The notes beneath the pieces are model-generated. The model had not been told where the DNA came from. It did not search any database and saw only the letters and a list, made by a program, of their open reading frames with translations. A stretch of DNA of 64,000 nt from Ypsolopha sequella (Eukaryota > Arthropoda > Insecta > Lepidoptera > Ypsolophidae): the NCBI GenBank assembly GCA_934047225.1, contig OW203992.1, positions 3,585,501-3,649,500 of the forward strand, in the 5' to 3' direction. Both the position numbers and the translations under genes were made by a program. Shown here in pieces: positions 1-64,000 of the stretch. Each line of letters opens with the position of its first letter. Within the stretch, counting starts at the first letter, position 1.

Positions 1-594
1 CCGTTAATTATGATATGACGTTAGGGTTAATTACACAAAGGGATGTTTTTGGTCTAGTCAACTCTTAATATTTAAACCTGATTCAGATGAATCTTAAGGT
101 TAGCGAAAACGGGCATAAAATTCGATAAAGACATGCGAAAACGTATTCTATGTTATCTAAAAGTCACAAGACAAATTACTTCTATTAACAAATCTACTAC
201 ATACTTTATGGAATTTAAACCGCGCATAAAAAAATACCGTAAACATAACGAAGATAGTTTTCTCAGTGTAAACAGCTCATTACTATTTTTTCTTTTTTTA
301 GGTTCAAAACTTGTTCTGTAATAAATAAAAGGTATCCACCGCCCAAAATATGAGGAAAATCCTAAATTTTTATTAAATTTTTCAGATCTCAGTTGGGGTT
401 CCTATTTACACAAATGTTAATAAAAAAAAAAAACATATAATGAAAAAAAAAAACAAAGAAAAACTTTTTTTTATCCTCACACAGCTTTTACGATCTTGAC
501 TGCGACTTGAGCTAAATTAAAATGGGGTATATTTTATACCAGTAAAAGGTGTTCCCAAAATTATTAAGTAATAAATGCACTTACCCTCTAGAAT

Positions 595-3500
595 AAACTT
601 CGAATTTGATCCCATGTCGTTTGAACACCCTCTGACAAGGCCTTTGTGATCTGTTTATAACTAGCGGGAAGACTGCGTTGTATTCGGGACTGTTCGTGTC
701 CTTTACTAGCGACGTTCTGTCGATTACTGGCGTCTCCTGGAATGAGGGATTTATTTCTTACAAAATAAAGTTTAAATTGTTTTGTGGTCTGTTCATTACA
801 CAGAACAAATAATAGGAATGGAAAGGCCATGAAAGCCGTGAATGCGACGCACCGATATAATCAATACGTCAAGACATAACCCGCGGGCCTCTCATTTCTC
901 AACCGAACGCGTTAGAACAAACATATTGTAAAAATGGTGTATTGCAGCGTGGCAAATTGTTCTAACTCTTCAAATAACACAAATAAGACATCCAAAGGAA
1001 TTTCATTTCACTCGTAAGTAATTTAAACATGTATTTACTGTGATATTTACAGAATAAACCTCGCGGTAAATAAAATTTCAACCTTACCATGAAATATTTA
1101 TCATTGTAGCGAGTAGCGTTGAAATTAGACAATATTTTGTCCATTGCAGGTTATAAAGAATGTCACACATTGAGTTAGAATATTAACGCCGCAATGTATA
1201 TTTTTTCAAACATTATCAACACGAACCCAATTGTGTCATAGTGCGGCCGCTATTCATGGCTCTTTACACACATTGGCACAGTGCCATGACGTGTTTGGTA
1301 TTTTACATCTAAGCTTCATAGAAATACGGTGTTATTTTGGCTGTATGAAGACGGGTGAATCTATGTGTGCGCCGCGTATGTTTACTATCTAGGTAATACT
1401 ACGTTATTCCAAAAAGTGGCGACAGAGGTTCTCGAATAAAATTTGTGTCACGCCATCCCCGTGGTTTATTATTAGTGGAAAGATGGCAGTTTAATCGGGA
1501 CTGTTCGTGTCCTTTACTAGCGATTACATCTTCTATAGATTACTGGCGTAAGAATGAATGGCAGATTAGGGGATAGGGTTTATTTTACATTGAAGAATAA
1601 GGTTTAATAATTTTCAAATGGTGAATTCTTGACCACAGTTTCGTTCCGAACTGTGCAGTTTCATTTGTATAAAAACGGTTTTACGCGGCGAGATAGATGG
1701 TTGCAGTCTTTTCGATTAATAAGTTACTGTGATAAATTTCGTGTATCAGATTCAGAAGTAATGCAATAACTATAGACCCCAGTTTTCAACTGAAAAATTC
1801 TATCTATCAAATCCCATACATATAGTGCACGAGAGAACTCCCGTCTCGACTCTATCTCCAGAATTACACCCCATAAATCAGACGATGTACTGGCAGCAAA
1901 GGAGATAAGTAACCAAGCCCAGCGCAAACACTTTGATCCTAAGACCCACAGGTGAGTGATTGATGATATAAAAAATACCTAATAAATAGTGCATGTGTGT
2001 ATGTAATGACCAAGTATTTCACATCTCATCTATCGCTCACCTGTGGGTCTTAGGATCAAAGTGTTTGCGCTGGGCCTGGTTACTTATCTCTAGACATCGG
2101 ATTATATGCACTAACAAAGTGCCAAAATATGCATGCAAATATGCACTAAAAAAGGCCGAAATATGCACTAAAAACTGTTGATATGCCCAAAATATGCGTA
2201 ATACAAAATCAAAACACCGTTATTAGTTTTATAGTGCGATCATTAGACAACGGATTATATGCACTAACAAAGTGCCAAAATATGATAAAAACTGTTTATA
2301 TGCCCAAAATATGCACAATGCAAAATCAAAACACCGTTATTATTTTTATACATTTTAATTAAAGACGGTACAATAACAGCGAAATATGCTTAAAGTTATG
2401 CATAGTTTTTGTGACAATATACAATTAAGTATTTTTCAAAAATTTCGAGCGCAATTTTGTAATGTTTGTCACCCAGTAGCAATTTGTACGCCGAAAACGA
2501 CGTCTCTACATCAACTGACGTCATTGTACAAAACGCACGCACTGGTCAGTCAGTTTGCGCTCGCGCCCTACACGTTTTCGTCACCTAGGTCCCTATACGT
2601 ACCTCCCGCTACTGAACGAAATATGCACTATTGGGAAAAAAGGCTAAAATATGCATTAACGCCGTAATTAGAGAGTTATATGCATTTGCTTATGCAAATA
2701 TGCAAATGCATAAAATCCGATGTCTACTTATCTCCTTTGCTGCCAGTACATCGTCTGATTTATGGGGTGTAATTCTGGAGATAGAGTCGAGACGGGAGTT
2801 CTCTCGTGCACGATATGTATGGGATTTGATAGATAGAATTTTTCAATCGAAAACTGGGGTCTATAGTTATTGCATTACTTCTGAATCTGATACACGAATC
2901 TGCGCTGGGCCTGGTCACTTATCTCCTTTGCTGTCGCTACTAAATTTAGAATTTTCCTAATCAATTTACGGGTTAAATAAGTCTTACCTGTGGGTAAGGA
3001 AACTCGAACTTGACGTATGTGTCAACTTCCTTCGGATTGGGCACGTTGTACGCTATCCCTCGAACTATTGTCAACTCTAAGTCGTTCTCGTTAAGGTCCG
3101 TATTGCACTGCACCACCGAGAACTGTCGAGATTCGTAGTGGAATTTGGGCGGGTCTTGTCCTAACCTAAAATTATAGTTATTTGTTTCAAAAATTGCATA
3201 CAGAATATTATATTAATGCTAGCTTTTGCCCGCGACTTAGTGTACAACGCTATATAGGTGTTCATCCCATGAACCAATTAACATTAGAAAAGTTATCGTA
3301 ATGTAGATTTAAGTAGCACCATAGTGGAGAGAGAAATAAGAAAGAAAGAAGAGCGAAAGAAGTGAACATATTTTTTCAAGTTTTCGAAAAATACTTTCCC
3401 TTTTTTAAAACCAGTACATTAAGCTACGCAATAGTGTGCTAAACCCAAATTCGTTCAGTTGAATCCACGTGAATTGTGAGCATATAGACGAAAATATATG

Positions 3501-6500
3501 TTGTAATTTTTTTTTTATTATTCTATGGGAGCCATAAGGAATCAACTTTTTTTTTCTCTTGTATTGACAAATTAAACTTGCGATTTTATTATACGTATTA
3601 ACGAAAGATTAGTCTGAAAAGATTTGAACTTACCCGCTTAAAAAGATAGGTAATTGTGTCGAATCAGTGTAACAAGTTTTAACTTATTTGACAGGAATAA
3701 ACTTAATTTAAGCGTTCTTTTTCTTTCTGTATCAAAAAGACAAAGACAGGACGCTAAAAATAAGGTTAGTCCTGTCAAATAAGTTAAGTCGTATTATTCC
3801 GAATTGACACAAGTGTAAAACTTACCTTTTAGCGACGACAATAAGGTCTAAATCTTGTTTTACGCTGACTGCTAAATGCTCGAATCTGTAAAATTAATAA
3901 TAATTTGAATTAGAGGAATTTGGGCTTACTCTATAGGTAGTAGGCATTTAGATGTTTTGATAATTTTAAATTTTACAAATTTTGACATAGTATATAAAAT
4001 GGGAACCAGTGTTTCATCGAGTTACAAAAAGAAAGAACATTATACCTATGTTGATAGGTAAGGTTTATTATGACACATTTCAAGTTGATAGCTTTATCCG
4101 GAGAGAAACGGCTGTGATAGACAGGTTCACAAGATACACATATAGCCCGGCGAATTCGTACGTAACACACCCATGGTCTGCGGGCGACGGGGGCGGTATG
4201 AAGTGCACAGGGGACGAGACCGTGGGAGCTCTACACGATGCCACGCCGAGATTTGTATGGAGACTCCTCCGAACTTCGCTTAGACAGCGTGTAAAGCACG
4301 CATCTGTGTGCGTGAATTTGAAACAGAGTTTGTCTAAGGTTCACTACACGATATATTTTTACTCTGGTGGGAGCGTTAGCCACGTCGCATCTGTGACTGG
4401 GCATCACCAAACACACACGGTATAGGAATTTGAAGATGAGTTAACCTATTGGAAAAGTTATTGGCCGTCAAGCCAAACAGATTACATACATCGGATTGAT
4501 AGACAGGACGGATTACAAAAATGGTAAAAAAGATCCGTCCAAAAGAATTCGATAACGAAAAGAAATCGTCAAAACGAATACTAAAACCACAGACCACTTA
4601 GCCATTAGACATCTTATCAACCACGTGACAAGAAGAGTTTTTTTCCGCCACTACGGGGTTGTTGCGGGGTAATGCGGGGAGGGTACTACGTAAGGAAATA
4701 GAGATGGGATAGTATCGAATGACATTTGTATAGTAGTGAAATTGCACTGATGTGTTAACGAAAAAGGTTTGCCTCCTTAAGACGTCTAACGGCCTAGTGG
4801 TATGATACAAAACGATATTCATTTAGCAACACCATGTGTAGCGGTTAATGATGCGCTGTTTTTCTCAGCACGCCCCCCGTCGCCCGCGGACCGTAGGAGT
4901 GTCACAAGTAGTCGCAACTTGCAAAACTTAATTTATTTGCTTGCTTAATTTATTTTCTGTAATTTAAACAATTATGTAAAAACTTGATCACATAATTAAG
5001 CTTCAAGCTTAATTGATGTTTTCTTTTATTTTAAGTAATTGGTTTAAGTTATAGTTTAATATTTCATGATTTAGTAGTAATTTATAAAATTTAGCATGTT
5101 TATATTTTTTTTAATTAAGTTTTTTCTTGTCTGTTAACATTGTAACATTATGCGAGGGCTGTGTGTTCCTATAATTTGTACAACTCTGCAGGACTAATGT
5201 ATAGTCAATAAGTAGATGTTTGTAATCAGAGTTTGCAGTTGGAGAAAACTACACCGAGAAAATATTCTGGTTCCGTTAACCTAAACAGAAAACACTGTAC
5301 TATATGTGACGTCTATATTTATTGTTCAGTTTACTTGTACAATCCAATGTATTTGACGGGTGGCGTCATCGTCCTGTCATAAACCGCACGTGCAACTGTT
5401 CGAGCGCATCGCGCCACCCCCCCCCACCTGTCGACTTTCTAGTTGACAGGCCGTCCTATAAAAAGGCGGCGCACCGGTTCGAATGATTGATTCCATAGAT
5501 AATACACCCAGAATAGATGCGCCACTCTCACTTCCATTGTGTATTGTTGTATAACCCTAAGTAATAGATGGCGTTATTTTAGTTCTTGAAAATGTCGCTA
5601 GATGTCACTTTTTATTAGTATAATTTTTCCAATGGATTTAAGTCTAAAAATAAATCATTTTATCCTTACATGAAAAATCTCACCGTATCGTAACATGACG
5701 AACCGAGAATTTCAATTAAGGATAAAAATGATTTATCTTTAAATGGATCCCCCACTTACATATTTTATATATTTGCAGTCCAAGTTTATGTTCCCTGTGT
5801 TATAGATGGCAGAAGTTGTCGTACATTTTTTATTTTCTAATGCTAACAGGTAAAATTCACCCCCCTGATTGATTCTAAGTCTGAGCGCGAACCGCTGCGC
5901 ATGCGGTATAGTTCCTGAGATACTCTCGTTACTGTAACTGAAGAATAAAGAGTTTCAACGTTACTTGCTGTCTTTTAATATGCCTGAGTCTCCTCCTACA
6001 TATACAATAATTCAAGTTAACATAACATAATTCTGTTTGTGTTAACCAGGTATTTTTTACAAAACTATCTGGTAGTATTGTTAAAATATTTTTTCTCCGT
6101 GTATGATGGTTCTGTTTTCACTTTTATTGCCAAGGAAAGGAACCCTAACAAAACGTACCTGTTGGTTTCAGCCACGTTCCCCATCGCCTTGTAATGGTCT
6201 CTATTCGCGAGACACAGCTTCAGTTGCGAGCTGAGTTGTTGATGCAGGCGCGACATTACATCCTCATCGTCCACACTTATTGGTACTGACTGTGACGAGT
6301 CCGGGGGGTCGCAATCTTCCGCGTTCACTATGTCGAATCTGCACAAATACTTTGGCGTTTTACAAAAGGTATATTTATCTAATACTTGGAGACCCCCTCG
6401 AATTACTTCGAAGCGAATTAAGCGATCTATAAAAAGTGGCAGCCAGCCGGTGGCAATTTGAAAAATAGGTTATTCGGAGCATTAAAGTTTATTATTAAAC

Positions 6501-9500
6501 CATACAAGGTGGTAGAGCTGATGCTGGGCTCGACAGTGGAGGTACCACCATCTTACTTGGAGACCCCCTCGAAGTAATTCGGGGGAGAGTAAGAGGAGAG
6601 CTCACAGACAAAAAACCAGGAGGCCCACCATGCCTGGGACCGATGGGTGGCGGTATATCCATCCCTAATATGGCACAAACTGGTGACGGGCAGCGGCGTC
6701 ACTGTGCAAAGGTTCCGGCACCGCGCTCACCAAGCCGCCTGCCCAGCGTGTGTGAGTATGGGAAATTCTTCCAGGATGACCGCCGGGAGTGGCAAAGTCC
6801 TGGAAAGGTTTATGTCCAGCAATGGACGAACTAGGCTGACGGATGGATGAATGATCTATAACTTAAGAGCTACGCTCTTGTCAGTGCAGTAACCGCCATT
6901 CTTCTCTATTTTCTGCTAATGATTTGATCTCTTGATATGGCGTAACATTAACTTTATCCTTCACTTGAGTAAAGTAAGTACGTCTAGATCTTCCTTTTTT
7001 CCCCTCGACCTTTCCTTCTCTGATATTTTTCAAGAAGCTGTCATGTCGAATCAAGTGTCCTATCATCTTTATCATAAAAGGTACAAAATCTAATTTCAGG
7101 TTTTATTTTTCCGCAGTATGCGTGAGCTAACTTCCCACCTTTGACGTTAAGGCGATATGTAAAAGTTTTAGCGTCCCAGTTACTCCATATGCGAAAAAAC
7201 CCTCTGTGCGAGAGGGACGGATTCGTGGAAAAGTAGCAAAAAATCTGTTTTTTATTCATATAAAATGTACTAAAGTTGCTATCCAAGGTCCTAGATATCG
7301 TTAAAACACATCTTATAAAATATAATTGCAGTCCATATGTCATTCTAAATTGTCAAACCAGGAGAATTGGTGTCGAAAAAGACCTAATTTCAATAAATAT
7401 TTCTATCGAGCCGAATTTCTCCAATTGCGTTTCTGTTTTAAAAGATCCCTAGAAAAAGATTCCAAAAATAATATACAATTTTATCAAAATAATATATTAT
7501 TTACCGAAGTAGATATGCATGTTCTTAAAGTGTCGATTTTTTTTCTGTAGCGCCTTAACGGAAATCACTCGCAAGCGTTACAAAACCAGATTTTTCTTTC
7601 TCATTCTAGTATATAGTTATGTCTCTTTCTTTAAAACGGGTGAAATTTCGCACGACGATCACACGTTTCGAAACGGATCCTAGTAGTGAAAGAAAAAACT
7701 GTAAGGTAACCAGCATGCCCTAAAAGCATGTTTTGTCTGTACTTACGTATGTTCAAGCTGTTGTTTCGCTTGTGGCGGCAGCGGTAAAGACTTCAGATCC
7801 ACGGCCAGTCCGCCGCTCGCCGCGTCTATCACTGAGTCGAAGCATGGTTTGTTTATACTTACGTATGTTCAAGCTGTTGTTTCGCTTGTGGCGGCAGCGG
7901 TAACGACTTCAGATCCAAGGCCAGTCCGCCGCTCGCCGCGTCTATCACTGAGTCGAAGCATGGTTTGTTTATACTTACGTATGTTCAAGCTGTTGTTTCG
8001 CTTGTGGCGGCAGCGGTAACGACTTCAGATCCAAGGCCAGTCCGCCGCTCGCCGCGTCTATCACTGAGTCGAAGCATGGTTTGTTTACACTTACGTATGT
8101 TCAAGCTGTTGTTTCGCTTGTGGCGGCAGCGGTAACGACTTCAGATCCACGGCCAGTCCGCCGCTCGCCGCGTCTATCACTGAGTCGAAGCATGGTTTGT
8201 TTATACTTACGTATGTTCAAGCTGTTGTTTCGCTTGTGGCGGCAGCGGTAACGACTTCAGATCCACGGCCAGTCCGCCGCTCGCCGCGTCTATCACTGAG
8301 TCGAAGCATGGTTTGTTTATACTTACGTATGTTCAAGCTGTTGTTTCGCTTGTGGCGGCAGCGGTAACGACTTCAGGTCCACGGCCAGTCCGCCGCTCGC
8401 CGCGTCTATCACTGAGTCGAAGCATGGTTTGTATATACTTACGTATGTTCAAGCTGTTGTTTCGCTTGTGGCGGCAGCGGTAACGACTTCAGATCCACAG
8501 CCAGTCCGCCGCTCGCCGCGTCTATCACTGAGTCGAAGCATGGTTTGTTTATACTTACGTATGTTCAAGCTGTTGTTTCGCTTGTGGCGGCAGCGGTAAC
8601 GACTTCAGATCCACGGCCAGTCCGCCGCTCGCCGCGTCTATCACTGAGTCGAAGCATGGTTTGTTTATACTTACGTATGTTCAAGCTGTTGTTTCGCTTG
8701 TGGCGGCAGCGGTAACGACTTCAGATCCACGGCCAGTCCGCCGCTCGCCGCGTCTATCACTGAGTCGAAGCATGGTTTGTATATACTTACGTATGTTCAA
8801 GCTGTTGTTTCGCTTGTGGCGGCAGCGGTAACGACTTCAGATCCACAGCCAGTCCGCCGCTCGCCGCGTCTATCACTGAGTCGAAGCATGGTTTGTTTAT
8901 ACTTACGTATGTTCAAGCTGTTGTTTCGCTTGTGGCGGCAGCGGTAACGACTTCAGATCCACGGCCAGTCCGCCGCTCGCCGCGTCTATCACTGAGTCGA
9001 AGCATGGTTTGTTTATACTTACGTATGTTCAAGCTGTTGTTTCGCTTGTGGCGGCAGCGGTAACGACTTCAGGTCCACGGCCAGTCCGCCGCTCGCCGCG
9101 TCTATCACTGAGTCGAAGCATGGTTTGTTTATACTTACGTATGTTCAAGCTGTTGTTTCGCTTGTGGCGGCAGCGGTAACGACTTCAGATCCAAGGCCAG
9201 TCCGCCGCTCGCCGCGTCTATCACTGAGTCGAAGCATGGTTTGTTTACACTTACGTATGTTCAAGCTGTTGTTTCGCTTGTGGCGGCAGCGGTAACGACT
9301 TCAGATCCACGGCCAGTCCGCCGCTCGCCGCGTCTATCACTGAGTCGAAGCATGGTTTGTTTATACTTACGTATGTTCAAGCTGTTGTTTCGCTTGTGGC
9401 GGCAGCGGTAACGACTTCAGATCCACGGCCAGTCCGCCGCTCGCCGCGTCTATCACTGAGTCGAAGCATGGTTTGTTTATACTTACGTATGTTCAAGCTG

Positions 9501-12500
9501 TTGTTTCGCTTGTGGCGGCAGCGGTAACGACTTCAGGTCCACGGCCAGTCCGCCGCTCGCCGCGTCTATCACTGAGTCGAAGCATGGTTTGTATATACTT
9601 ACGTATGTTCAAGCTGTTGTTTCGCTTGTGGCGGCAGCGGTAACGACTTCAGATCCACAGCCAGTCCGCCGCTCGCCGCGTCTATCACTGAGTCGAAGCA
9701 TGGTTTGTTTATACTTACGTATGTTCAAGCTGTTGTTTCGCTTGTGGCGGCAGCGGTAACGACTTCAGATCCACGGCCAGTCCGCCGCTCGCCGCGTCTA
9801 TCACTGAGTCGAAGCATGGTTTGTTTATACTTACGTATGTTCAAGCTGTTGTTTCGCTTGTGGCGGCAGCGGTAACGACTTCAGATCCACGGCCAGTCCG
9901 CCGCTCGCCGCGTCTATCACTGAGTCGAAGCATGGTTTGTATATACTTACGTATGTTCAAGCTGTTGTTTCGCTTGTGGCGGCAGCGGTAACGACTTCAG
10001 ATCCACAGCCAGTCCGCCGCTCGCCGCGTCTATCACTGAGTCGAAGCATGGTTTGTTTATACTTACGTATGTTCAAGCTGTTGTTTCGCTTGTGGCGGCA
10101 GCGGTAACGACTTCAGATCCACGGCCAGTCCGCCGCTCGCCGCGTCTATCACTGAGTCGAAGCATGGTTTGTTTATACTTACGTATGTTCAAGCTGTTGT
10201 TTCGCTTGTGGCGGCAGCGGTAACGACTTCAGATCCACGGCCAGTCCGCCGCTCGCCGCGTCTATCACTGAGTCGAAGCCTTTCGCAGCGCGGAGGTACT
10301 CCTTGGCTTGGGCTATGTTGCCTGAAATATATTTTATTATTTATTAATATTATTATTTATTCTTAATGCACACAGAAAACATTATTTTAAATAACATGAT
10401 AAAAGTTATGCACAATGGCGTGCTTATGTCAATTATGAGATTTCAACTATGACTATACTAATCTTCAGTTTTTTTTGTAATGTGACCGCTTATTTACAAT
10501 AAATTACCGTGATTGTAATAATAACTGTCTCATCTAGTAAATTGTAAAAACCAATTTAAACAATAATATTATGTGACTTCTAATAGATTTTCTGGTTTAA
10601 ATTTTTTATTTCAATTTGATTCGTATAATGTGAATATTTACTTATGTTTTGTACATATACCTGGCGATGTAGTTTTTCAAGATAAAAGAATATTAATAGC
10701 CAATTTAGGACCTGCATAAGGTTAAATTAAACAGATAAATTTAGTTACGGAAAAATACGCGAACACGCAGATCAAAGAACTAAAATGAAATGAAAAAGCG
10801 AAGAATAATAATAGTTTATGCTACAAGGGCGAAAAGGAAAAAAAACTACGAGGACGATTTAAAACACGAGCGAAGCGAGTAACCGAGTAATTTATTGCTC
10901 TTACGCCCGTGTTTCATACTATGTTATTCAATGCATAGTGTGAGGAAATAAAACAAATATAATCTTGTGAACTTTAAATTATGATTGGCTCAAAAGGACT
11001 GTATCCAAATTCCAATTCAAATTCAAATAGTTTATTTTGCAAAGCAGGTATAGATATATACACAAAGCCGTTAAACAGTGAAAGAAAAAAGTATAACAGT
11101 TATGGTACACAGGAAAGGTTGCAGGTTAGGCAACTTCTCGTAAATAAAATTTAAAAAAAAAGCCCTAGGGCAAAATAATCGACTTTCTGTTCGGTTTTGA
11201 TGCATAAAAAGTGGGCTCGTAAAGAGTACAATTTAAGCTAAACGAAAGTACCAAATTATATTTCAACAACATACCTTCCTTTTTAGCCCTCAACGCGGCT
11301 TCTTTAAACTCCTTCTGCCGTTGCATTAAGAACGCTAATTGCTTGTCGGCTCTCGTCGCCTGCGTGCCGGCGGCGGGAGGGCGCGGGGCGGGGCCCTTAG
11401 CTGCGGGGCTGGGGGCGGCAGGGGCGGGGCGAGGCGCAGGGGGCGCAGGACGAGGTGCGGGGGACGACGCAGTCTGGAGAAAGATTTTGGCGATGTAAAA
11501 ATATATTCAGTACTTTTTGATGATTGACAGATTAGCGGTAAACATTGAGCAACTTCAAGTTTCAAGTAAAGACAGTTTACCACGACGAGAAGTGTCAAAG
11601 ACTCCCGAAAATTTAAGGGTGCACGGGAAGAGCCTCTCGGAGTGGCGTCAACTGAAATACAACCACTCTGATTGCTCCTGGCGCAAACTGGCCAATATCT
11701 AACTCACAAACCCTTTCACTGTAACTGATAGTAGACCTGTCACCTTTTCCTACTGTCACCCCCTCATGACGAAACAACGACGCCAATCAACTTCCGTAGA
11801 TTTTTGCGGAAGTCCCTGGAAAGACAGACTAACGCCTCGCCTGCTGTCACTCTCCCAGTTTCTGGGCGAGCGCCCTTCATCTTAGGTCTTATCGACGATT
11901 AGCGTCAAGGGGGGTAATAGGCAACCGTGAGCCCATTGAACGTTTACAAAATACTTTTTGGCAACATATTGAATTTTCTTCAAATTCTCTATAGAAAACG
12001 GCAGTTTCATATGTAAAGACATAATAAAACAGACTGTGACGGGCAGCGGCGTTACTGAAGGTTCCGACACAGCGCTCACCAACCTGCCTGCCCAGTGTGT
12101 GTCAGTATGGGCAATTCTTGCAGGAGGACCGCCAACAGTGGCAAAATCTCGGAAAGAGCTATGTCCAGCAGTGGACAAACCAGGCTGATGGATGGATGGA
12201 TACTCACATTATCGGAGGTAGGTATAGCCGCGAACCCCGGCGGTGTGGGCAGCTCGTCCGTCGGTATCGGTTTGCCGGCCGCGTGCAGTTTGATTGCGTC
12301 CTGGTACTGTTTCACTATGCGACCCATGCGCCGCTGTTTGGACGCGTTCCCTTGTTCTTTGGCTTTTGCTTCTTGTTCCTGGAAGAATCAAGGTGCTTGG
12401 ATTTTATTTTTATTTTTATCTTTTTATTCAATTTAAGTATAGGCTTACTTTTTACTTTTAGTTGTTGTAGTAAAGACATGACCTTGCTAAGTTTCTTGCC

Positions 12501-15500
12501 CTTCTTCCTAGCAAGACTAATCGAATGGGCGGACTTAGGCATATATTTATAATATTATTTATTCTTTATTCCTATGTTTTTATTTTATTCAAGTGTATTT
12601 TTTTATTAAATTTAAGTACCCAACCTTTATTATTTCCCCATATTATTATTTATTACATAAAACTATTACCTATACATATAGATTATTAAGTTACTTATAT
12701 TACATTAAAACCGACCTGTAATAAGTGTTTGTTATAACTACATTACATAAATAAACATATTTCATTTTATTTTTACAAAATAGACGTATAATTTTAGCTG
12801 TACTGTTTTTAGTGAGACAAAAAATAATACTAAAAATAAGACATAATACTAATTTATTTAAATAAAATTAACTACTATAATTGTAAAATTGTAAAATACC
12901 TACTGTATAATATACCTTCATAAATATATATACAAGGTGAATTTGTGAACATCGTCCAAATTCATACTCGAGCCTTGGTAAGTGATCAGCGTCATGAACC
13001 AATAACGATTTTTGTAAAATTCATAAAATGAAATTTCGACCCCCCATAGTAATTCACTCAGGACTGGGAGTAAATTATTATGGGAAGTCGAAATTTCATT
13101 TTACGAATTTCACAGTCATTGTTATCGATTCGTGATGCTGATTACTTACCAAGCGTCCAGTATGAATTTGGACGATGAACAAAAAGTCACCTTGTATATA
13201 ATATACTAATAAATAACAGACTATATAAATAAATACCCAGGAAATAAAATGAATAAATACAAAATTTATCCAAAAATTCAATAACGTTCAAAAGATGCTC
13301 ATGAAAGTGATAAAAGATATTCTTTCAGCCGTCTTTTGAAAATATTCAGCGGTGAACAATCCCGAACGTTCGAGGGAAGTGAATTACACAGTGTGACAGC
13401 CTCAACCTGGACACTGATAACTCTATATATGTATATACTAATTACCTTTTTTTATTCTTTTTGTCTTTTTACGCATTTTTATTTTTGTTTTTATTTTCTT
13501 TAATTTAATTATATACTATTTCTGCCAATTGTTATTGATTTTTCAATTTAGTTAATAAAATTGTTAACGACTCGTAAATACATAACATGCAATTGTAACG
13601 GAGGTAGCTGAAAACCAGCACCAACCAAAGCATGTTTTGGATGGCACATAGCTGAGCTACATCCTTTTGTCGTGTTGTTATTTTTATCTATAGATTACTC
13701 CCTACTTAAGTAAACCTTTTTCTACTGTGTTAGCTATAAGTTTCTTTTTTGTAAACGCGCCAATAAATTTATTTTCTTTCTTTCTTTCAACAGTGAACGA
13801 CTTGTTAAACGACGCAGAATTATGTGCAGGAGTTTTAAGAAGGGAAACACCGTATTAAACATCGTAACATTGTACTTAGGAGAAAGGGGGTTTTTGAGAA
13901 CACTGTAGAGAAATGTGAGAACATGCAAGTGACGAAGATAATGGATGGGAAGCAAATTAAACTCGCCGCGAAAATGACAGACATGGTCGAATTTACGCAA
14001 ACCATTATTAATATAATGCCGAGATTCTGAAGCTATTCAAGCTCCACACTAGCATCGAGAAAACAGCGCGTTCATTGCGCTTTAACTGATGTAGGCTGAG
14101 AAATGGCCATTTTCGTCCATAGTTATTTTCGCTTATAACCTGGATACTGCAAAATGGATTTAAATGCAGTTGTCCTGTAAACTAGGCATTTTTTGGGAGC
14201 TGAGCAGTGACCATTTTAGTGACACTAGTCCGAAAGAAAACATGAAATTTGACGAATTGGTGTGACACTGGACCGGAGAAAACTGTAATCGACATGGCAA
14301 ACGAATCAAAAGATTACAAAAATATGTTCTTAGCAGCGTTTTGTTAAATACTTACTTGAAACACAGCAAGTCTTTGTTTCAAAGCTTCGTCAACGGAAGA
14401 TGCTGTGACCAATCCTGTTTCTTCATCCACTGCTGGTGCGGGAGCCGGCTCTAAAACAATAGCGATGGCAGGTTTACATACACATTTGATGTTAGAATTA
14501 TTAAATAATTGAAGTCAATAAATATGAATCCAGGGCATCTAGCCAGGGCCGGATTTAGGGGAGGGGAACCGGGTCTACAGCCCCGGGGCCTCCACAAAAG
14601 AGGGGCCGCTACAATAGTGCCTCCACCAATAAATTAAAAATATTGATTTTAGTTGACTGTATGCGAAGAGTCAAAATGGCGAACTATACTGGCGTGACAA
14701 ATATAAAAATTTGGAAAGCTTGTTACTCAACAAGTTTTATCACACAATTGCCAAAAAAACACGAATTCTAACAATAAGATAATGTTATTGTGGGTATCCT
14801 TAGTTTTGTTTTTTGCTATAGTAATACACATGAGCACTTATGGAAACAGCGGATATATGATCGATATTTAATCAAAAAACTTCGTTGTTGCCGAGGGGCC
14901 TCCACGTCCTATAATGCGGCTCTGCATCTAGCTGATACTTGGCAGAGCCGTCCCAACGGTGGCTGCAATACTCCAAGCACGACCGAACTTCAGCTTTTGT
15001 TCAAAGACTGTGTAAGCAACCGAAGATAATTAGCAAATAGAAATTGCTTGTTGCACAAAATACTGAAGTTAAACAATATTACCAGCAGCGTTTTGTTGTA
15101 CAGCCTCCTCCTCCTTCTGCTGCGACTTAAACCCAGCCACAACGGCGTCAGGGGTCGGTAATTCACTCAGATCCATCTCTTGTCCAGACTTGTAATAGTC
15201 CAACACCATGTCGAATTGTTTCACCACTTTGAGCAACTCAAGTGCTAGAGGCTTGTCGCCCGCATGCTTGGCTGTGAGGGCCGCAGCTTTGAACTCTTCT
15301 TTGCGTTCTGTAAAAATTTAACAATGATATTGTGTTTCGGAAATAGGATGCCTACTAGATGTAAGTAGATAAAATCGGCTAACAACTTCATTCCAAATAA
15401 ACCGAGACTTTTAAATCGCGACTTAAAAAATAAAACTGGACTAGCAGGTTCACATTTCAGCTAATCCTGTCCAGCCTGGTTTGGTTCCCAGACAGATAGA

Positions 15501-18500
15501 TACAGTGCTCCCAAAGTGATAATGCGCATACAAATCTTCGCCACTGTTCGGCAAAGTTCGTATTTCCTTACAATTTCTACGAGTATACAATCAATAGTGT
15601 CACGTGGTACTTCCGGTCGCTCGGCTATAGATTTGTATGCATTGTGAGTACTGTACATAAGAATAAATAAAACTATATATATAAATAGCAGTCTCTACAA
15701 CAAATAAAACCAAATATATAAATGGCAGTCTCTAGAACAAATAAAACCAAATATATAAATGGCAGTCTCTACAACAAATAAAACCAAATATATAAATGGC
15801 AGTCTCTACAACAAATAAAACCAAATATATAAATAGCAGTCTCTACAACAAATAAAACCAAATATATAAATAGCAGTCTCTACAACAAATAAAACCAAAT
15901 AATAAAAATGGCAGTCTCTACAACAAATAAAACCAAATATATAAATAGCAGTCTCTACAACAAACAAAACCAAATATATAAATGGCAGTCTCTACAACAA
16001 ATAAAACCGAATAAATAAATGGCAGTATCTACAACAAATAAAATCAAATATATAAATGGCAGTCTCTACAACAAATAAAACCAAATATATAAATGGCAGT
16101 CTCTACAACAAATAAAACCAAATATATAAATGGCAGTCTCTACAACAAATAAAACCAAATATATAAATGGCAGTCTCTACAACAAATAAAACCAAATATA
16201 TAAATGGCAGTATCTACAACAAATAAAACCAAATATATAAATGGCAGTCTCTACAACAAATAAAACCAAATATATAAATGGCAGTCTCTACAACAAATAA
16301 AACCAAATATATAAATGGCAGTCTCTACAACAAATAAAACCAAATATATAAATGGCAGTCTCTACAACAAATAAAACCCAATATATAAATGGCAGTCTCT
16401 ACAACAAATAAAACCAAATATATAAATGGCAGTCTCTACAACAAATAAAACCAAATATACAAATGGCAGTATCTACAACAAATAAAATCAAATATATAAA
16501 TGGCAGTCTCTACAACAAATAAAACCAAATATATAAATCGCAGTCTCTACAACAAATAAAACCAAATATATAAATGGCAGTCTCTACAACAAATAAAACC
16601 AAATATATATAAATGGCAGTCTCTACAACAAATAAAATCAAATATATAAATGGCAGTCTCTACAACAAACAAAACCAAATATATAAATGGCAGTCTCTAC
16701 AACAAATAAAACCAAATATATAAATGGCAGTCTCTACAACAAATAAAACCAAATATATAAATGGCAGTCTCTACAACAAATAAAACCAAATATATAAATG
16801 GCAGTATCTACAACAAATAAAACCAAATATATAAATGGCAGTCTCTACAACAAATAAAACCAAATATATAAATGGCAGTCTCTACAACAAATAAAACCAA
16901 ATATATAAATGGCAGTCTCTACAACAAATAAAACCAAATATATAAATAGCAGTCTCTACAACAAATAAAACCCAATATATAAATGGCAGTCTCTACAACA
17001 AATAAAACCAAATATATAAATGGCAGTCTCTACAACAAATAAAACCGAATAAATAAATGGCAGTATCTACAACAAATAAAACCAAATATATAAATGGCAG
17101 TCTCTACAACAAATAAAACCAAATATATAAATCGCAGTCTCTACAACAAATAAAACCAAATATATAAATGGCAGTCTCTACAACAAATAAAACCAAATAT
17201 ATAAATGGCAGTCTCTACAACAAATAAAACCCAATATATAAATGGCAGTCTCTACAACAAATAAAACCAAATATATAAATGGCAGTCTCTACAACAAATA
17301 AAACCAAATATACAAATGGCAGTATCTACAACAAATAAAATCAAATATATAAATGGCAGTCTCTACAACAAATAAAACCAAATATATAAATCGCAGTCTC
17401 TACAACAAATAAAACCAAATATATAAATGGCAGTCTCTACAACAAATAAAACCAAATATATATAAATGGCAGTCTCTACAACAAATAAAATCAAATATAT
17501 AAATGGCAGTCTCTACAACAAACAAAACCAAATATATAAATGGCAGTCTCTACAACAAATAAAACCAAATATATAAATCGCAGTCTCTACAACAAATAAA
17601 ACCAAATATATAAATGGCAGTCTCTACAACAAATAAAACCAAATATATATAAATGGCAGTCTCTACAACAAATAAAATCAAATATATAAATGGCAGTCTC
17701 TACAACAAACAAAACCAAATATATAAATGGCAGTCTCTACAACAAATAAAACCAAATATATAAATGGCAGTCTCTACAACAAATAAAACCAAATATATAA
17801 ATGGCAGTCTCTACAACAAATAAAACCAAATATATAAATGGCAGTATCTACAACAAATAAAACCAAATATATAAATGGCAGTCTCTACAACAAATAAAAC
17901 CAAATATATAAATGGCAGTCTCTACAACAAATAAAACCAAATATATAAATGGCAGTCTCTACAACAAATAAAACCAAATATATAAATGGCAGTCTCTACA
18001 ACAAATAAAACCCAATATATAAATGGCAGTCTCTACAACAAATAAAACCAAATATATAAATGGCAGTCTCTACAACAAATAAAACCAAATATACAAATGG
18101 CAGTATCTACAACAAATAAAATCAAATATATAAATGGCAGTCTCTACAACAAATAAAACCAAATATATAAATCGCAGTCTCTACAACAAATAAAACCAAA
18201 TATATAAATGGCAGTCTCTACAACAAATAAAACCAAATATATATAAATGGCAGTCTCTACAACAAATAAAATCAAATATATAAATGGCAGTCTCTACAAC
18301 AAACAAAACCAAATATATAAATGGCAGTCTCTACAACAAATAAAACCAAATATATAAATGGCAGTCTCTACAACAAATAAAACCAAATATATAAATGGCA
18401 GTCTCTACAACAAATAAAACCAAATATATAAATGGCAGTCTCTACAACAAACAAAACCAAATATATAAATGGCAGTCTCTACAACAAATAAAACCAAATA

Positions 18501-21500
18501 TATAAATGGCAGTCTCTACAACAAATAAAACCAAATATATAAATGGCAGTCTCTACAACAAATAAAACCAAATATATAAATGGCAGTCTCTACAACAAAT
18601 AAAAGCAAATATATAAATGGCAGTCTCTACAACAAATAAAATCAAACCACGGATTATAGAAAATCAAACCAACTTACTCAAAATAAACTGCATTCCTTTC
18701 ATCTTCTCAGGATCTAATTCCTCGCTAACCACCGCCGGCGCTTCGGGCTCGCTCGGTGACACTTCGGGTGCACTCGGTGCCTCTTCGCGAGGACTCGGCG
18801 TTTGCTCAGGCGCGCTCGGTATTACTTCGGGAAGTTGTGGTGGAGGGAAAGAGGGGGGTTCGGAAGTCGGCGCGGGGGATTCACCGGGCTTTTTGCCGGT
18901 ACTGACTGGCGGAGGAATATCTTCGTCGTTGATTGGTTTGCCGGCTTTCGCTTGTTTGAGGAGATCGTTGAGCGTTTTTAGGCCACGGTTGAATCTGTTG
19001 AACGTGAATTCGTCTTTGCAACCAAAGCTTAGTTTATGTTATGACTAAGGCTAACATATCAGTTAGTCAATAGAGAAGGCTTCTACCGACCTAGAGTTAC
19101 ACAAAAATCTAATCCACAAAGACCAATCAAAAAGCAAGTACCTACATACTCCATATTACTCAGCGATAAAAGAATTAAGCCTTTTAAAAGTCACAATTTG
19201 TATACTTCCCATTTACTGAACAGTGAAGAAAAGAATGAGGATGACCTGCCTGCATGCTATAAAAAACGTGTATAAGTGCTTATCAAGTTAGAATGTTGAA
19301 ATCGTCGGTGAAAAAAGGATTTATATTTTTGATGTCCTCTAAGATATACAGATTGCAAACTTAATTATGTACTTCAATGGAGGGGGTCACTCTTTACCAT
19401 AAGGGAAAACATACTGGGCAAAAAAAACATATTTATGCCAATTTATTTTTTACATATATTAGTCATTAAACTACAACAAAACTAATAATTTTATAGTAGT
19501 TTATGCTACTTGGGCGAAAAGGAATAAATTACGAGGACGATTTAAAACACGAGCGTAGCGAGTGTTTTAAACGTAACTGAGTAATTTATTGCTTTTGCGC
19601 CCGTGTATCATACTACGTTTTTCAATGCATAGTGTGAGGAAATAAAACAAATATAATCTTGTGAACTTTAAATTATGATTGGCTCAAAAGGACTGTATCC
19701 AGAGCCGTTAAACAGTGGAAAAAAAGTATAACATTTATGGATTTTATGATATACACAGGAAAGGCTGCAGGTTAGCCAATAAATTAAAAAAAGAATAATA
19801 ATAAAGCCCTTGGGCAAAATAATCGACTTTCTGTTCGGTTTTGATGGATAAAAAGTGGGCTTTTACAGAAAGAAAGAAAGAAAGAAAATGAAATTTATTC
19901 GTCACCAATAAAATACGGAAATACATAAAAATAACATAAAAACTAAACTTACAAGAAAACAATTATATAATATACTACAAAATGTGACGAAAAGGGGCAG
20001 GCTCAGCATCTGCTGTGAGCTATCGAGCAGCAACACAGCGCTGGTTTTCAGCCTGTCCCTGTACACGCACTAAACATAAACATAAAACATTTTTTTTTTG
20101 CAGGCAGCTTGTACATCATCATTAATAAATAAATATAAATCTAAAAATACAATTGAAAATTAATTAATGAATTATAACGACACTGAAGGTATTTTATTAA
20201 GCGGCTACTATACTAAATGAGATTTTGTAAATCAAAGAAAATTTTCTTTACGTGTAATTTAAAATTCTTAGTTTTCATCTCCTCATGCAATGGTGGAGGT
20301 AGATCGTTCCAGATCTTGGACGCCGCATATTTAAAACAACCTTTATAGCCTTTGGTTCTGTGTCTAGGTATAATAATTTTACTTGTTTCCCTACTTCGAG
20401 TATAAACTTGTGTATGACAATCTCTCTTCCAAATAAATTTCGAATAAAGGTACGTCGGTCTCTTACTATGTATAACACGATGCACTAAACAAGCCAGGTG
20501 TAATTTCCTGCAGGCTGACATCTTTAAAATCCCTTTTTGGTTTAAAAAGGGTGTCACATGACCTCGCTTCGGAATAACAAAACAAAATCGTGCACATGCG
20601 TTTTGTACACGCTGGATTGCGCGCTCAGTTTTAGCGAACAATCTCGGCCCATAGACTACATCACAGAAATTGAAGAGTGACAAAACCAGAGACTCTGTTA
20701 TCAAAATGCGAACTTTCTCCGTTAAAAATTCTCTGATTTGGTATAAAACTTTGAGCCTAAAGAAAGCGTTTCTTATTTTGCTGTTAATATGCTCAATATA
20801 GCGAAGTTCACCGTCTAAAATTAAACCTAAATTACGCGCTTTTAAAACTCTATCTACATCATAATTACCTATTTCAATGTGAGGTTTCATTTCTGCAATT
20901 GACTCACATTGGTGACGCGTCCCTAAAATCATAAACTTCGATTTGTTCGGGTTTAAGACCAAATTATTTGTTTGAGCCCACACAGAAATTGCTTCCAGAT
21001 CCTTATTAATTTTCTCGACCGCTTCAACTGTATCCTTAGCTCTAAACGAAGAATACACGAGCGTAATATTACGAGCACTTGCATTGAAAAAGATTTTAAA
21101 AATCTTACAAGCCTCTGATCAGCTGCTATCGAGGTTTGTACGTTATATCCATCCATCAGCCTAGTTCATCCACTGCTGGACATAAGCCTTTCCAGGACTT
21201 TGCCACTCCCGGCGGTCATTGCCCATACTCACACACGCTGGGCAGGCGGGTTGGTAAGCGCGGTGCCAGAACCCTCGCACCAGTGACGCCGCTGCCCGTC
21301 AGCAGTCCGTTCCATATAAGGCCCGGCTATTAGGGATGGATATACTGCCATTCATCGGTCCCAGGCATGGTGGGCCTTCTGGTTTTTTGCCTGTTAGCTG
21401 TCCTCTTACTCTTACTAATTACTTCGAGGGGGTCTCCAAATAAGATGGTGGTACCTCCACAGTTGAGCCCAGCATCAGCTCTACCACCTGTAAAAACCAC

Positions 21501-24076
21501 CACCTGTGTACATTATAATATAATAGTTTTTGAAACCCACCTCCGAGCCCGACTACTTTCTCCATTAGTTTTAGCGTTGCTTTCAGCCAACATGTAGTTG
21601 CTGATCCTCTCTTGCAACAAGCTGACGGTACTGTTGGCAGCACTGGGGGGTGCCGGGGCGGAGCGGCGGGGAGGTGCCGCGGGGGGTGCATCTCTGTCCT
21701 CTGTCAACTCGTTTAACTCGCTCAGAAGATCAGGGTCATCTTCGTCACCTGTAATGGATGTCATATTGATATTAAATCAAATAAGGACTAGAATAAATAA
21801 TTAAGTATACCTGTACAGGAATACAACTTAATTGAGAGCCGGGACGAAGACGGTTTGCGGGGGGAGAAGTACAGATGAGTACAAAAGTGTTAATTTGACC
21901 AGTAAGATTATGGGATTTATATCCTGTTGCAGTTATTTGACAAGGTTGACGTACGTTACATTAATTAATTAATTGTTCATCGTTTTACTGATTTAAATCT
22001 GAATCTAATCAGATTTTACAGATTTATTTCCTTCCGGAACATAATGTTGGATTCTCATAATGTTGAATTCTCAAAATGTTGGATTCCCAAAATGTTGAAT
22101 CTCAAAATGTTGAATTCTGAAAATGTTGAACAGTAAATCTTGAAATGTTGAATGTATAGTGTTCAGTGTATGTACTATAAATATATAAAAACACAAAAGC
22201 AAGTTCACTTTTGTCGTAAACTGTACCAAAAACCATTCGATTTCAGTTAGATTTGTTGTTGAACTTGTCACAATTAGGTTGAAAATGGAGAGGGTTACAC
22301 GTGCCATGCGTCCATAGAGTAAGTATGGCAGAAGTTACTTATTGGAATGCATTGTTTGTCGACTCGTCGATCAACAAGTTGATATATGGACATCATTATC
22401 GACTTTCACCTTTCTTTGCTCTCTCCCAGCACCTTATACTTACCTTACCTTATACTTATATATCTTTATACCTACTGATAATAAAGTAGTAAAAAGGTTA
22501 TGTCTGTACATTGAATTGTTTTGCAAAATTTTGGATGAAATCGGTTATTGTATTAGCATTGTACTGAGGCCAAAAACTTAATGTTTACAAATTTTTGCCT
22601 GTCTGTATAAATGTTCTGTTTTAACTCAAGAAACGGATTTAGCCGATGTTATCTTTTTTATCATCGACCCTGGTCAACAAATAGGCTATAAGGGGTGTTG
22701 ATAAAATAACCGCCAAGCTGAAAAAGGAGGCAGCTCATAGACGTAATGAGAAACAAACCTAAAATTTAACTATTTTGTGTATACTGTTGACCCAAAACCT
22801 AATATCGAATTAGAAATTCAATTAAATTATTTCTCAGGGGGACTGTTTTTACTTGATATAATTTAAAACAGAATTAATAATATTCAATATTAAATAATAG
22901 TGGCTAACAGTAGCAAGAAAAGACTTAAATAAGTTCCTTGTCTTGTATTTTCTTATCCCTTGGTTAAAGTAGGTTAAAGTCATATATTGTATAGTATAAG
23001 TTTTATGTTGGAAAAAAAAAAGACATGATCTTGCTAAGTTTCTTGCCCTTCTTCTTAGCAAGACTAATTGAATGGGCGGAGGTAGGCATGTATTTATATA
23101 TGTAACCTATTAGTATGTAGTATATAGGATGGGATTTGGTCGGCCGCCTGGATTCGTGCTGGGGGCTCGGTTGGTGATCATTGAACCTTGTTCCTGGTCC
23201 CTGGCCGGGTCTCCAGTGTGGGTTCGGGCGGCTGATTGGATTTTACCTTGTATAATATATATTTTACCTACCATTATAATCGTAAATATATTGCTACATA
23301 AATTAAATAAACCTTTAATTTAGTTCATGTACATTTATTATTTTATTACATATATTTTCTTTATTAGATTAAATTTGACGTGTAAAAAGTGTATATCTCT
23401 ATACCTGCTTTGCAAAATAAACTATTTGAATTTGAATTGAATTTGAATTAGGTAGGTCATACTGAAATTACCAGATCCAACTTCATCATCAGAAGGTATA
23501 TCCTTTAAGCTCTCAGCTATCATAGCATCTAAGTTGGGTGCTGATGGGGCAGTCTTCTTCGGACGAGTGCGTCGGCCACCACTTGCGCTGATGGCTGCCA
23601 ACTCAGCCTCCAGGTCTAAATCATCATCAGACACATCCATGGCATCATCATCGTCCAGTGTATCAGGAATATCGAGCAAGCCAAACTGAAGACAAATAAC
23701 AAAGAAATATAATGTAGCAATATGGAAAGACAATAGTAATTTTGATGAATGTCCAGTTAACAAGATGCTCAACAAATCAATAATAAGTATAAGCGACACG
23801 GAGGTTATCGTACGGCCCTTTTCCTTTGTTTACAAAACCATGAACAATCAGCTGATAAGGTTTTGTAGCAGCTAAGAAAGCCCATCTTCCAATCTAAAAC
23901 AGCATGAAAATGTTTTTGCCATACCTATACAGTAACTCAAAATACGCAATAACTCAAAAGTAATGACAAAATTGGTAGGACCAGCGAAGCGATATGTAGC
24001 GATTACAAATTTATAAATTCTGACTCACCTGTGAAAGACTTGTCTTTTTCGATGAAGGAGTCTGTTTCCGGAACAT
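595..24076 (-). CDS. lgd: lethal (2) giant discs / CC2D1 homologue, 13 exons, 3' end off the window
   Basis: Exons in order: 24029-24076, 23472-23685, 21541-21748, 18678-19027, 15083-15307, 14356-14450, 12208-12378, 11275-11473, 10183-10321, 6159-6338, 3826-3885, 2988-3165, 595-736. All have GT/AG borders and compatible phases, giving 736 codons plus one base. The start encodes MFRKQTPSSKK. An acidic stretch rich in DDDD follows (about residues 27-45). Four DM14-type segments lie near residues 162-190, 274-330, 390-430 and 480-540 (for example RQKEFKEAALRAKKEGN in the fourth). The C2 domain opens around residue 636 and includes VKDTNSPEYN and CQRVFKRHGIKFEVY. In the known family DM14 domains bind the ESCRT-III subunit Shrub/CHMP4 and the C2 domain binds phospholipid, which controls endosomal sorting of Notch. 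Exon 13 ends in phase 1, so the C2 domain continues past base 1. The exon model is manual; family identity is very secure. Confidence 0.93.
934..1013 (+). CDS. Isolated THAP-type zinc finger first exon
   Basis: ATG opens MVYCSVANC, then SNSSNNTNKTSKGISFH, followed by a good donor (TC|GTAAGT). The start MVYC-x4-C and the terminal FH match the first half of a THAP C2CH finger, a DNA-binding domain shared by host factors and P-element-type transposases. It lies in lgd intron 12 on the opposite strand. No second exon carrying the remaining Cys and His was found within the next kilobase, so it may be a transposase remnant or the first exon of a gene whose other exons are absent. Confidence 0.45.
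1496..1549 (-). pseudogene. Degraded partial duplicate of lgd exon 13
   Basis: GGGACTGTTCGTGTCCTTTA and the flanking bases match 687-712 inside lgd exon 13 exactly. The match then continues with substitutions through GATTACTGGCG and on into the intron upstream of the exon (to about 1610). Changes inside the copy break the reading frame and the exon's C-terminal half is missing. It lies 810 bp upstream of the real exon. Confidence 0.8.
1724..2920. repeat. Large inverted repeat, right arm split by a DNA transposon
   Basis: The sequence 1724-1954 recurs in reverse complement as 2037-2090 joined to 2735-2905. The roughly 230-bp arms are nearly identical and separated by about 82 bp. Both arms contain an open stretch reading LISFAASTSSDLWGV, but the conservation is explained by DNA identity. 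This looks like a foldback element or inverted duplication. Confidence 0.88.
2091..2726. mobile_element. Non-autonomous hAT-like element, 636 bp
   Basis: Its ends are TAGACATCGGATTATATGCA and the inverse of TAGACATCGGATTTTATGCA. It is flanked by the 8-bp duplication CTTATCTC (2083-2090 and 2727-2734). The interior is AT-rich and repeats ATATGCAC-type motifs, including two related blocks beginning GGATTATATGCACTAACAAA near 2099 and 2251. No transposase frame is present. The intact left arm of the surrounding inverted repeat shows the empty site. Confidence 0.9.
3655..3811. mobile_element. Palindromic MITE, family with ends TGTGTCGA
   Basis: About 157 bp, self-complementary almost throughout. 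It shares arms and centre (CTTTCTGTATC, GACAAAGACA) with copies at 31549-31697 and 57702-57860. It begins 14 bases into lgd intron 11. Confidence 0.85.
3886..6158. other. lgd intron 10, mostly unassigned
   Basis: No conserved protein is visible on either strand. A short hairpin with arms ATAAATCATTTTATCCTTA lies at about 5637-5745. At 5340-5990 an LTR- or promoter-like tract contains CTATAAAAAGG near 5456 and GAATAAAG near 5942. The open frame at 4009-4425 has no recognisable domain. Confidence 0.5.
5340..5990 (+). repeat. Possible solo LTR or promoter-bearing repeat
   Basis: A CpG-rich block with CACGTG, a TATA-like CTATAAAAAGG, then GAATAAAG and a TTGCTGTC-type tail resembles LTR layout. 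No matched partner, target duplication or internal retroviral sequence is visible, so boundaries are uncertain. Confidence 0.25.
6511..6850 (+). repeat. Dispersed LINE/SINE-like repeat with GGAT tail, copy A
   Basis: Starts GGTAGAGCTGATGCTGGGCT, contains GGAGACCCCCTCGAAGTAATTC, and ends in GGATGGATGA. Shared with 21147-21489 (reverse), 42631-42987 and part of 12032-12200. Apparent short frames within it are coincidental or remnants of a LINE 3' region. Confidence 0.85.
6881..7075 (-). pseudogene. LINE reverse transcriptase C-terminal remnant
   Basis: A 64-codon frame containing MIGHLIRHDSFLKNIREGKV, a GRSRRTY motif and LAENREEWRLLH. This layout (GH..RH.., RGRPR-like, DR..W) is typical of the tail after the reverse transcriptase domain in insect LINEs. 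No polymerase domain is present. Confidence 0.7.
7081..7740. other. lgd intron 9 below the array, no gene seen
   Basis: AT-rich intron DNA between the LINE remnant and the tandem array. Short frames on both strands have no recognisable motif. Confidence 0.5.
7741..10279 (-). repeat. Tandem array of exon 9 tail plus 5' splice site, 22 copies at 116 bp
   Basis: The splice donor ACTTACGT (plus strand) recurs at 7741 + 116n for n = 0 to 21, with no length change. Each unit, read in lgd sense, holds the last 97 bases of exon 9 (from GCTTCGAC to CATAC), the donor GTAAGT and 13 more intron bases ending CCAT. Only the highest-coordinate copy is joined to the rest of exon 9 (10280-10321). Units differ by a few diagnostic bases (for example GTATATAC, ATCCACAG, GGTCCACGG, ATCCAAGG). 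The lowest-coordinate unit leads into unrelated intron. Confidence 0.98.
10811..11225. repeat. Four-copy dispersed repeat, copy 1
   Basis: Begins TAGTTTATGCTAC, contains CTTACGCCCGTGT and AATCTTGTGAACTTTAAATTA, and ends AAAAGTGGGCTCGTAAAG. Other copies are near 19496, 35300 and 39016. It has no coding potential. In this copy a piece resembling a LINE tail (AATTCAAATAGTTTATTTTG) is fused in. Confidence 0.8.
12032..12200 (+). repeat. Dispersed repeat with GGAT tail, partial copy B
   Basis: Starts at GACTGTGACGGGCAGCGGCG and ends GATGGATGGATGGA. The tail comes to within about seven bases of the lgd exon 7 donor (exon ends at 12208). Confidence 0.85.
12931..13196. mobile_element. MITE with TACAAGGTGA ends
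   Basis: TACAAGGTGAATTTGTGAAC opens it and an inverse ending GTCACCTTGTA closes it, with TA on both sides. Inner arms (AAATTCATACT, GAAATTTCGACC) pair over more than 100 bases. Related right ends occur near 33914, 23250 and 57447. Confidence 0.82.
13590..13798 (+). repeat. LINE 3' end with TTTC tail
   Basis: Contains GTAGCTGAAAACCAGCACC and finishes with CTTTCTTTCTTTC. The same kind of tail ends the LINEs at 19867 and 62836, which are on the other strand. Confidence 0.6.
14544..14924. mobile_element. Non-autonomous hAT-like element, 381 bp
   Basis: Begins CAGGGCCGGATTTA and ends TATAATGCGGCTCTG (imperfect inverse). It is flanked by a perfect 8-bp duplication CATCTAGC (14536-14543 and 14925-14932). 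Both ends carry GGGGCCTCCAC in inverse or direct form. It fills most of the 632-base lgd intron 5. Confidence 0.88.
15662..18650. repeat. 37-bp minisatellite in lgd intron 4, about 80 copies
   Basis: The unit on the plus strand is ATATAAATGGCAG, then TCTCTACAACAAATAAAACCAAAT. Most units are 37 bp; a few gain AT and become 39 bp. Recurrent variants (CGCAG for GGCAG, CAGTATC for CAGTCTC, CAAACAAAA, ATACAAATGG) recur in the same order about 0.8 kb apart, near 16458, 17311 and 18092. This shows block duplications of about 21-23 units. In lgd sense each unit contains a pyrimidine-rich TTTTATTTGTTGTAG. Confidence 0.97.
19867..21068 (-). mobile_element. 5'-truncated LINE, TTTC-tailed
   Basis: Inserted in the dispersed repeat with the short duplication TTAC on both sides. 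Its 3' end on the minus strand is a (TTTC)n tract. It carries 281 codons of reverse transcriptase C-terminus and a 3' untranslated segment of about 330 bases. The 5' truncation falls just after the polymerase catalytic motif region. Confidence 0.88.
20213..21058 (-). pseudogene. LINE reverse transcriptase, C-terminal part
   Basis: The frame contains NPNKSKFMILGTR, NLGLILDGELRYIEHINSKI and RVQNACARFCF, then SKIWNDLPPPL near its end. These are standard landmarks of the thumb and tail of Jockey/CR1-group reverse transcriptases. The polymerase YxDD motif and the endonuclease are missing because of 5' truncation, so it cannot be functional alone. The surviving frame has no internal stop. Confidence 0.88.
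21147..21489 (-). repeat. Dispersed repeat with GGAT tail, copy C
   Basis: Reverse orientation relative to copies A and D: starts ATCCATCCATCAGCC and ends ATCAGCTCTACCACC. Lies about 50 bases into lgd intron 3. Confidence 0.88.
22960..23450 (+). repeat. Cluster of LINE 3' ends
   Basis: GACATGATCTTGCTAAGTTT through GGTAGGCATGTATTTATA repeats the sequence at 12475-12545. Next comes a fragment ending TTTTACCTTGTATAAT, then a tail GCAAAATAAACTATTTGAATT that also occurs at about 31955-31980 and, inverted, near 11020. All lie in lgd intron 2. Confidence 0.65.
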
Positions 24077-24602
24077 GATTTTGAGAGTTTTGAATCCAGG
24101 AATAGATGAAACTATTTTTAGTCTTTTTCAAGGAGATTTTATTAGTTTATCTCTTCAGAGTTCGCAAAAATATCGCACATTTGAGACCGGACGAAAACTT
24201 TTTCAGCGACGAAAACAATTATTTGACATCTGTTTGATTGATATGGTAGTTCAAATACTCAGCGCGTTCCGCATGACGCTAATAGTGCCAACACTACCAT
24301 CAAACTTCTCACGCCTATCAAGTCATTCCGAATGGCCAATGGCGTCCATCACTGCTTAAACTTATGATCCATTTGGAACGCTTTTGAACGCGACATGGAC
24401 GTTGACACTTGAAAGTGACAGAATTTGTTTTAGGTTACGTGAATACCTACTTTAATAGGTCCAAGAAGTGATTTCCTCTAACTTCAATCTTTGAATCATC
24501 GTTTAATAAGCTCCGAATAAATTATTTTTAAAACTGCCGCCAGCTGGCTGTCACTTTTCATAGATCGCCCACAGTGCAAATGCTTTAAAGCATGGATGAT
24601 GA

Positions 24603-24841
24603 TATTGGAGAGAAAGGAGGCTGACACTGTCGACTGAACTGGCCGTTAAGCCAGTTAGGATTTAAAATATTCTAGCGTGTGTCTAGATGATATTGTCACA
24701 CTTTTTTCCTTGTTGTGTCAACATTATTTTCAGTATAAATAAAACTATTTATCCTGATAATATACAGCGTATATTTTGGGTAGATCCGCTTCCTACTCTG
24801 CTAGAGCAATTGGTAGTTCCAATATCACGGAATTACCAATA
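24603..24841 (+). repeat. copia 5' LTR
   Basis: It differs from the 3' LTR at a single base by eye: GTCGACTG here, GTCAACTG downstream. It contains AGTATAAATAAAACT, which could serve as TATA box and/or polyadenylation signal. Terminal dinucleotides within the TATTGG/CCAATA repeats are unusual compared with TG/CA. Confidence 0.95.
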
Positions 24842-24859
24842 GGTTATGATCCCGCAGTG
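24842..24859 (+). promoter_or_regulatory. copia primer-binding site
   Basis: GGTTATGATCCCGCAG lies directly after the 5' LTR. It resembles the primer site of Drosophila copia, which pairs with an internal half of initiator tRNA-Met rather than the tRNA 3' end. The pairing partner is inferred from that resemblance. Confidence 0.6.
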
Positions 24860-24913
24860 TATTTATCCGAAACAGACAGAGAGCTGTAAAAATTGTCATT
24901 CGAGATCGAGCTG

Positions 24914-27900
24914 ATGATTAGTGCTGGAGAAAGTACTAAAGAAGAGCAGTCATCTCGTAGACAACACAACAAGATGAGTACCAGTAGTAGTAGCATACCG
25001 ACATTCCAGAAACTTGAAGGAAGTTTCAACTACTCAACATGGAAATTTCAGATGGAAATGTCACTAGTACATGACGATCTATGGAGCTATATACAAACTA
25101 CACCAGCTGCCAAGGATGTAGAGGCAACGAAGAGAGATCAGAAAGCTCGCGCTAAGATCTGCCTCATGATTAGTACGGATTTGCTAGTTCATGTCAGACA
25201 GGCTAGTACTGCCAAGGAGGTCTGGCAAGCTCTAGAAGTGAACTGCCAAGACAAAGGCATAGTTAATAGATGCAGACTACTGGGTAACCTTGTGAGTTTG
25301 AGGTTAGAACAATTTAACAGTATCACTGAGTACGTGACCACGATACTTAGAGTAGCTCAACAACTGAGAGACATCGGTAAGGACCTTGATGATGAGCTAC
25401 TGGCAGCACTTATGCTCCAAGGGCTTAGCGAAGAGTATGCACCCTTGAAGATGACGATAGAGAATGCCAACATCACACTTACAACTAACTACGTAAAAAC
25501 AAAATTGCTTCAAATGGATAGTCCGGTACCGTCGACATCCAATGAGAATGCATTGATTGCCAAAGGTAGAGAAAACCGTTCAAGGTTCAAGAGTGATTCC
25601 ACGAACAACAAAGGCAACAACGAGAAAGCGCAGCAGAAGCGTGAGAAGCAGAAGAAACAGATTAAATGTTTTGTATGTGGAGGACCACATAAAGCAATGA
25701 TTTGTCCGAAAAATCCCAATGCAAGCAAGGATAAGGGATCCACATTTTTTATTTATAATGCCATCGAGAGAAACGACGACGAATGGATTGTGGACTCAGG
25801 AGCGTCTTCAAACATGACGAACCGCAAGGACTGGCTAGCTAACTATAGAGACTTTAACATTTCTCAAGAGATCAGTGTAGCTAACGGCCAGAAGTTATAT
25901 GCGCAAGGTTCAGGTGATGTCGTTAATGATGGAAGTATGCAATTTGGAGTACGAGAGGTAAAGTATGTACCTGGATTGTCTGCGAATTTATTGAGTGTGG
26001 ATACACTGGTGAGTAGAAACTTTGTTGTTGTATTTTCCGAGAAAGGGTGTGACATATATGACAAGAATGATTGTTGTATAAAAGGAGAAGCGAGTTACAA
26101 CTGTAAAAGTGAGAACGGAGTTTACAAATTTAAATCCGTTGCTACAGAACCTACGTCGGCCTTTACAGTTTCCAACCCAGATGATAACGAGCTTTGGCAT
26201 AAGAGACTGGCACATCTCGGATTACCCAACTTAAAGCTGTTGAGAGATGGTATGGCAACAGGAGTGAGTTTCAACAACCAGGATAAACTACAATGTGAGC
26301 CATGTTTAAAAGGTAAGCAAACACGCACTCCTTTTAACAAGAAGAGTACATCTAGAGCAAGTGAGGCCCTAGAACTTATACACTCGGACGTATGCGGTCC
26401 AATGAGTACGGAGTCACACGGCGGCATGAGATATTTTCTTTTGTTTATTGACGATAAAACGAGATACACATTTATTTATTTTTTGCGCAAAAAGAGTGAA
26501 GTTTTTTCGAAGATTGTTGAATTCAAGTTGTTAGTAGAGAATCAAACTAACAAAAAGATCAAGAAGTTTCGATCTGACAATGGCAAAGAATTCGTGAATA
26601 AAGAGGTTAGTCAGTTATTCAAAGCAAATGGAATTATTCATCAATTAACTATTGATTACTGCCCCGAACAGAACTCAGTAGCGGAACGCAGTAACCGCTC
26701 GCTAGTTGAGAAAAGCATTTGCTTATTAGAAGAAGCAGGCCTGAACAGGATGTATTGGGCAGAAGCTGCCAATACTGCAGTTTATTTGAAGAACCGTTCA
26801 CCTACAAAAGCGCTGACGGTTACGCCATTTGAAGCTTGGACAGGAGAAAAACCGAACCTAAGCCAGCTGAGAGTCTTTGGTTGTAGAGCGTTTATGCATA
26901 TTGAGAAAGCAAAACGCAAGAAGCTTGATGCGAGGAGCAAGGAGATGATCTTCGTCGGATATTGCACAGAATCCAAAGGGTATAGACTTTGTGATCCGGT
27001 GACCCATAAGCTTCAGAAGTCAAGAGATGTGACATTCTTTGAGAATCAGTTCTTCAATAAAAGAGAAGCTACAGTTCCAAGAGAGACTATCTTACCAAAA
27101 TTGTTGAATGTAGAGACACACAACAATGGAAGGCAGCAGGAACAGAGACGTGAGCTAGTAAATAAACCAAAAGTGGTAAATGAAGAATCGTTCGAATATT
27201 GTACCGCAGATGATACATCGGTAGAAGATGAACATAATCAAGTAGAAAGAGTGGAGTCACCTGAGGTTGTACAAATTCAGGATGAACTGCAACCACCTGA
27301 AGCACAACCAGAGAGCAGCAGGAGGTATCCTTTACGCGAGAGAACGCCTAAGAGATACGATGACTATTATCTGTATGAAGCCACAGAAGAACGCAGTGAT
27401 GACCCAGTTACTGTTGAAGAAGCGCTCAGCAGACATGATAGAGATAAATGGCAAGCGGCCATTGATGCTGAACTTAATGCCTTGGAGAAAAATGGCACGT
27501 GGAGCTTAGTCAAGAATATGGATTCCCACCATAACGTAGTCGATTCCAAATGGATTTTTAAAATCAAACAGGAACCGGGGGGGAAGGAAAGATATAAAGC
27601 TAGACTAGTAGCTCGTGGCTTTACACAGAAACACGGACTTGATTACACAGAGACTTTTTCTCCCGTGATTCGACATAGCACACTGAGACTTCTATTTGCT
27701 ATAGCTGTTGAGAATGATCTAATGATTGATCAAATGGATGTAGTTACAGCATTCTTGAATGGAGATTTGAGAGAGAAAGTTTACATGAAGCAACCTAAAC
27801 TTGCTGAAGAGAAAGGCAAAGAAAATCATGTATGTTTACTCAAGAAAGCGCTGTATGGTCTCAAACAAGCACCACGAGAATGGAATAAAAAACTTCATGA

Positions 27901-28939
27901 CGCATTGATTGAGATGAAGTTCACAAGGTCTGCCAACGAACCATGTGTTTATTTCAGGAAACTAGGCAAACACGTAATTTACATTGCAGTTTATGTAGAT
28001 GATATCTTGATCTTCTATGACGATGCAGCTGAGAAAGATATTGTCAAGAAAGAATTGAAAAGTAAATTTGAGATGAAGGATTTGGGGAAAGTAGATAGCT
28101 TTCTAGGAATGAAGATTTGCCAAGAAGGAAACAAGCTAACTGTTGATCAAAGCGAATATGTTCAGAAAATTTTGAAAGAGTTCGGAATGTCTGAATGTAA
28201 AACAGTGAGAACACCGCTAGAAACAGGTAGAAAATTGGAGAAACCCAGTGATGCAAATTTCATCCCACCCAAAGATGTTCATTACCAGAAGTTGATAGGT
28301 TCACTTATGTACCTAGCTGTTTGCTCAAGACCTGATATCAGTCATGCAGTGGCATATCTAAGCCAATTCAACAGTTGTTACACAATTGAACACTGGAACG
28401 CAGCAAAGCGATTACTGAGATACCTTAAGGGTACAGCTAACTACAGTTTGAATTTTGAGAAGACAGGAAGATGTCTGACTGGATATGTAGACGCTGATCA
28501 TGCTGGAGATATCAGTGATAGGAAATCGTTTTCAGGATACGTATTTCTTCTAGGAGGAGCTCCTATATCATGGGAAAGCAAGAAACAGCGTACAGTGGCC
28601 CTATCCAGTGCAGAGGCTGAATATGTTGCGATGTCAGAGGCATGCAGAGAGTCTACGTTTCTCAAGCGAATTATGGAGGAGCTAACTGGAAAGGAACGTG
28701 GTGCGATCATGCTGTATAGTGACAGCCAGTCAGCTATTCAGATTGCAAAGAACCCTGTTCATCATCAACGAACAAAGCACATAGATGTGAGATGTCATTA
28801 CATCAGAGAGGCATTGAATAGTAACATTGTGAAAGTGGAGTACCTGCAGACTGAAGAGATGACTGCGGACATTTTTACAAAAGCTCTACCGCGAGGTAAG
28901 CATGAGTTCTGTGTGAGAAAAATGAACTTGTACGCCTGA
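24914..28939 (+). CDS. copia Gag-Pol polyprotein
   Basis: An open frame of 1,341 codons from ATG 24914; an in-frame ATG at 24973 is an alternative start. Order is Gag, protease, integrase, reverse transcriptase, RNase H, which is the Ty1/copia order. The zinc knuckle CFVCGGPHKAMIC is near residue 255. The aspartic protease motif VDSGASS has its Asp at about 294. The integrase HHCC region is followed by the D492, D555, E591 triad, with 35 residues between the last two. The reverse transcriptase active site YVDDILIF starts near 1027. RNase H carries DADHAGD and SSAEAEY. No stop, frameshift or missing catalytic residue was seen. Codon use is even and less AT-biased than surrounding DNA. Confidence 0.96.
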   Translation: MISAGESTKEEQSSRRQHNKMSTSSSSIPTFQKLEGSFNYSTWKFQMEMSLVHDDLWSYIQTTPAAKDVEATKRDQKARAKICLMISTDLLVHVRQASTAKEVWQALEVNCQDKGIVNRCRLLGNLVSLRLEQFNSITEYVTTILRVAQQLRDIGKDLDDELLAALMLQGLSEEYAPLKMTIENANITLTTNYVKTKLLQMDSPVPSTSNENALIAKGRENRSRFKSDSTNNKGNNEKAQQKREKQKKQIKCFVCGGPHKAMICPKNPNASKDKGSTFFIYNAIERNDDEWIVDSGASSNMTNRKDWLANYRDFNISQEISVANGQKLYAQGSGDVVNDGSMQFGVREVKYVPGLSANLLSVDTLVSRNFVVVFSEKGCDIYDKNDCCIKGEASYNCKSENGVYKFKSVATEPTSAFTVSNPDDNELWHKRLAHLGLPNLKLLRDGMATGVSFNNQDKLQCEPCLKGKQTRTPFNKKSTSRASEALELIHSDVCGPMSTESHGGMRYFLLFIDDKTRYTFIYFLRKKSEVFSKIVEFKLLVENQTNKKIKKFRSDNGKEFVNKEVSQLFKANGIIHQLTIDYCPEQNSVAERSNRSLVEKSICLLEEAGLNRMYWAEAANTAVYLKNRSPTKALTVTPFEAWTGEKPNLSQLRVFGCRAFMHIEKAKRKKLDARSKEMIFVGYCTESKGYRLCDPVTHKLQKSRDVTFFENQFFNKREATVPRETILPKLLNVETHNNGRQQEQRRELVNKPKVVNEESFEYCTADDTSVEDEHNQVERVESPEVVQIQDELQPPEAQPESSRRYPLRERTPKRYDDYYLYEATEERSDDPVTVEEALSRHDRDKWQAAIDAELNALEKNGTWSLVKNMDSHHNVVDSKWIFKIKQEPGGKERYKARLVARGFTQKHGLDYTETFSPVIRHSTLRLLFAIAVENDLMIDQMDVVTAFLNGDLREKVYMKQPKLAEEKGKENHVCLLKKALYGLKQAPREWNKKLHDALIEMKFTRSANEPCVYFRKLGKHVIYIAVYVDDILIFYDDAAEKDIVKKELKSKFEMKDLGKVDSFLGMKICQEGNKLTVDQSEYVQKILKEFGMSECKTVRTPLETGRKLEKPSDANFIPPKDVHYQKLIGSLMYLAVCSRPDISHAVAYLSQFNSCYTIEHWNAAKRLLRYLKGTANYSLNFEKTGRCLTGYVDADHAGDISDRKSFSGYVFLLGGAPISWESKKQRTVALSSAEAEYVAMSEACRESTFLKRIMEELTGKERGAIMLYSDSQSAIQIAKNPVHHQRTKHIDVRCHYIREALNSNIVKVEYLQTEEMTADIFTKALPRGKHEFCVRKMNLYA

Positions 28940-29011
28940 TGGATGACAGTATGATAGAGTGCTTTGGTGAAGATGAATGTTTAGATGCTGTTGAGGACAG
29001 TCCAGTCTTCC

Positions 29012-29023
29012 ATTGAGGAGGAG
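29012..29023 (+). promoter_or_regulatory. copia polypurine tract
   Basis: TTGAGGAGGAG immediately precedes the 3' LTR, as expected for plus-strand priming. Confidence 0.7.
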
Positions 29024-29262
29024 TATTGGAGAGAAAGGAGGCTGACACTGTCAACTGAACTGGCCGTTAAGCCAGTTAGGATTTAAAATATTCTAGCGTG
29101 TGTCTAGATGATATTGTCACACTTTTTTCCTTGTTGTGTCAACATTATTTTCAGTATAAATAAAACTATTTATCCTGATAATATACAGCGTATATTTTGG
29201 GTAGATCCGCTTCCTACTCTGCTAGAGCAATTGGTAGTTCCAATATCACGGAATTACCAATA
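29024..29262 (+). repeat. copia 3' LTR
   Basis: 239 bp, same length as the 5' LTR, one visible mismatch, followed by the GATGA target duplication at 29263-29267. Confidence 0.95.
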
Positions 29263-29267
29263 GATGA

Positions 29268-30334
29268 TAGCAAAACATGGCGTCGTTCATGATCCCATCT
29301 ATCGTTATCACGCTTACACTGACTCGGAATGACCGTTGACGCGATAAAATCGATTATGTCGTCATTTGGAACGCGGTGTAAGGTAGCATTCCTAAACTGT
29401 CCAAGTGAAATTTTACATTTCTGACAAGGGGTAGGTCATCAGATATTGGGTAGGGTCATCAGATTAAACAAAATAGACACACTCAGCTATCGAGGGTAAG
29501 TCGGTTATGTATACAAGCAGAATAAACCAAATAAACCAACCACCATAGTACATACCACAGTAGTTCATAGTGGCTTGAATTTAGCTGCACAATCCCGCTT
29601 GACAGTAAATTTTTACCCACGATTTTTGAGGGTCATAACCTAATCGAGGGTATTTATAATGGAAAAAGTGGAAAATAGTAGTTGATCATGATCTGATAAC
29701 CATACTCTATGCAACCCGACACACACTTAATCGATGCGGCGATGCGCGCGTGTTAAACGTACACTACAAATTTGTTCGTAGTTGCATTTGTGACCATGCG
29801 AAAAAATCACCAACTTTCTTCCCGAACAAACTCACCATGATTATAATGTTACTAGTTTTAAAATAAAAAGCTAATTCCCAACATTTTATTTCCAAATCAG
29901 TTTTGTTTGTATTACCGAATGACTCACCATTTTTTTTATAGATTTCAACATAATGCCGTTGCAATTTATCAAAATATTTGAATATGCAGAACTTTTGCGA
30001 AAAGTTTTCTTTTACTTGAATGAAATGTATACATATGCGTGCTTTTATAATTTTGCACGGTAACTTGGCATTTTGCACGATAATTCTTACCATCACGTTT
30101 TAACAGGGAAGTAAAATTGTATGGAATTGAAGGGAGATACTTTTAATTTTCCTTGGACGTTATCGTCGAAATTATAAAAGCGCCCAAGTAATCCTAGCAT
30201 TTTTAGAATACAGAGCAGTCTTCGGTTAAGTTACAATTGTAATTGGCAACATTTTGCATCTCGCGAGTGACGTATGAACGGCCGAAAACGAAAAGCCTCT
30301 CTGTGCCGTTGTTATCTTCTATCATTTCTGAAGA
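29268..30334 (+). promoter_or_regulatory. Dlic upstream region and 5' leader
   Basis: This kilobase separates the 3' copia target duplication from the Dlic start codon. A half copy of the MITE that is whole at 57991-58145 lies at about 29380-29430 (GGTAGCATTCCTAAACT). A 110-codon open frame on the minus strand at 29764-30096 is AT-rich and resembles nothing known. Before the copia insertion the two start codons would have been about 1.6 kb apart, so shared upstream control is possible. No TATA box or initiator can be named with confidence. Confidence 0.35.
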
Positions 30335-33300
30335 ATGGAGACAAACGGCCAGGTCAAGGGGCTTAAATCTAAAAAGAAAGAGAACGGCGACACGAAGGAT
30401 AACTTATGGTAACGGTTCCATGTTAATTTTCCGTGTAACATGCAGTCCCCATATAGGGTACCCCGAATGTGTCACACCTACGTGATGTCAGTTCGTATAC
30501 CTGAGAAATATGTGACCTAGCTGCGTCGTCTTACCTTTGTTTGTAAAGCAGCCGTCGAGCCTTTTCCCAGTGCATTCATATTCAACATTTCCCGTGAACC
30601 CAAAACCTCGCCTCGTCATTTTGCACACATGGGGTTATTCTAGCAATGTTTATAAAATACCAACAAACGATTAACTGCTGATGAGTTGGATGTATTTTTT
30701 CCAGGTCTGCTATATTGGAGGAGGTTCAGAATCAAGGAAACACAAAACTACCTTCAAATAAAAATGTGTTAGTACTGGGTGACAATGAGACTGGCAAAAC
30801 TACACTAATAGCTAAATTACAAGGAGTTGAGGACCCGAAGAAGGGTTCAGCTCTGGAATATGCATATATAGATGTAAGAGATGAATACCGGGATGGTAAG
30901 TTTTCATTCATATTCCATTTTAATGTTATTTCTGTACATGTTTGTGGCATACAAACTGACATTGTTTAATTAGGTAGCATACCAATATGCCTGGCTAAAT
31001 TTAAAGCTTACTTCATAAAAGTGAAAGAGATAAGACTGAGACAGAATTTATTTACTAATCATTTTGGAATGGCCACTTTGTAAAAGCTGTTTAATTATGT
31101 GGCAAAAGGAATTTTTTTGTTTATGTATCATTATTACTGTAATTAAATAAATGGCTTTACAAGTCTTTCTGAAGAATTCTATTACCCAGAAAAATACTTA
31201 CTTCTAAACAAAAACCTACGCATTACAATCCAGGTTTTGTATAAACAACTAAAACAAAAACCTCCGGTTTCTTCCCAAGGTTATTGTAATTTTCCTATGT
31301 TGACTATCTTCCAACCTCGAAGAAAACACTCCTGACATTTAATTATATATGTAGTCTTGCATTGTATAGAATTAAAATAGGAACTTCAAAAAAATATTAC
31401 TAAACACATGTTTATGACCATTTGAGTTATCAATTTGTTTGTCAAATTCCATACTGATAAAGCTCAGAATTAAGGAATCTCATGATGTTTCTCTGGAATT
31501 AAACTCCTGTTTGTAGTTATATATCCAATCAGATTTCAGTTCCCATAAACACCGATTCGGCGCAACACAACTTGACTTAATTGACAGGACTAAACTTAAT
31601 TTTAGTGTTCTGTCCTTTTCTTTCTGTATCGAAAAGACAAAGACGGGATGCTCAAAATAAGGTTAGTCTTGTCAGTTGTGTTGCGCCAAATCAACACCAT
31701 TACCTACATTTCTATAGAGCTAAAAAGTTTACAAACTTTCAAAACTTAAAGCACACTTTTGTGAACTGCTTTCTCAATTATTCTCAAAGCTTTACTCCAG
31801 TCCTGTAGAAGCAAAACATGTTTGGTTATGAATTTTGCTCCAGTCTATTACCCTAAACAGGATAGCTCCCCGAAATCATTTATTATTTTATTACATATAT
31901 TTTTATAAGATTAAATTTTGACTTGTAAAAAGTGTATTATATATACCTACTTTGCAAAATAAACAATTTGAATTTGAATCAAGCCATATGGTATCAATTT
32001 CTTGGGCAGATCGTAGAATTAGGCAGATCGTAAATTATTAAATCTAAAATCTTTCACCAAAAGTCAAAAACAGGTGTGACAACAAGCGGAGTGAAGTTGA
32101 GTGAAACAGAGTGAGGAAGAGAGTGTTAGGTTTACATGTTAATAAATTTGGGAAGTGGAGCGAGGAAACTCACCTAGTTTTAAGAGAAATATGATCTGCA
32201 GCCAGATCATGATATGCTCAATTCTACAATGTGCAGACGACATCAAAATTCTACTAATTCAGCAAGGAAAAGGTGGAAGTAGAGCTCATAAGATTTACCA
32301 GCATAACACATGTTGTAAAAATAAAATTAAATTTATTCACAAAAGTAACGTTCTAATATAAAAGCTTAACATTTTGTTGGCCAAGCAGTTAACCAGCATG
32401 CTCCACATCGTCTACATTGTGACTGTAGTCCAATCGACAAAGAAGTTGAGTTATACAATATTTTCTCTAAGAATGAAACTTTGCAGTGTGATTTTGTAGA
32501 ATACATCTAGATTAATATTGAAAAACAATTCAATTGTAAAATTTTCTTTCCATGAAATGAAGCTAAGAACTATTGTCGAAGTCTTCATACAAAAACAAAA
32601 AAGCCTTCCTCATCAGTTGCAAGGTGTTTAAATATAAATGTATAATAAACAAAAGCTTCCTCTTCTTTCAGATCACACCCGGCTCAGTGTATGGGTCCTA
32701 GACGGGGATCCTGGTCACACGAACCTGCTCAAATTTGCCCTCAGCGAGAAGACATTCCCCCACACACTGGTCATCCTCACAGTCGCCATGACGACGCCGT
32801 GGGGGATTCTTGACCAACTACAGAGCTGGGCTTCAGTGCTCGGCGATCATTTAGACAAATTGGATCTCACACCTGGTAATTGTCAACTTTTAGCTTAAAA
32901 CATGTTCTGTCAAGTGTATTTTGCATATCCTGTTCTGTTATATGAGTGCTGTCAATAGGGATGTCATCTTCATGTAAATATGCTTCATCACATAAGTTTT
33001 GAAAGTGTGACGTCATCATAGATTTGTTCCCGCTATACCCTATCTCGTCAATCTTCCACAGAACCATAAAACTCTACTCAAGGGCCTAAGGGACTTTTTC
33101 AAATAGTCCAAATGACAGTTTAATCTAACATGAAATGGAAAATTAATGTATGTATTTATTGAAACAATTCTCCCATACTAATTAAATAACAATTTTAAGG
33201 TCAATTTCTTATAAAAGTATTTGCCAGTCTAGCCCAACCCAGTATCTTAGAATCTGTCAATATCTTATTATATTTATAACTATTTGAAGTATATATTATG

Positions 33301-36300
33301 TACTTATATATTGTACATTAAACTCACTCAGATGAAAAGTTTTCTTTGTACAAACTTTTTTTGCATGCAACATAATATTATTTTACAACACACTAAACAA
33401 TAAAAAAAAAAAAAAATTCTAGCCATTTAGAGAAATCATAAATTACAAGTTATCAGTTTTTGTTCCCATTTAAAAGATAAAGACATGATTGCCTGTCTCA
33501 ATCAAACCAATTCATGGCAAAACGGTATAGTGTCAACATATTAGTATTCAATACGCAATATTTTAGACCTCGTAATATTTATATTTTGCTCTGACTCACC
33601 AATGCTCGAATTACGTCATAAAGTTGTCGCGGACGACACTGAGTATCTCGTGAGGATACTTTCTACTTTGAGCCTTAAAAACAAAAGCTATAAGGTTTAC
33701 TTTGTTATGTGACCGATAGCTTGGTTATTTTACCGTAATCTCATCTTTATTTCAAAGAAATAGAGTGTCTAAATTAAAAGATTCTTCCTATGTACAAAAT
33801 TCATACTAACTAAAAGAAAAGAAGTACATGAATGCGCGATTGGCGAATCAACTTGAACCTGTTATTTTTTATATATGGACAAGGAATTAATTTGGACGGT
33901 GACTAAAAATTCACCTTGTATATTATCATTTTGTTTACATTTCCTTGGTGGCAAAACTAAGAATTTTATTGGTTTCTAACAGGAGTCTTAACGGGCGAGT
34001 TCTTTGCGTGTGTCCAATTATGCAAATAAGCTTTTTAGACAATGCATGCTGTGAAATTCGAAGAAAGTGTCTTTGTGGGTTTGTAACACAATACTTACAT
34101 TTCTTCATTATCTATTTCCCTTATTATTCTATATTTATCTGTTGCAATTAAAGTTTTTATGGTGTAGTTTTTATTAGTATCTTTAAATAGCGTTTAAAAT
34201 TATATATAAAAGAATACCCTGACTAGGGTTGCCAGATGGTATCCTAAAGGAGGACATGTCCTCCTTTTTCACAATTTGTCTTCCTGTCCTCCCTCACCTA
34301 TCGATTGTCCTCCCTTTTCAAATTTTGCACTTACTGTACCGCATACCGACACCGTTTGGTTAGCCCTTACGGCACGGTTTATTCTCCTATCCTGCACGCA
34401 TTAACCACGCATGTGACACTGGCAAGACATTCAAATATCAGCTTGAAAATGTAGTTCTGATAAATGTCTTAACAAATAAAACAAAAAATTGTATCCTTTT
34501 ATTTAAGTATGTCCTCCTTTTTTTCTGAAGTCCTCCTTTTTTGCTTAGTAGCACTGATTTGTCCTCCATTTTAATTTTTCCATCTGGCAACCCTAACCCT
34601 GACTGACTGACAGACTGACATCTGCTACGAAGGAATTTTAGTATATTATTCCCATGGGATCGGGAGAAACGGGATCCACGAGAGCAAGGCTGCAGGGCGT
34701 CTGCTAGTAATTTATATTTGACCTTACATACATTCATACGTACATATACTCACGCCTGTCTCCCAGAGGGGTACGCAGAGACCACAGATTTCCATCTGCT
34801 ACGATCCTGACACACCTCTTTCGCCGCTTCCACATCCATCAATCTAGTCATACAAGCTCTTCTATTCCGGGTACTTTTAACATGGTCCTTCTTCAGTATT
34901 TCACCAATTTGATTAGCATACGTCCTTCTAGGGCGGCCTGGTCGAGCTGTACCTTCCACACCATAAATTTCTTTCGTCACCTTACTTTCATTCATCCTCT
35001 ACATTTCCAAGCCACCGAAGCATTCCTTTTTCTATTCTAGTCACTACATCTTCTTTCAGACCGCAACGATCTCGTATGTCGATATTTTTCACTCTGTCAT
35101 TCAATGTTAAACCATACATAAGGTATGGTTTAACATATGGTAAGGAACGCATTTCCACTGCGTTCACTCTACTTTGATGTTTAACTCGCCATACACAACA
35201 TTCACTACCAAACATAAGTGTAGAAGCCAAAACTTAATTATGAACCGCCAATCGTGCCTTTGCAGTCACATTTTAGCTGCCCATAAAAGAGTTAAAAAAG
35301 GAATAAATTACGATTTTAAACGTAACCGAGTAATTTATTGGTCTTACGCCCGTGTATCATACTATGTTTTTCAATGTATAGTGTAAGGAAATAAAACAAA
35401 TATAATCTTGTGAACTTTAAATTATAATTGGCTCAAAAGGACTGTATCCAGAGCCGTTAAACAGTGGAAAAAAAAAGTATAACATTTATGGTACACAGGA
35501 AAAGCTGCAGGTTAGCCAACCATTGTAATTAATTAAAAAATAATAATAATAATAATAAAGCCCTAGGGCAAAATAATCGACTTTCTGTTCGGTTTTGATG
35601 CATAAAAAGTGGGCCTTTACGAGCACTTGCATTGAAAAAAAGTTTAAAATATTACAACCCTTCCCCTACTTTGACGTTAGTGCCACTTCTGCTAGCAGCT
35701 TTAAATTTTTCACAAACATGATGAATATGAATTTTATTTCGTACACTTTTTTGTCGTTTATTTTCTTGAAACCCCCCCCCCCCCCCTTCACTCGAAACTA
35801 AAACCTGGCTAAGCCTGATAGCACGTAAGTTCCGAAAAGCTCATTGGTGCATGCTCGACCGGTAGGATTTGAGTCCGGGTCTCTAGTGACAGACCGACTG
35901 AGCTACCGCTCCTTACCTTATCTAAATTCGTCTATTATCTCTCTCGTTGTCTTGTTACAACATTAACATTAGGCAATATCTGAATTTGTCGAATGTCACG
36001 CATTTGTTACCGATCCCTATCTCCGATAAATACTTCATATTTTGGTTTCTTAAAACCCTTATTTTCCCAAGAAGTGGCATTTTTTTCACGTTATTTGTTT
36101 GAGCTCTATCTTATCTTAATTTGGTAAAATTTTAGTATAAGAACAAATAATAAAAGTTAGGGTTCCGTACTCAGAGGGTGCCGAATTGTTTGTCAAGCGC
36201 TTCCATTTTAGCGGCTTGTTTTTATCGCCTTGGTGTTGCTATGGCACCTTTATTGTTGCTATTTACCAAAATGTTTTGGGATTTCCGTACCCATATTGTG

Positions 36301-39300
36301 TGGTGGTACGGAACCCTTGGTGATTTATATATTAGGTCTTAACATATGGAATTGCCGTTTTCTATAGAGAATTTGAAGGAAGTTCAATTTTCAGTACTAA
36401 CATTTTTGCATATTTTTTAGCAATGACAAATCCAAATTATGTCTCTTCTTATGTGTATGAATGAGACAACATTAACAAAATTTTTGAAAAGCGTCAGCTG
36501 TAAAAATTATTACGAATCTTATCATGGGAATGGATGGCATTTAGGACTAACTGTTTTTAAAGATTTATTTTTTATAATCAAACTGATAATAAAAACAAAA
36601 TTTAATACGTAGATGTAAAACCTTGAAATCAACTTTCAAACAAAAAACAAATAATTGAAATAGCTATTGAATTACAGGAATATTGAACTCATGAATATGT
36701 CATGAATTCACCGGTCTGGGTAGGAACCTCGGTGGCGCAATTGGTAGCGCGCTTGTCTTGATAACAAGAGGTCGCAGGTTCGAATCCTGCCCCGGGGATT
36801 TTTTTCAAATTCTTGTCTTTGGGTTTGTTTCTGATTGATCTTTTCTAGTTTGTGATGCACTCTAATAATATTTAGAGTATTCATAGCGATGGATTTCGCA
36901 AAATAAAACATAATCATGAATATGTACGAAAATTTCATAGGTAAAGACGTATTTATTATACATAAGCTGTGATAGTTGTGTTATGGACAGACAGACGGAC
37001 CCACAGATGGACAAGGAGTCTGGCGTAGACTAGCCTTCTTTTGACGAAAAGACAACAACGTATGACGGACACTGACGGACGGACGACAAAAGAGTACAGA
37101 CGTCATCGACATCTTGAATAATCTCAGATAAATAGTGAATAAATACCGATTTCTCGACCAGAAGTCCTTTTATTTGCTACAAGTTGTATGGATAAATGTT
37201 GGCACAGTATAACCGTGCATTCACACTCTATTCATATTTACCTATATGTATGTCAAAGGTGCGATTTACGATCCTTAAATCTTGAATGCATTCTGTTTAT
37301 GATATGTATTGGCATGCTGACCGCGTATTCTGTGAAAACAGCTCGGCCAAAATATAATTATGTAGATAGTTCTGGAAATATGCCAGGTTTCAGAGCTTTC
37401 AAGTTTTAAATGAGTTAGGTCAAGAATAAATCGTAAGTAAACTCAGAAACCATAGACAATACAGCCCAAAAAGACGTCTATTGTTCAACATCTTGCGTAC
37501 AAATAATTCTGTCAACAATCGAAACGGGATACTGCAATCCTATTGGCTCTTCCAATCTTACGTATAGCGCCACAAACTTATCTTTCCCGAAGACGAAGAC
37601 TCTAACGTAATGAATATACAACGGGTAACAGAAAGGTGTAACCATATTTGAAGAGCTTATTCAGTCAATGGTATAGAACAACTTTTACTATGGACCAAAA
37701 ACTGTATCCCGAAAAAAAAATCGTCAATTTCATAGAACAATGCAATGCCGCTCGGCCGAAATGTATGGAAGGACAGATTTTTTTAGAGATTTCGGGGTTG
37801 GCTCCATAGTAAAAGTCGTTCTATACCATTGACTGAATAAGCTCTTCAAATATGGTTACACCTTTCTGTTACACGTTGTAGAAGCCATTGTGGTTTGGCC
37901 TACCGAAACATATAATTTTGGAGTGGCGAATTATATCTGCTGGTTCAGTCAGATGTGTTGACAGAAATCGGTCGCCTGTTATGAGGAGTCTGTAGGCGGT
38001 ATTCGTCTATGTCAGAAACAGATATAGACGACCGTCGTAAAACTACGACAATGCGGCAGACATCAGTTAACAATGTATTTTATCTACTCCCATACTACAT
38101 TATGGTAATAACAACATCAAAAGCGGTTTTATAAATAAAGTCTGCAAGGTTCTCGCCTGTCAAGTTTCAAAACCTTGTTGCTTGCATGTGGCGATCTCAG
38201 CTAGCCCCGCCTTTTATTTTGTTGACCAATGAAAGTCTATGAGAGACACTTTTATGGCGTTTTCTTTGTTTTCATGTTTTTTATTATATGACCGAAGCTT
38301 TTTTTGAATGAATTATTTAAAGTTTTGTTAGGACTATTGGCAGACAAAAACTGACAAGGCGGGGCTAGCGGAAGTTGCCGCGAAACACTGCACACTAAAC
38401 AAGCTCTTAAGGTGGACAGGCGGGAACATTGCCGACTGTACTTACAGTGTTTGACCGACTTTATAATATTATGTTATGATAAAATAAAACAATTGTGGCA
38501 CTGCCTTCTTGACCATAAATTCGCAAAATTCTTTTAATTAATCTCTCACTTTTTCTTACCTTCTTTTACTGGGTCCATCTACCAAGTTACCTATGGGTGA
38601 CCGTATTTAGTTTTATGCTGCTTTTATTAGTATAGATATAGATTTTTGATGTTTGACCCGTATTAATTTTTTGATTTTATCTAAAACAATAAAAGCACAT
38701 GCTTCTACACTTTTGGTAAAAAAAAACAGTTAAATTTACTTATTTTGGGGGTTTGTTGTTCAGATATTACTCAAATTTCACGATTTTTATATTGAATTAA
38801 AGTTAGATATAGATAATGTCAATGGACTTAGCCTAAAATATTATAATTACATTCCATAGACACCACACAATCTTGTGACAGCGTTTGTATGGAGGTTTGT
38901 GTATGATGAGGCCTCTTAAGAAACAAAAACATGAAAATGAAAAAAACTCTTTTTTTTTTTAAAACAATACTCACAATATATTTTTTTTATTTCACCTACT
39001 GCAAATTAATAGTAGGTAGTTTATGCTACAAGGGCGAAAAGGCATAAATTTCTCTTACGCCCGTATATCATACTACGTTTTTCAATGCATAGTGTGAGGA
39101 AATAAAACAAATATAATCTTGTGAACTTTAAATTATGATTGGCTCAAAATGACTGTATCCAGAGCCGTGAAACAGTGGAAAAAAGTATAACATTTATGGT
39201 ACACAGGAAAGATTGCAGGGTAGCCAGCTTCTGGTAAAAAAATAAAAATAATAAAGCCCTAGGGCAAAACAATCGACTTTCTGTTCGGTTTTGATGCGTA

Positions 39301-42300
39301 AAAAGTGGGCCTTTACGAGCACTTGCATTGAAAATACATTTATTATTACATTACTAACTGGTATATGTTACTTTAATTGATACAGCCAAATTCATCCTGG
39401 AGCTTCGGTAAGCTATCAAACAAAACCAAGGCTGAGTGCTTTTTGTCGAATGGGTACATTTGTGTTGGGTCTGCATACTTCGGAAGGCAAGTTAAGTTGT
39501 GGGTCCAAATTTGTGGGCCATAGGGCTCACCAGTCACCACCCATACATAACGCTGGGACTTGATAATTGTCGGTGAAACGTTGGTGTTTGCATTTCACAG
39601 TCCATACTCGAGAACAGTTCGGACACCCGTTTTGGGAACACATTTTATTATAAATATAAATAAAAAAATAATAGTAATAATAGTTTTTAATTCCCATAAC
39701 CATTAAAAAGTGTTTCCTAACTACTAAATAATCTAATTACTAAAAAAAGATCACTAAAAATTCTTTAAACCTTAAATATTTTACTTTGTCTCAATTGTTT
39801 TAGTGCTATTTGTAGCCCTTTTAGCTAGTCATGGAATATCCAATTTTGGACGTAGGCGTCCTCCAACATTTTCCACTCGACTCTGTTCTTTGCTCATCTG
39901 GGGATCCAAAAAGGCCGATTTGGGTAAATCATAAAATTATTTGAAAGTAGGATAGAGTCAGAGTTTTTTCACGCGTGCAAATTAACAGAATCATAATGTG
40001 ATTCATGCAAAACGGTCTTTTTAGAGGACCTGGTCCACGTATTTCCTGCTGCCTCTACTATGTCATCGCTCCACCGACGTCGAGGTCGTCCTCTACTTCT
40101 TTTTATCATTTTATTACCAATCGTTAATTAAATTCCAGAACAAAGACTAGCGAGCAAGGCGCACAGCGTGCAGAAGTGGCAGCGGTACACAGAGCCGGGT
40201 GACGAGATGGAGCAGGCAGCCTCCTCGCCCATGAAGCGCTCCTCGAGGAACCTGTCCGACGAGCTGGACGCTGACGATGACGACACGCCGCTGTCAGAGG
40301 GCGTGCTCACCACCAACCTGGGGCTGGACATTGTGGTCGTCGTCACTAAGGTCAGAAATGACACACAATTATTGATTATTGTCTAATTATCCGCAGTCAC
40401 ATGCGTTGTCTACGATCTAGTTGCCCTAATAGACCGTCGTCCAAGGGGGTGTTTTCTTATGTATAAGATTGGGTTTGGAGACTAAAATATGATTATGCGC
40501 ACATGACTGGTGAATCTGCCGAGCCAAGTAGGAAACGTTTGGGAGTTATGCCAGTTTGAAAGGTACAAAAAATCGCCAAAAATGATGTACTTGATGGTCT
40601 AAAAAGACTATCTTGAGATGATTGGCAGTATCATTTTGAACAGCTTAGACTAAATTCCAGAGGATTTTCAGGGAGCATGTGCAGAACCAGAGGTTTTTCA
40701 CTATGGAAGTATGTACCAAAAAATATGTTTATGTGGTTGTTTCATGAAAAAACAGGAGTACTAGATTTTTTTTTAAATTCTGTCTTACAAAACTTGGCAG
40801 TAAAATTTTAACAGCTTAGACTAAAGTTCAGATGATGTACAGGAAGCATGTGCAGATTCAGAGGTTTTAAGTAGGAGAGTTTTGATCAAAAAGTGGTGCT
40901 TCTAAATTGTCTGGAATTTATTCTTAGCTATTCAAAATGATATTGCCAATTTTCCTAAAATATCATTTTTAGACTTAAAAGTGCTTCTGAATGTGATTTT
41001 ATCAAATAATCACTTCAGCATTACTTCTGGGTCAAAACTCTCTAACTTAAAACCTCTATTTTAGAACTTGTGGTGTAAAAAACCGCATGATGATGAATAT
41101 TTTTACGAAAAATGTCAACATACATTTGCCTTCGTGTGGCTTCACTTTAGAAAAGGCTGTTTAGAAATGTGTCCTTTGCTATCAAGATAAATTTATAATA
41201 ATGTGCTGATTCAGATGAGTAGACAGACAGAGACAGACCACTTTTTTTTATAAGCACTTAATGCAATCACACATTACATTCAGTATAATGTCTTAAACTC
41301 TCAAGTGACGTCATATCCGACTATTGTCTCTCTTTAAATTATTTTGATGGGTCTAATGAGGCCGCAAGGAATCTACTTCTGTCAATTTGTCCTGTGTAAT
41401 AATCCTTCTCATTATTTTATTATAAACTAGAGGATGCCTGCGACTTTTTGCTGGAAAAGCAAGCAATTGGTCAAGAAAAACAGTTAAAAAAATATAAAAA
41501 TATTTAAATATAACTTTGAAAAAAAAAATTGTATGACGCCAGGGTAGACAATGTCTACCCTAGAGTGAAAATTTCCAATACAAACTTTTTTTTTTTCAAA
41601 GTGATATTTAAATTTTTTCATATTTTTTAAATTGTTATTCTTGACCATTTGTTTGCTTTTCCAGCAAAAAGTTCTGTGCACGCCACTGCCTGCGACTTGG
41701 CCCGTGTGGGTTTGAGATATAAACAGATAAACACCCCCTTGTACCTGTTGTGAAAGCATTTTCGATACAAAAGTTTACACCCCTTTTCACCCCTTTATGG
41801 GGTGAATATCGAATACTATTTTCTTAGTGCACCCCTTAAAGAACATATGTTCCAAATTTAATGTTTCTATATTTAGGGGTGTCTGTCAATCAGTCACGTA
41901 ACTGTTTAGATTTAGATCTAGCAAGTTGAATCCATCCAGCCCGTGTTCGCCTGCTGCTCGACATAGGCATCTCCAATATTTTGCCACTCTTGGCGATCCT
42001 GCGTCATCCTCATCCAGCCGCTACCCGCAACGTCCTTCAGGTCGTCGGTCCAGCGGGCACGAGACCACCCTACGCTACGCTTTGCTGTACGTGGTCTCCA
42101 TTCCAACGGCTTTTTCCATGCCAAAGCAAGTTTGATGTCTACAATTAAATAGTATGAATAAGCGGATTGACGCGTAAATGACCTGAAGGAATAACTACAG
42201 AGTTGAGCAGTAATTTATGTACGAATTCATTAAATTGAGCGCTCAATGTATTATTTGTCCCCAGACGGACTACATGAGTTTGTTGGAGAAAGAGCACGAC

Positions 42301-45300
42301 TACCGCGACGAGCACTTCGACTTCATGCAGCAATGGATACGTCGCTTCTGTCTGCAGTACGGCGCTGCACTCTTCTACACCAGTGCTAAGGTATTACAGA
42401 TGCTTCCTACTCGGCATCAGTGCTGTTCTGTTCCAATAAGCTTCACGGTACTTCGTGGTACTTTATTCACTGTATTGTTACCAGGAGGATAAGAACTGCG
42501 ATCTGCTGTACAAGTACCTCACACACAGGATATACGGCCTGCCGTTCAGGACGCCCGCCCTTATCGTCGAGAAGGATGCCGTGCTCATGTGAGTCTCTAT
42601 CAATCCTATCAATCCATCCATCCATCAGCTGGTAGAGCTGATGCGGGGTTCGACTGTGGAGGTACCACCATCTTACTTGGAGACCCCCTCGGAGTAATTC
42701 GGGGGAGAGTAAGAGGACAGCTCACAGGCAAAAAACCAGAAGGCCCACCATGCCTGGAACCGACGGATGGCGGTATATCCATCCCTAATAGCCGGGCCTT
42801 ACATGGAACAGACTGGTGACGGGCAGCGGCGTCACTGGTGCGAGGGTTCCGGCACCGCGCTCACCAACTCGCCTGCCCAGCGTGTGTGAGTATGGGCAAT
42901 TCTTCCAGGATGAACGCCGGGAGTGGCAAAGTATTGGAAAGTCTTATGTCCAGCAGTGAACGAACTAGGCTGATGGATGGGTGGATGATCCATCCACCAG
43001 CTGGTTCGTCCACTGCTGGACAAAGGCCTTTCCAAGATTTCAATTACTTTTGGTGTTTTTCCTGGAAGAAATGCACACACTCCGAATAACTTCGAACTGA
43101 ATGAATGAAGGAATGAATACTTTTATTTATCAAAAGAGGCAGATTTTTAATGCTAAACATGACCCACAAAACAGTTTGACTGTAGGATCCGTGAGTCTCT
43201 GATACAAATTTTAATTAAATTAGTACCTACTTAAATAAAAGTAATTAGTACGATCAGCCGAACATAAGCGGCCAGCCTCCGCTACCACTTTACGTGCACA
43301 TATGAGTACGTGTGTCGTATGTATAGTTTTTGTGTTTATGTCGGTGAAATAATTGGGAGGAAACGTGGATACATCTGAACACGAACAAGTGGAGGCAAAT
43401 CTATGATATCTATGGGCTTAATAAAGTTTGTCATTTACAGCCCGGCGGGATGGGACAGCATGAAGAAAATCAGCATTTTATACGAGAACATGCAGACATG
43501 CAAACCCGACGACTATTACCGTGACGTCATCAGCCAACCTGCCACCAGGAAGGTGCGTAGTTACAGGGAAGAAAGCGTATCGTCTTCCTAAGTTAAATGT
43601 AGAATGTAAAAAACAAAACTGCTTCTAAAAATTTAGAGTTTATTACAAGATCTACACCGTCACAATCAAATACTTTATCACCAACTAGTAATGCAGTGGG
43701 CGCTCACGAGGGCGTTGTGTACATTTCAGATTTTCCCGATTCTGTAATTATTGTCCATTTTTAGCTCCACGGCAGAAAATCAGCGCTAATACAGGACATT
43801 GTGCTGAGTCAGAGGTCTTCGTTTGCCACGGCAATACCTGCACAAAAGATTGCCAGGCTACCTTTTGGCAGTTCTTGTTGCGAAATCATAGCCGTTAAAA
43901 CTGTTTACAAATAAAGAGCTTGAACTGTTAGCGTTTACATTACGTGGACGTAAGTAACCGTTACAACGTTTTTTTTTTTTTTTTTTCTAGAGCGGCGCCA
44001 ACCGCGAAGTCGAGGTGTTGGCAGAAGATGAGCAAGCGTTCTTGCAGCGACAACTGGCCGCGCTACAAGCGGGAGCGCCTGCGCCTCGGGCAGACTCGCC
44101 GCTCAGGACTCAGCAGCGGACCACGCAGCAGGTATACTTGCGCACGCGCCGGTCGTGACTCGACATACGTACACATATCGAGGGATTCATGCTATAGGGC
44201 TCCATCACCGAAAAATCAGTTTTTCTATTTTAATATCATTAAATTCTTAAGACAATTCTCTGTTTTGTGCAGAAATTTATATATTTTTTACACAGTAGTT
44301 ATCAATTTCGAGGATGCGCCCCTATAGCAGGAAGCCCTCGATATCATTACGACATATGAAGGTTAAGCGGGAAGAAAGGTCATTGTCAGTTTCTTTTACT
44401 AATTGAGTTAATAGCGCCATTTTTTTAAATATCTGGAGAACAATAATTGAGCAAAAATAAAACTAAAAAAAAATAACACAGACCACAGAATATTCGCTTT
44501 TAAAAATATACCGGACTCAAGGAGCTTAAAACCGAACTTAAAAAAGAGTCATAATTAGAGTAAAAGTAAAAAAAAATTTTCTATGAATATGGAGCTATTA
44601 AAAAAGGATAATAAAGTTTGCTTTTGAAGAAAAAAAAACGGTGATTGCAATAATTAACTGCGACAACAATAATAGCCCACTAAGAGTTCTTAAATAATAA
44701 CGTCAACAAGTTTTTTCTACTTATTTCCAAACTACCTTCTGTTGACTATGATCCCTCTTCCCGCTTGCCCTTCATATATTATTAACAAAACAAATCAATC
44801 GCTATTAGAGACTGGTCGTTTTTGTAACTTTATAAAGAATATATCGTACTCTCTTTTTGCCAACAATCTAATAAAGTAAAGTAGGGCCACTGAGTGATGG
44901 CACTTATGACAGCTGCATTTAGTGATGAGGTACATTTCAAATTTCGGTTAAAAATAAAAATCAAGTGTGAGTTTACTCAACATTAGACACGTCATTCAAC
45001 ATTCAACATAAATGATACAAAAGGAAAATGTGCCAAAACCAGTGGCGTAGCTATTGGAGGGTATGCAGTGTAGTGCCCCGGGGCCCCCAAGAGATGTTTA
45101 AATATCTAAATCGAAAAAAGTATTTTACTATAATTTATTTTCGTTTAGTTTAACTTCGTCATTGTTTTGTTTTTAATTAAATATTATTGCGTAACTTGAC
45201 GACCTCAAACACGACCTATAAAAAACGAGAAACTTTTTTTAAAAAAATTCTTTGTATCTATACGAATTCTTTTGCACAATGAAGCAACATTCAAATCGAA

Positions 45301-48300
45301 AAATAATAACCGAAACAAGTAGTACATCACTATCAACAATAAAGTATTACATTTTTTAATTCACACTTGCTTATAAATAATTACGATACTTTGTAGGCAT
45401 TTAAACGTCATAGGCGCCATCACTCAGTGGCTCTACGCTACATCTATCCGTCCATTGTCTATGACTTCAAATTCCGCCTCTATCAATTTCCCCTCTCTAG
45501 TTGGACGGCACAAAGATCGGCATGGGTCCCGGCACGCCCGGCAACGAGGGTGTACTAGCCAACTTCTTCAACTCGCTGCTGTACAAGAAGACTGGCTCTC
45601 CGGGCGGCCCGAGGACGCCTGACGCCTCACCCGCCGCCGCCGCTGCCAGGTACGTCACTCTAGATGCGATTTAATATATTTATACCAACCAAATCTGAGC
45701 ACTGTACAGATCGGGGACGTTAATAATGCACATGGAGCTTGTAGGCGACGCATATGTGGATATGTATTTCAGATATATCGTTTTTGGTCTGTATACTTAT
45801 TTAAATTTTAGTTTATATACAAGTGCTGCCATCTGTCATTTGTTTTAATAATTAAAAGCGACAATTAACGGGTGCACAACTAATTCACTTTTTATAATTA
45901 TATTGGCCGGTAGTCGGTAGTTTCGTTTTTAGGGAGACTTTTGTAGACTTCGATGGAAGCTTGTTCGATGTGCACCTCATGGTCATATCACCAAAATTTT
46001 GGTAGTTTTATTCAATCCCTTACAGAGCTAAAGAGGGAGATACATAGGCAATAATCGGCTAGTTTCAGCTCCGTAGAGCATCGTCTCTGTCGCACGGAGC
46101 ACTGACATTAATTTATAATTGTTATTTCTAACACTTATATCTATAATTCAAATGACACATTCATATTGTAGGTACTGAGTGACCTCTTTAGCTCGATTTG
46201 CATTTCTTACGTTCCCGCACTGTATCTAGATGCTATTTAAGAGCTTTACGTAAGGAGATTCCACCATACAAAATGAGTTCCTCTGTTATTCTTCCATATT
46301 GCCTTATTTTTTAATGATACCTAAATAAGTTTGATCTGACACAATATATCTGGAATTCCCTGTTGTTCTTTTTTAACACGATGTTTTAGAACAAGAAATA
46401 CAGAGATCAGAAAGCTCGTTCCAATATATTTAAACACACTATTTTGAGTATTACTTTCCAGTGATGAAGTCTATTCTGGTCACAAATCTAACAATAGGCA
46501 ATTCTCGTTAACATTGTCTAGTTAAGGTTAAACGTCAAATGTTTTTAAATGTTTAACTTCTAAACAAGAAATACAAAGTTAAGTTATGCACTTTGTGCTA
46601 AGCGACTGACGTTTAACTTTAAGAGGCTTCAGTAAGCTAAATTAGCAGCTCGAAATATGTCTGTACAAATATCGACAATAATGAAATAGAAATAACGTTC
46701 ATGTCAGAGTGCATTACAAAGTGGCTGTTACGACGATCGCTATGTCGCCGGGTAGCGCAAAATAGAGAAAATAATGCTTTTCACATGTGTTAAGTTTTGT
46801 TAAGTTAGATATTTAAAAGTTTTAAACATCATTGTGTTAGATTTGTGTATTGTTTGTGTGTGTGTGTATAATTTTTAACCTTGTCTCTTTTGAATTTAAA
46901 AAGTTTAAACTATTTATCAGTTTTTTTAAAGCATTTGAAAGGTTATTAAAGGTGTTTATTTTCTTGTTGTAAGATTTTTTAAGATTTTAAAACATTACAA
47001 TTACGGGACGTGGGTCAATATGTGTGATGTATTTTTTTTCAAAGTTTTGTAATATTCACATAGAAAGTTTAAACCAATTTAAAAACATATGTAAACGCAG
47101 TTTTACTTCTGAAGCCCCTTAATGATTAAATGTAACCTACTGCCAATATTTTATGTTTCTGGGTCTAGCCGTTTGGGCTGTGCGATGAATCAGTCAGTCA
47201 GGACTTGTAATTTTACTATGTATGTATATGAGATAATAGAATGACTCCTAGAGACGTGAAATCTATTGGAGCCATCGCCATACTAAACTGTGTTCAACAC
47301 AGTTTCCGTGGGGTCATTTTTCTTCGCTAATCAGGCTTCTATATTTGTTTCGTTCGCCGATATGGGGTATCAAATGAAGCAATTTTTTAAAAAGATTCAA
47401 TCTAGATTGTTTATAGTCAAGTTCAAAAGTAAATGATGATCTGTCAAGTTTTGAGCTGTCATACCGAAAAAGTTAAATAAAGCTAACTCTTGATTCCTTG
47501 AGAACCTTGGTTTTAAAAAGCTCTAAAATTCGGCTTCATTATATGTACTTTGAAAACATAAAAGTTCACGGGTGTATGTATGAGGGGGGATTGGAGATTT
47601 TTTATGAAAATCAATTGCGTTTAAAAAGCTAAAAACTGGAGTAAATTTTTTTTTTCGATCTCAAAAAATTACAAAGTTATTGGCAATTAAAGTGAGCTTA
47701 ACGGCATGTATCGTGACGTCATCTGACACGATTTCATACTAAAAGTGATAAATATCGCTATCGCTAACTTCAGTAATAACAGGAATTTCTCAAAAATTCA
47801 GAAGTTTTGTGCTTTGCTATAACTAATTAATCAGTTACCATAAAAATTTTACTACTATTTCTTAATATGAACTTAATATTTTATAATAAAAAGTTTCTAC
47901 TAAAATCAGACCTATGGTCAGGTCAGGTTTGCATCTCCTTAAGCCGTAAGCCATGGACGAATTTTTTTCCCGCCAATTTTGTTTTTGGCTATATCTCCTA
48001 AAGTAGTTGTCAGAATCTAATGCAGTTTTTTTTTCTAAAATTAGATTAAATTCTTTATAAGTTAAAAAAAAAAGATAACGTTCTTTTTTATGTATTGGAG
48101 AAAGTATATAATTATGTCTAGAAAGAAAGTTTTGGTTATATATATATCTACACTATATATATATATGTGTCTATTCAAATAAAATAATATAAAAAATATA
48201 ACACTAACCATAAATTAAAAAAATAAAAGGGGCCGTAAAATTAAGGTCAAAAACCTATATTTTTTTTTATTATTGTAGTCTTTCTTGTTATTGTATTTTT

Positions 48301-48583
48301 TTTTCATTATTGTAGTTTTTTTTATTGTTTGTCTTTCTAGCTTTCCAACGATATCCATATTGTATATTACGAGCTTACGGGTTAACACTCCCATTATATA
48401 CGTCCCTGAAAGATCATGATTTCGATGTTGTGTTTAGTTCGTTCGCCGATGGTACGTTTGACCGTATATAACAAGTTAATACCTCCTGGTTCCAGGTCGG
48501 ACGCGGCTGCAGAACTGGACCGGCTCACTCGCGCCAAGAGCCGGCCGCCGCCGCCGGTCGATCTCAACTCTTCAGAGTGCTAG
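30335..48583 (+). CDS. Dlic: cytoplasmic dynein 1 light intermediate chain, complete, 10 coding exons
   Basis: Coding exons: 30335-30408, 30705-30895, 32672-32875, 40139-40350, 42265-42390, 42485-42588, 43441-43552, 43991-44131, 45501-45649, 48496-48583. All phases agree and the sum is 466 codons plus TAG. The chain is a Ras-like fold that ties the dynein heavy chain to cargo adaptors. The P-loop GDNETGKT is at about residues 50-57. Conserved blocks follow: [53 protein letters not shown] and [18 protein letters not shown]. The short C-terminal adaptor-binding helix of the family is seen as [14 protein letters not shown] (about 405-418). The start follows from exon 1, where a lysine-rich leader ends ...NLW and splices in phase to SAILEEVQ. 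Intron 3 is 7.3 kb and packed with repeats. Length is close to the usual 460-520 aa. The gene is divergent from lgd. Confidence 0.95.
31549..31697. mobile_element. Palindromic MITE, second copy
   Basis: Arms CGATTCGGCGCAACACAACTTGA and its approximate inverse, in Dlic intron 2. Same family as 3655 and 57702. Confidence 0.85.
34224..34595. mobile_element. Non-autonomous hAT-like element, 372 bp
   Basis: Perfect 16-base terminal repeats TAGGGTTGCCAGATGG. Flanked by the perfect 8-bp duplication ACCCTGAC (34216-34223 and 34596-34603). Subterminal GTCCTCC motifs occur in several copies and orientations, possible transposase binding sites. No transposase is encoded. Confidence 0.92.
34750..35230 (-). 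pseudogene. LINE reverse transcriptase C-terminal remnant, frameshifted
   Basis: Two minus-strand frames overlap at about 34990. The first has [20 protein letters not shown] and ends at [11 protein letters not shown]; the second begins [12 protein letters not shown] and has [13 protein letters not shown] then [15 protein letters not shown]. Together they match the usual LINE tail, broken by one frameshift, and no polymerase core is present. Confidence 0.85.
35300..35660. repeat. Four-copy dispersed repeat, copy 3
   Basis: Contains CTTACGCCCGTGTATCATAC and ends GGGCCTTTACGAGCACTTGC, the uninterrupted form of the junction split at 19866/21069. Confidence 0.8.
35815..35920 (-). repeat. tRNA-derived SINE head, minus strand
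   Basis: In reverse complement GGAGCGGTAGCTCAGTCGG (A box) is followed by GGACTCAAATCC (B box), then non-tRNA sequence. The cloverleaf stems do not close, so it is a SINE or tRNA pseudogene, not a tRNA gene. Confidence 0.6.
36161..36319. mobile_element. MITE with AGGGTTCCGTAC ends
   Basis: TAGGGTTCCGTAC at the left and GGTACGGAACCCTTG at the right are inverse repeats around about 130 bases of non-coding DNA. Confidence 0.7.
36703..36868 (+). repeat. tRNA-derived SINE, copy 1
   Basis: A-box GGTGGCGCAATTGG and B-box GGTTCGAATCC form D, anticodon and T arms that fold. The anticodon loop is CTTGATA, but the acceptor stem has mismatches and a longer tail ends GCACTCTAATAA. The same head and tail recur at 50801-50975, so this is a SINE, not a tRNA gene. 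Confidence 0.75.
37617..37880. mobile_element. MITE with long inverted repeats, copy 1 of 3
   Basis: The left arm contains GTAACAGAAAGGTGTAACCA and runs about 70 bases to CTTTTACTATGG; the inverse closes the element. The centre has GCTCGGCCGAAATGTATGGA. Flanked by TA or GA. Copies at 51839 and 61032. Confidence 0.88.
39016..39335. repeat. Four-copy dispersed repeat, copy 4
   Basis: TAGTTTATGCTACAAGGGCG to GGGCCTTTACGAGCACTTGC, with an internal deletion after GGCATAAATT relative to copies 1 and 2. Confidence 0.8.
39830..40108 (-). pseudogene. LINE C-terminal remnant next to Dlic exon 4
   Basis: Minus-strand translation gives [20 protein letters not shown] and, after breaks, [16 protein letters not shown]. 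This is the common LINE tail RGRPR..W.DD...AG...DR..W. Disrupted by stops; it ends about 30 bases before the exon 4 acceptor. Confidence 0.65.
41445..41688. mobile_element. hAT-like MITE of the CAGTGGCGTGCA family, left end trimmed
   Basis: The right end is GTGCACGCCACTG and the body matches 54522-54780. The 8-bp CCTGCGAC lies on both sides (41437-41444 and 41689-41696), although the left terminal repeat is missing its outer bases. Confidence 0.78.
41918..42124 (-). pseudogene. LINE C-terminal remnant in Dlic intron 4
   Basis: The frame has [20 protein letters not shown], then [20 protein letters not shown] and [13 protein letters not shown]. The RPRT/RW.DD...AG..W...AQDR..W...EAYVQQ signature is standard for insect LINE tails. 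No polymerase domain remains. Confidence 0.82.
42611..43050 (+). repeat. Dispersed repeat with GGAT tail, copy D, flanked by inverted tails
   Basis: The full copy is 42631-42987. An antisense tail (AATCCATCCATCCATC) precedes it and an antisense partial copy (ATCCATCCACCAGCTGG onward) follows it. The cluster starts about 22 bases after the donor of Dlic exon 6. Confidence 0.85.
44883..45436. mobile_element. DNA-transposon-like element with GGGCCACTGAGTGATGGC ends
   Basis: AGGGCCACTGAGTGATGGC at the left and GCCATCACTCAGTGGCTCT at the right are inverse repeats flanked by TA. It sits in Dlic intron 8. A fragment with AGTGGCGTAGCTATTGG and GCCCCGGGGCCCC near 45040-45100 may be a further nested piece. 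Confidence 0.7.
45650..48495 (+). other. Dlic intron 9, no gene seen
   Basis: AT-rich with long A and T runs and a TATATA tract near 48140-48170. No conserved protein segment was recognised on either strand. Some stretches, for example around 47200-47600, resemble old transposon ends but could not be assigned. Confidence 0.5.
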
Positions 48584-48862
48584 TGTACTGGCCGGGAATA
48601 GGTAACTACACTTTTATTTTCTAATAATTTCGACGTAAATGAGACGCAATCCCCGAAATAACGAAGTTTATTTTAACATCTATTGCAATACAATTTTACA
48701 AGAAACCGACGCCATTAGAGGCTGGTGAGAAAAAGACAGCAGATAGTCTTCTTAATTACTCTATGGTTAACAGCTCTTGCGTTTCAAAATGTGTCATTGT
48801 CTATACTAAATTCCAATATCGCATTTGACAACTTCAAGTTGAGCGAAATGCAACGCATCTGA

Positions 48863-49824
48863 CACCCGTATTCAAGAACGTTACTTAGCTATGTGTATCC
48901 GTTCGCATTGCAAAGTGCCTGATTTCTCATAGTGTTGGACATGTCCATCCACTGGTTTCATAAACAACACTTAAGTATTTCAGAGCTCAGTGAATGCATA
49001 GGGAACCGTTCAGCGTTGCGATTGGTTGATTTCGGAGCTAACTTCAAATTGTCATGTAAACGTCAAGTATTTTTTGTCAATAAATAAACATAACCTCAAC
49101 GCGCTTCCCTTTTCATTGTGCCGTGCACTTGAGTTTTCATAAAAATTAAAAGAACGTTGGTCATGGAAAATACCTTTCCCCGTGATGATGGCGGCAAACG
49201 GTAAACCTTCTAATAATAATAATCTACGTAGCTACCCAAACAATATTTTGTTGTAAGCATTCAACACATATAAAAACTTGTTTTATGATCGTATTCTTTT
49301 AATTTTTAGCTCAAAGAAAATAGCATATTCAATAGCCAAAAAAGACCTGCTTATAAGTTTAGTAAGTAAACGGCCTATAATAGAAAATAAGCAGACAAAT
49401 GCGAAACACCTAGAAGAGGAAGAGGTTGAAAACGCCTACAATGCGGTTCTGAAAATCCTTGATAACACGCCTTATTAGCATCCTTCTTCGACGCGCTACT
49501 TGATCTTCTAAATAGTAATTAAATTCTTCCTCACTATTGGTCATTTTTACTAACCCAGAAACAATACAGAAATAAATAAATGGGTAACAATCACGTAACT
49601 TATCAAACTGAAGTCAACTTGTATTTATTTTGAGGTTATAAATTTGACAACCGCTGACACTATGCGTTCCATAAAGTAGCTAATGAGTAACTTTGGCCAA
49701 GGGTGCACTCAAGTAGGCTCATAGTGTCGCGCGACACTCAAGTGATGTTTCTGAAACGAGATTTCATGCACTGTGGGGCTAAGCCTACTGTGCGTTCTCA
49801 TAGTATCGTTCTTGAATATGGGTG
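48863..49824. mobile_element. PIF/Harbinger-like deletion derivative, 962 bp
   Basis: Ends CACCCGTATTCAAGAACG and the inverse of CACCCATATTCAAGAACG, flanked by the 3-bp duplication TGA. Inside are a two-exon Myb/SANT-like frame on plus and, converging on it, an N-terminal-looking frame on minus from 49545 (MTNSEEEFNYYLEDQVARRR). Harbinger elements typically carry a Myb-like protein and a nuclease; here only short starts of each seem to survive. Confidence 0.68.
49163..49478 (+). CDS. Short Myb/SANT-like frame inside the Harbinger-like element
   Basis: Exon 49163-49200 (MENTFPRDDGGK plus two bases, then GTAAAC) joins in phase to 49310-49478 after TTTTTAG. The product begins with a basic helix-like stretch containing AKKDLLISLVSKRPIIENKQ. 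The spacing DLL..LV...IIENKQTNA resembles Myb/SANT-like DNA-binding proteins of insect transposons. It ends after about 69 residues, so it would be truncated. Assignment is by pattern only. Confidence 0.35.
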
Positions 49825-50069
49825 TGATTCGTTTCCCAAGTATCGCTTAGCAAGATTTTATTAATTTTAAAACTGGTCCTATGCTACGGACTGTAGTCGA
49901 ACCAACTTATCTTTGCCCTGAGCATACACAGCGAGTTTCTAATGGCTACCGCTTGGTAAGAATAAAATTGGTTGAAGGATAAACAGGCTATAGTTATAGT
50001 TTATCATGCTTTCTAGTGAAAGTGCTGTAAAATTGGATCCGAATTTTTAGCATACTAAAAAATGACACG

Positions 50070-50306
50070 ATGCTTGCGCCATCTAGTTTGGTTATAGTGG
50101 AAGCGGAGCAAAGCATGAAGTTGTTGCTCAGCGCCGTCTTGAGACGGAAGCGGCGCTCGCATCGCAAATGGATTGTTAATCAAGTGGAGTTTGGAAAAGT
50201 TACAAAAAAAAAGCTTTGGGTCCGCGACTACATGGATTTTTACAAAGATAAAGACATGAAATTCGACACAAAAATAGCATTAATTTGCCCACATGTCACG
50301 GTGTAA
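50070..50306 (+). CDS. Possible remnant of a PIF/Harbinger nuclease N-terminus
   Basis: A 78-codon frame with LRRKRRSHRKWIVNQ and LWVRDYMDFY. The arginine-rich RRKRR...W followed by a short aromatic stretch recalls the start of HARBI1-like nucleases, but the catalytic region is absent. It could also be chance. Confidence 0.25.
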   Translation: MLAPSSLVIVEAEQSMKLLLSAVLRRKRRSHRKWIVNQVEFGKVTKKKLWVRDYMDFYKDKDMKFDTKIALICPHVTV

Positions 50307-50502
50307 AAAAATATGAAAATTTTGAAATTGTTCTAAATATTTCCAAAACGAAAGTGAGAAAAATAATAAATATTATCCTAAAAATACAATATGGGTATCA
50401 AATTTTGTATCAAGTCTGACTCGCACTTGGCCGGTTTTTTTTATTATAATACATTGTCGGAACCCGTAGATGGTAAACGATGTTGTACAGAATTAATGTT
50501 CA

Positions 50503-50619
50503 GATTATGTTTATTTTGCGAAATCCATCGCTATGAATACTCTAAATATTATTAGAGTACTCTAAATAATAATATTAAGAGTATTCATAGCGATGGATTC
50601 CGCAAAATAAACATAATCT
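50503..50619. repeat. 117-bp near-perfect hairpin made from SINE-tail sequence
   Basis: AGATTATGTTTATTTTGCG at the left and CGCAAAATAAACATAATCT at the right pair along about 50 bases each. The arm TATTCATAGCGATGGATT also follows the SINE at 36870-36920 once, unpaired. Confidence 0.85.
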
Positions 50620-50800
50620 TAGTTAATGAGAACTGTTAATTTCTTAACTGTCTGAAGCAACAATATTGTAGCGACGACAGCGCCATCTGTTTCTTAAGAA
50701 CAAGGCGTGAAATCACATAACGCCATCGTGAGCGTTCTATATGTGCAGTACAAGCTAGTATATCGGGCAGAAGCAAAAATAACAGTGGACAAGTATGATG

Positions 50801-50975
50801 GAAGAATTCACCGGTCTGGGTAGGAACCTCGGTGGCGCAATTGGTAGTGCACTTGTCTTGATAACAAGAGGTCGCAGGTTCGAATCCTGGCCCGGGGAAT
50901 TTTTTCATATTCTTGTCTTTGGGTTTGTTTTCTGATTGATATTTTCTAGTTTGTATTGCACTCTAATAACATTTA
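50801..50975 (+). repeat. tRNA-derived SINE, copy 2
   Basis: Matches 36703-36868 from GAATTCACCGGTCTGGG through the A and B boxes to GCACTCTAATAA, with changes in the D arm (TAGTGCACTTG). A third, heavily decayed copy is recognisable at about 53950-54070 (GGAGGTTCAAATCC). Confidence 0.75.
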
Positions 50976-51087
50976 ATGTTCAGAGTTTATTATTCACATT
51001 GAGGTTCCGACGGACCACTGGCGCGCCTCATGGGAAGCGTCGATGATACCTAGAATGAAGTGGGATCGGATAGAATAATCCTATTTA

Positions 51088-51676
51088 CAGTGCGCGCCAA
51101 TCTTTTAGTCGCCTCTGAAGCTAGCCCCAAGAATCGACGCATTAGCCGTTTTACGGTGTCAGGGAGACGTTACAGGAGCGAGGGCGCGGAGCACACCCGC
51201 TTGCATGCCGCACCACACGCCCCGCTCGCCGTTCGGCAGGTGTCAACACTATGCGTTAGTGTTAGTGCTACGTCCGTACACTACACATGCGCGCGTTGCA
51301 TGAAAAGTACGTTCGTGGAAAAAATTCTATGATTCGTTAAGTTAATCGTTGAATCTGTTTGTGTTGCCTTTATTTGTTGTTTTATTGATTTAGTTTGTTA
51401 AAGTTTATTGTTGTTGTTATGCCTCGCGGTCGTTATAGCGTTTTAAGGCGACAATGTAGGAAAATGGTGTTTATATTAATTTGTTTTAATTAAACAGTTA
51501 AGATTGCACTAAAATACCAATATATATTAAATAGGTAGGTACAACAAGTACACCTTCCCCCCACTTATAGTAAACATTTAATAGTCAACCGTTCATATTA
51601 TTGTTTCCTTGACTGTACCTGCGCAAGCTTGCACTCGTAACTCAATCAGAGGCGACTAAAAGATTGGCGCGCACTA
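51088..51676. mobile_element. DNA transposon-like element with 30-base perfect inverted ends, 589 bp
   Basis: AGTGCGCGCCAATCTTTTAG and ten further bases recur perfectly inverted at the right end; TA flanks both sides. The interior is non-coding except for a 90-codon frame without recognisable domain. TA duplication suggests Tc1/mariner-type mobilisation. Confidence 0.85.
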
Positions 51677-51838
51677 TACTCTTCTCTGAAAGAAGCACGC
51701 TGGCAGCTGGACGAATGATAAACAAAGATTTGAAACATTAACTATGATAGAAATAAATTTATATGTTTAAACACTTGGCGATTTATTCATCGCAAGGAGA
51801 TATAAATTAACATTATATCATTGCAATATACAAGGTGT

Positions 51839-52096
51839 AACAGAAGGGTGTAACCATATTTAAAGAGCTTATTCAGTCAATGGTATAGAATAACTTTTTC
51901 TATGGAACAAACCCTGTATATCAAAAAAAATAAAATAACTGTTTCATAGAAAAATGCAATGTTGCTCGGCCGAAATGTATGGAAGGGCAGATTTTTTTTT
52001 TGACATTTCAGGGTTGACTCCGTAGTAAAAGTTGTTCTATACCATTGACTGAATAAGCTCTTCAAATATGGTTACACCTTTCTGTTACACCTTGTA
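51839..52096. mobile_element. MITE with long inverted repeats, copy 2 of 3
   Basis: Begins TACAAGGTGTAACAGAAG and ends TTCTGTTACACCTTGTA, with TA on each side. Lies about 125 bases before the acceptor of the Dlic 3'UTR exon. Confidence 0.9.
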
Positions 52097-52221
52097 TAAT
52101 GAAGAAATACCACTAAAAGCCTTGCAAAAGCACCAGTTCTGGTGGGAAAACCACCAAGGTGGCAACACTAGATAGGACTCGTTCATTACTCTATAAATAA
52201 TCAAAACATATTGTTTTGCAG

Positions 52222-52930
52222 GTACATAGTCGTGCGACGAGCGTACATACACTAATGCTCCGGACACCCGGTCCCGCTCGCTTTTACAATGTTCCGGACA
52301 CGGAACGCCGAAGCGACACGCAACGCACTGTCATACATCGCTGGCTTGTACTTGTCACGCGGCGGTTCGTAGAACAAACCCCCGCGATGGTAAGCGAACA
52401 CTTCGATCGTAACGCGAACGCCTTGAGATTCTTCCAGATTTTTTGATGTTGCTTCATTTTGGCAAAGGACTGTATTAACACATTCGGTGCCGCGGCGGCA
52501 TCATGTTATTTATAAAGCAAAGTGTATGTGAGATTAACATCGGAAACGAGGAGTGATCGTATTTGTTTATAATAAATATCATAGATTTGTATGTAATATT
52601 TAACTCTGAAAATTGAATAGGAACAAGTCTATCATATACATTTCCATTTAAACTGCTACTCGAGTGATATTTACTGTCAGTTCTCATGTCCACTAAATAT
52701 GGTTTGTTTTTGTTTAAATTTAAGTATTTATTATGTTTTCTTTTTTTGGTTAAGTCAAGAGGGAAGATGATTCAGGTGAGATTATTGGAGTTGATGACGA
52801 TTGTGATCTTCTATGAAGGCTCAGACGGTTGAATGAAAGTTCCAAGCTAAATAAAGGCCGATTCACTACGAAATTATAACGAAATACAGGTATTTTTGTT
52901 ATACATTGTTCTGTAAATCAAAATAAATAC
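52222..52930 (+). other. Dlic: probable Dlic 3'UTR exon
   Basis: After the Dlic stop the sequence reads GGGAATAG followed by GTAACTA at 48601/48602, a plausible donor. A strong acceptor (TTGTTTTGCAG) ends at 52221 and opens a GC-richer stretch with no long open frame. AATAAA-type signals follow near 52850 and 52922. The stop codon would be 18 bases before the junction, too close to provoke nonsense-mediated decay in the usual model. The 3' boundary is a guess. Confidence 0.5.
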
Positions 52931-53320
52931 AGTAATGGATAATGAATATAACTTCGAACGGCTTATTCTACTGTTCAGAGGATTATTATTGTTCTGAGGT
53001 TAAGAGATATTATTTTGAATCATTCAAATGTATACCTCTGAAAAAACTTTTAAAATGTGACCTTGAATCCTAAGCATAGAGCATATTTTTTAATGTATCG
53101 TACCAAAATAGAACGTTTCCTTACTTCACTTCGCTTTTAAGAAATAAAATTCCAAATCAGCCTTAAGGGCCTAAGTGCTGCTAAAGTGCTGTTACTTCAG
53201 AAAAAAAGGATAATTTTTTATTTACCATTTACCAGAATTATAATTAAAAGGGTTATAATTAAATGCCTAGAAATAGCAATAACCTATTTTTCATTTAGTA
53301 AGGTTTTCAAAGTTTTAATG

Positions 53321-53475
53321 AACAATAAAGCCGATTCTGAAGGCTTGAATTTTAGTTTTAGTGCTGTCAAAATAGTCCTTAAGAGTAAGGATAAGAAGCT
53401 AAATTTCTTTGGAAAATTTCAAGCTTTGACAGCAATAAAACTAAAATTAAAGCCTTCAGAATTGGCTTTATTGTT
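53321..53475. mobile_element. Palindromic MITE (AACAATAAAGCCGATTCTGA), complete copy
   Basis: The left arm to TGCTGTCAAA pairs with TTTGACAGCAATAAAACTAA onward to the right end. The centre is ATAGTCCTTAAGAGTAAGG. A copy interrupted at the central TTAA lies at 62046. Confidence 0.88.
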
Positions 53476-54521
53476 TATTTAATTTATCAAAAGTTTAAAC
53501 ACCTTCCTCTCCAATCCATTGAGAGCATGTCTTCCCCCCCCCCCCCCCCCCCCTTTAAAATGATAGGCACCCAGTCCAGTTGGCAACTAAAGATACAGAA
53601 TAGGGGGGCTGGCTGAGGGATACTAGGTTACTGTTAAAAACAGTCCATTGCTATTTCTAGACATTTAGAGCAGTCTGTTAAGTAAGAAATGTTCATTTTT
53701 CTTGGCAGTGGCAGCACTTTAGCAGCTCTTAGGCAGGGTTGACGTTGTATTAAGTATTTGTAAACGTTTTCTTTAGGAAAGTTACTTATTATTATTAAAT
53801 AAATGATTATGATTTGATTATATTTGAACACAGCTTTTGTATCAATCATAGATAGATTTATTTTATTTATTGCGAAGTCCATTGGGTTTGGAAACAGTAA
53901 ATATTTTAATATTTTAGAGTGTATTACAAGATAAAAAGATCAATTAAAAACAAATACCAAGTAAGCAAGAGGTTGGAGGTTCAAATCCTGACCCAAGAGT
54001 TTTTGCAATATGTTTGCCTTACTTGGAATTTGTTTCTAATTGATCTTTTTAATTTTGTAATGCACTCTAAAATAGTTACAATCTAACTTACCTATTTTAC
54101 CAAAACGATATCCAAAAACATGTTTTAAACAACATCCATAAAAAAAACATTAATAAATATGTTTAAAACATGTTTTTTTTAGTAAGCACGATGACTTGTT
54201 CGTTTTAAAAAAAACTTTTTCCAACCCTGCTCTTAGGGCCTTAAAGAAAACCCTTACGTTTTTGGTGATTTCTGACAATAGATATAGAATAACATCCAAG
54301 TGAAGTGAAAGTATTGATAGACATACAAAATGCACAATGGAGTCACTATTTGTACAAACCATTATTTAAAGTTGTGTTGAAACGGTATATTAGTTTTAGG
54401 GGGTGATTGTACTTAATTTATAATTGAGAAATTGATGTATACATTTTGATAAATACTCCTTCTTGAATTAAGATTATCTGTAGAATGATTGATTTTCGAT
54501 AACGATATAATTGATTTACAT

Positions 54522-54780
54522 CAGTGGCGTGCATAGAACTTTTTTTCGGAAAAGCAACCACAAGGTCAAGTTTAACAATAAAAAAAAATGAAAAAATTCA
54601 ATTAACACTGAAAAAAAAAAGTTGGTATGAAAATGTTCACTCTAGGGTAGGCAGTGCCTACCCTGGCGTCATACAAACTTTCTTTTTTCGAAGTGTTATT
54701 TAAGTTTTTTCATATTTTTTTTATTGTCAAACTTGACCTTCTGATTGCTTTTCCGGCAAAAATTTCTATGCACGCCACTG
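54522..54780. mobile_element. hAT-like MITE, CAGTGGCGTGCA family, complete
   Basis: CAGTGGCGTGCATAGAA and its inverse TTCTATGCACGCCACTG bound a near-perfect palindrome with the centre GGGTAGGCAGTGCCTACCC. The flanks ATTTACAT and ATTTACAA form an 8-bp duplication with one mismatch. Confidence 0.88.
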
Positions 54781-54999
54781 ATTTACAACAGATCGAAGCC
54801 ATGATCATGGCTAACGCCATTAAAGCATAGCTTACCGTTCGCATTTTTAATATTTACAAACTATTGACCGAGGCTCCCGGTAAGGGATTAGGATAAGTAC
54901 TGAACGAAAACGACAGGAGTCCTTTTTACATATTAGTTATAACATAAGTTCAAGGCGATTTTGTCACATTACAAAACTTCGGTATTTCAAAATATAATA

Positions 55000-57060
55000 T
55001 CACCTCCTAAAGTAATCTAATATATTGCTATAAAATCCTACAAATGTATGTATAGTAAGTACTTATGTATTTTGTATACTCCTAAATTTAAACATCGCAA
55101 ATACGATTTATTGTAAATGATGGCTAAGTTGTCGCAAGTGGGATTGTAATAGTGACCTCTAATGTCTACTGGATAAAGCTGAAATTTATTTATTTGAAAT
55201 ATACTAATGCATAATTCATTATTGGCCATTTCTTTCTTGCAACTTCCCCGACCTAGTGAGTCTTTTATTTATTTTTAGAGTGAGTGTAAATTAATTTTTA
55301 TATGGATTTTTCAAATTTGTTCTGTTCATGTTTTATGGTGCAATATTGAACATTCCAAAAACGTGGTATGGTGCTTTTCGAATAGTAAAATTTTTCAATA
55401 TTTTAAATATTCGTTTCATTTATTTTATCTTATTCAAACTTCCCTGTTTAAAAATATTATTATACCACTTTATGGTCACTATTATGGTCCTAAACATGCT
55501 CATTCTGTTTATTCTGTTTACAATAAAGTTCATTTATTTTCTTTTATCATTGTTCGCAGTTCAGCTTCAAACTATAAACTAACCATATCGTAGAGTACTT
55601 AAAATCAACTTTTTATGAAGTATTTAGAAAGAATATAGAAATGTACAATCTACGCCTAGATTATGTATCTTTATATCGGTTGCCAACTTGTTGCTAACCA
55701 TCAAAAACTATATACCAAGTGTAAATAGACAGCTACCTATAAATGAAACCACATATTCTACCGAACATACTGTACCACTTTTCCCAAGAAACATACCGCG
55801 TGAACCATTAGTTTGGGAAATATTTGAGTTTCAAACAAAAATGCGTGAACCCTAACGCACCGAGATACGGGCACGCACAGCGTTCTAAAATAGACCTTCC
55901 TCCTGCGAGATAAAGTCTTTGAGTTACAGTTGAATAACTTCTCTGAAGGTTTGCGCGGGTATTTTTTTCTTCTTCAGAGAGTTGTTCAGTATGATCAGTA
56001 GAGGATGTGGATGTGGTGCAGTCTATTTACATCCTGTATACTATCGAATTCCAATCGTCAAAGGATACGTTGCAACTTGAAGTGACGACAAAGTTCGTAA
56101 ATAGTTCCAATGCCCATTGAAGGCAATTTATTTTTGGTAGTTAGCAATCAGTTCGCAACCGATTCAATGATACATAATAGGCCCGCTGGTTTAGTATGTA
56201 TGAAACAATATAGAGTCAGTACTAATTAAACAAAGCGTAGAGTTTAAAACGAAGGAATATATACTTTTTTATTGAGCTTTCCGAGTAAAAAGCAGGTATG
56301 AAGTCGTTTAGAAGGTCAGCTAAATACTAATTAGTTCGAATTTGTTGAGATTCGTGTAACCTATTTACACAAAATGTTTAGGCATCTAGATTAACTTGTA
56401 CTTTGGCTGACTTATTTAGTCCCTTTTAAACAAAAAGAAGCTGTAGATGGAGATAATATAATATTTGTGCATCTTTAACATTTCTGTCATAGGCCTGCAA
56501 TGTTAGTTAAAATGTTAAAATAAAATTAATAATTATATTATTACTATATGTAAAATGGCAGCAAAATGGAATAGATGTAAGGTTTTTATAAAGAGAAGAG
56601 GTTCGATGCAAAAAGTCTGGATTATTGTCTATTTTTATAATGGAGGCAAAATGTTAGGTGGCTACATTGAATAATTAATTGATTATTACTAATACTAAGT
56701 ATTTATTAATAAAATTATGCTTCTAAAGTTGTAAGTATTCGCTTTAGTAGGGTGTTTTACCACCTTTGAGTGACTGCGTTAACATACTTTTATGCATCAT
56801 TTCCAGTAATACGTAACACGAACTATAATATTCAAATTGGCCAGATCATTTAATACACAAAATTAAAAAAAAAACGTCATTTAAACTAGTCAAATCCTGA
56901 TGATATCTTTTTCATGTAATACGGTTCATTTATATAACATATATTTCTGTGATATCATTATTTAAGTGAACAAAATGGTATTTATGATTACACTCTATAT
57001 AATTGTATATTTTTCGTTAGCCACATAACATCCTCGAATAGACAACGAGGGTATTAAATA
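55000..57060. other. AT-rich intergenic stretch, no gene seen
   Basis: Frames such as those at 55328-55593 are hydrophobic by base composition only and overlap in different frames. No conserved motif was found. Confidence 0.55.
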
Positions 57061-57061
57061 C

Positions 57062-57608
57062 AGGCTGTTCAAGAAAAAATATTGCTTTTATTATTTGAAT
57101 GGCGCAATACTGGTATAACCCGGAGCAATAAAGAAAGGAATCTTAGATGGCGCCCATCATCATCCCCTCTCACTCGCACAGTATATCTGTCTTCAGTCGC
57201 ACACCTGCGTACTGCATGCAAAAAAAAATAGTCTGGATTTGCCGCTCAAGCTTACTCCACGCGTCTAGTTTCCCAACACATTGTTACTTGTTTCTTGTTA
57301 AATTAGTTGAAATACAATTTCTAGTCTAGGCAGTCATAGAAGCAAAAATTTTTTTTTTCAAATTTCGCCGGTGGTGTCAGTACACATTGTTCCTGATCAC
57401 TAACCGAGTCTGCAGTATGAATTCTGGCGGTTGATTAAATTTCACCTTGTATATTAAAATTGACCAGAAATTTTCCAAAAAAAATATTAAAGAAACAACT
57501 TTTTATGCTGTCTGTATCACTGAGCAATAAAATCACAAGTACATGCCGCCATTTTAGATTCCTTTCTTTAATGCTCCGGGTTATATCATTTCCTTGGACA
57601 GCTTGAGA
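57062..57608. mobile_element. DNA-transposon-like element with long imperfect inverted ends
   Basis: CAGGCTGTTCAAGAAA... and ATAACCCGGAGCAATAAAGA at the left answer TCTTTAATGCTCCGGGTTAT and ...GACAGCTTGA at the right. A smaller piece ending TTTCACCTTGTATATT (57447) seems nested inside. Confidence 0.65.
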
Positions 57609-57701
57609 CCTCTCATAAACGAAAATTGTATTTAATTTTATGCTCAACTGTTAGCAAAAAGACTTTACTTTCAATGTTAAAGTGTGATTTGAGACATATT
57701 G

Positions 57702-57860
57702 GTGTCGATTCGGCGCAACACGACTCAACTTATTTGACAGGACTAACCTTATATTGAGCGTTCTGTCTTTGTCTTTCGATACAGAAAGAAAAATACATAA
57801 CACTCAAATTAAGTTTAGTCCTGTCAAATAAGTTGAGTCGTGTGGCGCCGAATCGACACA
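57702..57860. mobile_element. Palindromic MITE, third and cleanest copy
   Basis: TGTCGATTCGGCGCAACACG pairs with CGTGTGGCGCCGAATCGACA. The arms pair over about 70 bases with a short centre. This is the best copy for defining the family ends. Confidence 0.88.
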
Positions 57861-57990
57861 ATTGTCAATATTATTTGATGCCTTGCACCAAAATCTAAAA
57901 TTTAGATACTGTAGCTAAATCGAGTTTACGATGTGTCAGTCAATACATTTCTGTAAAATTAAACTCAGCTTACGGAACGTACCTACCTAC

Positions 57991-58145
57991 TAAGGTAGCG
58001 TTCCTAAACTTGAAAATTAACTGTCACCCATTCCGCAACCACCTGAGTGAAAACGAAAAGTTCATAAACCTTGTCAGAAAATGTAAAATTCACTTTGACA
58101 GTTTCAATTTTACATTTAACCAGGCGTTTAGGAATGCTACTTTAA
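57991..58145. mobile_element. MITE with AAGGTAGCGTTCCTAAAC ends
   Basis: The right end GTTTAGGAATGCTACTTTA is the inverse. A half copy lies upstream of Dlic at about 29380-29430. Confidence 0.75.
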
Positions 58146-58539
58146 TCTAAATTTAAATATTGGTACAAGTCGGCCTACATAGTCCTACAACCCTACACAA
58201 TAGACTTTATATTCAAGTTATATTCGTTTAAATTTAGAAATTTGTATATGGCCATAGTTCAATGCTGAGTTTCATCGACATCATTTTTATAATACGTGAC
58301 GAAAATGTTACTTGCCTTCAAAATTTGTAAAAGATGACACTGAAACGATGCAACTTCGGTGTACAGTCGCCATTATACTTTTCATTGGCTTTCTGCGCAC
58401 ACGCAATTATTGCCAATAATACCCAACGTAATTTTTTATCCACAGTATTAATTGCACACCGTCCGAAAAGATACCTAACAATAATATTGGAAATACAATG
58501 GTAGATACATATGTACATAAAATGACGCCTGTCTCCCCG

Positions 58540-58840
58540 ATAGCCGTTTATAAATTAACACTTTCGTCAGGTTCCAACACTGACAGCAGGATAGCGTATA
58601 CAATTTTCAACGCGTGCGACAGAGATGGTGTTAGGTCCCCTTATTTGTGAGGGCGGCCCTAGGGGGTAGGCAGAGACTACATATTTGAATCACACCGCTT
58701 TTGGTATATTTATTATTGGCCAAAAATATTGCGTGTGCGCGCTTAGCAACTACACTGATAGCCGTTCATAAACTAACAATTTCGTCAGGTTCCAACTCTG
58801 ACAGCAGGATAGCGTGTACAATTTTCAACGCGTGCATGTC
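58540..58840 (+). repeat. Direct repeat pair, about 80 bp, 217 bp apart
   Basis: GATAGCCGTTTATAAATTAA at 58540 and GATAGCCGTTCATAAACTAA at 58757 each lead into CAGGATAGCGT and TTTTCAACGCGTGC. Function unknown. Confidence 0.7.
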
Positions 58841-59801
58841 GCGACTCGTAGTTTATGAACGCGGCTCTGAGTTAGCTACTTGACAAAATTTATTTTCTTT
58901 CAACCAATCAGTGTTCTGAGACCGACTTGTAGCTGATATCAGTTCACTTGAAAACAAAATGGCACTGTAATAACAGTTGAAGCAGGCTTTGTAAAGGCAT
59001 AGTGATTTATTTAATTATTGTAGACTCTCAATCAATAAGTTTTGTTACGATTTGTATTATAGGCTTAGGTTCCAATAACATAGGAAAAGGTTTTAGTTGT
59101 TAATTATTTTTTATTTTTATTTATATTGAATATTCACTAAATTCATACGGATTCCAATCGAGGTCTGTTGCAGAAATCCATCTTTAAGCAACTGTAAAAA
59201 GCCTGTATTTAAAATTGAATTGTACGAAATATAACAAAAATAAATTACCTATATGTATTTATGAATAAAAAAAATATAAATTGTTAAAAAACATCAGACA
59301 GCAACTTTAAACATCTAAGCACTGGTGAACATTGTAATTTATGTTTTCCACCAGTATACTGAGCTGATTATGATCAAACGCAAGACAAATAGTTATTTTA
59401 AGTAAAACTTAAAACGCACTCGCTTCTGTAAATAACTTTATTTACAGCAGACTGAAAGTGCAAAAATGTGCTCGCAACTATTATGAATGTATTTATTTAA
59501 TGCTTATCTGACTAAAAAATATTGTACATATATCATTTGAATAAATAGCACAGCAACTGTTCTGATCATGGTGTCGTTTAAATTTTCTCTCATTTCAAAA
59601 ATATAACAATATTTTGCATTAGTTAATCATACATTTTCATTGATAACAATTAAAACTGTCAGTTAAACGAAATGAAGAAAAAGTTATCCCCAAAAAATGT
59701 TAAGTTAACAAAAAAAACAAACAGATTTTAATAAAAACAAAACTGTCAAAACAAACAAAATGATTTGGAAAATGATTACAAAATTGTAACTGATTAGTGA
59801 C

Positions 59802-60271
59802 ATGAAACGTTGTAAAGCCACCCAAATTAACGCACATTATTCGGATTCAAGAAAGCTATTGAAAGAAAATCGGAAGCTACGTGACCAGCTGTACGAAGTT
59901 ACCGACAAACAGCATCAAGAGATGTCCAGAGCTATAGAACTGAAAGAGAAAAACATTCGACTACTAAACCAACTTGAATACGCGGATGTCCAAATTCGTA
60001 TGCTTACTGCGTTAAATCAAATGTTAAAAGTAAGTAAATAAAATTCAAAATGCAAAACCTTAAAGCTGAAAACGAGTCTCTAAGGAGAATGATCTGTATC
60101 GCCGTAAAGAAACGAGCTGAGGCCAGAATGATCTCAGAACATCTAGCAGCAAACAATATACACCTAGAAAATATACTAAGTTCTGAACTAGCTATGATAG
60201 CTCAACTTAAAGGAGACAACAAACTCTTGCTTCCACAAAAGCGACGTTTCTATCACGCAAAAACGTTGTAG
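59802..60271 (+). CDS. Small coiled-coil protein, two frames that may be one gene
   Basis: The first frame (59802-60041, MKRCKATQINAHYSDSRK...) is rich in Leu, Lys and Glu with heptad-like spacing (LLKENRKLRDQLYEV, RLLNQLEYADVQIRML). The second (60050-60271) continues in style (LKAENESLRRMI, NNIHLENIL, LKGDNKLLL). The first runs into AAA|GTAAGT at 60030. A 47-base intron to AG at 60076 would join the two in phase, giving about 140 residues; otherwise a frameshift separates them. The family is not recognised; a kinetochore/cohesion-type coiled coil is only a guess. No polyadenylation site was fixed. Confidence 0.5.
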
Positions 60272-61031
60272 TAGGTACTGACTACCGTCGTGTGCTTGCT
60301 TCATTTGTATAAATAGAAAGAAGTAAGTTTTAAATTGTGTTTAATTTATGAAAACTAATAAGTAGGTATATAAAAACTAATAAGTAGGCTCGTATATTAA
60401 AATAATAAATATTCTGTATCCCCTGAAGATGGATTAATTTCCGAAACCGGTTGGGAAGTGTGCAACGGGAAGTGTGCAACAAATATAATTGTGTTATGAA
60501 ACAACTTGTACAAGTGTTTATGTTAAAAATCAAGATAATAAGTAGGTACTTGATTTTTATAAACTAGCATTTCTCCCGCGCGAATTTAATTAACTAGTAA
60601 CGGTCCGTCCCTAGGGAACAAACTATTAAGAACAGACATCATGACGCGACCAACTCATGTGTGGGCGTGGCTAAATTTCATGCTGTTTCATTTCGCTATA
60701 AGGTGCACACTCCATGAAACCTGCGAGGACAATACAAACGTGGCGATTTCGTCGCGGGCGCAAAATTGAAAACTATTTTCAGGAGAAACCAGATTTTGGC
60801 AAGACAAGTTTTATAAACTTTTAGATGTTTGACTCGTAATAATTTTTTGATTTTATCTTAAACATTATCTTTAATATTATAAAAATCGTGAAATTTCAGT
60901 AATTTCTGAAGAGCGGTTTAGCAGCCGGATTGTGATAAACCCGCCTTTTTCTAATTAATGGAAACATGTACGTACATATATATAATATAAAAGTTGTTCG
61001 TATGGACGACAGTATATATGTATATATAATA

Positions 61032-61298
61032 TACAATGTGTAACAGAAAGGTGTAACCATTTTTGAAGAGCTTATTCAGTCAATGGTATAGAACAAATTT
61101 TACTATGGAGTCAAACCTGAAATCTCAAAAAAAAAATCTGCCCTTCCATACATTTCGGCCGAGCGGCATTACATTTTTCTATGAAACAGTAAAATTTTTT
61201 TTTCGATATTCTGGTTTTGTTCCATAGTAAAAGTTGTTCTATACCATTGTCTGAATAAGCTCTTCAAATATGGTTACACCTTTCTGTTACACGTTGTA
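61032..61298. mobile_element. MITE with long inverted repeats, copy 3 of 3
   Basis: Begins TACAATGTGTAACAGAAA and ends TTCTGTTACACGTTGTA, flanked by TA. It is nested inside a larger palindromic element at 60988-61591. Confidence 0.9.
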
Positions 61299-61310
61299 TA
61301 TATTATATAT

Positions 61311-61545
61311 AAGGTCTTTCAATTTAAATGGAAGAGGTGATTCAGTATCGTTAATAAATCACATTCCACTGCAAAGCACTTTTTTTTTCACTTCTCAGTA
61401 CAAAGTGGTCCGATCAGCTGATTCAGTTTATATGGACAAGTGAAGAAAAATTTCGCGCAAAAAAATGTACTTTGCAGTGGAATGTGATGTATTAACGATA
61501 CTGAATCACCTACTAAATTACTTTCCATTTCAATTGAAAGACCTT
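61311..61545. mobile_element. MITE with AAGGTCTTTCAATT ends
   Basis: AAGGTCTTTCAATTTAAATGG and its inverse bound a palindrome whose arms include CATTCCACTGCAAAG. Flanked by TATA on both sides. Confidence 0.85.
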
Positions 61546-62045
61546 ATATACTATATATATAATTATGCTGTCGTCGATACGAACAACTCTTATTATTATT
61601 ATTAGCCGTTTTATCTGGCTTCTTTAAACGTGTCTGCGCACATTAGTTCCGCCAATATCTTGCTGTATTATCTATGATATCTTGTTTTAAGCGAAAAGAC
61701 TCATAGGAAAGAAGCTTACAGAGATTTTTTTTTCCCCTCCCCTACTATGGAGACTCGCGAAAAAAAAATACAGCTGTTCCATAGACAAATTACATAGATA
61801 CCCGACCAAAATGATGAAACAACAGATTTTTTTCTCGATTTCTGAATTTTTTTCGCGGGCAGTTGTTTGTATAACTTTATTCAAAGTTCCAAAAAGCTTA
61901 AAACATAGCAAATAACTAAAAAATCCTTAAAATGTAACAATTTGTGACACAGGCTGAAAGGGCGCTGGCTCAGCATAGGTACTGATATTCTGCCAGTACC
62001 ATGCGTTGGAAATATCAATTTCGGTTTATTAAATTAAATAGTAAG

Positions 62046-62129
62046 ACAAATAAAGCCGATTCGGAAGGCTTTAATTTTAGTTTAAGTCGTGTCAAAACAA
62101 AATTTTGTTTATTACAAAATAGTCCTTAA
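62046..62129. mobile_element. Left half of the palindromic MITE, cut at TTAA
   Basis: ATAAAGCCGATTCGGAAGGC through AATAGTCCTTAA matches the left half of 53321-53475, with a 19-base insertion. The match stops exactly at the central TTAA, where the piggyBac-like element starts. Confidence 0.85.
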
Positions 62130-62384
62130 CCCTTTCCTACCGAGGTATAGATTTTTAAGGAATTTTTTCACTTTAACTGTATTATATTAAAAGGGTAGGT
62201 AAAAAGAAGAGCATAGAATTTTTTTAGATTTTTTTAATACCTAGAAGTACTATTTCTAATACCTAGACTTATGAGTACCGTCAGGAACTTTAGGTTACCA
62301 AAATGTTAGGAACTTCGTTGAAAAATACAAAACTAATGAGATCACATATTGAAGTAGTTTTAAGCAACAAAACATATTTTTTAA

Positions 62385-64000
62385 TCAAACATCGACTTCG
62401 TGATATTCTACGAAACAATTTTTCTTTTCATTTACGCACAAAAACACATTGCAATGGGAACATTTGCTGTGAGGTTTCGACTGAATCTTCTTCAAACTAC
62501 AGACTTCACACCTCCCTCTATTCTCTACATACGTGGGCCAATGTATGCCTCTGTTACCCAATCGTACGTCTTTCAGAGTAGAGAAATCAGATTTGCGTCT
62601 TTTAGAAGGACCACCCTTTGAAGCGTCATCAGTTAAGTTCTTTCTTTTTTGACCAGCAACTTTCATTGTCATCAAACCTTGAGTCACAGACCGTCGAAAA
62701 TCTTTTACGGTAGTTTTTTCCATCAAGACTCCGTGAATGACAAAAGAATTGATAAATGCCATATCCAGAAGACCCCAAAATAACCTGTGCCACCATTTCG
62801 GAGATTTGCGGTCTATACAGTAAAGGGCTCTCAAAGAAAGAAAGAAAGAAAGAAAGAAAGAAAATATTTATTTGCTGTGATAAGGGTACATAGGTTATTA
62901 GGAGTGTACAAAAGAACGCCTTAATCAGCTAGTGTTATAGCATGCAAATACTTAAATTAATGATAATCTTGTCAACAAATTATTTACAATTAAATACAAT
63001 TACTAATTATGTTTTACAATGCCTCTTTTTAAATAACTAAGTATGATTATAATTACAAACTTCCCTAAATTCTTTTATTGAATAGAAACAATGTCCCTGC
63101 AACCATTTAAAAAGATTACTTTTAAATTGATTAATTGGCAATGACTTGAGGTTATCAGGGATGCCATTGTAGATTTTTATGGCCATATATGAACAATTTT
63201 TTTGGTACAATGTTGTCCGGGGTGTAAAGTCAACCACTAGTCTGTCAGGGTTCCTAGTATTTCTTTGGTAAAAATCACTTGCTTTTGTAAATAAGTCCAA
63301 ATGCAGTTTCACAAACGATCGGCTGTGTCCACGCCACCCATGTAACTGTTGTAATCCTTGATAGCGACAGGGCATGTGACTGTGGACTTCGATCCATTCT
63401 TTTCCTTACGTGACACAGTGTCCTCTTCGCTCCCATGAAAATTAGACACTATATGAACCATTTTGTTATCCTTCCATTTCCAATAGCCAATATCTAAATT
63501 TGAAAATCGATAGTCACTGTCACCTCTTTTCATTTTAGAATCAGCGAGCATGTTTTCAGGCAGTCCCTTTCTATTGCTTCGGATTGTCCCACACGCCAAC
63601 GTATTTTCAGTTTTCAGTTTTTCAAGTAAAGGAACAGACGAGAAAAAGTTGTCAAAATAGATAATCTTCCCTTTACCCCACTCTTGTTCCGTCAACTCTA
63701 AAACTACTTTTTCTCCCAAGCCATAGTTAGTAAATTTTGAGTTCATTTCTTGGTCTTTTCCTTGGTAGATTTGAAATTTCTTAATGTAGCCCCTCTGGTC
63801 GGCCAGGCACCACAACTTGTAACCCCTTTTTATGGGTTTCATCGGAAGATATTGTTTCAAGACCGACCTACCCTTGAATTTAATCATAGACTCGTCCACG
63901 CTCATTTCGCGAGTACCATGATAAACCTCTTGAAATTTTTTGTTGAGTGCATCAATCATTGGTCTTATTTTATACAGCTTATCTTTGCAGTCTTTAGGCA
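62385..64000 (-). pseudogene. piggyBac-like transposase, interrupted by a LINE
   Basis: Two parts: 63312-64000 (open to the edge) and 62385-62834. All catalytic aspartates of the family can be placed: SVDESMIKF, IIYFDNFFSS and the MGGVDTAD motif. The second part carries WWHRLFWGLLDMAFINSF and ends in a cysteine-rich finger (CEVC...CSHC...C...H) as in piggyBac. A 476-bp LINE fragment separates the parts after VDTADR; without it the frame would be continuous. The coding sequence otherwise shows no stop, so the element was probably active until that insertion. The N-terminus lies off the window. Confidence 0.9.
62836..63311 (-). mobile_element. LINE 3' fragment inserted in the piggyBac transposase
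   Basis: Minus-strand frame with KASDFYQRNTRNPDRLVV, then YMAIKIYNGIPDNLKSLPIN and a stop at 63037, the end of a LINE reverse transcriptase. It ends in a (TTTC)n tail (62836-62858). TTTG stands on both sides (62832-62835 and 63312-63315), a probable 4-base target duplication. Confidence 0.88.

Follow-up and report, generated by a model that had tools for sequence, protein, structure and literature searches.

In minisatellites and other VNTRs, several units can be exchanged at once, and the classical minisatellite unit is 10-100 bp long. Duplicated splice sites were investigated before the engineered minigenes considered below. Introns can be gained by tandem duplication: In the potato RdRp gene, the duplication runs across an intron-exon boundary (PMC4974935, available part of the report), and Drosophila cases have been presented as well (PMC2891723, likewise in part). 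Competition between 5' splice sites was studied in minigenes (excerpts of PMC9225289). Under exon definition and with near-equal donor strengths, the upstream donor is preferred, and with identical strong donors it was used exclusively in five minigenes. As long as their strengths had not been matched, the downstream donor was chosen more often (about 60%), long-intron exons included. Here, we describe a natural array of donors in a gene of the moth Ypsolopha sequella. It had been noticed in a sequence-only reading of the window, i.e. the entire 64,000-nt stretch of DNA that was analysed. In a tree, the window was placed beside Plutella, a position with support of 92/55 and therefore not firm.

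The host gene

By its sequence, the gene that carries the array is lgd/CC2D1. The gene is cut by the window. A Pfam scan of 712 residues yielded DM14 only (PF21528 CC2D1A-B_DM14, E 1.3e-58, three stretches passing) and no C2 model. The C-terminal C2 region is recognised by an alignment (E 1.2e-62) of residues 507-712 with PDB chain 6ei6, which is annotated as 'Coiled-coil and C2 domain-containing protein 1-like'. This is a solved Lgd-type chain that we take to be fly Lgd. Splicing of the first donor of the array to exon 10 restores a frame colinear with this chain. With the coding exon at 24029-24076 (MFRKQTPSSKKTSLSQ) the array exon becomes number 9, the same number that the sequence-only reading had given. 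It is flanked by introns of 953 nt and 3844 nt.

A separate observation concerns intron 12: It contains, upstream of exon 13, a degenerate partial copy of the exon 13 head (585-736) at 1464-1549 on the minus strand (78-80% over 86-87 columns).

Anatomy of the array

The array comprises 22 head-to-tail copies of exactly 116 bp each. The features of the locus are:

10183-10321, minus strand: lgd exon 9 (139 nt), the sole copy with an acceptor (ATTTCAG) and the full coding head; consistent-phase gene model, colinear with 6ei6 across the exon 9/10 junction
7728-10279, minus strand: array of 22 head-to-tail 116-bp units; TRF and unit cutting
10164-10279, minus strand: unit 1, the coding copy, type A; unit cutting
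10177-10182, minus strand: donor 1, the native GTAAGT; 21 more GTAAGT follow every 116 bp, the last at 7741-7746
10179-10181, minus strand: in-frame TAA that is met when splicing passes over donor 1; read directly, frame from the gene model
9120-10163, minus strand: units 2-10 in the order ABAABCADE, copy one of a nine-unit block; unit cutting
7960-9003, minus strand: units 12-20 in the order ABAABCADE, copy two of this block, 1044 bp, identical; unit cutting
7728-7843, minus strand: unit 22, distal and most diverged (four differences, of which the 19 intron bases hold three), with a tail that runs into the native intron
10276-10279, minus strand: GCTT in exon 9, marking one boundary of the original duplication; read directly
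7724-7727, minus strand: GCTT in the native intron past the distal unit, the other duplication end (4-bp microhomology); read directly
6339-10182, minus strand: intron 9, 3844 nt, of which 2455 nt are array; gene model
6159-6338, minus strand: lgd exon 10, whose acceptor is faced by all 22 donors; gene model

TRF (period 116, 22.0 copies, 98% match, 0% indels, 7724-10279) agrees with the units obtained by cutting the minus strand into 116-bp pieces from 10279 down to 7728. This bears out the copy number and unit length of the sequence-only reading and its description of 22 equal donors in exon-derived units. Its span of 7741-10321 had to be shifted: The array proper ends at 7728 and 10279, and the head of exon 9 at 10280-10321 is not repeated. 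Each unit consists of 97 nt of the exon 9 tail and 19 nt of intron, the latter being GTAAGT and 13 further bases. Six unit types occur in the order AABAABCADECABAABCADEEF, and type A makes up nine of the 22 units, the coding copy counted in. The donor GTAAGT is unchanged in every unit; over donor positions -3 to +8, 19 units are the same, two differ at +7 and one at +8. The exon 9 acceptor is joined to the first copy only, and units 2-22 possess neither the exon head nor the acceptor that belongs to it. A chance origin of so regular an array is ruled out. When a 460-bp array probe was compared with the 866.8-Mb assembly, at least nine matches were obtained, every one inside the array; in this one DNA search, no second array was found elsewhere in the assembly.

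Origin, growth and divergence

The best explanation is an exon-derived intronic minisatellite that is probably ignored by splicing, with donor 1 as the predicted site of use. We hold it with good, though not full, confidence. A neutral minisatellite was among the four proposals of the sequence-only reading and is the best supported of them. As read from the sequence, the first step was a tandem duplication from one GCTT motif to another 116 bp away. It spanned the junction of exon 9 and intron 9 and so copied the tail of the exon along with the donor and the 13 intron bases that follow it. Since every unit includes intron bases, it was copied as DNA and is not a retrocopy. The array then grew by unequal exchanges that each involved several units, as seen from the nine-unit block that occurs twice with the same variant order. 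Tolerance of the duplication would stem from the coding copy, which retains both of its splice sites, and from the tendency of the upstream donor to win where donors are equal and the flanking introns long. The acceptor would pair across the exon with the nearest donor, donor 1, and the other 21 would be removed as part of the intron. On the rare occasions when a later donor is used, the mRNA would carry an early stop.

Substitutions are concentrated on the intron side of the unit (5 in 19 positions vs 4 in 97 on the exon side, Fisher P 0.006). Of the four changes in the exon part, three are synonymous (25.6% expected, P 0.054; for transitions alone, the expectation is 36.8%). Both the intron-side excess and the synonymous exon changes hint that selection filters the exon parts, a filter that has no place in a purely neutral array. 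Alternatively, exon-side conservation could result from conversion with the coding copy. The invariant donor hexamer was considered as a sign of selection and proved uninformative, because only about nine independent changes are present in 116 positions. Growth away from the coding copy is not evident: Divergence has no significant trend along the array (Spearman P 0.17 for all 22 units, 0.42 for 21).

Donor choice and alternative explanations

The predicted U1 pairing amounts to -7.6 kcal/mol for 21 donors and to -7.1 kcal/mol for the distal one. Most likely, by analogy, the donor of the first copy is still spliced and the other copies are discarded; the proximity rule behind this prediction stems from human data and transfected cells, and the gene here is from an insect. 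A splice-donor reservoir, as put forward in the sequence-only reading, finds no support, since the donors are equal in predicted U1 pairing, exon 9 is bordered by introns of 953 and 3844 nt, and minigenes with identical strong donors under exon definition use the upstream one exclusively (PMC9225289, in excerpts). AGs inside the unit, considered as candidates for weak internal acceptors that could form small introns, have a pyrimidine content of 0.35-0.65, which overlaps that of the gene's own acceptors (0.41-0.82; pyrimidine score only). The nearest such AG is 31 nt away from the donor of its own unit.

Any later donor leads into the TAA after donor 1, and the protein ends at residue 539 (16 + 522 complete residues + T). 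The unit length of 116 is not a multiple of 3, and every copy meets a TAA in the native frame. The sequence-only reading was right about this stop and the loss of the C2 region, and its estimate of an end near residue 551 is replaced by the computed 539. Depending on the later donor used, 113 to 2433 nt separate the stop from the next junction. With this spacing, the mRNAs would probably be degraded by NMD and not serve as templates for an isoform.

This property could be exploited by a copy-number rheostat: If a constant fraction of transcripts were spliced at later donors and lost to NMD, the level of full-length Lgd would be set by the length of the array. One acceptor facing 22 equal donors would suit such a device, as would the position of the TAA behind every later donor, and tandem arrays often differ in length between individuals. 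However, the exon already measures 255 nt with donor 2, and identical strong downstream donors were unused in exon-definition minigenes (PMC9225289, in the part available), and we regard the rheostat as unlikely. A broader version is equally doubtful: Exon ends would be a regular seed of satellites in Lepidoptera, donor-spanning duplications being splice-silent, and the lgd array would now act as a length-variable rheostat whose donor number sets the NMD share.

Still less probable is an assembly artefact that conceals a small true copy number. The perfectly repeated 1044-bp block is beyond short-read resolution, but the ordered pattern of six unit types with a diverged distal unit argues against an artefact. 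There is no N in the window. The division of the 867-Mb assembly into 151 pieces suggests that it was built from long reads, which would span 2.55 kb.

A regulated C2-less isoform, another proposal of the sequence-only reading, would arise if later donors gave a stable 539-residue protein without the C2 region. The TAA directly after donor 1 fits this idea, and the N-terminal part with the DM14 stretches would presumably stay. It is very improbable nevertheless: In a simple pattern test, none of 162 lgd relatives (from the best 120 of 567 and the best 120 of 254 hits, with candidates of 0.55-1.75 times the query length) ends at the end of exon 9, the stop lies far upstream of the next junction, and one extra copy would be enough where 22 are present.

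The slight chance that the intronic donors bind U1 as a sponge or shield, and thereby prevent premature polyadenylation or retain the transcript at chromatin, is no greater, for although U1 silences proximal poly(A) signals (PMC6946686, available part), 22 GTAAGT sites lie in about 2.4 kb and three AATAAA/ATTAAA motifs follow downstream of the array in the same intron, there is no sign of constraint.

Possible recurrence in other moths and other genes

Repeated exon pieces were found in four of 55 named Lepidoptera lgd models vs two of 107 others or unnamed ones, counts that rest on gene models, in which predictors can show only copies that keep a donor. These 162 relatives came from the best 120 of 567 and the best 120 of 254 hits, with candidates of 0.55-1.75 times the query length. 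In the clear lgd models of Ostrinia nubilalis, Cydia amplana and Bicyclus anynana, repeats are present at 10 exon places. At nine of them, the repeat reaches within 4 residues of the exon 3' end. The tenth, exon 13 of C. amplana, is outside the exon map; in the alignment, its repeat ends with the exon. One copy of C. amplana exon 3 ends 8 residues before the exon end. Two Choristoneura lgd segments are weak, and lgd of O. furnacalis, the sister species, has no repeat. For the neighbouring control gene Dlic, no repeats occurred among the best 120 of 1421 hits, which include 14 named Lepidoptera, a sample too small to call lgd special.

In the Y. sequella genome, where at least 139 kinase matches are present, 80 kinase loci were examined. 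Immediately behind the donor, two of them carry relics copied from the exon of the locus itself. L034 has an 82-nt copy (87%, shift 163), L061 a 34-nt copy (85%, shift 149). Neither relic contains a second donor, and the L034 copy stops short of the donor. The first 40 loci, 30 of which were the best, mostly long matches, were searched in both flanks under stricter settings (match alone as query, word 11, E 1e-3), the next 40 mainly in the downstream flank under looser ones (match plus 90 bases on each side, word 9, E 1e-2), so this uneven coverage provides no fair comparison of donor and acceptor sides. Candidates dropped from the kinase count are L058, whose copy is 1.5 kb away and matches an apparent interspersed repeat, L076, in which the hit is intronic sequence and not the exon match, and L017, L021, L063, L066, L081 and L083, whose tandem repeats do not overlap the exon match.

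The moth lgd exon tails and the two kinase relics suggest that the duplication route was used more than once, and the lgd array may not be the only one of its kind. As a weaker proposal, such events would recur in moths, with coding exon ends as raw material for intronic satellites. Gene predictors may string exon copies into overlong proteins, for which the lgd models of 1124 and 1187 residues are candidates.

Comparison with known systems

The lgd array shares with minisatellites and VNTRs its head-to-tail units, its variant repeats and a duplicated multi-unit block; the repeated nine-unit block is a sign of unequal exchange. Its 116-bp unit is slightly longer than the classical one. Unlike in these repeats, every unit carries part of a coding exon together with its unimpaired donor, and unit 1 still belongs to a working exon.

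Tandem or mutually exclusive exons also originate from local duplication of coding exon sequence within one gene. A myosin exon was matched four times in a row in the same genome, presumably the known mutually exclusive exon case of muscle myosin. Whereas such exons are whole, with acceptor, donor and an open frame, lgd copies 2-22 lack the exon 9 acceptor and contain a stop.

Another close parallel is intron gain by tandem duplication. As in potato RdRp and Drosophila (PMC4974935, PMC2891723, both in part), an exonic or boundary-crossing segment was duplicated, splice signals were reused and part of the copy became intronic; the lgd unit joins 97 nt of exon to 19 nt of intron with GCTT at both ends. 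In those cases a new intron obtained both of its ends, while lgd has no evident new intron: There are 22 copies, donors alone were multiplied, and the old intron grew. A literature search covering titles and abstract beginnings found no description of exon-derived donor arrays. The novelty that the sequence-only reading had supposed stands within this search and does not extend to single boundary-crossing duplications, which are known (PMC4974935, available part). The locus points to a simple way in which a coding exon may give rise to an intronic satellite. Where a duplication spans the donor, the working exon is left untouched, and the duplication can therefore persist and expand.

In engineered minigenes with competing 5' splice sites, identical donors compete for one acceptor as in lgd, but they are two by design, whereas lgd has 22 natural donors in an insect gene (PMC9225289, excerpts). 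The array is a natural experiment of 22 near-identical donors against one acceptor, and RNA-seq of it could reveal the rules by which a donor is chosen.

Structure and location of the array

On the minus strand, at 7728-10279, a tandem-repeat search and cutting into units revealed 22 head-to-tail units, each exactly 116 bp long and free of indels. A unit comprises the terminal 97 nt of lgd exon 9 and, as in the coding copy, GTAAGTATAAACAAACCAT. GTAAGT is kept in all 22 donors. This bears out the sequence-only reading, which had proposed 22 tandem copies of the exon 9 tail with its donor: The array is a real, unusual structure. From the coding copy outwards, the sequence variants (unit types) follow the order AABAABCADECABAABCADEEF, with type A accounting for 9 of the 22 units, coding copy included. 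A DNA probe of the array found no match elsewhere in the 866.8-Mb assembly (search counts are lower bounds).

Twelve exons within 585-23685 have consistent splice signals and phases and yield a single open frame of 712 codons. They are preceded by a first coding exon (24029-24076), which adds 16 residues, so that the array-bearing exon is number 9, as had been assigned. The predicted protein contains DM14 domains according to a domain search, and PDB chain 6ei6, named CC2D1-like and taken here to be fly Lgd, aligns with its residues 507-712. Because this alignment is unbroken across the exon 9/10 junction (LEHT/F vs LEASF), splicing from the native donor 1 to the exon 10 edge at 6338 is the form giving normal Lgd. 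If splicing bypassed donor 1, translation would continue into ACG TAA. The in-frame stop had thus been recognized correctly, but by frame the protein would end at residue 539 and not near residue 551.

Donor choice

Predicted U1 pairing amounts to -7.6 kcal/mol for 21 array donors and -7.1 for the last one, inside the range of lgd's own donors (-5.1 to -11.1). The introns flanking exon 9 measure 953 and 3844 nt. In a study on human data, the upstream of two donors of near-equal strength was favoured in exons with long flanking introns, and in all five minigenes that carried two identical strong donors, splicing took place solely at the upstream one (PMC9225289). The same study reports that the downstream donor was commoner (about 60%) when donor strengths were not equalised, and that larger exons were mostly skipped when donors were weakened (PMC9225289). 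Under the equal-strength rule, donor 1, giving an exon of 139 nt, would outcompete every later donor, from donor 2 (255 nt) onwards. Since this rule favours donor 1, the array is most likely removed with intron 9 and would be nearly silent. Use of a later donor would place the TAA 113 to 2433 nt upstream of the junction. A stop that far before a junction is a usual setting for NMD.

Origin and growth of the array

The unit starts in exon 9 with GCTT (10279-10276). Joins between units read CAT-GCTT-CGACTC, and past the distal unit the native intron reads CAT-GCTT-TTAGGG. The simplest history would be a single duplication between the two GCTT tetranucleotides, after which the array grew. The type order ABAABCADE occurs in both units 2-10 and units 12-20; therefore, an exchange involving nine or more units must have happened at least once. 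Divergence is highest in the distal unit, where a single exon base of 97 (a synonymous change) and three of 19 intron bases differ (P 0.014), and no significant trend of divergence was found along the array. Over the whole array, four independent exon changes stand against five in the intron (P 0.006), and three of the four are synonymous (25.6% expected, P 0.054). This pattern, albeit from small numbers, is as would be expected if the exon parts resided in, or converted with, the coding copy.

Exon copies elsewhere in the genome

Among 80 of 139 listed Pkinase matches of this genome, examined with their flanks, two loci (L034 and L061) have copies of exon sequence just 3' of the donor. Both copies look decayed and neither shows a second donor; their position suggests a donor-spanning duplication. 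Within lgd, the head of exon 13 is copied upstream, so acceptor-side copies exist, too.

Decayed exon copies
1837-2081 of L034 (G000:C7): relic copy, 82 nt, 87% identity, 163 bp further on
G000:C11:20667000-20668999 (L061): relic copy, 34 nt, 85%, 149 bp further on
1464-1549, minus strand: decayed partial copy of the lgd exon 13 head, in the intron upstream of exon 13

In another kinase locus, L081, an array of 5.2 copies with period 117 lies at 1-612, about 1 kb 3' of the kinase exon, which does not match it.

Repeated exon pieces in other lgd proteins

The best 120 of 567 and the best 120 of 254 matches provided 162 distinct lgd relatives. Internal exon-piece repeats occur in 4 of the 55 named Lepidoptera among them vs 2 of the 107 others (named non-Lepidoptera and unnamed). 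In the annotated lgd protein of Ostrinia nubilalis (P0001, 1187 residues), exons 3, 5, 8 (five copies) and 10 have repeated tails, the last along with exon 11, and exon 7 is repeated nearly whole. In that of Cydia amplana (P0002, 1124 residues), the tails are repeated for exons 3, 5 and 7, and so is most of exon 13. In Bicyclus anynana, the exon 10 tail plus exon 11 is repeated; in Choristoneura fumiferana, the exon 5 repeats are weak. Exon ends in the first three species were placed by mapping onto an unexpanded relative, and at nine of ten places the repeat reaches four or fewer residues from the exon 3' end. At the tenth, exon 13, whose end is outside the map, the repeat alignment reaches the exon end. 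In C. amplana, one of the exon 3 copies ends 8 residues before the exon end. An important reservation is that a predictor makes an exon of a copy only if a donor is present, so exon-head copies would be missed in gene models. The lgd model of the sister species O. furnacalis has no repeats. The excess length of P0001 and P0002 may reflect prediction artefacts resting on real exon-tail copies.

In an lgd tree, with O. furnacalis standing in for O. nubilalis and other Cydia for C. amplana, Bicyclus, Choristoneura and the relatives of the other two fall in separate clades, apart from the window sequence, which adjoins Plutella without firm support. For the neighbour gene Dlic, used as control, no internal repeats were found in the relatives among the best 120 of 1421 hits; with 14 named Lepidoptera, this sample is too small to call lgd special.

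Other features of the window

Intron 4 of lgd harbours a second minisatellite, starting about 30 nt past the exon 4 donor. Its usual unit on the coding strand, TTTGGTTTTATTTGTTGTAG/AG, resembles a 3' splice site; therefore, intron 4 has an acceptor-like array, as intron 9 has an array of 22 donors. The two tRNA matches may be part of a repeated element, because similar reading frames overlap both.

Additional features
15665-18646: minisatellite, about 80 copies of a 37-bp unit
24890-28939, plus strand: uninterrupted frame of 1349 codons, presumably a copia-type retrotransposon polyprotein
30685-45674, plus strand: exons of Dlic (dynein light intermediate chain), identified via relatives
36726-36798 and 50826-50898, plus strand: tRNA matches (Rfam)
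63309-63998, minus strand: frame continuing beyond the window end, presumably of a piggyBac-type transposase

Comparison with known systems

Most likely, the lgd array has an ordinary cause: It is an exon-seeded intronic minisatellite tolerated through the upstream-donor rule. What makes it interesting is a natural 22-fold competition among donors, together with the hint of satellites being seeded repeatedly by exon tails in moths. Searches for boundary-crossing minisatellites, exon-derived donor arrays and partial exon duplications yielded nothing like it in titles and abstract beginnings, with most subscription papers outside this scope. This agrees with the view that exon-derived donor arrays are undescribed, and is weak evidence for novelty. 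The closest published cases among those consulted are duplications that create introns (PMC4974935, PMC2891723).
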